From Salminus brasiliensis (taxonomy: Eukaryota > Chordata > Actinopteri > Characiformes > Bryconidae), in contig NC_132892.1 in assembly GCF_030463535.1 (NCBI RefSeq), positions 35,568,885 to 35,632,884 on the forward strand: a stretch of DNA of 64,000 bases. Direction: 5' to 3'. The notes beneath the pieces are model-generated. The model made no database searches, had not been told where the DNA came from, and worked only from the letters and a program-made list of their open reading frames with translations. Of the stretch, positions 1-64,000 are shown in pieces. Positions within the stretch are counted from its first letter, which is position 1. Each line of letters starts with the position of its first letter. The position numbers were made by a program, and so were the translations under genes.

Positions 1-836
1 AGTCTATATGGTTAATAACTAGTGTATAGGAGGAGTAATAGTCTATTAGATGTATAACTAGTGTATAGAAAAAGTAATAGTCTATATGGCTTAAAGCTAA
101 TGTTTATGGGCAATAATAATTTGTGTGATTAGTTTAAATGATGTATATGACTTATATGATTAGTGTATATAATTTATGTGATTAGTGTATATGATAAGTG
201 TATATGATTTATATGATTAGTGTATAATATCAGTGTATATGATTTATATGATAAGTGTATATGACTTATATGATAAGTGTATATGATTTATATAATAAGT
301 GTATAATATTAGTGTATATGATTTATATGATAAGTGTATAATATAAGTGTATATGATTTATATAATAAGTGTATAATATTAGTGTATATGATTTATATGA
401 TGTGTATAATATTAGTGTATATGATTTATATAATTAGTGTATATGATTTATATAATTAGTGTATATGATTTATATGATTAGTGTATATGATTTATATGAT
501 AAGTGTATATGATTTATATGATGTGTATAATATTAGTGTATATGATTTATATAATTAGTGTATATGATTTATATGATAAGTGTATGTGATTTATATGATT
601 AGTGTATGATATTAGTGTATATGATTTATATGATTAGTGTATGATATTAGTGTATATGATTTATATAATTAGTGTATATGATTTATATGATAAGTGTATA
701 TGATTTATATGATTAGTGTATGATATTAGTGTATATGATTTCTATAATTAGTGTATATGACTTATATGATAAGTGTATATGATTTATATGATTAGTGTAT
801 GATATTAGTGTATATGATTTATATAATTAGTGTATA
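1..836. repeat. 22-base AT-rich minisatellite in an mvb12a intron
   Basis: A degenerate tandem array of a roughly 22-base unit of the form TGATTTATATGATTAGTGTATA fills the left edge. Variants have AAGTGTATA, or a dropped half-unit (GATGTGTATAATATTAGTG). It ends about 30 bases before the first visible mvb12a exon, so it is intronic. No coding content seen. Confidence 0.9.
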
Positions 837-865
837 TGAGTGATATTTTGTGTCACTTTGCTCAG

Positions 866-1486
866 ATCAGCATGACTGAAGATGGAACCACTGCCAGCTT
901 CACCAGGGGCTTCCCCCCGAAATCAGGATACTACCTCTGTTACAGCAAGGTTAGTTACTACACACACTGTCTGTAGCTAATCATCATTGTTTATATATTT
1001 TATTTATATTTATTTATATTTCATATGTTTCCACACTCTGTGTCTGCTGGTAGGACCTGTCTGGAGGAATGGTGGTGTCAGACGTTCAGGTGATCTCTGA
1101 TAAAGACACGATTCCTCATGGATACTGCTACATCCCAGAGTTCATGGAATCCAGTAAGACTTCCTTAGTAAATCCACCCAAAATCCTCCAGATATGGCCT
1201 AACAGTGATTCCCTGGCCTGCTCTTTAAAACCACGACCACATGACAATAACTCCAACATCCAGACGAAGTGCCATCCTCACCCCTGCCCACTGTCCTCTG
1301 TATTCAGTGACTGTCTTTGTTCAGTGCAAAGTAATATTTTATTAATGACGCCAGAAATACACCAGAGGTGATGACTGCCCAGCAGGGGGAGCTAAAACCC
1401 CACACAGTTTAATCAAATTCTTCATGAGCTAAAGCTTAATGGCCCACATAGACCTAAAACCAGCGCTGATGTGGCTATAAGTTATA

Positions 1487-1535
<49 letters not shown>

Positions 1536-1727
1536 CAGAGGCCTCTGTGTGGAAGAAGAAGCGTGTGTGTGTGCGTATCGTTCCTGTGGAAAGTGTAACA
1601 ACCGCGATTCTGGACATCCGACTGACCACCAAGAGTAAAATGATGCTACAGCAATACACCTGCCTGGGGTGAGTGTGTGTGTGTGTGTTACAGGGATATG
1701 CTGGGTTGTGTACTGTGGTGTGTGATG

Positions 1728-1775
<48 letters not shown>

Positions 1776-1941
1776 AGGGATATGCTGGGTTGTGTACTGT
1801 GGTGTGTGATGACTGTGTGTGTGTGTGTGTGTGTGTGTGTTACAGGGATATGCTGGGTTGTGTACTGTGGTGTGTGATGACTGTGTGTGTGTGTGTGTGT
1901 GTTACAGGGATATGCTGGGTTGTGTACTGTGGTGTGTGATG

Positions 1942-1979
<38 letters not shown>

Positions 1980-2145
1980 AGGGATATGCTGGGTTGTGTA
2001 CTGTGGTGTGTGATGACTGTGTGTGTGTGTGTGTGTGTGTGTTACAGGGATATGCTGGGTTGTGTACTGTGGTGTGTGATGACTGTGTGTGTGTGTGTGT
2101 GTGTGTTACAGGGATATGCTGGGTTGTGTACTGTGGTGTGTGATG

Positions 2146-2199
<54 letters not shown>

Positions 2200-2235
2200 A
2201 GGGATATGCTGGGTTGTGTACTGTGGTGTGTGATG

Positions 2236-2289
<54 letters not shown>

Positions 2290-2325
2290 AGGGATATGCT
2301 GGGTTGTGTACTGTGGTGTGTGATG

Positions 2326-2361
<36 letters not shown>

Positions 2362-2803
2362 AGGGACATGCTGGGTTATGTACTGTGGTGTGTGATGACT
2401 GTGTGTGTGTGTGTGTGTGTGTGTTACAGGGACATGCTGGGTTATGTACTGTGGTATATGAAGGGCCCGTTCTCCACTCCTGTACCCCAGGCCAAACCTC
2501 GCAGTATCAGCCTTGACATGCGCAGCCTCTCCCTGGAGGCAGCCGGACCTCCTCTGCCCCTCAGACCCAGGTGTGTGTGATCAGATTAGATTAGATTAGA
2601 TTAGAGGTTTTAATCACTGATATCAGAATAATCACTAATAATATCACTCCTACAGAAAGTGGTGGAGGTTCTCCATCACTGTGTTCATCATTAGAACATC
2701 TCCAGAGTTCTCCTCATGGAGTCTAGTATTATTTAGAGTTCTCCTCAGATCAACACCTGGTTTGGTGGTAAATCAGGGCTTAATGATGGTAAATCAGGTG
2801 AGC

Positions 2804-2835
<32 letters not shown>

Positions 2836-4797
2836 ATGATGGAGTTGATTGAACACATCCTCCACGCTGTGCTGGCTGGACTGGGGGGCGTCCAGGAGAA
2901 CCCTGGAGGAACCGAGCTCTGTTCTTCAGACTAGCTCACCGACAAGATCTCACTACTTTCTTTCTTCAGGATGAGAAGCTCTTGTTTCTCCTTTTTACTG
3001 GATTTATGTTCAGCTGCTTTATCTGTTCTGATCAGATCTGGAGCTTCTGGAGCTTCTGCAGTAGAACCCTCTCACTGCTGAGAGACAGAGATTAATGGGA
3101 TGAGGGGTCTCTGAACAGTGCTGCCCACGCCCCGGTCTGACCCCTCTGGTGTGCTTAGCCACAGTTGTTATTGGTGATTAATGTGTTTTATCCTCTCAGA
3201 ACGTTCTGCTCCTCACTGTCTGGTTCTCCACAGCAATCAGCCTCCTGCTCCGCCCAAGGTCAGCCCCCGCCGCAGCACCTTAAAAGAGAAGGACACTAGG
3301 GCCGAGACTTTTAACGACAGCCTGAACGTCTACGGGATCACAGGTCTGTCCTCTACCTGTCTCTGTAACGGTCTGGGCTGATCTGCTGTTTGTGTGGCTT
3401 CTGTTTTACTGAGCTCTGTGTTGTGTTTCGCCTCAGCGATGGATGGAGTCCCGTTTGCGCTGCACCCGAAGTTTGAGTCCCAGTCTAACGGAAAGGTGAG
3501 GAACTACAGCTGATCACAGTCCAGCACCAGTCTCACTCAACAGCTCCTACTGAAGCTCTCTCGCTCTCCTGTCTCTCTCTCACACTCTGCCCCACCCCCT
3601 TGTATGTCTGTCTGCCTGTCTGTATCTATCTGTCTGCCTGTCTATCTGTCTATATGTCTGTCTCTTTGCCTGTCTGTCTCTTTGCCTGTCTGTTTGTATC
3701 TGTCTGTCTATATGTCTGTCTATTTGCCTGTTTGTATCTATCTGTGTGCCTGTCTGTCTGTATCTGTCTGTCTATCTCTGACTGTCTGTATCTGTCTGTG
3801 TGCCTGTCTGTCTGTATCTGTCTATATCTGTCTATCTGTCTGTATATGTCTGTCTGTTTGCCTGTCTGTATCTATCTGTGTGCCTGTCTGTCTGTATCTG
3901 TCTGTCTATCTCTGTCTGTCTGTATCTGTCTATCTGTCTGTATATGTCTGTCTGTTTGCCTGTCTGTATCTATCTATCTATCTATCTGTCTGTCTGTCTG
4001 TCTCTGTCTGTATCTGTCTATCTGTCTGTATATGTCTGTCTGTTTGCCTGTCTGTATCTATCTGTGTGTCTGTATCTGTCTATCTGTCTGTATCTGTCTG
4101 TCTATCTCTGTCTGTCTGTCTGTATATGTCTGTCTGTTTGCCTGTCTGTCTGTATCTGTCTGTCTATAAATCTATCTGTTTGTATCTGTGTGCCTGTCTG
4201 TCTGCCTGACTCTATCTGTCTGTCTCTCAGGGATCTGTAGTGAAGCTGGATGATATCTGCATCAAATCCATCCATGACATTGAAAATGAGGTGAGATTTT
4301 AAAGAGAGGGTTTTTGCTTCTATGTGTAGAAAGTTTTTTATGTATGAAGTTTAAACTCGACTGGACTTTTCTGACTGGATTTATAAATCAGTCACAGTTC
4401 ATTTTCCCTTTAGTCTTTTCTGCTACTGGACCTTTAAGACTGATATATGTTAATGAGCTCAGTTTTAATTGGCTTGTGTGCCTTATTGTAAAAGCAGTCT
4501 GAGCTGAAAAACTCTTTCTAACTTCAGTGTGACCAGGTGGGACTCCGCTACTGTAGTCTGAGTAAATGTGTGTGTATAGAAATTGTGTATAGAATAATTT
4601 TATTTATTTATTTTTTTTATTACGCTCTGAACATTAAACTTTAACTGGATCCAATAAAAGAAAAAAAGTTCAGTGATTCAGTTTTTATTTAACTGTATTT
4701 AATTTGTCATTTTTTGTTTCTGCAGTATCACTACACATTTGCAGTGGAGGAGATGGCAGCTAAGCGTTCCCGCCCACTGATGACATCAAAATCATAA
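866..4797 (+). CDS. mvb12a: Multivesicular body subunit 12A, 3' eight exons (5' end outside window)
   Basis: Coding exons: 866-949, 1054-1153, 1539-1668, 2430-2570, 3234-3343, 3437-3495, 4231-4290, 4726-4797 (stop TAA). They join in one frame into 251 residues, all with GT-AG junctions. The product matches the MVB12A family: a MABP-type N-terminal domain ([10 protein letters not shown], then [11 protein letters not shown]), a middle segment [15 protein letters not shown], and a C-terminal UMA domain ([37 protein letters not shown]). Human MVB12A has about 30 residues before the equivalent of the first visible exon, so one or more 5' exons lie to the left. The known family role is as an ESCRT-I subunit that helps sort ubiquitinated cargo into multivesicular bodies. 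MVB12A fits better than MVB12B because of the [11 protein letters not shown]-like linker. Odd points: exons 1539 and 2430 are entered directly from (TG)n tracts, and the 2430 acceptor has been copied ten times upstream. Confidence 0.93.
1488..1534. repeat. (TG)n directly at the 1539 splice acceptor
   Basis: An uninterrupted TG tract of about 22 dinucleotides ends a few bases before the acceptor TATCAG of the mvb12a exon at 1539. There is no ordinary pyrimidine tract, so the TG run occupies the place normally bound by U2AF. Confidence 0.9.
1671..2429 (+). repeat. Exon-derived minisatellite carrying ten decoy 3' splice sites
   Basis: Ten tandem units precede the real exon at 2430. Each has a (TG)n tract, the acceptor TTACAG and about 37 bases resembling the start of that exon (GGGATATGCTGGG..., then TGATGACT). 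Exon-like starts are at 1694, 1778, 1846, 1908, 1982, 2048, 2112, 2202, 2292 and 2364. Unit length is 62-90 bases and varies only through the TG run. The last unit (2364) already has the GACATG and TTATGTACTG variants of the real exon, so it is the closest relative. The ORFs through this array are by-products of the repeat. Confidence 0.93.
3600..4226. repeat. CTGT/TCTA tetranucleotide-type microsatellite in mvb12a intron
   Basis: A 0.6-kb array of CTGT, TATC and TTTGCCTG variants runs to the acceptor CTCTCAG of the exon at 4231. It is pyrimidine-rich on the sense strand and so supplies a very long polypyrimidine tract. Three overlapping open frames rich in Cys, Leu, Ser and Val are repeat artefacts. 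Confidence 0.92.
4419..4565. repeat. Dispersed repeat B, copy 1
   Basis: The segment reads GGACCTTTAAGACTGATATATG, then GTTAATGAGCTC, a GATTGGCT-like piece and AAAGCAGTCTGAGCTGAAA. Related copies occur at about 5965-6220 and 7060-7165. This looks like a short non-autonomous element, but no clear ends or target duplication could be set. Confidence 0.5.
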
Positions 4798-4845
4798 ACC
4801 TCCCCCTGCATTTGTTGCTTGGCTATGCCCTTCTATTTTTTTTTC

Positions 4846-5650
4846 AGTTAAAGGGGAACTACACCAATTTCTTAAAATTTTTCTACATAACTCTCCATAG
4901 CTCAGACTGTGAGAAGAGTTTATTCAGAGTCGGGGGTTCGGTGTGAAACTGAGCTTCACTGTAGAGAAACTGACCCACTCTGATCTCTGTACAGTGGAGG
5001 TGAATGGAAGCAGGCGTCGGTCGCCATGACTACAGCACAGATACAGCCCATAATTTATCTCCTATCCAAACCCACTAGTGCAGCTACACGAGTCTTCTGA
5101 GTTTTATATGGAGGATGATGATGATGATGAAGATGATGAAGGTAAAATAGTGGAGAATCTGAACTAATGCAGTTCTCTTTAGGGACTACTTTCTGTAGCT
5201 GCACTACACCCTGCAGCATGTATCCCTCCACCATTTTAATGATCTGGTTCTAAAAGCAGGTTCTAGAGCCGAACTCTTCTCAGAACTCTGGTAGAACCGT
5301 GTCTCAGGCATCAGGCAGCGTCTTCATCACCATTAGGTGAAGAACTTTCTGTGAGGAGCTTTTATTAGAGCTTCAGACGTCTGCTTCCCTTCACCTCCAC
5401 TGTAGAACCACAGCTCTGACTGGGGGAGCTTATCTAGAACCTCCACTGTAGAACCACAGCTCTGACTGGGGGAGCTTATCTAGAACCTTCATTGTAGAAC
5501 CACAGCTCTGATTGGGGGAGCTTATCTAGAACATCCACTGTAGAACTCCAACTCTGACTGGAGGAGCTTATCTAGAACCTCCACTGTAGAACAGCTCTGA
5601 CTGGGTCAGGTTATCTAGAACCAAGCGTTTCACACCAAACCTCACCTCTG
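4846..5650 (+). repeat. Dispersed repeat A, copy 1 (about 0.8 kb)
   Basis: This segment is clearly related to 56175-56775 and, in reverse, to 7643-7840. Shared landmarks are GCTCAGACTGTGAGAAGAG, GAAACTGACCCACTCTGATC, a GATGATGATGA tract, GGGACTACTTTCTGTAGC and GTATCCCTCCACCATTTTAA. It starts about 50 bases after the mvb12a stop codon, so it probably lies in or next to the 3' UTR. No open frame of note; family not recognised. Confidence 0.75.
5397..5625. repeat. 46-47-base tandem repeat inside repeat A
   Basis: About five copies of a unit CCACTGTAGAACCACAGCTC / TGACTGGGGGAGCTTATCTA lie in tandem. The copy of repeat A at 56.2 kb has the same motif only once (near 56700), so the amplification is specific to this copy. 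Confidence 0.8.
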
Positions 5651-5964
5651 AATGACGCAGTTCACATCTTATCTGTTTAATAATACAGATAATTCAGGTG
5701 GGTTATTTGCATAATAAGGGTAACCTATATAAGACTGTAACCTAAACTGATACACTTATTAATGAGTGCTGTTAAATTAATCACATCAAAGGTAGTCCTG
5801 CTGTCTAGGCTAACAAGCTTTTATGTGCTCTTAGTCGTAGTAGGATCATGGGATTTTCTCCCTGAGCTCCACTTATGAGGTTTGTGTGGTTTATAAACTA
5901 ATATTAGTCCTAATTCATATTTACATAACCATGTTTAATCCCCTGGAATTCAGCAGGTCATTTC

Positions 5965-6225
5965 TGTCACTGTGCCTTTAAGAGCGATGTATGTATATGA
6001 GCTCTGCTGTGATTAGCTTTCTTGTGTTGCCCCTCATTCAGAAAGCACTCTGAGCTAACTTCATAACCTCAGCATGTGTGGGCGGAGCCGAACTGCTGTA
6101 CATTGAATAGGCTGGTGGATGTAAATGGCTTATACGTGTGACATCACAGAAACGTGAATGTGAAAGGGCCTGTTTTTGTAGTGTAGCAGAAGTTCAGTTT
6201 ATAAAAGGGTACGATCCCTTTAAAT
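5965..6225. repeat. Dispersed repeat B, copy 2
   Basis: It matches the 4419 copy in the order TGCCTTTAAGAGCGATGTATG, ATGAGCTCTG, GATTAGCTTTCTTGTGT, AAAGCACTCTGAGCTAA. The flanking sequence 5650-5965 and 6225-7060 is AT-rich non-coding with short TTA and CT microsatellites, and I see no gene in it. Confidence 0.5.
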
Positions 6226-7059
6226 ACGCAGCTAACGTAAAGAGTCCTGCTGATCCTGTTCTTTTAGCCCCTCGCTACACCACTCAGAGACCCCCACAGT
6301 AGCGGCTCATAGAACAACACTAACATCCCACTGGAAACCCCTCCAGCTTTCTCAGATCTCAGGAAACCTGAACTCCCCTGGACCTGCTTACAGGTGCTGG
6401 TTTTCCAAATCCACATTCCTGCTCAGTCTTTTATGTCGAGTTTTGTATTTGATGTACTGACCAATAGGCTGGCATTATTATTATTGTTATTATTATTATA
6501 TTATATATTAAACTCTATATTCTGCGTTTAGACTAGTGTGTATATCAGTGCTCTGTTTCTGAAGGTAAAGGTTGAGGTTTGATGCAATAGAAGTTTGTTG
6601 AAGTGTTTATTGGTTAATTTTGTTAAGTTAAAATATTGTTTCCATGTTTTATATCTGTGTTTGTATCCATCTGGACCCCCTCTCTCTCTCTCTCTATCTC
6701 TCTCTATCTAAAAAAAAATATATTTTATTATTATTATTATTATTATTATATTGTATTTCAGAACACAGGTTGTCCACAGTGTACAACTTCTTTCAGTTCT
6801 AATAAAGTACCACCTTCCGCTCAACACCCTGGAATAGTTTCTGACTGCTCTACCTCCTCCTCACCTGCAGGTGTCGCCCTGAAGCTCCACCTGTTTTAAA
6901 TAAAAATAGGGTTAAGGGGCCTATATCCTACTTTTTCTTGTAATTCATTTTTGCTCTGAGCTTCACGTTACAGCATCTGAGTAAATCTGGGTCTTAATCC
7001 ATTTCTACATAAAATAAAAATATCAATTATTATTATAATAAACTAAAATAATACACCGT

Positions 7060-7360
7060 TGTAACACTGATGTATGTAAATGTTCTCTGTTTTGATTGGC
7101 TGTCCCGTACAGTGTCCAATTCATAAAGCAGTCTGGGCTGAAACACTGTTTATAAGTTGAGAGTTGAATGGGCAAGGCTTAACCACCTGGCCCACCTGCC
7201 ACCAGTGTCAGACCAGCTGCACACCCACCTGCCACTGCTACCTGCCTAATGACCTTAACTATCTGCCACTATTAATATCACCACTGTTACCCATCATTAC
7301 CCTGACCTTCACTGCTGTGACTATATCAAGCTGTACTATATCTTGTTTATTGTGATTATT
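7060..7360. repeat. Dispersed repeat B copy 3 joined to a CACCTGCCACTGCTACCTG repeat
   Basis: 7060-7165 repeats the family B motif (GATGTATGTAAATG, GATTGGCTG, AAAGCAGTCTGGGCTGAAA). The following part (CACCTGCCACTGCTACCTG, then CATCATTACCCTGACC) is related to 42817-42868 plus 43243-43330, where a hAT-like element has split the copy. No gene seen. Confidence 0.55.
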
Positions 7361-7439
7361 ATGTTATAATATTAAGATTATGCTGCACACCTGAGCAGTA
7401 GATTAGTTTTGGTGGTTCTGTGACTTTTATCAATAATGT

Positions 7440-7640
7440 ATCAATAGTTCTGATCAGAGGAGGACGGGTCGGGTCTCCCTTGTGAGTATTGGTTCCTCCC
7501 AAGGTTTCTTCCTCCAGCTCTGAGGGAGGTTCTCCTGCATGGTGGTCTTTGGCTGCTCACTGGGGGTCTTAGGTTCTTGCCTTTGTACTGATGACTGATT
7601 CTGTAAAGCTGCTTTGTGTACAAATAAATTAAATTATATA
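7440..7640 (+). mobile_element. LINE-type 3' tail, fish-dispersed
   Basis: It contains CCCAAGGTTTCTTCCTCCAG, GGTTCTTGCC and TCTGTAAAGCTGCTTTGTG, ending in AATAAATTAAATTA. This arrangement is common in teleost genomes as the 3' end of L2-like retroposons (recalled, not searched). Reverse transcriptase sequence is not present. Confidence 0.5.
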
Positions 7641-7642
7641 AA

Positions 7643-7840
7643 GTAAATGGTGGAGGGATACATGCGGCTACAGAAAGTAGTCCCTAAAGAGAACTGCATT
7701 AGTTGATATTCTCTATTCACTATTTTACCATCATCATCATCATCATCATCATCTTCTTCTTCATCATCATCATCATCATCATCATGCCATATAAAACTCA
7801 GGAGACTCGTATTGTAGCTGCACTGGTGGGTTTGGGTAGA
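7643..7840 (-). repeat. Dispersed repeat A fragment, reversed
   Basis: Reverse complement of the middle of repeat A: TGGTGGAGGGATACATG, CAGAAAGTAGTCCCTAAAGAG, an ATC trinucleotide run, then CATATAAAACTCAGGAGACTC. It adjoins the LINE-like tail ending near 7640. Confidence 0.7.
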
Positions 7841-8102
7841 AAATAAAATAAATGACATATTTATATAACCGCTGGGAATCGAGTCGAGAGTCGACTCTTT
7901 AAAGAATCGACTCGCAAGCCAAAGTATGAGGAAGTTAACCGGGAGGTAGCAACAGAAAACAGCCGGCATATTTTATATGGACATATTTCCAGTAAGATTG
8001 ACGCTTTATGTCTCTAATTTGAGATGTGGTGTTGAGTTAGTAGTTAAAAATAAACTTAAAGTCACTTAAAGTGGCGAAATACGAGGCTGAAGCTGACTTG
8101 GT

Positions 8103-8206
8103 TTGCGAACTCTCCAGTCCACCTTAAATGGAGCACTAGTTTCGCTCTGACCCCGGGGGCTAGTACTGGAACTGCGGGCTCATTTAAGGTGGACTGGCGA
8201 ATTAAA
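8103..8206. repeat. Short palindromic element P, copy 1
   Basis: CCAGTCCACCTTAAATG (8114-8130) is repeated in perfect inverted orientation at 8181-8197, with a 50-base loop. The CCACCTTAAAT core and arrangement recur at 20674-20749 and 38037-38178. It lies about 0.7 kb before the NLR start codon. Confidence 0.75.
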
Positions 8207-8574
8207 CTCCGGGTCAGGTTTAGAGGACAGGCTCCTTGTTTTTGAAACTCTGGGTTTAAATGTGTTTATTGAATATAATATAATGTAATCATTATTTACA
8301 TTTATTTACATTTATAGTGAAGTTTATCAGTTATTCCCATTCATTCCTCAGGTAGGAGTGGAGATACGAGGGTTTAAAAGACTGCTATAGAAGCTGAAGC
8401 TTTAAGCTTTTTACTCCAGTAAAAGTGTAAAAGTACTGGTTTCAGAACCACTTTTAAAGTCAAAGTAATGGAAGGAAAATAAAGGCTAAAAGCTTAGGCC
8501 AAAGGGAAATGAAATAGGAGGAAAATGTAAGGAGGAGAAAGTTCAGATAATTGGGGGAAAATGAAGTAGAAGTA

Positions 8575-8700
8575 AAAAGTCGAGCCCGGGTATCGAACCC
8601 ACAACCCTGTCAGCAACAGCCCGGTGCTTTTGACAGCTGCAACATGTGGATTGGTACGAAACGCCACAATACAGGACCACCAGGCCGACCTGGACATCCA
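8575..8700 (-). mobile_element. tRNA-derived SINE head, degenerate, minus strand
   Basis: On the minus strand the sequence reads GGGTTGTGGGTTCGATACCC followed by GGGCTCG. This fits a tRNA-type B box (GGTTCGATACC). Upstream is an A-box-like region with CTGTCAAAAGCACCGGGC. Ends not defined. Confidence 0.45.
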
Positions 8701-8815
8701 CACACCTCCAGGCCTAGCAGGAGTGAACTTTGCTGCTCTCGAATGGAGCCTGTGTTACCACACCTTACAGCCCTGTCCTTGTTTCTTTTACAGTGGTTTA
8801 TAAGGAGGAGCAAGC

Positions 8816-11706
8816 ATGGAGGATCAAGCAGAAGGTCCGGCGTCCACCTCCCAGTCTAAAGTGATCTCCCACTCACGGTCCTCCATTACGGCCCAAAATG
8901 CTGGGGTTGCTAACGTGCCCCAGTTGACCAGCTGCAACGTTGGTTCTCTGAGCTTCAATTTTGCGTGTTCACGTAAGAAGGACTTTTATTTTGAAACTCC
9001 ACTTCGTTCATTTCTGCAGTGTTTTGATTTGAGAGCAGGCATACCTCGCTTTCCTGCTGTCCAAACGTCCTGGCTCTGTTTTAATTAAATGATAAAAATA
9101 TAGATTAAAATCGCACAACAAATATACAGACATATGAGCATAATGTATTAGCTATATATAAATAAGTAAATATATATATAAGTAAATAAGAAAGGTGGGG
9201 CGGCAATATGGAGACCATAGTACTCTTCTCTTCGCCTGAGTACTCTCAGAAGAGGAGGGTCTTCAGTCTGGGTTTGAGGACAGCGAGCGTTGGACTCTGC
9301 TGTTCGGACACCCAGGGGAAGTTCGTTCCACCACTTCGGTGCAGGACAGTAAAAAGTCTGGATGCTCGTCTTCCGTGGATCTTGGATCCAGGGGATGGCG
9401 GGTCGAGCCGAGCCGTACTTGAAGCAGGAAGGGCTCTTGGTGCAGATCGGCTTTTGATTGACCGTCGCCGTCAAGTACAAAGGGGCTGGCTGGTCCAGTC
9501 TTGGCTTTGTAGACCAGAGTCAGGGTCTGAATCTGATGTGGGCAGTTATTGGAAGTCATATCAAATTCTGCCTTCTTTTTCTTCTTCCAGCAATTGCTAA
9601 CCAGGCTCATCAGCAGGCTTCAAGTGCTGTCCCCCATATTGGTAAGTACCAGTAATGCACAGTAGACTGTAGGCATTACTGTAACTCTGATGATCAGTGT
9701 ATTTCTGCTGTATGTGTCCTGCCTTAACGGTCATTTGCTTTTTTTTTTTAACACGTAAACTTGCAGAGAGAGTCAGAGAGGAACTGAAATCGAGCTTCAG
9801 GAGAAAGTACGAGATGATCTTTGAGGGAATCGCTAGGAGAGGAAAACCTGCTTTACTGAGGAACATCTACTCAGAGCTCCTCATCATGGAGGGAGAGAGT
9901 CAGGGACTAAATATAGAACACAAATTCCGGCAGACTGACACTGATTTCAGGACGCTTCCCAAAGAGGACATGCAAATCAGCTCCAGTGACCTCTTCAAAC
10001 CTTTCAACATTCAGGGTCATGAAAGAGAAACTGAAGACATGCAGACTAACAGCGTCAAACCTCTGCAGTCTGAAGAAGCTGAGAGGAGACCTCCCAGAAC
10101 GGTGGTGACTATAGGAATCGCTGGCATTGGAAAAACAGTCTCAGTGCAGAAGTTCATTCTGGACTGGGCTGAGGGAAAAGCCAATCAGGACATTGATCTT
10201 CTGCTGGTGCTGCCTTTCCGTGAGCTGAACTCGGTCAGAGACAAGAAACACAGCCTTCATGAGCTTCTGCTCGACTTTCACTCTGAACTCAGAACATTTG
10301 TGGACACAAACTCTTACCACGACTGTAAGATTTTATTCGTCTTTGATGGTCTAGATGAGAGTCAGCTTCCTCTGAACTTTGGGTGGACAGACAGAGTCTC
10401 AGACGTCTCCAAACCAGCATCGCTGGATGAGCTGATGACTAACCTCATCGATGGGAATCTGCTTCCCTCGGCTTTGGTCTGGATAACGTCTCGGCCGGCC
10501 GCAATCGACAAGGTTCCTCCCCATCTCATCCATCGTATGACGGAAGTACAAGGATTCACAGACCTGCAGAAGGAGGAGTACTTCAGGAAGAGGGTCAGCA
10601 ATCCAAACTTGGCCAGTAGGATCATCTCACACGTGAAAGAGTCGAGGAGTCTTGAGATCATGTGCCATATTCCCATCTTCTGTTGGATCACGGCGACAGT
10701 CCTGGAACAGATGCTGAAGGGAGGCCATGAAAACATCCCTTCATCTCTTACTGAGCTCTACACACGGTTCTTACTCATCCAGACAAGTGAGAAAAAGAAG
10801 AAATACTGTGGGATGAGGGAGAACGACCCTTTGAAGGTGTCAGAAGAGGATGTTCAGCTCGTTCTTAAACTGGGTAAACTGGCTTTCGACAATCTGCAGA
10901 AGCACAACATTGTGTTCTCAGAAGACGATCTGAAAGAGTATGAGGTTGATGTGACCGAAGCCTCGCTGAGGTCAGGAGTGTTCACTGAGGTTGTCGGAGA
11001 GGAGGATCCAATGTTTTCTGAGAAGAAGTACAGCTTTGTGCACTTGAGCTTTCAGGAGTATCTCGCTGCTATCTTTGTCGTCCACCAGTTTGCTGACAGA
11101 GGAGAGAACGTGATGCAATCCGGTGGAAACAAATGTGCCACGACACGGCCGTTCAGGGACAGTGATGATGAGTATTTTGACGTTCCCTTGAGAGTTCCTC
11201 TGCAACGAATCTCACTGCACGATCTGCAGAAATGTGCCATTGACAAAGCCTTGACTAGTACCAGTGGGCATTTAGACCTTTTCCTTCGCTTCCTCCTTGG
11301 CCTCTCAATGGAGTCCAACCAGAAGCTGCTGAAGTCTTTCTCAGTAGGTGTAGAAAGTGGGCAGACGAGCATTCAGCAGACTGTCCAGTACCTCAAGAGC
11401 AAGCTCAGAGAGAACAGTGACGGAAGAATTTCGTCCTCCGAGCGATACATTAACCTCCTTCAGTGTCTTCTGGAGCTCAATGATCACTCAATGGCAGAAG
11501 AGATCACAAGGTCCCTTACATCAGACAGAGAAGCTGAGCACAGATTTACAGATGGGCAAATTTCCAGATTGGCCGAACTATTACATATGCTTGGGGACGA
11601 GCTAGACAAGTCTAACGAATTTCAAATGTTAATAGGTCGCCTTTCTGCGCGTCCTACAAGTCGGATATGGTCGGTCTTCCATGTTTTGAGACTCTTGTTT
11701 AGGTAG
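8816..11706 (+). CDS. FISNA-NACHT NLR-family protein (fish NLRC3-like group), no LRRs visible
   Basis: Three exons join in frame: 8816-8972, 9591-9641 and 9767-11706 (stop TAG), 715 residues. The first exon starts at an acceptor (8793) with ATG at 8816, so a non-coding 5' exon is expected upstream. Residues about 70-140 form a FISNA-type segment (RVREELKSSFRRKYEMIFEG). NACHT follows with Walker A GIAGIGKT near 186-193 and Walker B LFVFDGLDE near 259-267, then winged-helix/HD2-like sequence (FVHLSFQEYLAAIFVVHQFA; GHLDLFLRFLLGLSMESNQK). FISNA-NACHT proteins are a large fish-expanded group of cytosolic sensors; the ligand is unknown. Most members carry LRRs, and some a B30.2 domain, after this exon. 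Here the frame stops at 11706 and no LRR exon is recognisable before 13 kb. A possible donor (AG|GTAGTA) overlaps the stop, so a longer transcript is not excluded. Intron 1 carries a LINE fragment. Confidence 0.85.
9148..9560 (-). mobile_element. LINE 3' ORF fragment in NLR intron 1 (minus)
   Basis: The minus strand has open stretches with WWNELPLGVRTAES followed by RRREEYYGL. These resemble the C-terminal tail of L2/CR1-like non-LTR retrotransposon ORFs (W-N-LPL-VR pattern). The same 3' piece (GAGACCATAGTACTCTTCTC on the plus strand) recurs at about 19840 and 21685. Frames are broken, so it is a dead fragment. Confidence 0.6.
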
Positions 11707-11935
11707 TAATGCATCTTTTGTTTCGGCATTAATTGTCAGAGTGATGTTCTGATCTAACCAGCCAGTGAACACTGTTCAGTGCACCACAGTCAGTACAACA
11801 CTGCAGGTTCAGTAGATGGTCTTTGCCCTGTATCAGATGAAAACCTGTGTTGGAAGTTCTGTTAGTCCACAACTCTCAGAATAGATTGTTTAGAGAAAAT
11901 GTACTAAAGCTAATCTTGCTGACTGTGGGAATTAC

Positions 11936-12995
11936 TGCAATTGGGGAAAACGGTGTGGATTCACATGTTTACTCTTGACTGGGCTGAAGGAAAAGCCAGT
12001 CAGAAAGATGATCCTTATTCCCCAACCGTCCTAAAGAAGAAACTTCTTCTTAAAACCCACTTGCACAGTTTTCAGGAAGATTGTGACCCTTTCCAGTGTT
12101 TTCTCATTAGAGATGTGTTGAGTTTAGGAGCACAGTGGGATCATCAGTATTAGAGCAGAGCTGTGAACAGTCCTGCTCTTTGAAACATATCATCAATCTG
12201 ACCTACACTTCCTGACTTTTCTCAACATCTCATTTCATAAAGATCTCGGTAAATGGGCCCATTGATCTGTTGGGAATTGGGCTCTTCGGAACATTGCACT
12301 TCCGTTGGGAATTTTGCTCTTCTGGTCATTGACCTTCCGTTGGGAGGTAAAAAGGTAAAGGTGCACGTATTTGTGAATTTGGCTCTTTGGGACATTGACC
12401 TTCTGTTGGGAATTTGGCTCTTCAGGACATTGACCTTCCGTTGGGAATTTGGCTCTTCAGGACATTGACCTTCCATTGGGAATTTGGCTCTTCTGGACAT
12501 TGACCTTCCATTGGGAATTTGGCTCTTCGGGACATTGACCTTCCATTGGGAATTTGGCTCTTCTGGACATTGACCTTCCATTGGGTATTTGGCTCTTCGG
12601 GACATTGACCTTCCATTGGGAATTTGGCTCTTCTGGACATTGACCTTCCATTGGGAATTTGGCTCTTCTGGACATTGACCTTCTGATCAGATGATCAGCA
12701 TAACCAATCACGTTAAGTCTTAGTTTCTTCTGTCAGGTTATTTCCAGGGAGATGAGCCAAGCCAACTTTAAGACTGTAGTACACTAAAAATCCAATGTTT
12801 CTACTAGTAGATTATGACTTCTGTAGCAGCTCTTTTCACAACTCAGGTAGACGAGCATTCAGCAGACTGTCCAGTAAAACGATGACGGAAGGATTTCATC
12901 CTCAGACTGATACAAGAAAACCTTCAGTGTCGTCTGAAGCTCAGGAGGTCCCTGACCTCAGACTGAAACGTGGAGAAGGGGAAATGTCTGTATTT
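11936..12995 (+). pseudogene. Decayed second NACHT/NLR copy
   Basis: 11941-12010 encodes GKTVWIHMFTLDWAEGKASQ, clearly related to the Walker A and following segment of the intact NLR (GKTVSVQKFILDWAEGKANQ). 12842-12975 parallels 11357-11540 of the intact gene (AGACGAGCATTCAGCAGACTG, GACGGAAG, CTTCAGTGTC). Between them the NACHT body is missing and a 35-base minisatellite lies in its place. No frame runs through. I infer a tandem duplicate that decayed. Confidence 0.75.
12275..12690. repeat. 35-base minisatellite
   Basis: About 12 copies of GGGAATTTGGCTCTTC plus TGGACATTGACCTTCCATT. A short foreign piece (GGTAAAGGTGCACGTATTTG) interrupts the early copies and resembles one end of the SINE seen at 30366. 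The minus-strand ORFs here (repeated QIPNGRSMSRRAKFPMEG type) are repeat artefacts. Confidence 0.9.
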
Positions 12996-12999
12996 TAGT

Positions 13000-13790
13000 G
13001 AGACGTGGCAATAAAAGGGGAAAAGTATATTATGACTACAGTAGCAGCTTTTCTCATTCTAACTAATGATGTATTTATTTATTTACTAGCAGAGAGCTCT
13101 GACAGAGTTCAGTAGAGTTGCAGTATCGAGTTAACGTCCCATCTACTCTATCGTTTGTACTGTGCCTCTCTTTGGGTCTCGACTGAGGTTCTCTCGACTT
13201 GGGTTCTCTCTCTCTCTACCTCTATATCTTATATTTTCTCTCTCTCTCTCTGTCCCTTCATTTATCTCTACCTCTATATCTTATACTCTCTCTCTGTTCC
13301 AGCAAAGAAGTCTAAGGTTAAGAAGAACATATGTCTCAGTTCTGTTAGCAGCAGGTAATAGAACCTGCGGTTCGGTTCACTTGGTTCAACAACCTTGACC
13401 ATCGAAGACCAGCTTAGACCATCTGAAACCAGGTGGATTTATCAGCTGCAGGACGCCAGAGGTGATCTATATGGATGGCCTAAATCTTCATCACAGGGGA
13501 TAAAGGTCAGGCAGCTCAGGTGATTTTTATTTCAGCAGGTTGCTGTGGTATCACAGGTAGTTGCTAGGGTTTCTGCAAGGCAGACACATCTGCAGGGGTC
13601 TGTGGATGGTGTTCCACTACAGAGAGAGCAGAATTAGACCCGTTTAGCTAATGTAACGCTTCTGAGAGTATTCTTTAAATGTGCTTCTTTTAGTCCTGTT
13701 CAGCTCCTCAGAAATCAGAATAAATAAATATTGGGGGATTTTGTGAGAACTGTGTCCATGGTGAATCACGCTTCCTCACTTCTGGAGAAA
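13000..13790. other. Non-coding stretch with CT microsatellites
   Basis: CT-rich microsatellites lie at 13205-13300. A small acceptor-to-donor interval at about 13302-13351 (TTCCAG ... AGCAG|GTAATA) could be a cryptic exon, but nothing ties it to a gene. I see no other supported feature. Confidence 0.5.
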
Positions 13791-13794
13791 CAGC

Positions 13795-14165
13795 CACTCT
13801 GCAGTGCTCTGATACTCCATGTACTGGGCTGAGTGGCAAGATTACATCACAACACTACCCAAACAGAAGCTACCCAGAAAGCTTCTCCAGCTAAAGGCGA
13901 ACGTGTTGCTGTTTTTGTTGTTGTTTAATGTAAAGTCATACACGATCAAAACAACCCCAGACTTTGATTGCCACATTTTGTTCAGTAATTTTACTGGTTT
14001 TGCTTTTCTTTTTCAAAAAAACATCTGAATTCATATGTCTGTATAATGTGTAAAAGTGCTGTTTCTCGTTAAAGACGCAGAGTGAGGAATTTAAACACCC
14101 CATTTAAAACCCATGCCCAGAGTCCACTCAGCCCAGTACATGGAGTATCAGAACACTGCAGAGTG
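13795..14165. mobile_element. Candidate MITE with about 40-base terminal inverted repeats
   Basis: CACTCTGCAGTGCTCTGATA and the following CTCCATGTACTGGGCTGAGTG at the left end recur in reverse complement at about 14118-14160, with one or two mismatches. The internal ~280 bases have no ORF of note. No convincing target-site duplication was found. GAGAACTGTGTCCATGG-like sequence is repeated directly outside each end. Confidence 0.55.
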
Positions 14166-15750
14166 ATATTGTGAAAACTGTCTCCATGGAAGATCAAGCT
14201 TCCCTCCTCCCCCAATTCTGTTGTTGTGGCTCCAGATGACCGGTGCCAGATTGGTCGGACTGGTAGGTGGCAGCTGGTCTGACACAGATAGAGGGGACCT
14301 TGGTACGTTATTTGGCCACATCCAGTTGTTTGGTTCGAGTCTTTGCTTTCATTAAACTTCGCTTTTAGGCTTTTTACTTTCCTTGAACTCTACAGCAGCG
14401 CCCTCCTGTGGCTGTGTTTAGGCATGTCTTTAAAAACCTCGTCAGACACAGAGCAGTTGTTGCCATGTGTGCTTTCTAATTTAGTTTAGTAACTAAATCA
14501 CACCAAACCACCGCTAACGAGACCTCCCTCACTGCTGTCGGCAGTTTCCCTCATCCTCACGTCTGTTTTCCTTTTTCTCAACGTACAAGATGCGTGAATT
14601 TCAATCTGGCTGATCAGACTAATGCCAAAATCAGATCAGATTCAGCCTGTTCTGGCGTTCACGCGTTTACACAGAACACAGCCTTTAAACTGATGAGTGT
14701 AAATAAAAAAATATTAATGGTAAATTAGGGATTGCAATGGAGCTAGATGTTCCTCTACATTTTTTACTAGCATAAAAACATACAACACACTGGTAGTAGA
14801 AAACATCTGTCACAGCTGTTCTCATATCTGCCCAATTAAAGTGGTTCCTGGTGGTTGTTGTGGACCTCAGGGCTGCCAGTGAGCCCTCTGCTCCCTTTCC
14901 CAGGGCCACAGCTCTTCCTGGTTTGGTTTGCCCCTCACGGCTGCTTGAATCTTCTGCAGGTAGCCCAGGTTGTGTGACGGCTGCCAAGGCTCTTTACCTG
15001 GTTCTGCTGCAGAGTAATTGGCTGCCATGTCCTGAGTACAGTGGGCCGATGCAGATTGTATTTTAAGGACCTGTCCTGCTTTGACCCCTGTTTAAGATGC
15101 TAGAACCCAGAGTCTTCCTAGGAAGTGTGGGTGTAGTGAGTGCGTCGCACCCTTGCAGAGATACCCCAACTGGCCTTTCCCCCTCCTCAAAACTCAAGTA
15201 GTCATACAAGTACATGTATTAAAAGGGCCCAACCGTGGCAGCTTGCCCAGCCCGGCTATCAGTATTGTATTGTTGCGTTTTTTGCTTAGCAAGGGACACT
15301 AAGGAAAGTGTCTACTATCCAGCAGAGAAGCTCAGGTACGAGACTAGCTTAACACATCTGGCACATTGGTTGAATGCAACAATAGAGGACAATATGGAAA
15401 ACAACCCCCACCCTTTTATTTCTCTTTTTATCCATTTGGCTCTTCTGTATAATTTACTGTGGTCCAATACACTGTGGCCAGGTCACAAGGGGGCGCTAGC
15501 TGGTTTAGTTACCATGTTTATGTGTCTGAGGATAGTGAAGAACAGTTGCAGGAGTGAAAGCAGCAGCAGTCTCTCAAATTAAATTTGTATTTACATATTT
15601 TCAGACAAGTGCCCTAATAAATACATCACAGCAAAAAAAAAAATTACAAATAGACTCATTTAATCAGGGTCGATTTTATTTATTTTTTTAATACATGTGC
15701 AGAACCATCAGCAACAGCTGCTGAAATGCAGTAGTAAAGGTGCACATCCC
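14166..15750. other. Intergenic stretch, no supported gene
   Basis: Two forward ORFs (14851-15066 and 15235-15582) have no recognisable family, no splice context and no repeated codon pattern. GC content is moderate around 14860-15060. I see no RNA gene or mobile element with confidence. Confidence 0.4.
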
Positions 15751-15759
15751 ATCTGAAGA

Positions 15760-17551
15760 TTATGAAAGATTTCTGAAGCGAGGTCTACCCCTCCTCTTGC
15801 TGCTGGGTTCCTCTGTGCAGTCCATGATGCCGTTATCAGCGCTGATGAGCCACAGGTGGTCGAGATCGTAGGTAACATGCTTGACCTTCTGATCAAACTG
15901 GACTTGGAGCCACCCGGTGCCTGCAGGGTGGGTTAGAGAAACACCTTGCCTGCGAGATACCAGACGGGTCATCATGATGTACCACCTGGTGGTGCTCAAC
16001 CCTGTCCCTGGAGAATCCCTAGTGGTCACCCTGCTCAGCATACCTGACCCAGCAAGTCAGCTCAGCAACAGGAACTTCCTTGGAGGTGAAGGTGGTAGGT
16101 TACAGCAGGGTACAGGGTTCCCCAGGCTCAGAGTGGAGAACCATGTATCATGTTAATCAAACATTCACTACACCCAGTACATCCACCTGTACTTTTGATG
16201 GGATGAGGATAAGGTGGTGATCAAACATCTAACATCCTGACCTCACTAACGCTCTATACTAAATGCCATCAAATCCTCACAGCAATGCTCCTCCAAAATC
16301 TAAGCAAGACCAGTAAAAGGTCAGGAGCTGTACCTTCATAATGAAGATGTTATCTGCAGAGTTCACCCCCCAGCAGCTGTACGGCCCACAGCTGTAGTAC
16401 TTTCCTGTAGCTTTCCTGGGAGACTTCTCCAGGAACCACCATCTTCATCCCCAGGAAGGCAGAAGACATCATCGTTCTTGTTGACCCCTGCTGGGGAGCT
16501 CATTCCTCCTGCGTCGACCTGTTTCAGCTGGCCTTAGGATTTACAAGAAACTCATCTGGAAAGTTTCTCCCAAACGCAACACTCCCAGCCCAACCCTGCA
16601 GACCAGCTCACCTGGAACAAAGACCCAGTATCCATCAACAAGTCTGACTACGTAACCGTCCGAATCGACTCCCCAGACGCCAGCAGGTCCCACGCTGACA
16701 TGCTTCAAGGATCCAGGAACCTGCACCCAGCCCTTACTGTACAGGGTGAAGATCTCATCTTTGGAGTTGACTCCAAACACCTGACCGTTCCCAGCATCAA
16801 TCTGCTTTAGGCTGCCAGGAACCAATCTACACTCCAGAGCTGGAAGAACAGCAGAGGAACACCAGGAGACCCACGGTCAATTCCACAAGCTCTTCGATAT
16901 AGGAAGACCACGTTAACCCTTTGCCCCATTCAGTCATTGGTTCATTACCACCACATTTTAGACTAATTTGAAGGAAAGCACTGCAAGCAAGAAGCTCAAA
17001 GATCAATAATCAAAGCTAAGAACTCATGAAATTTACAAAAGCAGACCAAATCCAGCAGTTTGGAGCAGAAAGTCACCAAAAGGAGGATCTGAGGGACCTT
17101 CCTGATTCCTAAAAAGCATTTCAGAAGAGGAAGTCAAAAGATCCATTGAGCAATAAAGTTCTTAAGGTCCACTCCACCCTCCAGACTTGAAGAACCCACC
17201 TTTTCCAGCAGTTATTCAAATGGTTTTAGGCTTTAAAGGGTGAAAGGTCTCCTAAGGTTGGTGGTCCTACTTGTTAACATTTGCTGCAGATGTGTAAAAC
17301 CAACCTTCAGCACACTCAGACCGCATGCTAGGCTTCTAGGCAACTAGCCTTCTAACATCATTCAGACTTTCCAGCTCAACATGGGACAAAGGAGACCACG
17401 CCCTTCCACCAGGCTGGAGATCAGAAATAGGGTTGTCTTTCCTGTGGTGGGTTCTAATAAGGTAGGACTAGAGCATGTGTATGTTCACACCCTCACCCAG
17501 ACAGCTTCTCCAGAGCTTCAGGAGCACGAGGAACATAACCTGCAGCTTCAT
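15760..17551 (-). pseudogene. Fish-egg-lectin-like tectonin-repeat gene, probably a pseudogene
   Basis: Exon 1 17497-17551 starts MKLQVMFLVLLKLW, a signal peptide. Exon 2 16612-16839 encodes LECRLVPGSLKQIDAG, GQVFGVNSKDEIFTLYSKGW and VSVGPAGVWGVDSDGY, classic tectonin repeats. Exon 3 16334-16532 gives GVNKNDDVFCLPG, then YYSCGPYSCWGVNSADNIF. The 3' exon has HVTYDLDHLWLISADNGIMD and stops at 15760. Known fish-egg lectins are secreted six-bladed propellers that bind bacterial glycans. Damage: in exon 3 the frame of SLPGKL and the frame of YYSCGPY differ, near 16403-16412. The fourth repeat (about 16000-16110) reads across a stop or in mixed frames. The C-terminus extends past the family's usual end by a basic tail (SSKRRGRPRFRNLS). 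An assembly error is the main alternative. Confidence 0.7.
16185..16320. mobile_element. Fragment of dispersed element T inside the lectin gene
   Basis: TACTTTTGATGGGATGAGGA, ACATCCTGACCTCACTAA, CAATGCTCCTCCAA match parts of the fuller copies at 31468-31908 and 53308-53735. Both ends are missing. Confidence 0.6.
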
Positions 17552-17559
17552 GGTCTTTA

Positions 17560-18910
17560 GCAGTGCCAGCCCTGCTGAGTTCAGGAGGCTTTGTGGGCCC
17601 TGATTGTTGGTGTGGGCCAATCAGGAGTGGGGAGAGCTCTGCAACTGATTATTGGAGGAGGGGCTACGATCATGTGTTCTTGCGTCCTTGTGTTTTTATT
17701 TTTTTTTTTAAAGTGGGATGTGTTTCCTGTTGGCTGTTAGATTGTTAGATTTATATAAATATATTAATTTTATTTAATAAATTTTTTTATTAACGCATTA
17801 TTATATATATGTATATTAACGTTAGTTTAAAACAATTACAGTTGGGTGGAGGAGGGTGGAGACATTGTTTTCTCTGGCAGTTTGTGCAGGTTCTCCTCCT
17901 GAGGAGGTCATTTAGTGACAAAAGTTTTAAACAAAATAATAATAAAATAAGTTGAGAACGTAATTTTTTCACTTTAAAGATGTTTGACTGCTTCCACCAC
18001 CCAAGCAGCGCATCTAATCTGCATTTGCCCAACAGTGGCAGCAGATATTGATTAACCTAGTATCAGTGAGCTGACTATTAAAAATAAATATAAGAATAAA
18101 TATAAAAAATTTATTAATAAAAAATAAATATTAAAATAAATATTAAAAAATAAATATTAAAATAAATATTTTACAAATATTTAAAAATAAATATTAGAAT
18201 AAATATTACAATATTTTATTACGTTTAATATCATTTCCTTTTATTATTCAATGTTATTTTTAAAATATAGATTTTTTTTATAATGATATCATGGTGCTCT
18301 GGGGGGGCCCCCTGGTGGCGATGGGGCCCTAAGCATCTGCGTAATTCGAGTATGCCTTGGGTCGGCTCTGTCCAGGAGTCATCAGGACAGGACTTGCCAA
18401 ATATCCCAGAATGCATTATGCACCACGCTGCGGTTCCATATGCAGAATTACTGCACAGCGCCCTCCCGTCCTCGGGGGAGTTTGTACCCATGAGTCAGAA
18501 CTGCCGACTGCACCAGTCCGAGCTTGCCGTACTTGGCACCCCTGCAGGGTCAAAAGCTTGGGCCGGGCTGTAGCGCTCTGCTCTGGTGCTGACCCGTTAC
18601 GGTCTTTACTGTCTCGCGTCAGTTTCGCTCGTTAGTCCTGCAGCTACCAGCTTAGTGTAGCTAACTAACGCTGGCTAACTCACCAAGGCCCTAATTCATC
18701 TGTTAGCTTCTGCATCCATAAATCAAGCTTCTACCCACGCCAGGGGGGGCGTTTTTATAGATGTGGGTTGCCAAATAATGCTGAAATCCATCCCATCATT
18801 TCCTCCTTTCTCTCCTCTCCCCTGTGTGCTGAGCTGCCCCCTGCTGTCTGCCTGCTGCTAGTACAAGTCCATTCACTGGATCCTATCAGGCTATATTACC
18901 CCCTGACCTT
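17560..18910. other. Upstream region of the lectin gene; AT-rich tract; no gene
   Basis: 17600-17625 holds an inverted CCAAT box on the lectin side. 18060-18240 is a run of AAATAAATATT-type A/T repeats. 18290-18640 is GC-richer (GGCCCCCTGGTGGCGATGG), but no ORF or splice pattern is convincing. Confidence 0.4.
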
Positions 18911-18915
18911 CCTGA

Positions 18916-19495
18916 GTTGCTAAGTGGTTTCTAGGTGGCAGTTATGGTGCTGCTAGGTGGTTGCTATGCTATCCCAGGTAGTTGGTATGGTGTTGCTAAG
19001 GGGTTGTTAAGTGGTAGCTCGGTGGTTGCTATGGTATCTGTGGTGGTCGTTACGGAGTTGCTAAGTGCTTTCTAGGTGGCAGTTATGGTGCTGCTAGGTG
19101 GTTGCTATGCTATCCCAGGTAGTTGGTATGGTGTTGCTAAGGGGTTGTTAAGTGGTAGCTCGGTGGTAGCTATGGTACCCCAGGTTGCTGCTATGCTGTT
19201 GCTAAGCAGTTGCTAAGTGATTGTTATGGTGTTGCTAAGTGGTTTCTAGGTGGCTGCTATGCTATCCCGGGTAGTCGGTATGGTTTTGTTAAGTGGTTGC
19301 TCGGTGGTTGCTATGGTACCCCAGGTTGCTGCTATGCTGTTGCTAAGCAGTTGCTAAGTGATTGTTATGGTGTTGCTAAATGGTTTCTAGGTGGCTGCTA
19401 TGCTATCCCAGGTAGTCGGTATGGTTTTGTTAAGTGTTTGCTCGGTGGTTGCTATGCTGTTGCTAAGCAGTTGCTAAGTGATCGTTATGGTGCAC
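18916..19495. repeat. Higher-order GTTGCTATGG minisatellite
   Basis: Short units of the type GTTGCTAAGTGGTTGCTATG are organised in a higher-order repeat of about 141 bases. The marker TTTCTAGGTGGC occurs at 18928, 19069, 19243 and 19384. Similar arrays are frequent in fish genomes. Confidence 0.85.
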
Positions 19496-19734
19496 TTAAC
19501 GGCACCATTATCATAATAAAAGGCCCAAATCATGGTGCCTCCCTTCACAACGACTTATTTAGCATATCACAAAGCAGCGCAGGAAGAGCCGCGACGCCTC
19601 TCGCTGTTGGACCAGACGATGTAATCAACGTACTATCAGAGGGGCTCTGATCCACAACCCTCACAGACAAGTGCGCGAGTGTACAGGGCGATATTTTAGG
19701 ATTAGATTTTGGAAGGCGTCTGCCCACGGAGTCC

Positions 19735-19925
19735 TGGGGTGTTGATAGGATTTGAACTCATGACCTCCTGAATCTCTCGACCTGCATGCAGTTAGACAGT
19801 CGCTCCACTCTAGAGCCGTGAAGCCGTGTACATTTCTGAGACCATAGTACTCTTCTCTTAACCTGAGCACTCTCAGAAGAGGAGGGTCTTCAGTCTGGGG
19901 TTGAGGACACCCAGGGTCTTTATAT
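19735..19925 (-). mobile_element. tRNA-like SINE with LINE-type tail, minus strand
   Basis: On the minus strand the order is a LINE-like tail (RRREEYYGL coding remnant), an A-box-like CTCTAGAGTGGAGCGACTG, and a B-box-like TCATGAGTTCAAATCC. The piece from CCTGCATGCAGTTAGACAG to CACCCAGGGTCTTTATATA is almost identical to 21629-21775. Confidence 0.55.
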
Positions 19926-20280
19926 ATAGTCTTTATATATTTAATAACTGTTTCACTATTAATAAACTGCAGTGGTCATTTTACAGCTTGTTTTCCACAG
20001 GTAGAATTTTAATAATCAAATCATAAACCACATACATTTGTGTTCGGCTCTCATTAGCAAAATTGCATATGTTTACATTATGTATGTATAGTTATGTTTT
20101 GTTTACACGTTGTTTATTCCCATCTTTTTTAAGATTTCTTATTGTTGATTGATTATAGCTTGCAATATATTTGATTAGAATCGTTTATCCAGTCTATATT
20201 AATTTTTATATGTATTAATACAATCACTACATAATCATTTCTAACTCACACAGCCCTTTCCTATGCCAGCCCTCTTAAAA

Positions 20281-20496
20281 ATCCCTAGCCCGATCATTGG
20301 CTCATCACATGCTTTATGCAAATGAACCCACGTCTCAGCGATGGCTTTATGCAAATGCATGAAGCTACGCGATTGGTCGGCGTGACCGCCAATCACAAAC
20401 GTTGGCGAATAGCGGGGCTTGTGTCGCCGCAGCTCCCCGGCTTTATCCGCTGCGCCTCTCCGCTGCGCCCGGACGCTTTGGGCAGTGCTGGTGATC
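20281..20496 (+). promoter_or_regulatory. akap8l promoter with octamers and CCAAT boxes
   Basis: Two ATGCAAAT octamers (about 20317 and 20351), a GATTGG and a CCAATCAC (20371-20395), and a rise in CpG lead into the first coding exon. No TATA box is clear. The region has two degraded relatives inside intron 2 of the same gene (about 22380 and 22740). Confidence 0.6.
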
Positions 20497-23400
20497 ATGG
20501 ACGGTCGCGGATACGGATCAGGTAAGCCCTTATTTATCGGCGGGGAGCTGAATTTACCCCCTTATCTCTAATAACTACCCCGATTCAGCGCGTATGTAGC
20601 CTGAGGGTAGCTCGGCGGGTCTGTATTTTGGGAGGTTGGGGTTATGCGTAGTGTTAGCTAGCTAGCAGCTCGCTAACTCTCCGTTCCACCTTAAATAGTG
20701 CAGGCGTCTGAATGCAGCCCGGGACTATTTAAGGTGGACCGGCGAGTTACATCGTCTTAATTGAAGTTGTTGAGGCAGAGATTATATAATAAGCCTCTGT
20801 TTTGATCATTTGGTCATATTTTATGTAAAGTATTATTTTATTTAACTCGTATTTAGATGGGAAGTGAGCTAGTTAGCCAGCTAGCTGTCCTCCGCGACGC
20901 CGGCAGCGCGCAGCCAGGCCGCAGAGGCCTAACCGCCGGCTCCGAGGCTCCGCTGCCCGGCCTGAGTGTTGGCTCGCTGGCCAGAACCGGGCTGAGTGTT
21001 GATAAATGTGTGTATCTTAATTTGGGGAGATTAATGAGCGTTAACTGAGGCAGATGGGGGTTAGTTTGGGGGAAATGGTGCCTCCAGATCTGCAGTAAGA
21101 TGGCGGCTCAGCCTGGGCTCTTTTGTTCGGGGCAGAGGATGAGCTGGTCCTGGTCCTGAGCTGGTCCTGAGCTGGTCCTGAGCTGGTCCTCTGAGTAACC
21201 AGGCCCTCAGACATGCAGGATATAGAGTGGATAACTAATTAACTAATTAACCAGCTCATCTTTACAATACAGGCCTGTTCTGACCCCTAGATCTAAGGAT
21301 ACCGAAGGTCCAGTGGGAGCCTCTGAATATGAGTGTATTCTGGTTGGGATGGCCTGAGCTGGGTCAGGATCACACAGCTATAGCTTTAGAGGAGGGGTAA
21401 TAATGCAGATATAGATATAGTTCATATTATATGTGTATTATTGTGTTTTCTTTTATTTAGTTTATTCGTATTTGTCCATTCTCCTGATCCGTTGGGTTGG
21501 TCAGACAAATAAGCTTGATTTGATTGATTAGACTTCCTCTATATACCTAGAACTCAATAACTGCTGATCAGTGGTCCCTAGACCTCAGTTTGAGGTGGTA
21601 TTAAGGGAAGAACCCTGTTACATGGGGGCCTGCATGCAGTTAGACAGTCGCTCCACTCTAGAGCCGTGAAGCCGTGTACATTTCTGAGACCATAGTACTC
21701 TTCTCTTAACCTGAGCACTCTCAGCAGAGGAGGGTCTTCAGTCTGGGGTTGAGGACACCCAGGGTCTTTATATATTTAACTCGGTATTATAAAACTTTAT
21801 ATTATCTAGAACTCAATACCTAGGCCTGCATGGTTCTGCTGGGGGTTTATAAGCTGTAGGTGAGATTAGGTAGGTGTTGATTGTACTGATGAGCTGCTCT
21901 GTAATCAGGGTTTCCTTTATTTCTGACTCTTTGTCTAACAGGATTCTCCAGTTGGGGTGGAGGTGGAGGAGGTGGAGGTGGTGGAGGAGCATCTTCCAAC
22001 AGAGGTGAGCTTGATATGATTGATTAACCCAGTTAACGCAGTCATGCACTGCGTACCTATTAGAGAAACACAGTGGGGATGTGGGTGTAATGGGGGCGGG
22101 GTTTCAGCTGGGCGGTGTAGAGGGCAGGTATGCCTGATGACCTAGAACCTGTATAGATGCTTAATGTAGTTGTTGTCATGGAAACTAGTAGTACTACTAA
22201 ATAATAGTTTTTTACATAAAATTCTTTACTGTTTTTCATATATAAAAAAAAAAAATGAACTATTTGATGCAATTCTACAAAATGATCACACTGATTGATT
22301 ATAGCTTGCTATATATTTGAACACAATTGTTTATCCAGTCTATAATTCATGTTTTATATGTATTAATAAAATCACTATATAATAATTTCCCTAGCCCGAT
22401 CTTTATGCAAGTTGACCTACATCTCAGCGATGGCTTTATGTAAATACATGGAGCTACGCCGTTGGTCGAGGTGACCGCCCGTCACCAATCTGAAGTGGGG
22501 ATGTGGGTGTAATGACTGCGTAGAGGGCAGGTATGCCTGATGACCTAGAGCCCGTGTAGATGCCGGGGCGGTCTCATTGTCCTGAGTGTTAAAGGTTAAT
22601 GGAGGTTATAAGTGAGTGGTTTATTTTCTCCACCTGACCCGTCTACAGTCTGAGGCTGTTGGGGCTGAGACTGTGGTTTTACTGTAATAGTTTATTTTAG
22701 TAAACAAAATTGGTTATAGCTTGCTAAATATTAGAATTAAAAACCCCTAGCCCGATCTTTGGCTCATCACATGCCTTTTGCAAATTAGCCTACGTCTTAG
22801 TTTATTTTTCATGCTCATTATTACACTAACACCTGAGACCTGAGGTCTTGTATTTCCAAAAGGGGAGAGATGAACTTGAATGGAATTGTTAGTGTAATAA
22901 GTGTTGAGTCAATTTCCACTTATGTGTAATAATTGTTTTTACTTTTTACTGTTATTCTTAGCCGTTTTCAGCAAATCTCCACACTATAATGTCCATTAAT
23001 TGTCACCCTCCAGTGGTGTGCACTGCTGCAGCCCTAGAAGCAGTGTAACTTAAGCAGTGCAGCATAAGACTGTAGAACGTCAGTCAGAATAACCTGTAAT
23101 GTAATGGGGGCACTGCAGGGTACCAGTACAGCAACTCTGGTAGCATCAGAAGGGGGGGAAAGTGGGCTCTGCACCCCTACTGGGTACTAATACTAATTTC
23201 ATGCTGATGGTCTAGGAAAAATAAAATGGGCATCTTTCCTCATCATCTCTACGGCTCGCTGAATCACCAACGCTTTTCTACTCGCAGGTTCAGGCAGCTA
23301 TGACATGTACGGCTACAAGGACTCCATGTCTGGAGGTGGCTTTGGAGGTGGAGGGTATGGGGCCAGAGGGGATCAGATGAAGAGGGGTCTCTCTGGTGCC

Positions 23401-26400
23401 TCTCTTCTCTCCACTGGAACAAATGCAGACGCTGTGATTGCCAAAATCAACCAGCGGCTCGACATGCTCACCCAACTGGAGGGAGGCATGAAAGGAGGGG
23501 GGCGCAACGACCGGTAAGGTGGACGCTGCTTTTGGGCTTGTTGCTCTTCCCCAGTGACCTTTCCAATTGCTTTTTATTTATTTATGTTTTGGTTGCCCTG
23601 ATCTTTTTAGCTAGACCCTTTTGAAGATGCCGTTTAAAGGTGTTGGTTTGAGACTCCCGAAACCGTTACATATGCAAATGCTTTAGCTACTCTCTCAAGA
23701 GATCGTTAGGTGGTCCCATTCTTTTCTTTCTGCCTGTAGTCTTTTAAAGAGGTCCGTAGTTCTTAACACCTCTTTGGCCTCATTGTTAGCATGCTGTTCC
23801 TTTTGTGCAAGGCCTCACTGGGATATAACGGCTTGCTGAGGTAGCTTGAGGTCATGATTTGTCGGTTTTTGCCCAAAGGAAAATTTTATTAAAGAAGTTT
23901 TGTCCAGCTTTAATGTCCCAGGTCAAATCACTGTGAAAGCTACAAGCTTTAATGCCAAGTGAAGTTTCCTCTGGTGTTCCTTAAAATGGCCAAGTGTGCA
24001 AAAGCATGAAAGGCTACCACAGAGTAGTTACCCTACAAGCTCTGTCTTTCTTTCTTAAAATAATTTGCATGTCACCAAAGCATGTTCTGTTGTCCCAGCT
24101 TTAGCAGACAGGTGTGGTCACCTTGGAGAACACCGCTTTAGATACGAGTGCAAGGATCACCGGTTTCAGAACTTCACTTTGCTTAGTCCTCCAGTATCCT
24201 ATGAGCTACCCGTATGTCTATTATAGCACTGTCACTCTGAAGTCCGTAACATGTGGCTTGTCTCCTCTTTGGCTGTGGTTTGCAAAGTACACCCACTGTC
24301 TGCCAAAGGATGTTCTGAAAATGATGCTGTCTCTAGTCCTCGTTTCCAGAATCCTCTGACTCGAACTCTCTCTCTTAAGATGCTGATTACATCTTGTCCA
24401 AGAGCAAAGGTGACCCAGTGTTGCATGACCGTCCAATGCATTCCCTTTTACTGACCTACATGCCCTGGTAAAGGGGCGTGTGTGTGATCCTCAACGGTTT
24501 GAGGAAGCCGTGTTGGTGTAAAAGTAACCTCCCTTTATGTAACTCATTCATATTTCTGCTAAATCCTGAGTCCTTCTCTTCCCTACGAGCTTGTATCCCA
24601 AATTTAGCACGGGCTCAGCTCTTCCCTACAAGCTTGTATCCCAAATTTAGCACGGGCTCAGCTCTTCCCTACAAGCTTGTATCCCAAATTTAGCACGGGC
24701 TCAGCTCTTCCCTACAAGCTTGTATCCCAAATTTAGCACGGGCTCAGCTCTTCCCTACAAGCTTGTATTCCAAATTCGCACGGGCTCAGCTCTTCCCTAC
24801 GAGCTTGTATCCCAAATTTAGCACGGGCTCAGCTCTTCCCTACAAGCTTGTATCCCAAATTTAGCACGGGCTCAGCTCTTCCCTACAAGCTTGTATCCCA
24901 AATTTGCAAGGGCTCAGCTCTTCCCTTCAAGCTTGTATTCCAAATTCGTAAGGGCTCAGCTCTTCCCTTCAAGCTTGTATTCCAAATTCGCAAGGGCTCA
25001 GCTCTTCCCTACAAGCTTGTATTCCAAATTCGCAAGGGCTCAGCTCTTCCCTACAAGCTTGTATTCCAAATTCGCACGGGCTCAGCTCTTCCCTACAAGC
25101 TTGTATTCCAAATTCGCAAGGGCTCAGCTCTTCCCTACAAGCTTGTATCCCAAATTAGCACGGGCTCAGCTCTTCCCTACAAGCTTGTATTCCAAATTCG
25201 CACGGGCTCAGCTCTTCCCTACAAGCTTGTATCCCAAATTCGCACGGGCTCAGCTCTTCCCTACAAGCTTGTATCCCAAATTCGCACGGGCTCAGCTCTT
25301 CCCTACAAGCTTGTATCCCAAATTCGCACGGGCTCAGCTCTTCCCTACAAGCTTGTATCCCAAATTCGCACGGGCTCAGCTCTTCCCTAGAAGGTGGCTG
25401 CAGCTGTATTTGGGCTTTAGCCATATGTAAAATTTCTAAGGGCTCGAGCACTTCCTAGCAGGCTTGGTGCAGCTGTATTTAAATTTTCAGGGACTTCCCA
25501 GCAAGGTTGGTAAAGCAGCATCCTGAATTTGCACGGGATACACATGGGATTGCATGGGTGAAGGCTATTCGGGTACCCCGTCCTTTTCCACAGCGCACCT
25601 GCTCTGACTGTCTGAAGACTGGTCTGATTGGTGTAGGGAATGGCTTGGATGAATGCTACCTGGGAAAACGCATCTCATCCACAGAAAGATGAATGTGCTA
25701 TCCTTTGACAGACTTAATAAATAAATAAATAGATAAATAATAATAATTGACCTCAACATCCAGGGAGAGAGTGAGGGTGAGTGACTGAAGGGGGAAATGA
25801 GAGACTGAGAGAAGGAAATTCGAGGTGCCACTGCTTCATCTCTGCGCCTCCCTCCCTCTGCAGGTTTGACCAGTACGAGTCTTTCGACTCGCGCTCCTCT
25901 GCCCTTGGCCCCCGCGATCTCTACAGATCCGGTAACTATGGTTACGGGGACTCCCGGGGCGACATGATGGCCCAGCGTGGAGGCATGGGCTTCGGGGGGA
26001 TGGGCGGAGCAGGAGGGGGCGGTGGCTTTGACAGCTCTGCCTCCTATGGATCCGCCAAAATGCGGCAGGCTCGAGACGCCTTCTCAGGCTCCGGCTGGGG
26101 GGCGGGACAGAGGTCCCCGCGCAGAGGCGGAGCGCCAGGGGGGCGCGGCTTTGGCCGTAGGCAAGAGCACGCAATGGGTGGTGGAGGTGGGCGGAGTGGG
26201 GGGCAAGGCCACTCCCCCTCAGGACGAGGCAAGCTGCCGTCGCTCCTGGCCCCCCGCATGTACCCCGACAGCGGGGCCTACCAGCCTCAGCATGGCTCCC
26301 AGGACTATCCTGTCCGGCACTTTGGAGGGGGCCCAAGGGTCAACAGACAACGCACCCACAAGAGACCCCTCAACCGAGTAAGTACCTCCAGCAAAGCACT

Positions 26401-29400
26401 GGACTTGAACCATCAAACCCCCAGACCCCCTCACCTCCTACTCCAGCTTGCCAAGCCTGAGGAGTGGAGATGTTTGTGGAACTGAGGTTCTTTTGCTCCA
26501 CCTGCCACTTCCCTATGTCTGCTAGGTCACATCTTGGAAAATTTGGCTCCCACCATACATTAACCCATGTAGAGAAAACAATTGGGCCACTACTACTTGA
26601 CCCAGTGGAGCAGACTCCTCTATTTTAGCAGCCCCAAGTTCTTTTATTTTATTTATTTGAGTTTTTTCTTTTATTTGTCTCAGTTCAGACGAATTGTCGC
26701 TTCCCTCTACTCCAGATTCAGGTTTATTTGAAGATATTGGTAGCAGTTCCACCTCTAACCCCCTTGATTTGAACATTACCAACTATGAGCATCTAGCGGA
26801 GACTAGTATCTAGCTTAGTCCTCAAGGTTGCACAGCAGTTCAGACAGTGTCTAAAGCTCCTCAGACAAGAGTGGATGGTTTGTGTGTGAAGGTAAGTTCT
26901 TGAAGTTCCACCACATGTTTGTCTCATGTTCAGTTGTTGACTGTGCTTAACATTTTAGCCCCTTTCACACTCAACGAGTTCAATCCTGACCTCACGAACA
27001 CTCGTGTTACTGAATGCAATCAAATTCTCACAGCAATGCTCCTCCAAGATCCGAATAGACAGACACAGACAGTGACTCCAACAAAAGCAGGATCTACTAT
27101 TTTAATTTAGTGTCCCTTCATTTAAGTGTCCCAATACTTTTGTCATCATAGTACATGTGATTTGAGCTGTGGTTTAAAAGCTTAAGGTTAGTGAGTGGGC
27201 TTAGCTGTGGATACGGCGTAATGGCTAGGTTGAGGAGGGCGGTGAAGGCAGGGTTATCCACTACGCTACGCCAGCGACTCTGTAGTGAGAGGTCCACGTC
27301 TTGGCCAGTGTGAAAGGGGCTCGTGTTCACTGTCGCATGGGTCCTGTCCGTCCGTCAGTCAGTCTGTCTGTCTGCTCATGTCGTCCCGTCTGCCAGCAGA
27401 GCATCACCGGGTCGTTCCTGTGAGATGTGGTGGCTGTGGTCGGAGGTGTCTTGAGAATTGGTGTGCTGATGGCTGCTGGAGACCTTGTGTGTTAACGTAT
27501 GTGTGTGGATGTGTTGCCGTAGCAACAGGCGAAACCCCAACGCGACGGGCAGAAGAAGAGGAAGCAGACGTTGACGGCGTCTGATGAGCCCGAGTCTAAA
27601 ATGGGCAAGACTGAAACCACCGGAGACGGCGACGACGGCGGCGACGACAAGCCCAGTAACGGTACGGTGCTGCGCTGCTTCACTGCCCTGCTCCAGTCTT
27701 TACTGCAGGTGGTTCTCCTGCTGATGTTTTTGGGGTCGGGACAACTAAGTGGTGTGATTTGGCACGTTTTTGACAAGAGCCACGGTTGGTCCCAAATCTT
27801 TGGGTAGATGTGGGTCCAAATTCCTAAAACAGAACAGAAAGACTCCTGGCTAGGAGTAGCTAGCTATCTAGCCAGCTGTGATGGCATATCTGCCAAAGTT
27901 GATCAAATTAAGCCAGTGGACTTGCTTTTGTCATGTTAACTAACTTTGTCTAAGTTAAGTCACTTAAGAGACACAATCAATGTCAAGATCCAAATTTTAG
28001 GACTCCAGGTGGAGTTTGTGCTCAAGACTATGTTCAGGTTTTGACCAAAATTGGACCCAATTAAAGCTCTGGCCGGGGCTACGAGGAGTACACCATAAAA
28101 GAGATGGCATCTTGACCATCTGTAGAGTCTCTTACACCTTAAGCACCTTTTGAAGACGGTCAGCACTTGATATTCAGGGTTTATTAGAATTGTGTGGACC
28201 ATTTTGGACCTCTAAGCCCTGTCCCCCAGCTGTGAGATCCCATCAGAACAAATGCAGGTGAACATCAGTCCTGTAATTCCTTCTGAAGAAAGTAGGTGAG
28301 ATCTTGTGTAGCTGTTATGGTATCGGTTGCTATTTAAAAAAAAAACATAATTGCAAATATATATAATTACTATACAGTTCCTTTTATTCAAACATTGAAA
28401 TTTGAGTGTTTATTCTAATACAGATAAGCAGCTCTTCAGTCTTTAGGTTATGCAGAGCGCAGTACTGTACAGTCCTTAAATCTCTCATGCCGTGAGCTTG
28501 TTGACCCTCATGTGCTATAAACTGGCTCCAGTGGCTCTCAGTTTTGCAGTAAAATAGTTTAACGTCAGCAGTAAAACCCTAATTCTGCATGCATCTCTCG
28601 TTCTCCAGCAGAAGAAGCCGAGACAAAGGAGGAGAATAAGGAAGCCGGGGCTCCAGCCACTGTGAGTTCACCCTCTGTACCGTGTGACCTGTTGGATTAA
28701 TAGGATCTGTCAGCTGAGCAGGGTTTTGATTTGCGGCTGATGGTGCATTAGGGGTGGCCCACAGGACTAATTTCATTGGGATGTACGGTCATGGATATCC
28801 ACCCTGACCAACTACTTGTTTTATTAGAGTGTAATTGGTCACTTTTATCAGTGAAGTTCTGAATGTAAATTAGTGTGGGAGTGTTTCAGTGACCGTTTAT
28901 AAGAATCTGCTTCTGCTGATGGTTGTCTGCTTGTCAGAGCAGCACAGTTAATTAATATCTTACTATGAAAATTGGGTTAAATATCGTGGTGTAAAATGTT
29001 TACCAGGTCACACAGCCCTAATGGTGAGTATGTGGTGGTTAGATATTGTTGGACGCCAGGATTTCTATTATCTTTATTCAGCTCTACCAATATGCTGGTA
29101 GGGAATGGCACTAATTTTTAACTTGGTGTCTCTGTTTGGCAGGAGTCTGAAGCAGCAGCTGAAGGAGGGAGTGGTGGTAAGCAGTTCTCTGTATTAGATC
29201 AAATAATTATTATATAATATTATAATAATTGATAGTGGTGGGTGCCTCTCTGTATGCTTGACTGGTTCTAAAAGTCTACCGTTTCCTTGTTTCAGACCAA
29301 AAGGCCACAGAGGAAAGCACTCCGCCGAAGGCCAAGCCCCAGGGAAAACAGACCCCGTCCTCTGCCTCCAAACTCCGGAAGAGGCGGGGCTTTTTTGAAA

Positions 29401-30969
29401 GGTGAGGGCTCAATCACGAAGGCTGTGGCTGAAATGGCTCCCTACTACACCGGAGTACGTTTCAGGCACTAGGTGAAAAATGCCCATCGTACTCCGTTCT
29501 AAAGTGGTATTCAGGTTATTTTGAGGGTATTGAGATCTCCCACAATGCACTTGTAATTTTTTAATGAACGGTGTAGCTCACTAGGCAAGCTGAACATGGA
29601 CCAGAATGCATTGCGAGTCTGTTTTTAGGCATCGGACAGCAGAACGCATAAGCCTGTGATCATTTCGGACATTTCCTCTGAATGTGGTTAATTGGAAGCT
29701 TCTGTTGCTAAGCAACGCAATGATCAAAGCTTATTCCGTTAGCGGCTCAGTGTGTTTACAGATTTAGGGGGGTGTTTGAGCCGCTTGGTGGGCTAGTCTG
29801 TCTCTGAGGAGGAGGCTGAGCGCGGTAGTAGGGATGAACAGTGGTGCTGACGAGTGGTCTTCCCTCCCTGTCCCGTGGTTTTCCAGGCTGACCTTCGCCT
29901 GCTCCATTTGCAAGTTCCGCTCGTTCTACAGCGAGGACATGGAGGCTCATCTGGAGAGCAAGTTTCACAAAGATCACTTCAAGTTCCTGTCCAACCAGCT
30001 GTCGAAACCGACCACGGACTTCCTGCAGGTACCGTTTACCGCCCGAGTCTCTGTAGTAGAGCTGCAGAATCAGAATAATCTGTTATCCAGAACGTTAATG
30101 TAGAATCTTTAATTCTCACAAGGGTGGACATGATTGAAGTGTTGCCATCTCACGCAAACCTTGTATCTCCAAACCAGCAGCTTTACAGGCAGATGAAGGA
30201 CCTTAACTTTCAATGGAAGTCAAGAATAGATACTTTATTCCAGTCATTTTGATGCATTTCTATTGGTTTAACAGACTATTTATATTATAATATATATATA
30301 TATAAACTGCTTAGGACTGAACACCTACACTCTAGACATACGACACAATACCAGTTACCCTTTAATTAAAGGTTGCTCGTATTTGTCACTACAGCGAAAT
30401 GTGTCCTCCGCATTTAACCCATCTGTGGTAGTGAACACACTCACACCCTCACTAGAGAACGAGGGGCAGTGAGTACACTTGCCGAGCCCGGGAATCGATA
30501 GTTATCGATAGCCCAGCGTTCTAACCGCTTGAGCCACCACTGCCCCTTTATTTAACATTTTACCAGTTGAGATTAGCTAAACATCAGTACAGAATATTTG
30601 CTAAATATTTTTTTGCTGCAATTTTTTAGTTTGACCTACATTTTTGTTTTGTTAACTGATAAATATTTATTTTTTATTTTATTTGCAATATTTTATCATT
30701 TCTATTATTTAATAACCCTATTTCCCCTCTGTCTTCATCCATCTACCTTCATACTTCACATTTTTAAAAATAATTTAGTGCTGCTTTCTTAAATTAGGAA
30801 TGTAAAATTGTACAATTAGATCAAATTCGCTTCACTTATGGATGAAAGGATAATGAAATTGACTGCAAATGGTACTTGTTAAATGTGCATGCTCTTAAAT
30901 GTGATAAAGGTCCCGGTCAGTTCTTCTTAGGTCTGTTAAACATCTACCTGAACCTGAATGCTTACAACT

Positions 30970-31065
<96 letters not shown>

Positions 31066-32858
31066 GAGTATCTGAATAATAAATATAAGAAGACGGAGCA
31101 GAGGGTCAGTCAGATGGAGAATCACAGTGCTGCCATCTGCCAGGTGTATAAAGAGCAGGACCTGACCAGAGGTGAGGCTCTATCTCGTGCTCTGTTTTTA
31201 TTCCTCGGTTGATTTCTGTGTTGCTGACGGTGTTGAGCTGTGTGTGTCCCTCAGACATCGGCATGGAGCACTTTATGAAGAAGGTGGAGGCTGCTTACTG
31301 CGCTGCGTGTGATCTCTACATTCCTATGAATTCCGTCCTCGGGAGGCATCTCAAGTCACCTGACCACAACTACAACCGCAAGGTACGCACTCCTCCAGAA
31401 GCACCTTCAATAGCCTGAGCTCCCCTCCCCTCCCCCATGCTAAGCCTTATGAAAACTCCTGTTCATATAGTGTCCAAATGTTTGTGGACACCCCTTCTAA
31501 TGAATTCCCTTGGCTATATTGAGCTACACCCATTGCTGAGACTGATCACACAGCTTGTCTAGTCCCTGTAGGGAAGTATTGCCAATAGAATAGGATCGGC
31601 ACCATGCTGCCTAATGCCAGGCGTGGGCTCGAGGGGTATTATAAAGCCACCCCAGCATTGAGGAGCTGTGGAGCAGTGGAAGGGCTCTGGAATGATGGTG
31701 GAGCTCCATCCCGTACTTTTCCAACCTCACTATTGCTCTTGTGGCTGAATGCAGTCAGATTCTCTCAGCGATGCTCTTCTAAATCCCTTAAGGCTTCTCT
31801 GGACAGTAGAGACAGTTACTCCAACCAAAGCAGGGTCAGCTCTTTAATATCCTTAATTTCAGAAGAAACGATGAATGAACAGGTGTCCCGATACTTTTGT
31901 CCTTAGCGTTTTTAACAGTGATGTAACGCCTCTACTTCTGTTATGATGAACCTGCTGTTTCTATTTATTTGTCCTCCAGGCTATGATGGATCAGTCGAAG
32001 AGGGCCAGTCTATCTGTTGCTCGAAGCATCCTCAACCACAAGGTCATCGGCAAGAAGCTGGAGAGCTACCTGAAGGTCTGTACACTTCGATATATAAATA
32101 AATAGTGTAATTGCTATTATTTTCAGAACTAAGGACGGCTCATTTCTAAGTATGCCTGCCTTTATAGCCTTGTCCTCTCAGGGCTGTAGGGAATGTCTGA
32201 ACCCACTGCAGTGGTGGGGGGGCTGGAGTATTTAGGGGGAGTGGGGGAGGGGCTTGGAGCTGGAGTGTATTGATCAATGAATAAATCAATTATCTCTTTC
32301 TGATCTCAGGGTGAAAACCCCTTCACTGGTAACCAAGACGACCATGACCCTGAAGACTCCATGGTGATGGAGGTTTCTGAGGGCGACGCGGCCAACGAGA
32401 GCCTGAAGGAGGAGGTTAAAGAGGAAGGGGCGGAGTCTGCTGCAGAGGGGGCAGAGCCTGCTGCAGAGGCAGTTGGAAATGGGGAAAACCATGAAAATGA
32501 GGAGGCGCAGCAGGAGGAGGAGAAGATGAAGATGGAGGAAGGTGAAGGAGGAGAGGAGATGCAGGGAGAGGAGGAGGAGGAGCAGCAGCAGCAGGGGGAG
32601 GAGGATGATGAGGCGGAAGGAGTGGAAGTGGGCGAGGAGGAGCAGGAGCAGGAGGGTGAAGAGACGCAGAGGTCCAGGAGGGCGCAGAAGGGCTGGCTGA
32701 GGGAGCCGACCCCGTCGCGGCAGAGTGAGGGTCTCGGATCCCTTCGTCTGCGGGCGTGGGCCCTCAGACCTGACCCAGGACCAGCTGGACTGATTGGTGG
32801 CGGGGGGGGGGGGAGCCGCAGCAGGGCGGCAGCTCTGCAGACACGCCCCTCCTCATGA
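20497..32858 (+). CDS. akap8l: A-kinase anchor protein 8-like (AKAP95-type zinc-finger nuclear protein)
   Basis: Thirteen exons: 20497-20521, 21942-22004, 23288-23513, 25864-26377, 27523-27661, 28609-28661, 29143-29176, 29296-29401, 29887-30028, 31066-31171, 31255-31382, 31980-32075, 32310-32858. All junctions are GT-AG and the frame is continuous, giving 726 residues. Order: Gly-rich N-terminus, INQRLDML helix, [20 protein letters not shown], an RGG-rich part, the basic KKRKQ nuclear signal, and two AKAP95-type C2H2 fingers (CSICKFRSF...[10 protein letters not shown] near residue 391; [10 protein letters not shown]...[10 protein letters not shown] near 486). Then come [27 protein letters not shown] and a Glu-rich tail. 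The [19 protein letters not shown] block favours AKAP8L over AKAP8. Family members are chromatin and nuclear-matrix scaffolds linked to mRNA export and splicing. The tail after about 32700 is not conserved and crosses a long G run. Confidence 0.95.
20674..20749. repeat. Short palindromic element P, copy 2
   Basis: The arms 20674-20699 and 20724-20749 (TAACTC-CCG-TCCACCTTAAATAGT) are inverted copies with two mismatches and a 24-base loop. It lies 150 bases downstream of akap8l exon 1. Confidence 0.75.
21437..21540 (+). mobile_element. Possible LINE-type 3' tail
   Basis: TTTATTCGTATTTGTCCATT ... GACAAATAAGCTTGATTTGA has the look of the terminal part of an L2-like tail (ends AATAAGCTTGATT). Weak evidence. 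Confidence 0.25.
21629..21775 (-). mobile_element. Second copy of the 19.7-kb SINE/LINE segment
   Basis: About 145 bases nearly identical to 19779-19925 (one clear change, AGAAGAGG to AGCAGAGG), 1.85 kb away in the same orientation. It lies in akap8l intron 1. Confidence 0.75.
22276..22490 (+). repeat. Duplicated copy of the akap8l upstream region inside intron 2
   Basis: GATTGATTATAGCTTGC, TTTATCCAGTCTATA, TGTATTAATA, AGCCCGATC, TTTATGCAA, CATCTCAGCGATGGCTTTATG and GAGCTACGC appear in the same order as in 20144-20390. A third, shorter version lies at about 22705-22800. 22070-22160 and 22493-22565 are also duplicates of each other (GATGTGGGTGTAATG ... GGCAGGTATGCCTGATGACC). Confidence 0.8.
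23640..24570. other. akap8l intron 3, unexplained unique-looking sequence
   Basis: About 0.9 kb between exon 3 and the 42-base array. It has mixed composition, no strong splice-bounded ORF and no clear repeat. Short ORFs at 24114-24359 and 24251-24454 have no recognisable family. Confidence 0.4.
24583..25390. repeat. 42/43-base minisatellite in akap8l intron 3
   Basis: About 19 copies of a unit CCCTACAAGCTTGTATCCCA / AATTCGCACGGGCTCAGCTC / TT. Early copies have TTTAGCAC (43 bases); later ones TTCGCAC (42 bases), so frames stay open across the later part on both strands. Each unit has a HindIII site. The repeated [14 protein letters not shown] and [14 protein letters not shown] peptides are artefacts. 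Confidence 0.93.
26900..27150. mobile_element. Partial copy of element T in akap8l intron 4
   Basis: CCTGACCTCACGAACACTCG, CAGCAATGCTCCTCCAAG, CAGTGACTCCAACAAAAGCA and GTGTCCCAATACTTTTGTC match the right half of the full copies at 31468 and 53308. Confidence 0.65.
30366..30548 (-). mobile_element. tRNA-derived SINE, minus strand, in akap8l intron 9
   Basis: Read on the minus strand it begins GGGGCAGTGGTGGCTCAAGC, then GGTTAGAACGCTGGGC (A box), and GATTCCCGGGCTCGGC (B-box region). It ends in the GGGTTAAATGCGGAGGACAC and TACGAGCAACC tail typical of a common teleost SINE. Confidence 0.7.
30974..31063. repeat. (TG)45-type tract ending at the akap8l exon 10 acceptor
   Basis: About 90 bases of uninterrupted TG run directly into TAG and the exon at 31066. 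There is no pyrimidine tract or recognisable branch sequence between the repeat and the acceptor. Confidence 0.93.
31468..31908. mobile_element. Element T, near-complete copy in akap8l intron 11
   Basis: It starts ATATAGTGTCCAAATGTTTG / TGGACACC and ends GGTGTCCCGATACTTTTGTC. The ends are imperfect inverted repeats of the TATAGTG-CAAA type. Inside are GCCAGGCGTGGGCTCGAGGG and CAGCATTGAGGAGCTGTGGA, shared with 53308-53735. It has no transposase; a non-autonomous DNA transposon is the likely class. Confidence 0.65.
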
Positions 32859-33166
32859 GGGCGTCTCTGCTGTAGTTTAAATACCTAATTCTTCTTCTTA
32901 TGAGATGCTCATAAACGTACATGATTACTCGGCCTGTCTCTAGATGTTTTTACTCAAGTCCTCCTGTGTCTGGAGACGTTCTCACTGTCACGGAGCTCTT
33001 CGCTTGTTGCAGGTTCAGGAAGTCAGTAACCTTCAGAGCGGCCGGCTGGGCGATATGGCAGGACTGCAGCCCCGTGATACAGGAGCTGGTATTTAATTTT
33101 TCAGAGATGTGAGGAGTTCTCCCTACACAGCTGTTCCACACTTCCACTACTTCTCTTCTGACTAGT

Positions 33167-33203
<37 letters not shown>

Positions 33204-33435
33204 AAAAAAAACCTTGTATCTCCGTTTGTGCTGTTTATTTTTTTTTTGATGTGGCAGTTCTCTAAATTGTATGGAATGTTATGATGAATGGACCAATAGA
33301 AATGCTCCGATAATTTGGAATAAAATCTTTTTACACCTCCATTGAAATTTAAAATGTGTGTGTTTTTTCCCCTCCTGCAAAGTTGCTGAGTGGGAGATAC
33401 AAATTTTTTGCATTGCAGTGATGTGTATTTCTGGA
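32859..33435. other. akap8l 3' flank, no clear gene
   Basis: Contains a CA microsatellite (33173-33198), poly-A and poly-T runs, and a dispersed fragment (ACCTTGTATCTCC ... GAATGGACCAATAGAAATGC) also seen near 30160, 34285 and 42425. A short plus-strand acceptor-bounded ORF (33014-33100) runs into MITE-like GGCTGGGCGATATGG and is not supported. Confidence 0.4.
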
Positions 33436-33439
33436 GGTG

Positions 33440-33734
33440 ACGGGGCTGGGCGATATGGAAAAATACGGCACAATATTTAAAAAGATTTTAACGATGCGTG
33501 TAATTAAAGACTAAACACATCAGGATCAGCAGATTCCTCAACACTGCTGTTCAGATCTTCTCCCAGACTGAACACACTGACTTCTACTGAACATCTGATG
33601 AACGTCTGATTACACCAGTCTGATCTCACTGTAACGAAACCTGCAGCGGATCGGTGCAGCTCTGTATCTCCACATTATCAGACAAGCGTATTGTATCACG
33701 ATATGATAAAATATCATCGTATTGCCCAGCTCTA
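33440..33734. mobile_element. hAT-like MITE, GGGCTGGGCGATATG family
   Basis: The left end GGGGCTGGGCGATATGG and right end CGTATTGCCCAGCTCTAG form terminal inverted repeats. About 295 bases with no ORF. The same family occurs at 59494-60153 and 60252-60358. Confidence 0.75.
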
Positions 33735-34567
33735 GCTGACAATTATATGTACTTTTTTTTTTTTTTTTATGTAGATTTGTGACCAAGACTTTAGTTTTGG
33801 TCATAGACTCATTATTTACTCCTTTTAAAAGTTTCCACCTGTAGTGAAATTATTTTCTGACCAAAAGACCAAATCAAATGTTAAAAGCCATTAAATCTCA
33901 CATTTAGTCTATTTAACAGTTTATTAATGTTAAAGATAATTATTTACCAAAATAAACAGTTAAACTTCACCAAATGTGAGACTTGGTATGTTTTAACTGT
34001 TTATTCTGGTAAATTGTTATAATAGTATGTGTGTGTGTATGTATGTGTGTGTATAATATATATATATATATATATACATACACACACACATACATGGTAT
34101 CTGCACACTCCTAATGTTATTACTTTAGTAAGTCACTGTTTCTACTTTTATATTAATATCTAATTGGTTAATTGGCTGGTCGCTCCGTCACTGCTGTCCA
34201 GTGAAAACCATGTATCTTCATGTGTCTGTTTATAGTTTCTCCATGGTTTGAAGCCTGTAGCTGTTCTGACCCCTGTGTGAATAATTCTGGAGGAATGGAC
34301 CAATAGGAATGCTCTAAATTCTCTATAAACCTATATTCCACTGGCTTCTGCTCAGAGCAGCTGTGGGGCTGCAGGGTTTTATTGGGCAGTGCTGATATTG
34401 AAGTCTGCGACTCAGAATGCTGTTATCACGGTCTGACCGTTTCCTTATTTATTTATAATCAATGGAGACAGAGTTCATCATTAATTGCGGACCGCCGTGT
34501 TGCCCACCCTCATACAGAATTCTGTTCCAGCCCGAATCAAACCGAGCCCAGTTTCCAGATGGCGTCT

Positions 34568-34604
<37 letters not shown>

Positions 34605-35540
34605 TTCATAGTGGTGCTCGCTTGACCATTCAGCAATCATCACTGAGCTCCAGTGCTTTCAGTTCAGCTCAGTTTTGGAGATCCTGGTGCAGCTGGAGAT
34701 GTTCAGAGTGGAGGAACCGGGCTGGTTCTGATCTGTTATAGACCCTCAGTACCCATCCACCTCGTCCCCCTGACTTTACATTCATGATCAGGCTTCACCT
34801 GCCTCCTCGCTCAGCTGTGGGAGTCATGCTGGAGTGTGTGTGTGTATATATTACACACACACACAGCCTGGTAGCCTGGTTCTGACTTTAGTGGTCTGAT
34901 TCTTTTTATTTTTGAGGCTCGGGCTGAGTCGGATCTTCAGTCTCTGATTTTGGGATTCTGTCGTTTTTGAATTTAATTTGTTTGTTTTTTTTTCTCACAG
35001 AATCTTAAACATTTTCAGACTGTTTCCACTCAGATTTGCTTCCAGGTGAAAGTAAATGTTTAAGATTAAACAGTGTTTGTTTATTACAGTGCAGCAGCGC
35101 CACCTATATTAGTTTAATAAGAGCAGCTCTGAAACATCAGATAATTATTATTGACACACTGAAATGTTTGACCTGATCTATTATTATTATTATTATTATT
35201 ATTGTAAGTGTATATAAAAAAGAAATGACTTAAATAAACTAATGCGTGTGACTTCTATTTGTGTCTGAATTTGTTGCTCACTTCATTTATTATTAAACAA
35301 ACCAAACATAAAACACTAAACATTAGTTTAACCCTTTATTCTGCCGTCAGATTTTACTCATAATGCCAGACGCAGAAATCAGGGTGTCTTAGTCTGAGGT
35401 GTGCAGTATTGTTTTTCTTTTTATTATAATTATTCATTATTAATATATATTTTTAAGCATTATTTGTATATTATTGATTTTCTCAAAAGCTCAAATGTGT
35501 TTTAAATATGACTCACTTGGCTTGAATGAAAGGGTTAAAG
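33735..35540. other. AT-rich intergenic sequence with microsatellites
   Basis: GT/TA microsatellites at 34030-34090 and 34565-34600, a TTA run at 35180 and a short dispersed repeat near 34285. No supported gene. Confidence 0.5.
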
Positions 35541-37740
35541 AGGTCCTGTGAATGAAAGGTCCATATAATAATAATCCATATAAATGTCAATTCAATCATG
35601 AATATAAAATATAAATGCTCTGTGTTGTTTTAAAGATTTCCTGATGAATATAATTATCCTTACATTCTGGCTCAACAGGAGGCTTAATTCAGACACTTAA
35701 TTAACGCTACAATTCTTAATTAAAAGTAGATTTATATTGTTTTATATGATAAAGAAAAAGAATGTCATTCAGATCATATAAACTCATATTTTAAAGGTTT
35801 CTGACTGAACTCCAGGCTTAATTCAGTTTGTTTACGTCACGTTCACACTTGAATTCACATTTAAAAGCGGATTTTTCTAATGTTTTCTATTGAGTTTCCT
35901 CACATAATTCTATATATATTCAGCTTTTTACAACCTGAGTATATATAAATTTATATATATATAATATATGTATAATATATACATTTTTTCTATGCTTAAA
36001 AAGCATTTAAACTTTAAACAATTTAGTCTAGTTTAAAGGATTCCGTCACATAAATACTGATGCCTATAATCTATCTTAACAGGAGGCTTTATTTACTTTG
36101 TTTACATTACAATCACACTTTATTTACTAACTTAATGTTTAAGTCACATAAACTCACATATTTACTTTAGTTTATAAGGTTCCTAGTGTAATTCGTTCAT
36201 TATTGTATTGTTTTCTGTGACTTAAATCACTGTTTAAAAAACATTTAAACTCACATATTTTGCCCAGTTTTAAAGATTTCTTCACATAAATAATTACCCT
36301 TATAATCTGACTGAACTCCAGACTTGATTCAGTTTGTTTACATCAGGTTCACACTTGAATTCACAATCAAAAGCGTTTTTTCTATTGAGTTTTCTCACGT
36401 AGTTTTTTAGTATTTTATTCTGATTTTTATTTTATTTAGATTTTAAAATAGTTTTCTACAACATTTTTGACATTCAGAAACCATTTAAACTTACATATTT
36501 AGTCTAGTTTTGAGGATTTCATCACATTAAAAATTATCCATATAATCTAGCTTAACATAAGGCTTGACTCAGTTTGTTTACGTCAGGTTCACACTTGATT
36601 CACAATTAAAAGCATATTTTTCTATTGTTTTCTATTGAGTTTCTTTACATAGTTCATTTTATTCTGATTTTATATTACATTTTATTAAAGTTTTCTACAA
36701 CTTTTTTGACATTTAAAAAACATTTCAACTTACATATTTAGTCTAGTTTAAAGGATTCTGTGACGTAAATAATTATCCCTATAATCTATCTTAACATGAG
36801 GCTTGATTCAGTTTGTTTACGTCAGGTTCACACTTGAATTCACAATTAAAGCAGATTTTTCTAATGTTTTCTATTGAGTTTTCTCACGTAGTTAATTTTA
36901 TTCTGATTTTATTTTATTTAGATTTTAAAATTGTTTTCTACAACTTTTTTGACATTTAAAAAAAAATTTAAACCTACATATTTAGTCTAGTTGAAAGGAT
37001 TCTGTGACGTAAATAATTATCCCTATAATCTAGCTTAACATAAGACTTAATTACCTTTGTTTACCCCAGCACTTAAACTTACATATTTAGTCTAGTTTTG
37101 AAGATTTTGTCACAGAAAATATCCATATAATCTATTTTAATATGATGCTTAATTAACATGATTAAAAGTGGATTTATTTAGGGTTTTTTGTGACTAAAAG
37201 TCATATAAACTTACATATTCACTCTAGTTTTAAACATTTCCTCACATAATTAATTAATTATATAATTGTAACCCAACACTAGGCTTAATTCAGTTTGTTT
37301 ATGTCACGTTCACATTTGAATTCACAATTAAAGTGGATTTGTCTATTGTTTTCTATTGTTTTCTATTCATTTAGAAACCATTGAAACTTACATATTTCGT
37401 CTAGTTTTGAGGATTTCATCACATTAAAAATTATCCCTATAATCTCATCATAACATGTTTAATTAACATAATTAACAGAATTAAAAGTGAATTTATTTGG
37501 GATTTTCTGTGACAATGTTTAAGTCGTATAAACCTACACATTCACTCTAGTTTTAAACATTTCCTCACATAATTAATTTATTACATAAATACATTTTAAC
37601 CCAATTCAGTTTGTTTACGTCACGTTCACACTTGAATTCACAATTAAAAGCGGATTTATTTTTCTATTGTTTTCTATTAATTTGATTCTGATTCATTTTT
37701 TTTAATTTTGAGATTTAAACTCACATATTTAGTCTGTGAA
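35540..37740. repeat. Tandem array of a roughly 240-base AT-rich unit
   Basis: Seven to nine diverged copies share, in order, AACTTACATATTTAGTCTAG, TTCATCACATAAATAATTATCC, TATAATCTAGCTTAACA, TTCAGTTTGTTTACGTCA, GGTTCACACTTGAATTCACA, AATTAAAAGCGGATTTTTCT and TTTTCTATTGAGTTTTCTCA. Some copies are shortened. No ORFs. The array ends about 100 bases before a CpG-rich promoter. Confidence 0.85.
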
Positions 37741-37774
37741 GTAAATTAAACGTGTCCAATTTGGACGTTCAGGG

Positions 37775-37917
37775 GTTAACGTTCTTCAAACGTCGGCTGG
37801 GGGCGTGGCTGTGCGCCTTGCGTCACTGCCGGCGTCCCGCGTCATCACGTGTGTGTGTGTGTTTTTTTTTCCTGCATTGATTCGGTCGTCGCGCTGACAG
37901 CTCCGGACTACAGGTAA
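37775..37917 (+). promoter_or_regulatory. CpG-rich promoter and orphan first exon
   Basis: The sequence turns abruptly from AT-rich to CpG-rich: GGGGGCGTGGC, TGCGTCAC, CGTCATCACGTG. A candidate exon then ends CTCCGGACTACAG|GTAAATA at about 37917. No ATG-initiated frame is convincing, so the exon would be 5' UTR or non-coding. No downstream exon was found on the plus strand before the gap, so the gene is unidentified. Confidence 0.5.
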
Positions 37918-38036
37918 ATAAATAATCAATAATAGATCATAACACCGGCTAGTTGTGATTATTGATGATTAGTCAGGTGATGTGGGTTTATTTAATGATT
38001 AGAATATATTTAAAGGCTTAAATCTGAAGGATTTAC

Positions 38037-38178
38037 GCTAAAGTTGGCTGCTCATTGGAATTGTTCCGTTCCACCTTAAATACTGCAGCAGTTACATTCT
38101 GGCGCCTCAGGCGCAGAATGTAACTGCTGCAGTATTTAAGGTGGAACGGAACAATTCCAATGAGCAGCCAACTTTAGC
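38037..38178. repeat. 142-base near-perfect hairpin (element P, copy 3)
   Basis: Left arm 38037-38101 and right arm 38114-38178 are 65-base inverted copies without mismatch by eye. They are separated by a 12-base GC-rich loop that can itself pair (GCGCC-TCA-GGCGC). The arms contain CCGTTCCACCTTAAATAC, the core shared with 8103-8206 and 20674-20749. It lies about 120 bases downstream of the orphan exon donor. Confidence 0.9.
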
Positions 38179-38319
38179 CTCGTTTCAAGCGATATTGCGT
38201 GTAAACGTCAACCTGAACCCCTTTAAACGCACAAACTCGATACCCAGACGTGTATCCCCTCATTTCTGGCGTTTCCCGCACCGTCCAGTCACCTCTTTAA
38301 CCTGCATCTGTCGTTTTTG

Positions 38320-38605
38320 TGCCATGTTTGTGAACCCGCAAAAAAGGCCGTATTCGTGACAGCGGTTACGCTCTCTCCGCAGCGTAGCGCGCACGCCGCT
38401 TTGCAGAGGACACGCCTGGACTCTGGCGTAAGCCGCTTCGTGAATGGCAGGGCAGCCATGGATTCACTAAACGGGGTTACGCAGCGTAGCGAGCGGGGAA
38501 AGCACAGTAGGGCAGATGCAGTTAGCGGAAAGTGCGGTCACCCCTACGCGGGGCTCGGGTCTGAGCTTCTATTGGTTGGCTGCGAAAGCCACGCCCCCTG
38601 CTTGT
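38320..38605. promoter_or_regulatory. CpG island segment with CCAAT and GC box
   Basis: Many CpGs (GCGTAGCGCGCACGCC, GGTTACGCAGCGTAGCG). Near 38570 the minus strand reads GGGGGCGTGGCTTTCGCAGC followed by CAACCAATAG, a GC-box plus CCAAT arrangement. It may be part of the same island as 37775-37917, or a promoter facing left. The ORFs across it look accidental. Confidence 0.4.
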
Positions 38606-38841
38606 TTGTTTATTTGTTTATTTTTTTGACAGCATATTTAGTTTAGTTTATGGTGTTTGTTGTGTTTTGTAAATATTAGTGTTTTAATTGGCTCTGTTTG
38701 GTTGATTAGGTTTTTTTTTTATTAGCATAATTAATTAATTAGTTGATTTATTTAAACAAAAAAAAATCCAGAGTATGCAGAGCAGAATGTGTCAGAATAG
38801 ATTTCAGATTCAGATTAAAATCAGAACCGGTTTAGAATTAA

Positions 38842-39041
38842 NNNNNNNNNNNNNNNNNNNNNNNNNNNNNNNNNNNNNNNNNNNNNNNNNNNNNNNNNNN
38901 NNNNNNNNNNNNNNNNNNNNNNNNNNNNNNNNNNNNNNNNNNNNNNNNNNNNNNNNNNNNNNNNNNNNNNNNNNNNNNNNNNNNNNNNNNNNNNNNNNNN
39001 NNNNNNNNNNNNNNNNNNNNNNNNNNNNNNNNNNNNNNNNN
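38842..39041. other. Assembly gap, 200 N
   Basis: A block of exactly 200 unknown bases at the left border of the 19-base satellite. The true length is probably unknown, and missing exons could lie here. Confidence 1.
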
Positions 39042-39049
39042 TTAATCTT

Positions 39050-41392
39050 ACTGCCAAACACAATCACAATCAGATCTCACCCTCACAATCAGACCTCACC
39101 CTCACAATCAGACCTCACCCTCACAATCAGATCTAAGCCTCACAATTAGATCTAACCCTCACAATCAGATCTCACCCTCACAATCAGGTCTAAGCCTCAC
39201 AATCAGACCTCACCCTCACAATCAGATCTAAGCCTTACAATTAGATCTAACCCTCACAATCAGATCTAACCCTCACAATCAGATCTTACCCTCACAATCA
39301 GATCTCACCCTTACTTATCTCACCCTCACAATCAAATCTTACCTTCACAATCAGACCTCACCCTCACAATCAGATCTAAGCCTCACAATTAGATCTAACC
39401 CTCACAATTAGATCTAACCCTCACAATTAGATTTAACCCTCACAATCAGATCTTACCCTCACAATCAGACCTCACCCTCACACTCAGATCTAACCCTTGC
39501 AATCAGATCTCACCCTTACTTATCTCACCCTCACAATCAGATCTAATCCTCACAATCAGATCTAATCCTCACAATCAAATCTAACCCTTACTATCAGATC
39601 TAACCCTCACAATTAGATCTAATCCTCACAATCAGATCTCACCCTCACTTATCTCACACTCACAATCAGATCTCACCCTCACAATCAGATCTCACCCTCA
39701 CAATTAGATATAATCCTCACCTTCACAATAAAATCTTACCTTCACAATCAGATCTCACCTTCACAACCCAGTCTCACCCTCACAATCAGATCTCACCCTC
39801 ACAATCAGGTTTCACCCTCACAATCAAATCTTATCCTCACAATCAGATCTAATCCTCACAATCAGATCTCACCCTCACAATCAGATCTAATCCTCACAAT
39901 CAGATCTAAGCCTCACAATTAGATCTAACCCTCACAATCAGATCTAACCCTCACAATCAGATCTCACCCTCACTTATCTCACCCTAACAATCAGATCTCA
40001 CCCTCACAATTAGATCTCACCCTCACACTCCAGTCTCACCCTCATAATCAGATCTCACCCTCACTTATCTCACCCTCACAATCAGATCTAATCCTCACAA
40101 TTAGATCTAACCTTGACAGTTAGATCTAACCTTCACAATCAGATCTCATGCTCACAATTAGATCTTACCTTCACAATTAGATCTTACCCTCACAATCAGA
40201 TCTCACCTTCACACCCCAGTTTTACCTTTACAATCAGATCTCACCCTCACAATCAGATTCCACCCTCACAATCAGATCTCCCCCTTACTTATCTCACCCT
40301 CACAATCAAATCTAACCCTTACAATCAGATCTAACCCTCACAATTAGATCTAATCCTCACAATCAGATCTCACCCTCACTTATCTCACACTCACAATCAG
40401 ATCTCACCCTCACAATCAGATCTCACCCTCACAATTAGATATAATCCTCACCTTCACAATCAGATCTCACCTTCACAACCCAGTCTCACCCTCACAATCA
40501 GATTTCACCCTCACAGTCAGATCTAAGCCTCACAATTAGATCTAACCCTCACAATTAGATCTAACCCTCACAATTAGATTTAACCCTCACAATCAGATCT
40601 CACCCTCACAATCAGACCTCACCCTCACAATCAGATCTAACCCTTGCAATCAGATCTCACCCTCACAATCAGACCTCACCCTCACAATCAGATCTAACCC
40701 TTGCAATCAGATCTCACCCTCACTTATCTCACCCTAACAATCAGATCTCACCCTCACAATTAGATCTCACCTCACACTCCAGTCTCACCCTCATAATCAG
40801 ATCTCACCCTCACTTATCTCACCCTCACAATCAGATCTAATCCTCACAATTAGATCTAACCTTAACAATTAGATCTAACCTTCACAATCAGATCTCACCC
40901 TCACAATTAGATCTTACCTTCACAATTAGATCTTACCCTCACAATCAGATTCCACCCTCACAATCAGATCTCCCCCTTACTTATCTCACCCTCACAATCA
41001 GATCTAATCCTCACAATTAGATCTAACCCTCATAATCAGACCTCACCCTCACAATCAGATCTTACCCTCACAATCAGATCTCACTCTCACAATCAGATCT
41101 CACCCTCACAATCAGATCTCACCCTCACAATTAGATCTAACCCTCATAATCAGATCTCACTCTCACAATCAGATCTCACTCTCACAATCAGGTCTCACCC
41201 TCACAATCAGGTCTCACCCTCACAATCAGACCTCACCCTCACAATCAGATTTCACTCTCACAATCAGATCTCACCCTCACAATCAGATCTCACCCTTACA
41301 GTTAGATCTTACCCTCACAATTAGATCTTACCCTCACAATCAGATCTCACTCTCACAATCAGATTTCACCCTCACAACAGCAACATTATGAT
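39050..41392. repeat. 19-base satellite, about 120 copies
   Basis: Unit TCACAATCAGATCTCACCC with frequent TAACCC, TAAGCC and TTAGATC variants. Many units contain the BglII site AGATCT. Longer segments are themselves repeated: ACTTATCTCACCC and CACTCCAGTCTCACC blocks recur in the same order near 40000 and 40770. It borders the assembly gap. Confidence 0.95.
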
Positions 41393-41592
41393 CAGATTAA
41401 AACACCCCTGCATAAAATGACTTATAGATTCAGACTCTACCCCAAAGGTTTGGGACTGAGTTCAAACGGGTTTAGTTGGATATGAATGCATACAGCTGTA
41501 ATAATATAACAAAAGGCAGTTGAATAATGAGGTGGGTTTACGACTGTAGTTTTCCTTCTGTATACAGAGATATATGACGGCGGTCCGCTCAC

Positions 41593-41901
41593 TGAGTGTG
41601 CTGCTAGTCCCATGCTTCTTTTTCTTCCCATTGAGATCAGACAGCAGAGTCTTCTTCACCTTCAGCTGGTCCTGAAGAGCTGGCAGGCAAACAGAACACA
41701 CACAGGTCTGAAAATCAAACAGTGCTAAACTACACAGCACAGACCTCCAGATAAGACCCCTGATCAGATCTATACTAATCATCTATAGCATCACCAGAGA
41801 ACTCCGTCTGGGTCTTCAGCAGGACAGCCAGTCTCCTCTGGATTTCCAAAATATCCTCTTGGTCTTTAATGATCACTGTTACTAAAATCACATCATCACA
41901 A

Positions 41902-41948
<47 letters not shown>

Positions 41949-42312
41949 TTAAATAGGACCTGTCTGGTATTAAATTGTGAAATAACAGGTTGAATTTATT
42001 GTAATTAAAGGTTTAGGGGTGGAGTTAGGGTAATTTAACCACACCCTGATGATCTTAATGAAGCTGGGTGATTGGTTGAAGCAGGGTGTTAGAGCTGTTC
42101 TGCAGCTTTTCATCATTTACAGGTAAAAATATAAAGATAAAGTAAAGAAACTCTGGCCTGAGTTCATTCCATCCAAACTAACCTTGTGTAGAAGTACCAC
42201 CACCATCACCACCAGCTCCATCCAGCTTTTTGAGCTTCTCCGCTAGTTGTCTCTCTAATTCTAAACCAGTAACATAGAGAGACATAGAAAGAAAAGAGCT
42301 ATATTATATTCC

Positions 42313-42344
<32 letters not shown>

Positions 42345-45300
42345 TGTCTTTGATCTGCTAAGCTTTTCACATTTCTATAGTGTGAATCTGACAGTTGTTC
42401 TTTACACTGTATCAGAATCATATGATGAATGGACCAATAGAAATGCTCTATTATGCCAGCAGTAATTTTATTTAACTCTACGTTCTACAGAATAAAAGTC
42501 CACTTTGTAACAGCTCAGATTTATTCAGTGTTTTCAGTAAATATTAGTTTTAAATGAAATTGTAATGATATTTAATTTAATGATTGAAGCTGATTTCCAC
42601 TGAATTCAGACTGACCCTGAATTTCTACCTTTGAGACGTTTTAACCTCTGAACTGTTGATGCTGTTGAGGGATGTTTCTGTTTTTGGTTTAGAAATTGTG
42701 CTTAGCTTCAAAAAAATCCAGGAAACAGAGAGACAGTCCTGCTACTGTTTGGCCTCGTAAAAGAAATCTGAATGAGTAAAATAAGGTGCAGTTAACTCTA
42801 CCATAAAAACTGCCCACCCTCCTGCCACTGCTATCTGTGTAATGACTGTCTAAGGACTGACTCTTAACTAGGGATGCACCGATCCGACTTTTTCAGTTCC
42901 GATACCGATACTGATATATAAACTTTACATATCGGCCGATACTCAATACAGATCTGATACCGTTGCTGAATTAATAAACTGTATACCTTACCATGTGGAT
43001 TGACTTTACTTTACTAACTTGGTAAAACAAAATATATCAAATTAACACAGAGATATAAATGTACTAAATTAATTTCAAATTTATTTCTAAAGCTATTTAT
43101 TTGTCACTAAAAATAAACAATGCTGCAAGACACAGCATTCAAATTCAAAATAAAACAATTAAAATATATTAAAATAAATCAAATATATTGGCCAAAACTG
43201 AAGTAGCTTCACTTTGTCAAACACACAGATTTTGCATCTCTACTCTTAACACTATTAACCATCATTACTCTCAATACTCTCACCATCACTACTGACACTA
43301 CTAACAGTGACCTTTATCAATAGTTCATAATGGTAGAGCGAGCATCACACTGAGCACTCTCTCACTCAAGTTCAGATAATCTTTACGCTAAGAAGCTGTT
43401 GAGAAACCTGGTCATGCTCAGTCAGAACTTTCAGAGCTGTCTTCTACACATCTAACACACATGAACATCCACGAATCGAAACTTCAGATAAACATCAGCC
43501 CACATGAGTGGAACATGAAGTAGGTGGGCTCCAGGTGGGCATGGGCTCTGAGTGGGTTTGTACATGTGTTGTTACTGGATCCCCCTAAATGGTCCCCATC
43601 GTTACAGCCCACCTTAATCTTACATACGTCCCATATCTAGGTCCACCATGTGCAGTGTTCAACCCAGATTGGGCCCATGCTTTACCCCTCCTGGTCCCAT
43701 CACTGACCCTGGTGGACATTCATATATATGAGGCCAACCTGGAATCTGAGGACAAGACTTTCTGGTCCCCAGCTGGGCCGGGAGCAGATGCCCCTTCATG
43801 TTACCCACCGGCGAGCCGCTGTGACTGTGCAGAGTCAACACTTCCTCTCCGCAGATTATCTATGGCCTCCTGCAGCTTGCTTATCTCCAACACTGCTCAG
43901 AAAAGAGGAAAGGGAAGAGAAGCAGCTCTGTGTTACTCTGGACCGGTGACTGAGCAAACAGTCAGAGACAGACGCTGACCCTTACTCTGGCTGCTGTCGC
44001 CGGCCTGGCACTTCGACGCCGTCAGATTCAGACTCTTATCATTCAGCTCAGCTTTCAGCGCATTCAGCTGCTGCTCCAGGTCTGCAGAGAAGAGGAGGAC
44101 ACAACGTATCTTAAAGACGTAGCACAGACCTAAACACCATCATACTCTATTAAACACCATCATACTCCACTAAACCCCATTATACTCTACTAAACATCAT
44201 CATACTCCACCCAATACCATCATTCTCCACTAAACACCATTATTCTCCACTAAACACCATAATACTCGACTAAACACCATCATTCTCCACTAAACACCAT
44301 CATTCTCCACTAAACACCATCATTTTCCACTAAACACCATAATACTCGACTAAACACCATCATACTCGACTAAACACCATCATACTCCACTAAACACCAT
44401 CATTCTCCACTAAACACCATCATACTCCACTAAACACCATCATTCTCCACTTAATACCATCATACTCCACTAAACACCATCATACTCGACTAAACACCAT
44501 CATACTCGACTAAACACCATCATACTCCACTAAACATCATCATACTCCACCCAATACCATCATTCTCCACTAAACACCATTATTCTCCACTAAACACCAT
44601 AATACTCGACTAAACACCATCATACTCGACTAAACACCATCATACTCCACTAAACACCATCATACTCCACTAAACACCATCATTCTCCACTTAATACCAT
44701 CATACTCCACTAAACACCATCATACTCGACTAAACACCATCATACTCGACTAAACACCATCATACTCGACTAAACACCATCATACTCCACTAAACACCAT
44801 AATACTCGACTAAACACCATCATACTCGACTAAACACCATCATACTCCACTAAACACCATCATTCTCCACTAAACACCATCATACTCCACTAAACACCAT
44901 CATTCTCCACTTAATACCATCATACTCCACTAAACACCATCATACTTCACCAAACACCATCATTCTCCACTACACACCATCATTCTCCACTAAACACCAT
45001 CATTCTCCAATAAACACCATCACTCTCCACTAAACACCATCATTCTCCACTAAACCCCATTATACTCTACTAAACATCATCATACTCCACCCAATACCAT
45101 CGTTCTCCACTAAACACCATCATTCTCCACTAAACACCATCATACTCCACTAAACACCATCATACTCGACTAAACACCATCATACTCCACTAAACACCAT
45201 CATTCTCCACTTAATACCATCATACTCCACTAAACACCATCATACTCCACTAAACACCATCATTCTCCACTACACACCATCATACTCCACTAAACACCAT

Positions 45301-48300
45301 CACTCTCCATTAAACATCATCATACACCACCAAACACCATCATACACCATCATACTCCACTAAACACCATCATTCTCCACTAAACACCATCATTCTCCAC
45401 TTAATATCATCATACTCCACTAAACACCATCATACTCCACTAAACACCATCATTCTCCACTACACACCATCATACTCCACTAAACACCATCACTCTCCAT
45501 TAAACATCATCATACACCATCATACTCCATTAAACATCATCATACTCCACTAATCACCATCATACACCACTAAACACCACCATTCTCCACTAAACACAAT
45601 CATTCTCCACAAAACACCATCATACTCCACTAAACACCATCATACTCCACTAAACATCATCATACTCTACCAAATACCATCATTTTCCACTAAACATCAT
45701 CATACTCCACCAAATACCATCATTTTCCACTAAACACCATCATACTCCACTAAACACCATCATTCTCCACTTAATACCATCATACTCCACTAAACACCAT
45801 CATACTCCACCAAACACTCATCATACTTCACTAACCACCATCATTCTCCACCAAACACCACCTTCCCACTCTGAATACCACCATCCTACTCCAAACACCA
45901 CCATCCATATTTTCTGAATATTAAGTGAAGGTTGACTACCACTGACATCCCACTGCTCTGTTCTGGGCTACTGCTGGAACTCACTTGTGATCTTAGTATC
46001 GTCCCTCTCCACCGTGATTTCCACCTCCAGCTTCTTCATGTCGATGTACTTCTGGAGAATGACCAGGACTGTGGAAAACAAACTCAGGGTTAAAACCATA
46101 CTACCATCCATCACAAGTCCAAAGGTTTGTAGATGCCTCCTGTTACAAGTGAGTTCAGCTGATTTCAGGTGGCTGACCCAGGTGTTGACACACAGCTGTA
46201 TAATCTCTGTATGTACACACTGTGCCAACTCACACACTGATGTTCTACATACCTTCTTTAGCAGGACCTGTGGTTTTAGTTCCCAGCTGCTTCAGCAGAC
46301 TGTCCAGCTGAGCCTGGAGAGCTGCACAAAGCAATCAGCAGTCAGTCTGAGCTTCATGGTACACAGCTGTAGCAAAAGTCTGCGATGACCCCGATGATGT
46401 GATGTGTATTAAAGATGCAGGAGGTGCGATATTATGATACTGTATAAATATATCGCAATCCTTTCAAATCGAATTTTCATCAAATCAGAGTACAACACTG
46501 CCCTCTAGTGGTTGGGGTTTAAACACTACACTAAATGAACCACTGTCAGACTCCAATCTTTACATCTAAACTATTAATTAATAATCAATACTGTGTTTCT
46601 GAGGATCGATACAGTACTGCAGGACAGAATACCACAACTTCCCAATCAATATTGTCTTCCACCTGATCTGTACGGGTAAATAAGCCTTATACTATATATA
46701 TATAAATATATGGTTAGTGTGGTGCGACAGATGACACCACTACCTGCCAGTTCGATTCCCGGGCTGGGTGGCTATCCTGCGCTACAATAAGGGTCCTTGG
46801 GCGAGAGTCCTAACACTACATTGGCCCTCCTCTGTAATACGAGTAACCTTGTAAGTCGCTCTGGATTAGAGCTTCAGCTAAAATACCATAAATGTAAATA
46901 TAGAGACGCACTTCTGCACCTTTCAACACACGACTACTGTTTATTTCCTGCATGTATCAAAACTCAAGAACAGTAAAACATGGTGTATTCCACATCTTAC
47001 GCTTCATCCTCTTCTAACACTTTAGTAAATGTAGTAAATTAACAGAGATTGAGTCTAAAATGTGCAGAAAACCGTCCTATTCGAGCTTCTGCATCGGGCT
47101 GTTTACCACTCTACTGTCCATCCCCTCACACACAACCAGAGTGATGACGTACCTGAGATCTGCATCTTAGCCGCATTAATTGAACCCATGCACTCAATCT
47201 TCAGCTGTCTCAGCTGCCTCTTCAGAAGGAAGACCTCCTTCTCTGCAGAGGGACACAGCAGGGTTAAACAGGGCTTCCTTCTTTTCTGAAGTTACCATTG
47301 CAAAGATATGAGGTTTCAGTTGTGGCTTGAGGAGCTGGAAATGAACCTAAACCATGAGATTCGATCTGCAGAACCCAAAAATGCTTAGTTGAACCCTGAG
47401 CAAGGAGGGGTTACACTGTTCTAGGGTCAATTTGACAGTTCTTGCCTTTAGCAATTAATCAATTAATATTCATGTAATCCATATTCACTTATTCCCTCCT
47501 TACAAATCACTGTTTATTTATAATAATCCACTAATTTCTAACTAAAAATGGTGACGTTGTGGTTTTCAGTACATCAGGCTTTATTTATTCTTATGTATTT
47601 AGACCTGGCCTTGCAGATTTGGCTCCTCTCCTCCCTCCCATTAATATGAATGTGTCTAGTAGTTGATGGCTGTTGACCCTCGCTGTTTGACCTTCACTTT
47701 AAATATTCATCATCTCTTTCTGCATCTTTAAAAAGGGTCAGTTAGCCCTGCAGCCGGAGGGTTACCAGGGTCCTGATGCATGAATAAAGGTAGTGTCAGC
47801 TGGGCTCACCAACGGTAAGGGTGTATGTATTCTTCGCCGTCAGCCTGTCGTTGCAGTCCTTCAGCTCCACCTCAATACCTGCAGCAGAGAGCAGACCAGT
47901 CCACACCCTCAGATCAACGCCAGCACGTCACTCCCTTCACTGAAGCAGCAAACACTGAGACTGAGCTCTTATCCTGACACTGCAGGCTATCACACTCTGA
48001 CTATTCACACCGGTTCAGACAGACAGGTGTACGGGCTGTTCCTCCTCAGCTAGGCCTCCACAGACCAGCCTGCAGGTTTACATAAAGACATGTCAATCAC
48101 AGTCGGATGACTCCGCCCCCTGAGAAGCCTTTAGTGGGATTTATTCCTGTTTTGCTATTCCTTTGTTATTGTTATGATCCGGAGCCGAGCAGAGGAGGAC
48201 GGGTTCCCCTCTTTGACCCAAAAGAGGCTCGGACCCGGGTCTCTGTAAAGCTGCTCTGGGAGAACATTCATTGTGAAAAGCCTAAATAAATCAATCAAAT

Positions 48301-48754
48301 AAATAAATAAAATTGATTAGAATTTAATTGAAAGTGAGCAGAATTTCCTGAGCTCAGCAGATTCTGGTTTCTGGACCTTTCTGAGTTCTAATTATTCTCC
48401 CGTATGTATTTGACCCCTGAGTTCTCAAGCTCCACATAGTTGTTAATTTTTTAATTGTGTAAAAAATACAGTACCCTTTAATTCTAATTCTGATCCATTT
48501 AGGTAAAGAAAATAATGTTTCTTCTTCTTCTTCTTCTTCTTCTTCTTATTATTATTATTATTATTATTATTATTGCTATATTATTATTATTATTAGTAGT
48601 AGTAGTAGTATATTATTATAATTATATAATGATAATATATTATATTATAGTATATTATTAGTAGTAGTACTACTAGTAGTAGTATATTATTTTTATTAAT
48701 ATTAGTAGTAGTAGTAGTATATTATTATTATAATTATATCATTATATTGTATTA

Positions 48755-48807
<53 letters not shown>

Positions 48808-51800
48808 TTGCACTGAACCTTTATAAGATCCATCTTAAAATCTAGAACAATATAGGTAATACAGAAAAATATAGGCGATAATGAGATCTGCAGATAAGTG
48901 CACATAAGGACTCTGTTTTGTGGAAATATATGTATAAAAATTGGTTAGTTAAATATATATCTATATATACATATATTTATTTTCCCAAAACAGTGTATAT
49001 TTATATGAGAACTTAAAGAACAGCTATTATTGCTTAAATAGTTCTTTGACTGATTGCATAAAAAAAACATAGTTATACATGGTTCTATATAGCACCAACA
49101 AAGGTTCCACTATTGTGGACCTGTTTCCGTGCTGTACAGAACCCTCAGGGCTTTGGATGTAGCTGTACAGGAATGGTGGTGTTTATATAGTAGTTATTTA
49201 TCATAAGTATTTGGACTTTGGCTTGTTTTATCACTTACGCTGCTTAGTAAGTAAATAAGGGTTCTCTAGTGAAATCAGTGGTTCTGTTTAGAACCATGAC
49301 AGCTCGAAGAACCATTCGGATGCTATGTCTGGTTCTTTGGATAGAAGAAGAAGGTTCCACTGTTGTTAGGAGTTGAAATGTGGGTTCTATCTCTTTAAAT
49401 TCATCTACTCACCATTACAGAGCTGTTTGTATGTAGTCTGAGTGAAGGTGGACAAAAAGAAAAACAACAGGATTGTTAGTGCTTATCCAGTATGAATTCA
49501 GTTCATTACACTGACTAACAATCACACTTACCTCTACAGTCTCATCTTCTTCATGTATCGGTAGATCTCCAGGCATTGGCACTAGAATGAACAAATTAAT
49601 GAATAAACACACAAACAAACAAACAAACAAACAAACATTACAAAATAACATGTTTCTAAGTGCCACACAGCACAACACTATATTTACATAAAAACATATG
49701 TCATGTTATTAGAGCTTCATACTGGATATTAATGTTATTAGAGCTTCATACTGGATATTAATGTTATTAGAGCTTCATACTGGATATTAATATTATTAGA
49801 GCTTCATACTGGATATTAATGATATTAGAGCTTCATTCTGGATATTAATGCTATTAGAGCTTCATACTGGATATTAATGTTATTAGAACTTCATACTGGA
49901 TATTAATGTTATTAGAACTTCATACTGGATATTAATGTTAATAAACATCATACTGGATATTAATGTTATTAGAGCTTCCTACTGGATATTAATGTTAATA
50001 AAAACTATACTGGATATTAATGTTATCAGAGCTTTATACTGGATATTAATGTTATCAGAGCTTTATACTGGATATTAATGTTATCAGAGCTTTATACTGG
50101 ATATTAATGTTAATAAAAATCATACTGGATATTAATGTTATTAGATCTTCATACTGGATATTAATGTTATTAGATCTTTATACTGGATATTAATGATATT
50201 AGAGCTTCATACTGAATATTAATGTTATTAGAGCTTCATACTGGATATTAATGATATTAGAGCTTCATACTGAATATTAATGATATTAGAACTTCATACT
50301 GGATATTAATGTTATTAGAGCTTCATACTGGATATTAATGCTATTAGAACTTCATACTGGATATTAATGTTATTAGAGATTCATACTGGATATTAATGCT
50401 ATTAAAGCTTCATACTGGATATTAATGCTATTAGAGCTTTATACTGGATATTAATGTTATCAGAGCTTTATACTGGATATTAATGTTAATAAAAATCATA
50501 CTGGATATTAATGTTATTAGATCTTCATACTGGATATTAATATTATTAGAGTTTCATTCTGGATATTAATGTTATTAGATCTTTATACTGGATATTAACG
50601 ATATTAGAGCTTCATACTGGATATTAATGTTATTAGAGCTTCATACTGGATATTAATGATATTAGAGCTTCATACTGAATATTAATGTTATTAGAACTTC
50701 ATACTGGATATTAATGTTATTAGAGATTCATACTGGATATTAATGTTATTAGAGCTTCATACTGGATATTAATGCTATTAGAGCTTCATACTGGATATTA
50801 ATGTTAATAAAAATCATACTGGATATTAATGTTTTTAGAGCTTCATACTGGATATTAATGTTGTTAGAGCTTCATACTGGATATTAATATTATTAGAACT
50901 TCATACTGGATATTAATGTTATTAGAGCTTCATACTGGATATTAATGTTATTAGAACTTCATACTGGATATTAATATTATTAGAGCTTCATACTGGATAG
51001 TAATGTTATTAGAACTTCATACGGGATATTAATGTTAATGAACATCATACTGGATATTAATGTTATTAGAGCTTCCTACTGGATATTAATGTTAATAAAA
51101 ACTATACTGGATATTAATGTTATCAGAGCTTCCTACTGGATATTAATGTTATCAGAGCTTTATACTGGATATTAATGTTAATAAAAATCATACTGGATAT
51201 TAATGTTAATAAAAATCATACTGGATATTAATGTTATTAGATCTTCATACTGGATATTAATGTTATTAGAGTTTCATTCTGGATATTAATGTTATTAGAT
51301 CTTCATACTGGATATTAATGATATTAGAGCTTCATACTGAATATTAATGTTATTAGAGCTTCATACTGGATATTAATGATATTAGAGCTTCATACTGAAT
51401 ATTAATGTTATTAGAGCTTCATACTGGATATTAATGTTATTAGAGCTTCATACTGAATATTAATGCTATTAGAATTTCATACATGATAGTAATGTTATTA
51501 GAACTTCATACTGGATATTAATGTTATTAGAGCTTCATACTGGATATTAATGCTATTAGAACTTCATACTGGATATTAATGTTATTAGAGATTCATACTG
51601 GATATTAATGCTATTAGAGCTTCATACTGGATATTAATGTTATTAGAGCTTCATACTGGATATTAATGCTATTAGAATTTCATACATGATAGTAATGTTA
51701 TTAGAACTTCATACTGGATATTAATGTTATTAGAGCTTCATACTGGATATTAATGCTATTAGAACTTCATACTGGATATTAATGTTATTAGAGATTCATA

Positions 51801-52672
51801 CTGGATATTAATGCTATTAGAGCTTCATACTGGATATTAATGTTATTAGAGCTTCATACTGGATATTAATGATATTAGAACTTCATACTGGATATTAATG
51901 CTATTAGAACTTCATACTGGATAGTAATGTTAATAGAACTTCATACTGGATATTAATGATATTAGAGCTTCATACTGTATATTAATGTTATTAGAGCTTC
52001 ATACTGAATATTAATGCTATTAGAGCTTCATACTGTATATTAATGTTATTAGAGCTTCATACTGAATATTAATGCTATTAGAGCTTCATACTGGATATTA
52101 ATGTTATTAAAGCTTCATACTGGATAATAATGTTAATAAACATCATACTGGATATTAATGGTATTAGAGCATCGCACTGGATATTAATGTTTTAGAGCTT
52201 CATACTGGATATTAATGTTAATAAAAATCATACTAGATATTACTGTTATTAGAACACCATTCTGGATATTAATATTATTAGAGCTTCATTCTGGATATTA
52301 ATGTTAATAAACTTCATAGTGGATATTTATGTTATTAAAGCTTCATACTGGATATTAATGTTATTATATTTTTATACTGGATATTAATGTTATTAAAGCT
52401 TCATACTGGATATTAATGTTATTATATTTTTATACTGGATATTAATGTTATTAAAGCTTCATACTGGATATTAATGTTATTATATTTTTATACTGGATAT
52501 TAATGTTATTAAAGCTTCATATTGGATATTAATGATATTATCTTATATTTCTGAGTGAGTGTTCTACAGGTAGTGTATGAAATGGTAGAGCAGTCTTACC
52601 ACTGAGGGCCACGGAGGAGCAAATGAAGGAGGACCACAGAGAACAGAGCAGGAGCAGCTGAATCCAGCCCAT
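41593..52672 (-). CDS. Unrecognised secreted modular coiled-coil protein, 3' end not found
   Basis: Minus-strand coding exons: 52600-52672 (ATG), 49532-49581, 49413-49437, 47810-47878, 47153-47242, 46253-46321, 45985-46068, 43986-44081, 43809-43892, 42183-42260, 41795-41881, 41593-41679. Frame and GT-AG junctions hold throughout. The first exon encodes MGWIQLLLLCSLWSSFICSS, a signal peptide. From 47810 on, every exon begins and ends in phase 1 and encodes 23-32 residues with heptad-like Leu/Ile spacing (LQAQLDSLLKQL; LEQQLNALKAELNDK; LERQLAEKLKKLDG; LQDQLKVKKTLLSDL), then a short polar spacer. Extracellular or secretory-pathway location is inferred. The last exon has a good phase-1 donor (CTCA|GTGAGC). 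Without splicing the frame would stop at 41462, but further exons beyond the satellite or in the gap are more likely. I do not recognise the family. Confidence 0.75.
42869..43242. mobile_element. hAT-like MITE with perfect 8-base target duplication
   Basis: The 374-base element starts TAGGGATGCACCGATCCGAC and ends GCATCTCTA. The ends form a short inverted repeat (TAGGGATGCA / TAGAGATGCA). CTCTTAAC flanks both sides (42861-42868 and 43243-43250), as expected for hAT insertion. It splits an older repeat related to 7164-7330. Confidence 0.85.
43490..43800. repeat. Probable dispersed repeat next to a coiled-coil exon
   Basis: GGTGGGCTCCAGGTGGGCAT, then CAACCCAGATTGGGCCCATG, resembles a repeat I know as frequent in fish introns. 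It ends at the splice donor of the exon 43809-43892. Identity not firm. Confidence 0.35.
44110..45880. repeat. 20-base satellite, about 85 copies
   Basis: Unit TAAACACCATCATACTCCAC with CATTCTCCAC, TACTCGAC and TTAATACC variants, grouped in recurring blocks. It fills the intron between the coiled-coil exons 43986-44081 and 45985-46068. Confidence 0.95.
46706..46900 (+). mobile_element. tRNA-derived SINE, plus strand
   Basis: The B-box region is CAGTTCGATTCCCGGGCTGG. The tail TGTAAGTCGCTCTGGATTAG, then CAGCTAAAATACCATAAATG, is the common teleost SINE 3' end (usual form GTAAGTCGCTTTGGATAAAA). It lies between the coiled-coil exons 46253-46321 and 47153-47242. Confidence 0.75.
48130..48305 (+). 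mobile_element. LINE-type 3' tail
   Basis: GAGCAGAGGAGGACGGGTTC, CTCTGTAAAGCTGCTCTGG, ATTGTGAAAAGCCTAAATAA and a terminal AAATAAATAAATAA run. It is related in plan to 7440-7640. Confidence 0.5.
48505..48810. repeat. Compound TTC/TTA/TAG trinucleotide microsatellite
   Basis: (TTC)n is followed by (TTA)n, interspersed TAG runs, and a final (TTA)n. It lies in a coiled-coil-gene intron. Poly-Asn and poly-Tyr ORFs are artefacts. Confidence 0.92.
49050..49385. repeat. Probable MITE-like GGTTCTATATAGCACC repeat
   Basis: ATGGTTCTATATAGCACCAA near the left, and GAACCATTCGGATGCTATGT then CTGGTTCTTTGGATAGAAGA near the right, look like degraded inverted ends of a GGTTCT-type fish element. No target duplication set. 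Confidence 0.35.
49695..52545. repeat. 29-base satellite, about 98 copies, in the first intron of the coiled-coil gene
   Basis: Unit ATTAGAGCTTCATACTGGAT plus ATTAATGTT. Variants include AATAAAAATCATACTGG and CAGAGCTTTATACTGG, arranged in longer repeating blocks. It ends about 55 bases before the splice donor of the signal-peptide exon. Confidence 0.96.
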
Positions 52673-52770
52673 GACTGCATCCGTGACGGACTCTCGACTC
52701 TACACCACTGTCCTCCTCAGCTGGGGCTTTTGTATCCCACTGTACCGCCTGCCCTCCTGTCCCGCGGTGT
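52673..52770 (-). promoter_or_regulatory. Upstream region of the coiled-coil gene
   Basis: On the minus strand, GTGGGATACAAAAGCCCCAG lies about 60-70 bases before the ATG. ATACAAAAG could act as a weak TATA element. No CpG island. A tissue-restricted promoter would fit, but this is inference. Confidence 0.35.
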
Positions 52771-53305
52771 TACATAACCATGCCGGTCCGTTACTCTGCA
52801 CTACGTGTTATTAGACAGCTGCAATACCCGCCACTTATTGCCCAATTGTCAGGTTCCTGTTAGATGACTTGGTCATCTTCAAGGTCATCTCCTGTCAGCA
52901 CCGTGGTGAGCTGTCCAAACGGCTTTCTGTCTCAGTGAGGCTTTCATGGAACAGCAGCTGGTGGTCAGTGTTTACAACAACACTGTTTACTCTGGAACTG
53001 CAACTCAAACACACTGCCCAGATAGCACACGGATGTAGGCCACTTTTGGTCATGGCTCTTCTTGCTAACTATTGGCATTTGTAAACATCATGTGAGGCAA
53101 TAGCGGGCCATATATTAAAAAACACCCACATGACCCGCTGTGACTGTGGTGCTGGAGTACATCTGCGCTGCATGGTCTATGCCTGTTTTTTGTTGTTTTC
53201 CCATCTAATCCAACCCCTCATTAAGGTCATGGATGAGGTTAGACTCTTGATGGAACCACCAAGATCACGTACCTCTTTTCACCAAGCAGCACAGACCACT
53301 GCGCA
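52770..53305. other. Intergenic sequence, no gene seen
   Basis: Two short plus-strand ORFs (52869-53084, 53130-53357) have no family resemblance. The second overlaps the start of element T at 53308. Confidence 0.4.
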
Positions 53306-53307
53306 AC

Positions 53308-53735
53308 AAGTCCAAATGTTTGTGGACACCCCTTCCAACTTACTTTACCTACTTTAAGCTGCAGATCAACATCATGACCCTATTGGCTCCCTGCTGCCTA
53401 ATAATGCCAGGTGTGGGCTAGAGGGGTATAAAGCCCCCCAGCATTGAGGAGCTGTGGAGCAGTGGAGGAGCTGTGTTCTCTGGAATGATGGTGGAGGAGC
53501 TCCATCCAGTACTTTTGGATGGGATGAGTTGGGGATTTGAAGATAATGAGGTGGGGTGTTGATCATCATCCAACATCCTGACCTCACTAAATGCAGTCAA
53601 TCAAATCCATACAGCAATGTTTCTCAAGAATCTAGTAGGAAGCCTTCTTCCGTGAACAGTAGAGAGATATGATACATCTTTTAATACCCTTGATTGAGCA
53701 GGTGTCCCAATACTTTTGCCTATATAGTGGATATG
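53308..53735. mobile_element. Element T, near-complete copy
   Basis: It starts AGTCCAAATGTTTGTGGACA and ends GGTGTCCCAATACTTTTGCC / TATATAGTGG. The interior matches 31468-31908 (AATGCCAGGTGTGGGCTAGA, CAGCATTGAGGAGCTGTGGA, GAATGATGGTGGAG) and includes the longer TGGGATGAGTTGGGGATT part seen in the lectin-gene fragment. Confidence 0.7.
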
Positions 53736-54249
53736 GACAAAAAACAACGGACACCTGGCCATCACATCCCCTGACTGTGTCGTCCCTGGACCTCTCGTTC
53801 CAAACCCATGGTCATTAATACAGAGTTGGCCCAGGTTTGTGACTCCGACGGCCTTCACTCTTCTGGGGATGCTTTCCACGACACAATGGCTCCAGATTCA
53901 TCAACCAGAATCTTTCATGTCAAGAAACACAAAATGTAATTTTAGGACGGGTGTAGCTAAACCAAGCGTGAACTTGACCCTGTTGCATAAGCCTTACAGT
54001 TGTAATCTCTCTCTCACAGATTGTCTGAAAAGTGAAACCTGTGTTACACCAAGAACCGATCTGTCAGATAAGGTGGAATGTCACAATGGCCTAATGACAC
54101 AGCCTGGCAAAATACAGGAACCACTCACATTAACATTAACAGCCATTTATTGTGGGTAATTAACAGTCTGATCCATAAGTATGTGGACAGGCCAGTCAGC
54201 TAGCTGGAGTCTTTACAGACATTGCCCTCTCCCACCTGGACGAGAACAC

Positions 54250-54566
54250 CTATGTAAGGAAACTATAGTGGTGTATAATACTGGTGTAGTGTCCTGTAGT
54301 AAACTATAGTGGTGTATAATACTGGTGTAGTGTCCTGTAGTAAACTATAGTGGTGTATAATACTGGTGTAGTGTACTGTAGTGAACTATAGTGATGTATA
54401 ATACTGGTGTAGTGTCCTGTTGTAAACTATAGTGGTGTATAATACTGGTGTAGTATCCTGTAGTAAACTATAGTGGTGTATAATACTGGTGTAGTGTCCT
54501 GTAGTAAACTATAGTAGTGTATAATACTGGTGTAGTGTCCTGTTGTAAACTATAGTGGTGTATAAT
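54250..54566 (+). repeat. 41-base minisatellite, forward block
   Basis: About seven copies of AAACTATAGTGGTGTATAAT / ACTGGTGTAGTGTCCTGTAG / T. The same unit continues in the opposite orientation from about 54725. Confidence 0.92.
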
Positions 54567-54705
54567 AGTCAAGTCAAGTCAAATTTATTTGTATAGCGCT
54601 TTTTACAACTGTTGTCGTCACAAAGCAGCTTTACATAATTATTACTTAATAAAGAACAGAGACAGAGAAGAAAGAAGAAATAACATGAAGCGTCAAAGAC
54701 CCCTA
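54567..54705 (-). mobile_element. LINE-type tail inserted in the 41-base array
   Basis: AGTCAAGTCAAGTCAAATTT, ATTTGTATAGCGCTTTTTAC and AAAGCAGCTTTACATAAT are the reverse complement of a widespread fish L2-like 3' tail. TAATA of the interrupted minisatellite unit resumes at about 54705 (TAATACTGGTGTAGTG). Confidence 0.65.
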
Positions 54706-54724
54706 ATACTGGTGTAGTGTCCTG

Positions 54725-55487
54725 TAGTAGACCACTATAGTTTACTACACCAGTATTATACACCACTATAGTTTACTACAGGACACTACACCAGTATTAT
54801 ACACCACTATAGTTTACTACAGGACACTACACCCATATTATACATCACTATAGTTTACTACAGGACACTACACCAGTATTATAGATTACACCAGTATTAT
54901 ACATCACTATAGTTTACTACAGGACACTACACCAGTATTATACACCACTATAGTTTACTACAGGACACTACACCAGTATTATACACCACTATAGTTCACT
55001 ACAGGACACAACACCAGCATTATACACCACTATAGTTCACTACAGGACACTACACCAGCATTATACACCACTATAGTTCACTACAGGACACTACACCCAT
55101 ATTATACATCACTATAGTTTACTACAGGACACTACACCAGTATTATAGATTACACCAGTATTATACATCACTATAGTTTACTACAGGACACTACACCAGT
55201 ATTATACATCACTATAGTTTACTACAGGACACTACACCAGTATTATACACCACTATAGTTTACTACAGGACACTACACCAGTATTATACACCACTATAGT
55301 TCACTACAGGACACTACACCAGCATTATACACCACTATAGTTCACTACAGGACACTACACCAGTATTATACACCACTATAGTTTACTACAGGACACTACA
55401 CCAGTATTATACACCACTATAGTTTACTACAGGACACTACACCAGTATTATACACTACTATACACTATAGTTTACTACAGGACATTA
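54725..55487 (-). repeat. 41-base minisatellite, reversed block
   Basis: About 18 copies of the reverse complement (AGGACACTACACCAGTATTA / TACACCACTATAGTTTACTA / C). A few copies have an extra partial unit (ATAGATTACACCAGTATTAT). The forward and reverse blocks form a large interrupted inverted repeat. Confidence 0.92.
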
Positions 55488-55489
55488 TT

Positions 55490-56170
55490 GGATAAAGAAC
55501 AACATGAAACATTGATGACATGAAATTGATACTTTGAAAATGAAACTTTTTTTATTATTTTTATCCATTTTGGTATCTCAACATTTTTATACTTCACATT
55601 CTGAATGGGAACAGTGGGAATATTAACATTGCTAAACTGGGACGTTATACTCTCAGTGAATATAACTGAATTAGAGTGAGAAAATATCTGATCCTGTAAA
55701 TACAGGCTTCAAGTTCTGAAGCAAACTGAATGAAATTGGAACAAAACAGTACTAGATAAGAGTTCAGACAGAACAAGAGAACAGAAGAGATTTCAAATTT
55801 ATAACCCAACATTAAAATCATATTATTATGTGTTCATTATATCATTTTCACACAGGTATACATTTCTGAATCTGTTGAGCAAAACAGAAGAGTTGTATTT
55901 ATAAACTGTATGTAAATAAAAACAGTGGCTAAACATGACGTCTGATTCTAAACATACCCTGGTATCAACTGTATACCAGCCAAATCTATCAGCCAGTGCT
56001 TGAGTCAGCACTGTTCCATCTAACTGAACCGATTCCTTCAAGTCCAGTATGTATTTTCTTGCTTTTGGATCTACTGCTCTTTACTTCTGTACCTACTTTT
56101 CCTTCTTTCACTATTAACTGGGAGTAGGTTCTAACATCCCTCTACCAATTTCTAATTAAACACGTTTAAT
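55490..56170. other. AT-rich intergenic sequence, no gene seen
   Basis: No splice-bounded ORF, repeat or RNA gene is recognisable. A single minus-strand ORF (55826-56041) has no family resemblance. Confidence 0.45.
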
Positions 56171-56174
56171 TCCC

Positions 56175-56775
56175 AGAAAGGGAAATTCCACCAAATTTCC
56201 AAAATTCCTCCAAAGCTCAGACTGTGAGAAGAGTTTATTTAGAGTCGGGGGTTCTGTGTGAATCTGAGCTTCACTGTAGAGAAACTGACCCACTCTGATC
56301 TCTTAGTGGTGGTGAATGGAAGCAGGCATTGGTTGCCATGACTACAACACAGATACAACCCATAATTTATTTTCTATCCAAACCGACCAGTGCAGCTACA
56401 CGAGTCTTCTGAGTTTTATATGGAATGATGATGATGATGATGAAGGTAAAATAGTGAATAGAGAATCTGAACTAATGCAGTTTTCTTTAGGGACTACTTT
56501 CTGTAGCCGCACTACACCCTGCAGCATGTATCCCTCCACCATTTTAATGATCTGATTTTAAAAGCAGGTTCTAGAGCCGAACTCTTCTCAGAACTCTGGT
56601 AGAACCGTGTCTCAGGCATCAGGCAGCGTCTTCATCTCCATTACGTGAAGAGCTCTGTGAGGAGCTTTTAGTAGAGCTTCAGACGTCTGCTTCCCTTCAC
56701 CTCCACTGTAGAACACTGTGTTCTGACGGGGTGAGGTTATCTAGAACCGAGCCTTTCACACCCACCAAACCTCCG
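56175..56775 (+). repeat. Dispersed repeat A, copy 2
   Basis: It matches 4846-5650 over its whole length except for the internal 46-base amplification: AGCTCAGACTGTGAGAAGAG, GAAACTGACCCACTCTGATC, ATGATGATGATGATGAAGG, CACTACACCCTGCAGCATGT, AGAACCGTGTCTCAGGCATC. It ends just beyond the 3' end of the minus-strand zinc-finger gene and may supply its 3' UTR. Confidence 0.8.
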
Positions 56776-56840
56776 CTCTGACTGACTCTGTTCTTCTGAA
56801 CTGTTAAAGCAGAGAACCGTTAGGAAATGGGAGAACGTGG

Positions 56841-59800
56841 TCAGATTGAGAACATCAGTGGGTTCTGTTCGGTGGCGTGTCTCTTGTGGTGGGCTCTGAG
56901 GTTGGAGGCTTGGGCGAAGCTCTTCCCGCACTGAAAGCAGTGATATGGCTTCTCTCCAGTATGCTGTCTCTCGTGGGTTCGGAGCCCCGTTAAGTCCGAG
57001 AACTGTTTTCCACAGGTGGAGCAGCTGTACGGCTTCTCGCCGGTGTGAATCCTCTGATGAGTCCTGAAGGACGCAGACTGCGAGAACTGCTTCCCGCAGG
57101 AATTGCACTGGTAGGGCTTCTCTCCAGTGTGAATCCTCTCGTGCTCTTTCAGCCTGTCCGACCTGGTGAAGGCCTGGTCGCAGAAGAAGCACTGGTAGGG
57201 CCTCTCTCCGGTGTGCACTCTCTGATGAATTATGAGGGTGGCTTTTGTGGCGAACTGCTTCTGGCAGAAGGAGCACTGGTAAGGCTTCGGGACGGCTCCG
57301 GGTTCTTCAGCGTGTTCTTTCTGGTGGTTCTGGAGGCCGTACAGGAAGGCGAAGGAGACCCCACACTGGTTGCACCTGTACGGTCCTTCTCCGGTGTGAA
57401 TTTTCTCGTGGCTTTTGCAGTGCGACAAGTCGGTGAAGGTTTTCCCGCAGTGAATGCACGGGTACAGCTTGTCTCTGACAGGGAGCTCTTTACCGTGGAG
57501 CTGGAGCTGGAGAACCTTCGCTGAGGAAGCAGCTGGAGCCGGAGAACCTTCCTCAGCGTACTCGTGTGTACTCAGGTGTATTCTGAGCATGGAAGGTGAG
57601 AGGAACCGCTTTCCACACCAGAAGCAAGAACACGGCTCCTCCTTATCCATGTACCCGTTGAAGTGCTCGTCTGTGATGAAGTGCGAGGTCATCGGTCCAC
57701 TCAGGCAGGTTCCTGGACCGTAGATGCTGTCGTCAGACGTTGAAGGTCTGCTGTCCTCCTGCATGGCCACGTCTTCAGCTTACAGAGAGAGGAGAAAGCG
57801 GGTTATGATGGTGTGTTTATACGTCACTAAAATAAACAGAACCAATCAAAGAAGCCCTGAATTTCATACTAATGGCGTAATACTGTCAGATTCCACAACT
57901 GAAGACAATGGTAACCACTCTCTAGCCTGCGTTAACCCAGCGGACTACAAACGCATGCATTTATATTACATGCATTAGAGAAAACCTAAGGTTATTCCCA
58001 TTTGTAGGTGAATTTGGTGGATGACGGGTCATTTTGACCCACTGTCTCATTGTTGGTACACAGTCAGTGTGATACGGTTTTAGAGTGAAGGGCTGTGCTC
58101 TCAACGCAAGTACCAGCACGGTTAGAGCGCTTCTCAACCCATCAGATTGTGAGGTTGGAACTGACCTTATGTACTGACCGATGCCCGTGGGACCGCTAGA
58201 CCCTAGACCCTGTAACGCTTACCCGGCGCTATGAAGTCTTCCTCACGATAACCATCCAGCTCCTCCTCTTCCTTCACGTTCCCGTCCACCTCCAGCATGT
58301 CCTTGCAGTCCACCAGCCTCACCGAACACGTCTTCATCTCACCCTGGTCTCCGTCGTCAGAGCCAGAGAGGACAGACTCGGTTTTAACCCCCGAGTCCTG
58401 CAGCCCACCCGGTTCCCCCCCGCTGAGCTCAGAATCCAGAGCTTCTCCAGGATGTGGGTCGCTGTAGCAGTGGAGGGACAGGCTCGGCGCCTGCTGAAGA
58501 GCGTCGGCATCCACGTGTCCAATGTCCTGAGCTTCTGAATCGGTGTAGCACTGCAGAGACAGCGTGGGGGTGTCCGGCGTGGTGGTCTTCAGTCCTGTAG
58601 CGTACACGCAGTGGGACAGTTCCACCGGCTCTGTTTTCGTCAGGCCGTGAGGAACGCCTCGTCCGGCCGGCTTCGCCTGGGCTCTGCGCTGTTCCGCGGT
58701 TCTGCTGCTGCTCTTCTGGACTCTGGGGTTCGGTTCAGGCTTGAAGAGTGGAGGCAGGCGGGGAACGCCCTCCGGGTTCGGGTCTCCACCACAACCAGCC
58801 CGTCGCTGTGTGGTGACCGGGGTTAGCTGGAGATAGAGGGGGGGTGGTGGGGGGGGGGGTGTTATATGGGGTTATAGACTGATTAGAGGACAATCATACA
58901 CCACTCTGGGGTGCACAAACTTTTACATAAGACTATATACAGCTGCGGGAAAAATGAATAGAGCACCCTACATGATCAGTTTCTCTGCTTTCACTATTTA
59001 TAGGCAGTGTGTTTAAGGGATATTAATATTTAATATTTGATATAAATTCCTAATAAAAATATTATTATTTAGAGCATTTATTTATTTATTTGCAGAAATG
59101 AGCAGACAACTGCTCAAAAACAGCTGCTCAAATAATGCAGAGAAATGATGATAATAATTATAATAAAAGAAGTTATTATTCAGATTTGAACACAGTACTA
59201 ATATCTGAACTTTGAGAGCATTCAGAAATCCCCTCGACCACCAATCACAGCTCTCCTGTCTCGGCCGGCTCTCCACTAGTCTTTCACATTACTGTTGGGA
59301 CTTTATGCCATTTATAGTTTGTAAATTCAGCTAATTCAGCCCTGTCTGATGAAATACCTGGAAGAAAACGCCTGCAGGACACATAGAGATGCAGATTTAA
59401 TTTAATTAAGCCTAATTAAGTCTGTTAATTTTAAACTAATGTTTAAATTAAGAGCTGTATGTATATATATATATATATATATTATTTTTTTTTTAGAGCT
59501 GGGCAATATGATGATATTGTGATACATTTTATCGTGATAGTATAATGTTCTGATCATATGGAGATTCAGCCAGTGCTTAATGATCACTGATCCGCTGCAG
59601 GTTTTATTACAGTGAGATCAGACTGGTGTAATCAGATGAAGTTCAGCAGAGTAGAAACTAGGGCTGGGCGATATGGTAAAAACACTATATCAGAATATTT
59701 AAAGACTTTTTTTGTGATATGTGATATTTATCACAGATTAAAATCATCAGTATCAGATTCTTATAAACTACAGTTCAGATCCTCTCTGTACTGAATACAG

Positions 59801-60915
59801 TGATGTCTACTCAACATCTGCTGCTCTTCATCTAATGAAGCCTTCAGTCTAATTACACTGTTAGTAATGAACCCTGCAGCTGATCAGTGTTTATTAAGCA
59901 GTAATAACAGTCTCCTCCATATGATTAGAGAAGCTTATTATTATCACCATAACAAAAAGTATCACAATACGATAAAATATGGTCATATCGCCCAGCTCTA
60001 GCAGAAATCACTGTGTTCAGTGTGGGAGAGGATCTGAAGAGTAGTGTTTGAGAATCTGCTGATCCTGATATGTTTAATCTGTGATTACGTGTATCATGAT
60101 AAATATTCTTTAAATATTGTGATGTAGTATTTTTACCATATCGCCCAGCCCTAATAAATATAGTGGTCTTATGTGCATATATTTATATATATAGTTTAAG
60201 AGTATATAGGGATAGTTTCAAAACACCAGTCTGTGAAAAATTAAGATGAAAGCAGGGCTGGGCGATATGGTAGAAATACTATAATCACAATATTTAAAAG
60301 CTTATCAAAAAAGCTTATTGTATATCACGATACGATAAAATATCGGCATACTGCCCATTATTATCATAACAATATATAATATATTATAATAACATAATTA
60401 TATATTTCATTCATTTAAATACATTCGATTTACACACAGGCCTCCATTAAAAGAATCCACACAATCCCATACGCTGCTGATCAGACTGTAAAGAGCTGAA
60501 CGGATCCGGCCTCATTAACTGATATTTGTTGTATATATTTTAACGGTATAGTGCGTACAGTAGGTCCTGAGGTTCAGAAAAGAGCCTTTACAATCAAACA
60601 CCCCGATTATTGTTTGATTTATTACATATTTCTGACTGGTGATGAAGTAAGGGCTCCACAGCTGTATTAAATATCCTCTGTAGTGATGGCAGTGTGATAT
60701 CTGACCTGAGCCTCTCCTCCACCCTCCTTCAGCCTCAGCTTGGCCTCCAGCAGCGCCACCTCCTCCCTCAGCTGTCTGATCTCCCTCTGCAGGTCCTCCA
60801 GGTGTCTGATGTCCTCCATGGACAGGTCAGTGCCGGTGGACTTGCTGCTGGTGGTCTCAGGTGCTGGTGGCCGCAGGTGCAGGTCCAGTTTGGGGTGCAG
60901 GTGTGAGCTGGCCAT
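56841..60915 (-). CDS. C2H2 zinc-finger protein with N-terminal coiled coil, eight fingers
   Basis: Three minus-strand exons: 60706-60915 (ATG at 60915), 58223-58826, 56841-57778 (stop at 56841). They join in frame with GT-AG junctions to 583 residues. Exon 1 starts MASSHLHPKLDLHL and has a coiled coil (IRHLEDLQREIRQLREEVAL). Exon 2 is acidic and Ser/Pro-rich, with two LSL-CY-D repeats (LSLQCYTDSEAQD; LSLHCYSDPHPGE) and VKTE and VKEEE motifs. Exon 3 carries eight C2H2 fingers from about residue 320: the first isolated, then one linked by HTGEGPY, a break (HAEEPGAVPKPY), and five close fingers joined by HTGERPY/HTGEKPY linkers. It is a nuclear DNA-binding regulator by family; target unknown. 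No KRAB or SCAN, as expected in fish. In exon 1 an upstream in-frame GTG exists (60975), but the ATG is the natural start. Confidence 0.88.
59494..60153. mobile_element. hAT-like MITE (outer copy, interrupted)
   Basis: The left end is TAGAGCTGGGCAATATG and the right end CCATATCGCCCAGCCCTA. The interior is split by another member of the same family at 59659-60000. After removing the insert the outer element is about 318 bases, matching the 33440-33734 copy. It lies in intron 1 of the zinc-finger gene. Confidence 0.75.
59659..60000. mobile_element. hAT-like MITE (inner copy nested in its own family)
   Basis: 342 bases with TAGGGCTGGGCGATATG and CATATCGCCCAGCTCTA ends. Flanks GTAGAAAC (59651-59658) and GCAGAAAT (60001-60008) look like an 8-base target duplication with two changes. 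Confidence 0.75.
60252..60358. mobile_element. Short internally deleted MITE of the same family
   Basis: CAGGGCTGGGCGATATGGTA at the left, ATCACGATACGATAAAATAT then CATACTGCCCATT at the right. Most of the interior is gone. Confidence 0.65.
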
Positions 60916-60984
60916 GCTGCTGCTCAGCTGGAGGAGACACAACAATAACAATAGGAGGGGGAAGGAGCTCTCCACTGGTGCAGC

Positions 60985-61120
60985 TGCACCGGGCTGGACC
61001 GGGCTGCACCGGGCTGGACCGGGCTGGACCGGGCTGGACCGGGGGGTGTGGCAGAGCAGCTGCTTGTGTGCGGGACGGAGCAGATATCCGAGCAGAGATC
61101 CGAGCAGAGATCCGAGCAGA
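60985..61120. repeat. Short tandem repeats in zinc-finger 5' UTR/promoter
   Basis: Four GGGCTGGACC/GGGCTGCACC units (about 60990-61045) and three GAGCAGAGATCC units (about 61078-61120) lie just upstream of the minus-strand zinc-finger ATG. Confidence 0.8.
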
Positions 61121-61149
61121 GATCAGTTCACTGGAGAGGATCTTCTGCT

Positions 61150-61230
61150 CTCAGCCGCACGCTCGCCATTAAAGCTCACTGAGGAGAAGTGCGCCTGCGC
61201 GGCCGCCGGCGCTGACGTAGGCATGACGTA
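61150..61230 (-). promoter_or_regulatory. CpG promoter of the minus-strand zinc-finger gene
   Basis: GTGCGCCTGCGCGGCC resembles an NRF1 site. TGACGTAGG and TGACGTAGC are CRE-like sites, 10 bases apart. No TATA box. The sequence becomes AT-rich at once beyond 61240. Confidence 0.6.
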
Positions 61231-61239
61231 GCCATGTAA

Positions 61240-61925
61240 ATAATAGATCATAACCGTTTCATTATTCATTAATATATCATTTTTAATCAAATTCACTGTT
61301 TTAGGCCTCTTTGTACAACCCTTGTTGATCATAAATGATAATATTATTAATTATTAATAGTAATTGTAGAAAACTATTTAATTGAATTGACTGGGATTAT
61401 TAATATATATATATTATTATTTTTTTTGCATTTTTTTAACTCAATCATTAATCCTTGTAACGATTTATTGAATTAGTATGCTAGTTAAATTGTATTTCCG
61501 TAATTAAAATAAATAAATAAATACATAAACTGTTATATATTATTTCGTTTATTAATAAATAAATACACCAATAAATACATTATTAAACAAATAATAATAA
61601 TACACTAATTAATAAAGTAAACTACAAATAAATCATAACAATAAAAGCAAACAATAACAAAATATCGATCTAATTGTAGGCATTATTTTAGTTATGCAAA
61701 TAACAAATAAATCAATAAATCAACTGTTGTGTTTAATATAAATTCATTAATTAATGATCATACAAATCATAATAGATCATTCACTGGCTGTATGTTTTGT
61801 GTATTATTGTAGTTGTATGTGAACAGGGTTGTAAATTGTTTAAATGTTTATTTTGTTTCTGTATTTAGTGAAAGTATGGTATATCTGTATATCCCCATTA
61901 TGTACTGCTTTAATGATCAACTCCT
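61240..61925. other. AT-rich spacer between divergent zinc-finger genes
   Basis: Almost pure A/T with many AATAAATAAATA runs. No ORF, repeat family or RNA gene recognised. Confidence 0.6.
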
Positions 61926-61929
61926 CACC

Positions 61930-62168
61930 AGCAGGTGGCGGTAAAGCACCACGCCGTTGTTCTTCAACTGCCATAAGACCTGAGAGGAGGAGGAGGAAGA
62001 GGAAGAGGAGGAGGAGGAGGAGGAGGAGGAGGAGGACAGCAGGTAAACAAAAGGAGAAGCTTCAGTGGAGAGCTGATGTGTTGGGCTCTTCACCCTGAAG
62101 GAGGGTTGGATGAACAGCTAGAGGAGATCAGACTGGGATCAGACCTGCTGACCTGAGTCCTCACACAG
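61930..62168 (+). other. Putative non-coding first exon of the plus-strand zinc-finger gene
   Basis: The region includes AGCAGGTGGCGGTAAAGCAC, a GAGGAG purine run (61980-62035), and a strong donor CTCACACAG|GTAACGAG at 62168. A good acceptor follows at 62411 with the ATG exon. The transcription start is not defined. The Arg-rich ORF across the purine run is an artefact. Confidence 0.5.
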
Positions 62169-62451
62169 GTAACGAGCTGTTGTGTGAGGGTCGTGGGGTC
62201 TGTCTGATCTTCTGGGGTCCTTAGAAGGTGTCTCTCGGCTCCTGGTGGTCTTCTAATGGTCTGTAATGGTCAGTAACTGAGACAGTAATCCTGATGGGTT
62301 GAAGGACAGTGATTTTAAAGTTCTGATGAGTTTCCAGGATTTTTTCAGAGCTGATACCTTTGATTGATCTCTAATCAGATCATTGATCACTTTCTTCTCA
62401 TGAGTTTTCAGGGTCAGACAGTCTGTGTGTGTCAGAGGAGCAGATCTGAAG

Positions 62452-63225
62452 ATGTCTGAAGGTGTTAAACAGGAGTGTGGGGAGGTCAGTGTGATGGAGG
62501 CGTCTGGACTGAAGACTGAGGATGAAGAAGAAGAAGAGGAGGAGGAGGAGGAGGAGGAGGAGGAGGAGGAGGCGGCGGCGGCGGCGATGGCGATGGAGAT
62601 GCAGGAAGGTTGGTATGGAGAGATTCCTCACACAGATGATTGAGGACTCTCCATCATCCAACTCTGACAACCCTGGGAACGTTTTAATGGTCTAATGGTC
62701 TAATTAAATAAGCCTCAATATTGCAGTGCTGGATCTGAACTCTCCAGGGTGGTAGATCTCCAGGACCAGGCTTGATCAGCCCTGGGTTAACCACTCTGAA
62801 GGCTTCATTCTACTGCAGATTCTCTATTTTCTCCAAACGATGTTCTCAGTAGGAGGAAATGGAGAAAGCGCGGAGTACGACTGGGTAAACCAGGGCTGCT
62901 CCACCCTGGAAGAGTTCAGCTCCAGCACTGTTCCAGGCTGTAATATATGTAGATTCCCCTGAAGGCCTTCATTACCTGGGTCAGGTGTGTTGGATTAGGG
63001 TTGGAGCTGGACTCTGCAGGCTGGTAGATGTCCAGGACCAGGTTTGGACATCCCTGCACTGAAGCGTTCTATTGGTATTGCACTAGGGTACCAGATTTAC
63101 TGCATTTAAAAAGATAATGTTCCTTAATCTCATATATTTCATATTGATCAATTAGTTTAATTCCGTTAATAAACAATAATTGTGTAGAAAAAAGGGCAAA
63201 ATGAAACAAACAGACTTTGTGTTTA

Positions 63226-63301
<76 letters not shown>

Positions 63302-64000
63302 GTGTGTGTATGTATATATGCATATATAACTTGAACAAGTATAAATTTAATGTATTATTAATAGCTTGATCTGTCTTTGTTTAATCTGAATGTCATTAAT
63401 TATGAATTATTGGACTGCTGGTCGTCCAAATATTTATGACCCATACCTTCTTTTCTTTTTGTGGTAAAAATAGTATGCGAACACATTAAAGAGGAGCCTG
63501 AATCAGAGGAGGAGCCGCTGCAGAGAGACCGTGGCACCCAGAAATCTCCAAACAGCTTCAGTGACGCGTCCCGGCTGAAAGACGAAGGCCCGAGAATTCA
63601 TACCGGGGCAGAACCCTTCACCTGCCAGCTGTGCGGGAAGGGTTTCAGCGCGGTGAGGGCTCTTAAGCGACACCTGGAAATGCACGAAGGAAAGAGACCC
63701 TATCAGTGCTCTCGGTGCGACTGGAGCTTTGCACGCTTCCCAGACCTCAAACACCATGAAAAGATTCATACTGGAGAAAAGCCGTTCAGCTGCTCCGAGT
63801 GCGGGAAGGGTTTTTTAAAAGCCAGCCGCCTCAAAGTCCACAAGATGCTTCACACCGGAGAGCGGCCGTTCACCTGCACCGGGTGCGGGAAGCAGTTCCT
63901 GCAAGCAAACAACCTTAAATCCCACATGAAAATTCATACCGGAGAAAAGCCGTTTCGCTGCTCCTTCTGCGGGAAGAATTTCCTGAGGTTGTTTGAGTAT
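62452..64000 (+). CDS. C2H2 zinc-finger protein, 5' part (runs off the window)
   Basis: Exon 62412-62608 has the ATG at 62452 ([20 protein letters not shown]), a run of about 17 Glu and a short Ala/Met stretch. It ends in phase 1 at GAAG|GTTGGT. The next exon starts at 63474 after AAATAG and is open to the window end. It encodes [19 protein letters not shown], then C2H2 fingers starting [76 protein letters not shown] and [10 protein letters not shown] (cut). Linkers are HTGEKPF/HTGERPF except HEGKRPY after the first finger. This is a nuclear DNA-binding factor by family. VKQE and IKEEPE match SUMO-type psi-K-x-E motifs, a common feature of poly-zinc-finger repressors. Confidence 0.88.
63228..63299. 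repeat. (AT)n microsatellite
   Basis: About 36 uninterrupted TA dinucleotides in the intron before the finger exon at 63474. Confidence 0.95.

Follow-up and report, generated by a model that had tools for sequence, protein, structure and literature searches.

A tandem array of 3' splice sites and exon starts in the mvb12a gene of Salminus brasiliensis, a probable mirage-type minisatellite

We analysed a window of 64,000 nucleotides from the genome of Salminus brasiliensis (assembly GCF_030463535.1, contig NC_132892.1, positions 35,568,885 to 35,632,884 of the forward strand), and all positions given here are counted from its first nucleotide. The first gene in the window is mvb12a, whose start precedes the window. 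The eight exons lying inside it (table 1), when joined, give an open frame of 251 residues with a stop at its end, which constitutes the in-window part of the protein. This spliced product matched the Pfam family PF10240 (Multivesicular body subunit 12; E = 8.6e-76, profile positions 22-253 of 253) and, in the PDB, the entries 3tow (MVB12B; 2.7e-16) and 6vme (MVB12A peptide; 1.6e-5); on these matches, the gene assignment made in a first-pass annotation of the window holds. The alignment to the MABP structure of MVB12B (3tow) has its C-terminal end in the part encoded by exon 2430-2570.

Near mvb12a, a 670-codon open frame (9694-11703, + strand) with FISNA, NACHT, NOD2_WH and NLRC4_HD2 domains represents an exon of a fish NLR gene, the FISNA domain being fish-specific. 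Two C2H2 zinc-finger frames lie at 56844-57779 (- strand) and 63440-64000 (+ strand). The other seven of the ten frames scanned had no match in Pfam, and a search of the whole window against Rfam at gathering thresholds returned no match. The window also contains a 42-bp repeat at 24576-25393 (19.3 copies, 96%), most of which is spanned by an open frame of 217 codons (24737-25387, + strand), the unit length being a multiple of three, and minisatellites at 39064-41377 (19-bp unit, 123 copies), 44130-45860 (20-bp, 87 copies) and 49703-52540 (29-bp, 98 copies).

The intron in front of exon 2430-2570 contains ten tandem units, in which the 3' splice site and the start of the following exon are repeated ten times. 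Each unit opens with 26 nt from the exon start, continues with intron sequence ending TGTGTGATGAC, followed by (TG)n, and closes with TTACAG, directly after which comes the next exon-like start or, after the last unit, the true one. The first-pass annotation had described ten units of this kind, and all of them were located, with decoy starts from 1694 to 2364. The exon copy that it had put at about 37 nt is present, but its length is exactly 26 nt, the final 11 being intron sequence that holds TGATGAC. Its proposal of a tandem amplification of a 3' splice site together with the beginning of the exon is supported, the 26-nt exon piece and the intron sequence being present in 10 of 10 units. 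The exon-edge copies reach BLAST E-values as low as 6.6e-35, which excludes chance. A 120-nt query made of unit plus exon found ten matches in the species' own 1.07-Gb assembly, all of them in the array, in a search that skipped simple repeats and very common words and so does not prove absence elsewhere.

Table 1. Features of mvb12a and of its array-bearing intron (window positions)
Feature	Positions	Strand	Remarks
mvb12a exons in window (n = 8)	866-949, 1054-1153, 1539-1668, 2430-2570, 3234-3343, 3437-3495, 4231-4290, 4726-4797		
Exon upstream of array	1539..1668	+	ends CCTGGG, then gtgagtgtgt; open spliced frame, PF10240 match
Phase-2 intron, 761 nt	1669..2429	+	donor GTGAG plus array
Unit 1 (84 nt)	1694..1777	+	acceptor 25 nt past exon end, no TGATGAC between
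Unit 2 (68 nt)	1778..1845	+	decoy out of phase; intron to 1778 of 109 nt
Unit 3 (62 nt)	1846..1907	+	decoy out of phase
Unit 4 (74 nt)	1908..1981	+	decoy in phase, stop at 2011
Unit 5 (66 nt)	1982..2047	+	decoy out of phase
Unit 6 (64 nt)	2048..2111	+	decoy out of phase
Unit 7 (90 nt)	2112..2201	+	decoy in phase, open, +106 codons
Unit 8 (90 nt)	2202..2291	+	same sequence as unit 7; decoy in phase, open, +76 codons
Unit 9 (72 nt)	2292..2363	+	decoy in phase, open, +46 codons
Unit 10 (66 nt)	2364..2429	+	sole unit 26/26 identical to exon; decoy in phase, open, +22 codons
TGATGAC, branch-point-like motif before true acceptor	2393..2399	+	A to AG 31 nt
True exon, 141 nt	2430..2570	+	source of the copied 26 nt
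Tandem arrays before acceptors	142-846, 1489-1533, 3601-4225		AT-rich, 19 nt from acceptor; TG, 5 nt; TGTC, 5 nt

A 36-nt core is identical throughout units 1-9, and unit 10 differs from it at two places. Compared with the exon start, unit 10 is the same at all 26 positions and units 1-9 at 24 of 26, the differences falling at exon positions 4 and 15. The 11 TG tracts, with 7, 21, 13, 10, 16, 12, 11, 24, 24, 15 and 12 repeats, show nine different lengths. The acceptor 23-mer (-20 to +3) is identical at all 11 sites and accompanies TTACAG in every one of the ten units. TGATGAC, a branch-point-like motif, occurs once per unit (starts 1723, 1807, 1875, 1937, 2011, 2077, 2141, 2231, 2321 and 2393), its A lying 27-55 nt from the AG. 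It scores 5 of 6 against U2, the highest score within 75 nt upstream of each of the three acceptors tried, but this is a weak indication, since a score of 5 is also reached in four of seven other introns. As far as can be read from these motifs, a full 3' splice-site module is present at nine decoy acceptors, from 1778 to 2364, and the true exon depends on unit 10 for its own branch-point-like motif, TG tract and AG. The first acceptor, at 1694, is probably unusable because of its closeness to the exon end and the lack of the motif in front of it.

The array is best read as a fish example of a 3'-boundary mirage minisatellite, as suggested by a repeat unit that crosses the intron-exon boundary and takes in part of the exon (ten units), by intact splice signals in the units (10 of 10) and by an internal homogenisation that excludes the edge unit (units 1-9 versus unit 10). 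In amphioxus, mirage minisatellites are described for Adh3, the globin genes BflGb6 and BflGb9, TnC and PGBD5, with reported variation in length; like the mvb12a array, they are tandem repeats lying across an intron-exon boundary, many of their units carry AG or GT signals, and the edge unit escapes homogenisation (PMC3087553, PMC3902484). The two systems differ in their hosts, a fish and a lancelet, in unit length (62-90 nt in mvb12a, whereas BflGb6 has 150-160 and Adh3 10-72) and in unit number (ten, against the 6 and 3 given for two BflGb6 haplotypes) (PMC3087553, PMC3902484). Unlike these mirages, the mvb12a array combines a TG tract with a branch-point-like motif in every unit. Within the part of the open-licence PMC literature covered, no vertebrate was found for which a 3'-boundary mirage had been reported.

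Since the same 23-mer stands at 11 acceptors, a score over -20 to +3 cannot separate them, and the choice must come from the wider context. U2AF and U2 could see 11 equivalent sites, of which 2430 alone opens a normal exon that reaches a donor after 141 nt, and this site would be selected by exon definition. The decoys, each with a mere 26 copied exon nucleotides behind it before UG repeats follow, would largely stay silent, although slower splicing or out-of-phase products would cause some loss. We therefore favour as probable, from the arrangement of the sequence, a mirage-type minisatellite in which exon definition picks 2430, the decoys stay mostly silent or compete mildly, and the whole is a by-product of repeat mutation rather than an evolved switch. 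Older work found the donor-proximal of two equal acceptors to be favoured; here this would be 1778, which is out of phase, and the preference counts against our explanation. Should donor-proximal decoys dominate through intron definition, as with the 109-nt intron to 1778, the gene would be held down by nonsense-mediated decay or would be in the course of being lost. Acceptor 1778 does have the full module, with the A of TGATGAC 49 nt before the AG and 21 TG repeats, and the resulting length is plausible for a short intron. The rest of the in-window reading frame, however, is intact and matches the family, which argues for the use of 2430, and dominance of the proximal decoys appears very unlikely.

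The decoys at 2112, 2202, 2292 and 2364 had been noted to lie 318, 228, 138 and 66 nt from the true exon start, all multiples of three, with open frames in between, and this was confirmed; the deduced inserts of 106, 76, 46 and 22 codons were also correct and would give products of 357, 327, 297 and 273 residues instead of 251 for the in-window protein. Likewise, 1908 is in phase but stopped at 2011, and the remaining decoys are out of phase or stopped, 1694, 1778 and 1846 at 1875, 1875 and 1937, and both 1982 and 2048 at 2514, inside the exon. Unit length equals 42 + 2n, and phase is kept only with a TG number divisible by three. If the last tract lost one TG, 1846 alone would be in phase; if it gained one, 1694, 1778, 1982 and 2048 would be, and either change would put all four of the in-phase, open decoys out of phase. 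Six of the ten unit lengths are divisible by three (binomial P = 0.077). The probability that the nearest four decoys are in phase was 0.071 by shuffling the lengths and 0.089 by redrawing the tracts, and it falls to 0.012 only if each decoy is taken as independent at 1/3 and the four are named in advance. Moreover, units 7 and 8, both among the in-phase four, are identical, so that fewer independent events lie behind the run. Selection for decoy phase is thus unsupported, the P values of 0.071-0.089 being conditional on the tract lengths of one haplotype from one species.

Each in-phase variant would add one or more strongly hydrophobic Cys/Val segments. The 19-residue hydropathy maxima are 3.11, 3.11, 2.73 and 2.41 for the products of 2112, 2202, 2292 and 2364, against 1.2 in the normal protein. 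Non-overlapping windows above 1.6 number 6, 4, 3 and 1 in these products, and the normal protein has none. From their composition, the inserts look harmful rather than useful. Because phase depends on single TG repeats, the run of four is within chance and the inserts are hydrophobic, the MVB12A length variants suggested in the first-pass annotation find no support as regulated products, and functional isoforms from the decoys are, on the predicted products, unlikely. In its specific form, in which these four acceptors would yield working MVB12A proteins extended after the MABP domain, the proposal has correct phases and open frames on its side, and the first copied piece repeats the last MABP-aligned stretch, so that it could supply the last strand and the domain might still close, judging from the alignment to 3tow. 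Given the hydropathy, the loss of all four phases with one TG and the phase statistics, such proteins seem highly improbable.

The TG counts decide all phases, which gives weight to the question of whether copy number and counts were assembled correctly, or whether the whole array is an error; one globin mirage of amphioxus was apparently misassembled in the draft genome (PMC3087553/PMC3902484). Simple stuttering, however, does not make units that differ in tract length and an edge unit with a sequence of its own, the assembly is in few contigs (103 for 1.07 Gb), and other long arrays are present in the window. An assembly artefact is very unlikely.

What several equal acceptors may do to each other can be seen in duplicated beta-globin substrates, the tracts of which are not known to be UG repeats. 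When the 3' splice site of beta-globin intron 1 was present twice and its first copy carried 14, 55 or 205 nt of exon behind it, splicing in vitro was reported as very inefficient and confined to the distal site (PMC5389562), the latter speaking for the choice of 2430. These substrates resemble the mvb12a array in that one 3' splice site is repeated and the first copy is followed by a piece of exon, and differ from it in being engineered, in having two copies and in being spliced in vitro (PMC5389562). The same source reports that two strong 3' sites can be occupied at once and that concurrent occupancy by U2AF or U2 inhibits splicing, and it notes earlier reports that the length of exon after the first acceptor copy affects the choice (PMC5389562). 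From this in-vitro precedent, competition of the decoys for the spliceosome is plausible, and the inefficiency of the duplicates argues against a harmless array.

In humans, the ABCA7 intron 18 VNTR has a unit that carries the exon 18 donor, and transcripts keeping one unit are reported at 2 +/- 1%, indicating that decoys in repeats need not be silent (PMC5954066). Like the mvb12a array, it is flush with an exon and has a splice site inside the unit, making a decoy possible per unit; it differs in lying on the 5' (donor) side, in its 25-bp unit and in being described as intronic, with no exon copy mentioned (PMC5954066). Effects on splicing and expression were measured for ABCA7, greater VNTR length going with lower expression and with increased exon 19 skipping (PMC5954066).

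All 11 TG tracts of the mvb12a intron, that of the true site included, have at least seven repeats. CFTR exon 9 and apolipoprotein AII have a single acceptor each and are not known to have duplicated exon sequence. Like mvb12a, these TDP-43-bound (TG)n splice sites have UG repeats near the splice site, and at least six UG repeats are reported to be needed for strong binding by TDP-43 (PMC3985631). Taken together with concurrent occupancy and the ABCA7 expression data, this would fit a length-dependent sink, in which up to nine usable extra acceptors and their UG tracts bind U2AF, U2 and TDP-43 jointly, splicing is cut and array length sets mvb12a output. On the other hand, splicing is reported to proceed undisturbed in amphioxus despite the mirages in Adh3, globin and TnC (PMC3087553, PMC3902484), which also favours the reading of mostly silent decoys, and UG binding gives the decoys no special status, a tract of this type being present at the true site as well; we regard a sink of this kind as unlikely. 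Rather unlikely, too, is a further extension, a self-made, length-variable splicing brake, in which complete 3' modules would load several U2AF, U2 and TDP-43 molecules, copy number would tune mvb12a output and TG slippage would switch the in-phase decoys, so that individuals would differ in amount and possibly in isoforms.

Elsewhere in the same assembly, PF10240 matches over the cut-off were found at two mvb12b-like paralogs, one on C1, with exons that closely resemble MVB12B in 3tow by eye, and one on C6. Both have an intron at the same place and in the same phase (..TFIG | E..), of 377 and 266 nt, and no exon-edge copies were found within 1.5 kb of these introns. AG dinucleotides number 19 in the intron on C1 and 13 in that on C6; the mvb12a intron has 12, of which the donor accounts for one and the acceptors for 11. 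Because the paralogs share place and phase and have no exon-edge copies, the intron is, by this comparison, old and phase-conserved and the array an overlay on mvb12a. The creation of a new intron by tandem duplication is rejected on the same shared position and phase.

The segment present ten times in tandem begins shortly ahead of the branch-point-like motif, takes in the TG tract and TTACAG, and ends with exon nucleotide 26. At the junction, the exon (..ACTGTGG) is followed by TGTGTGATGAC, and this one junction suggests mispairing of exon TGTGG with the intron TG tract. An illegitimate exchange between the two may have produced the first duplication, giving unit 10, which is still identical to the exon; a copy carrying two substitutions would then have been amplified to nine, and TG slippage would continue to alter the unit lengths. 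The 36-nt cores of nine units are identical, yet the 11 tracts have nine different TG counts; these features point to a recent amplification and to slippage faster than substitution, so that the simplest reading of the sequence is a history of one duplication, two substitutions and a recent amplification.

Intron copies with at least 12 exon nucleotides were sought at 69 other stretches (30 myosin-head, 30 kinesin, 2 mvb12b-like and 7 other mvb12a) and found at none, while exon 2430-2570, as a positive control in the same test, gave ten matches each time. The myosin-head and kinesin places were the best-scoring 30 of 175 and 30 of 138 matches, and the survey places are Pfam stretches plus 40 nt rather than proven exons, several holding stops and one (L032) being a single stretch of 2034 nt. 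Flanks of 1.5 kb on each side were covered for 62 loci and of about 3 kb for mvb12a. One kinesin place (L078) has a 23-nt repeat that lies in an intron by our reading. In mvb12a, exon 4231 had a 79% match with 8 exon nucleotides that is part of the TGTC array, and exons 866 and 1539 had 16 and 10 matches, all with fewer than 12. A genome-wide habit of exon-edge copying is rejected, as a common habit only, on these 69 myosin, kinesin and mvb12 places.

Three more mvb12a introns, before exons 866, 1539 and 4231, have a tandem array at their end, stopping 5 to 19 nt short of the acceptor, and no exon copies of at least 12 nt were found in these arrays. With the main array included, four of eight mvb12a introns end in this way (P = 0.034 when the same arrays are placed at random).

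The mvb12a intron holds ten natural copies of one acceptor, with the same -20 to +3 sequence and with varying place, TG length and downstream sequence. It thus offers a clean test, in a living gene, of whether exon definition or closeness to the donor decides. The array would extend the mirage phenomenon, which we found described for lancelets, to a fish, where a series of alleles could be obtained by breeding and then measured. Should array length affect splicing, this would be a simple route by which a minisatellite may change the dose of an ESCRT-I gene.
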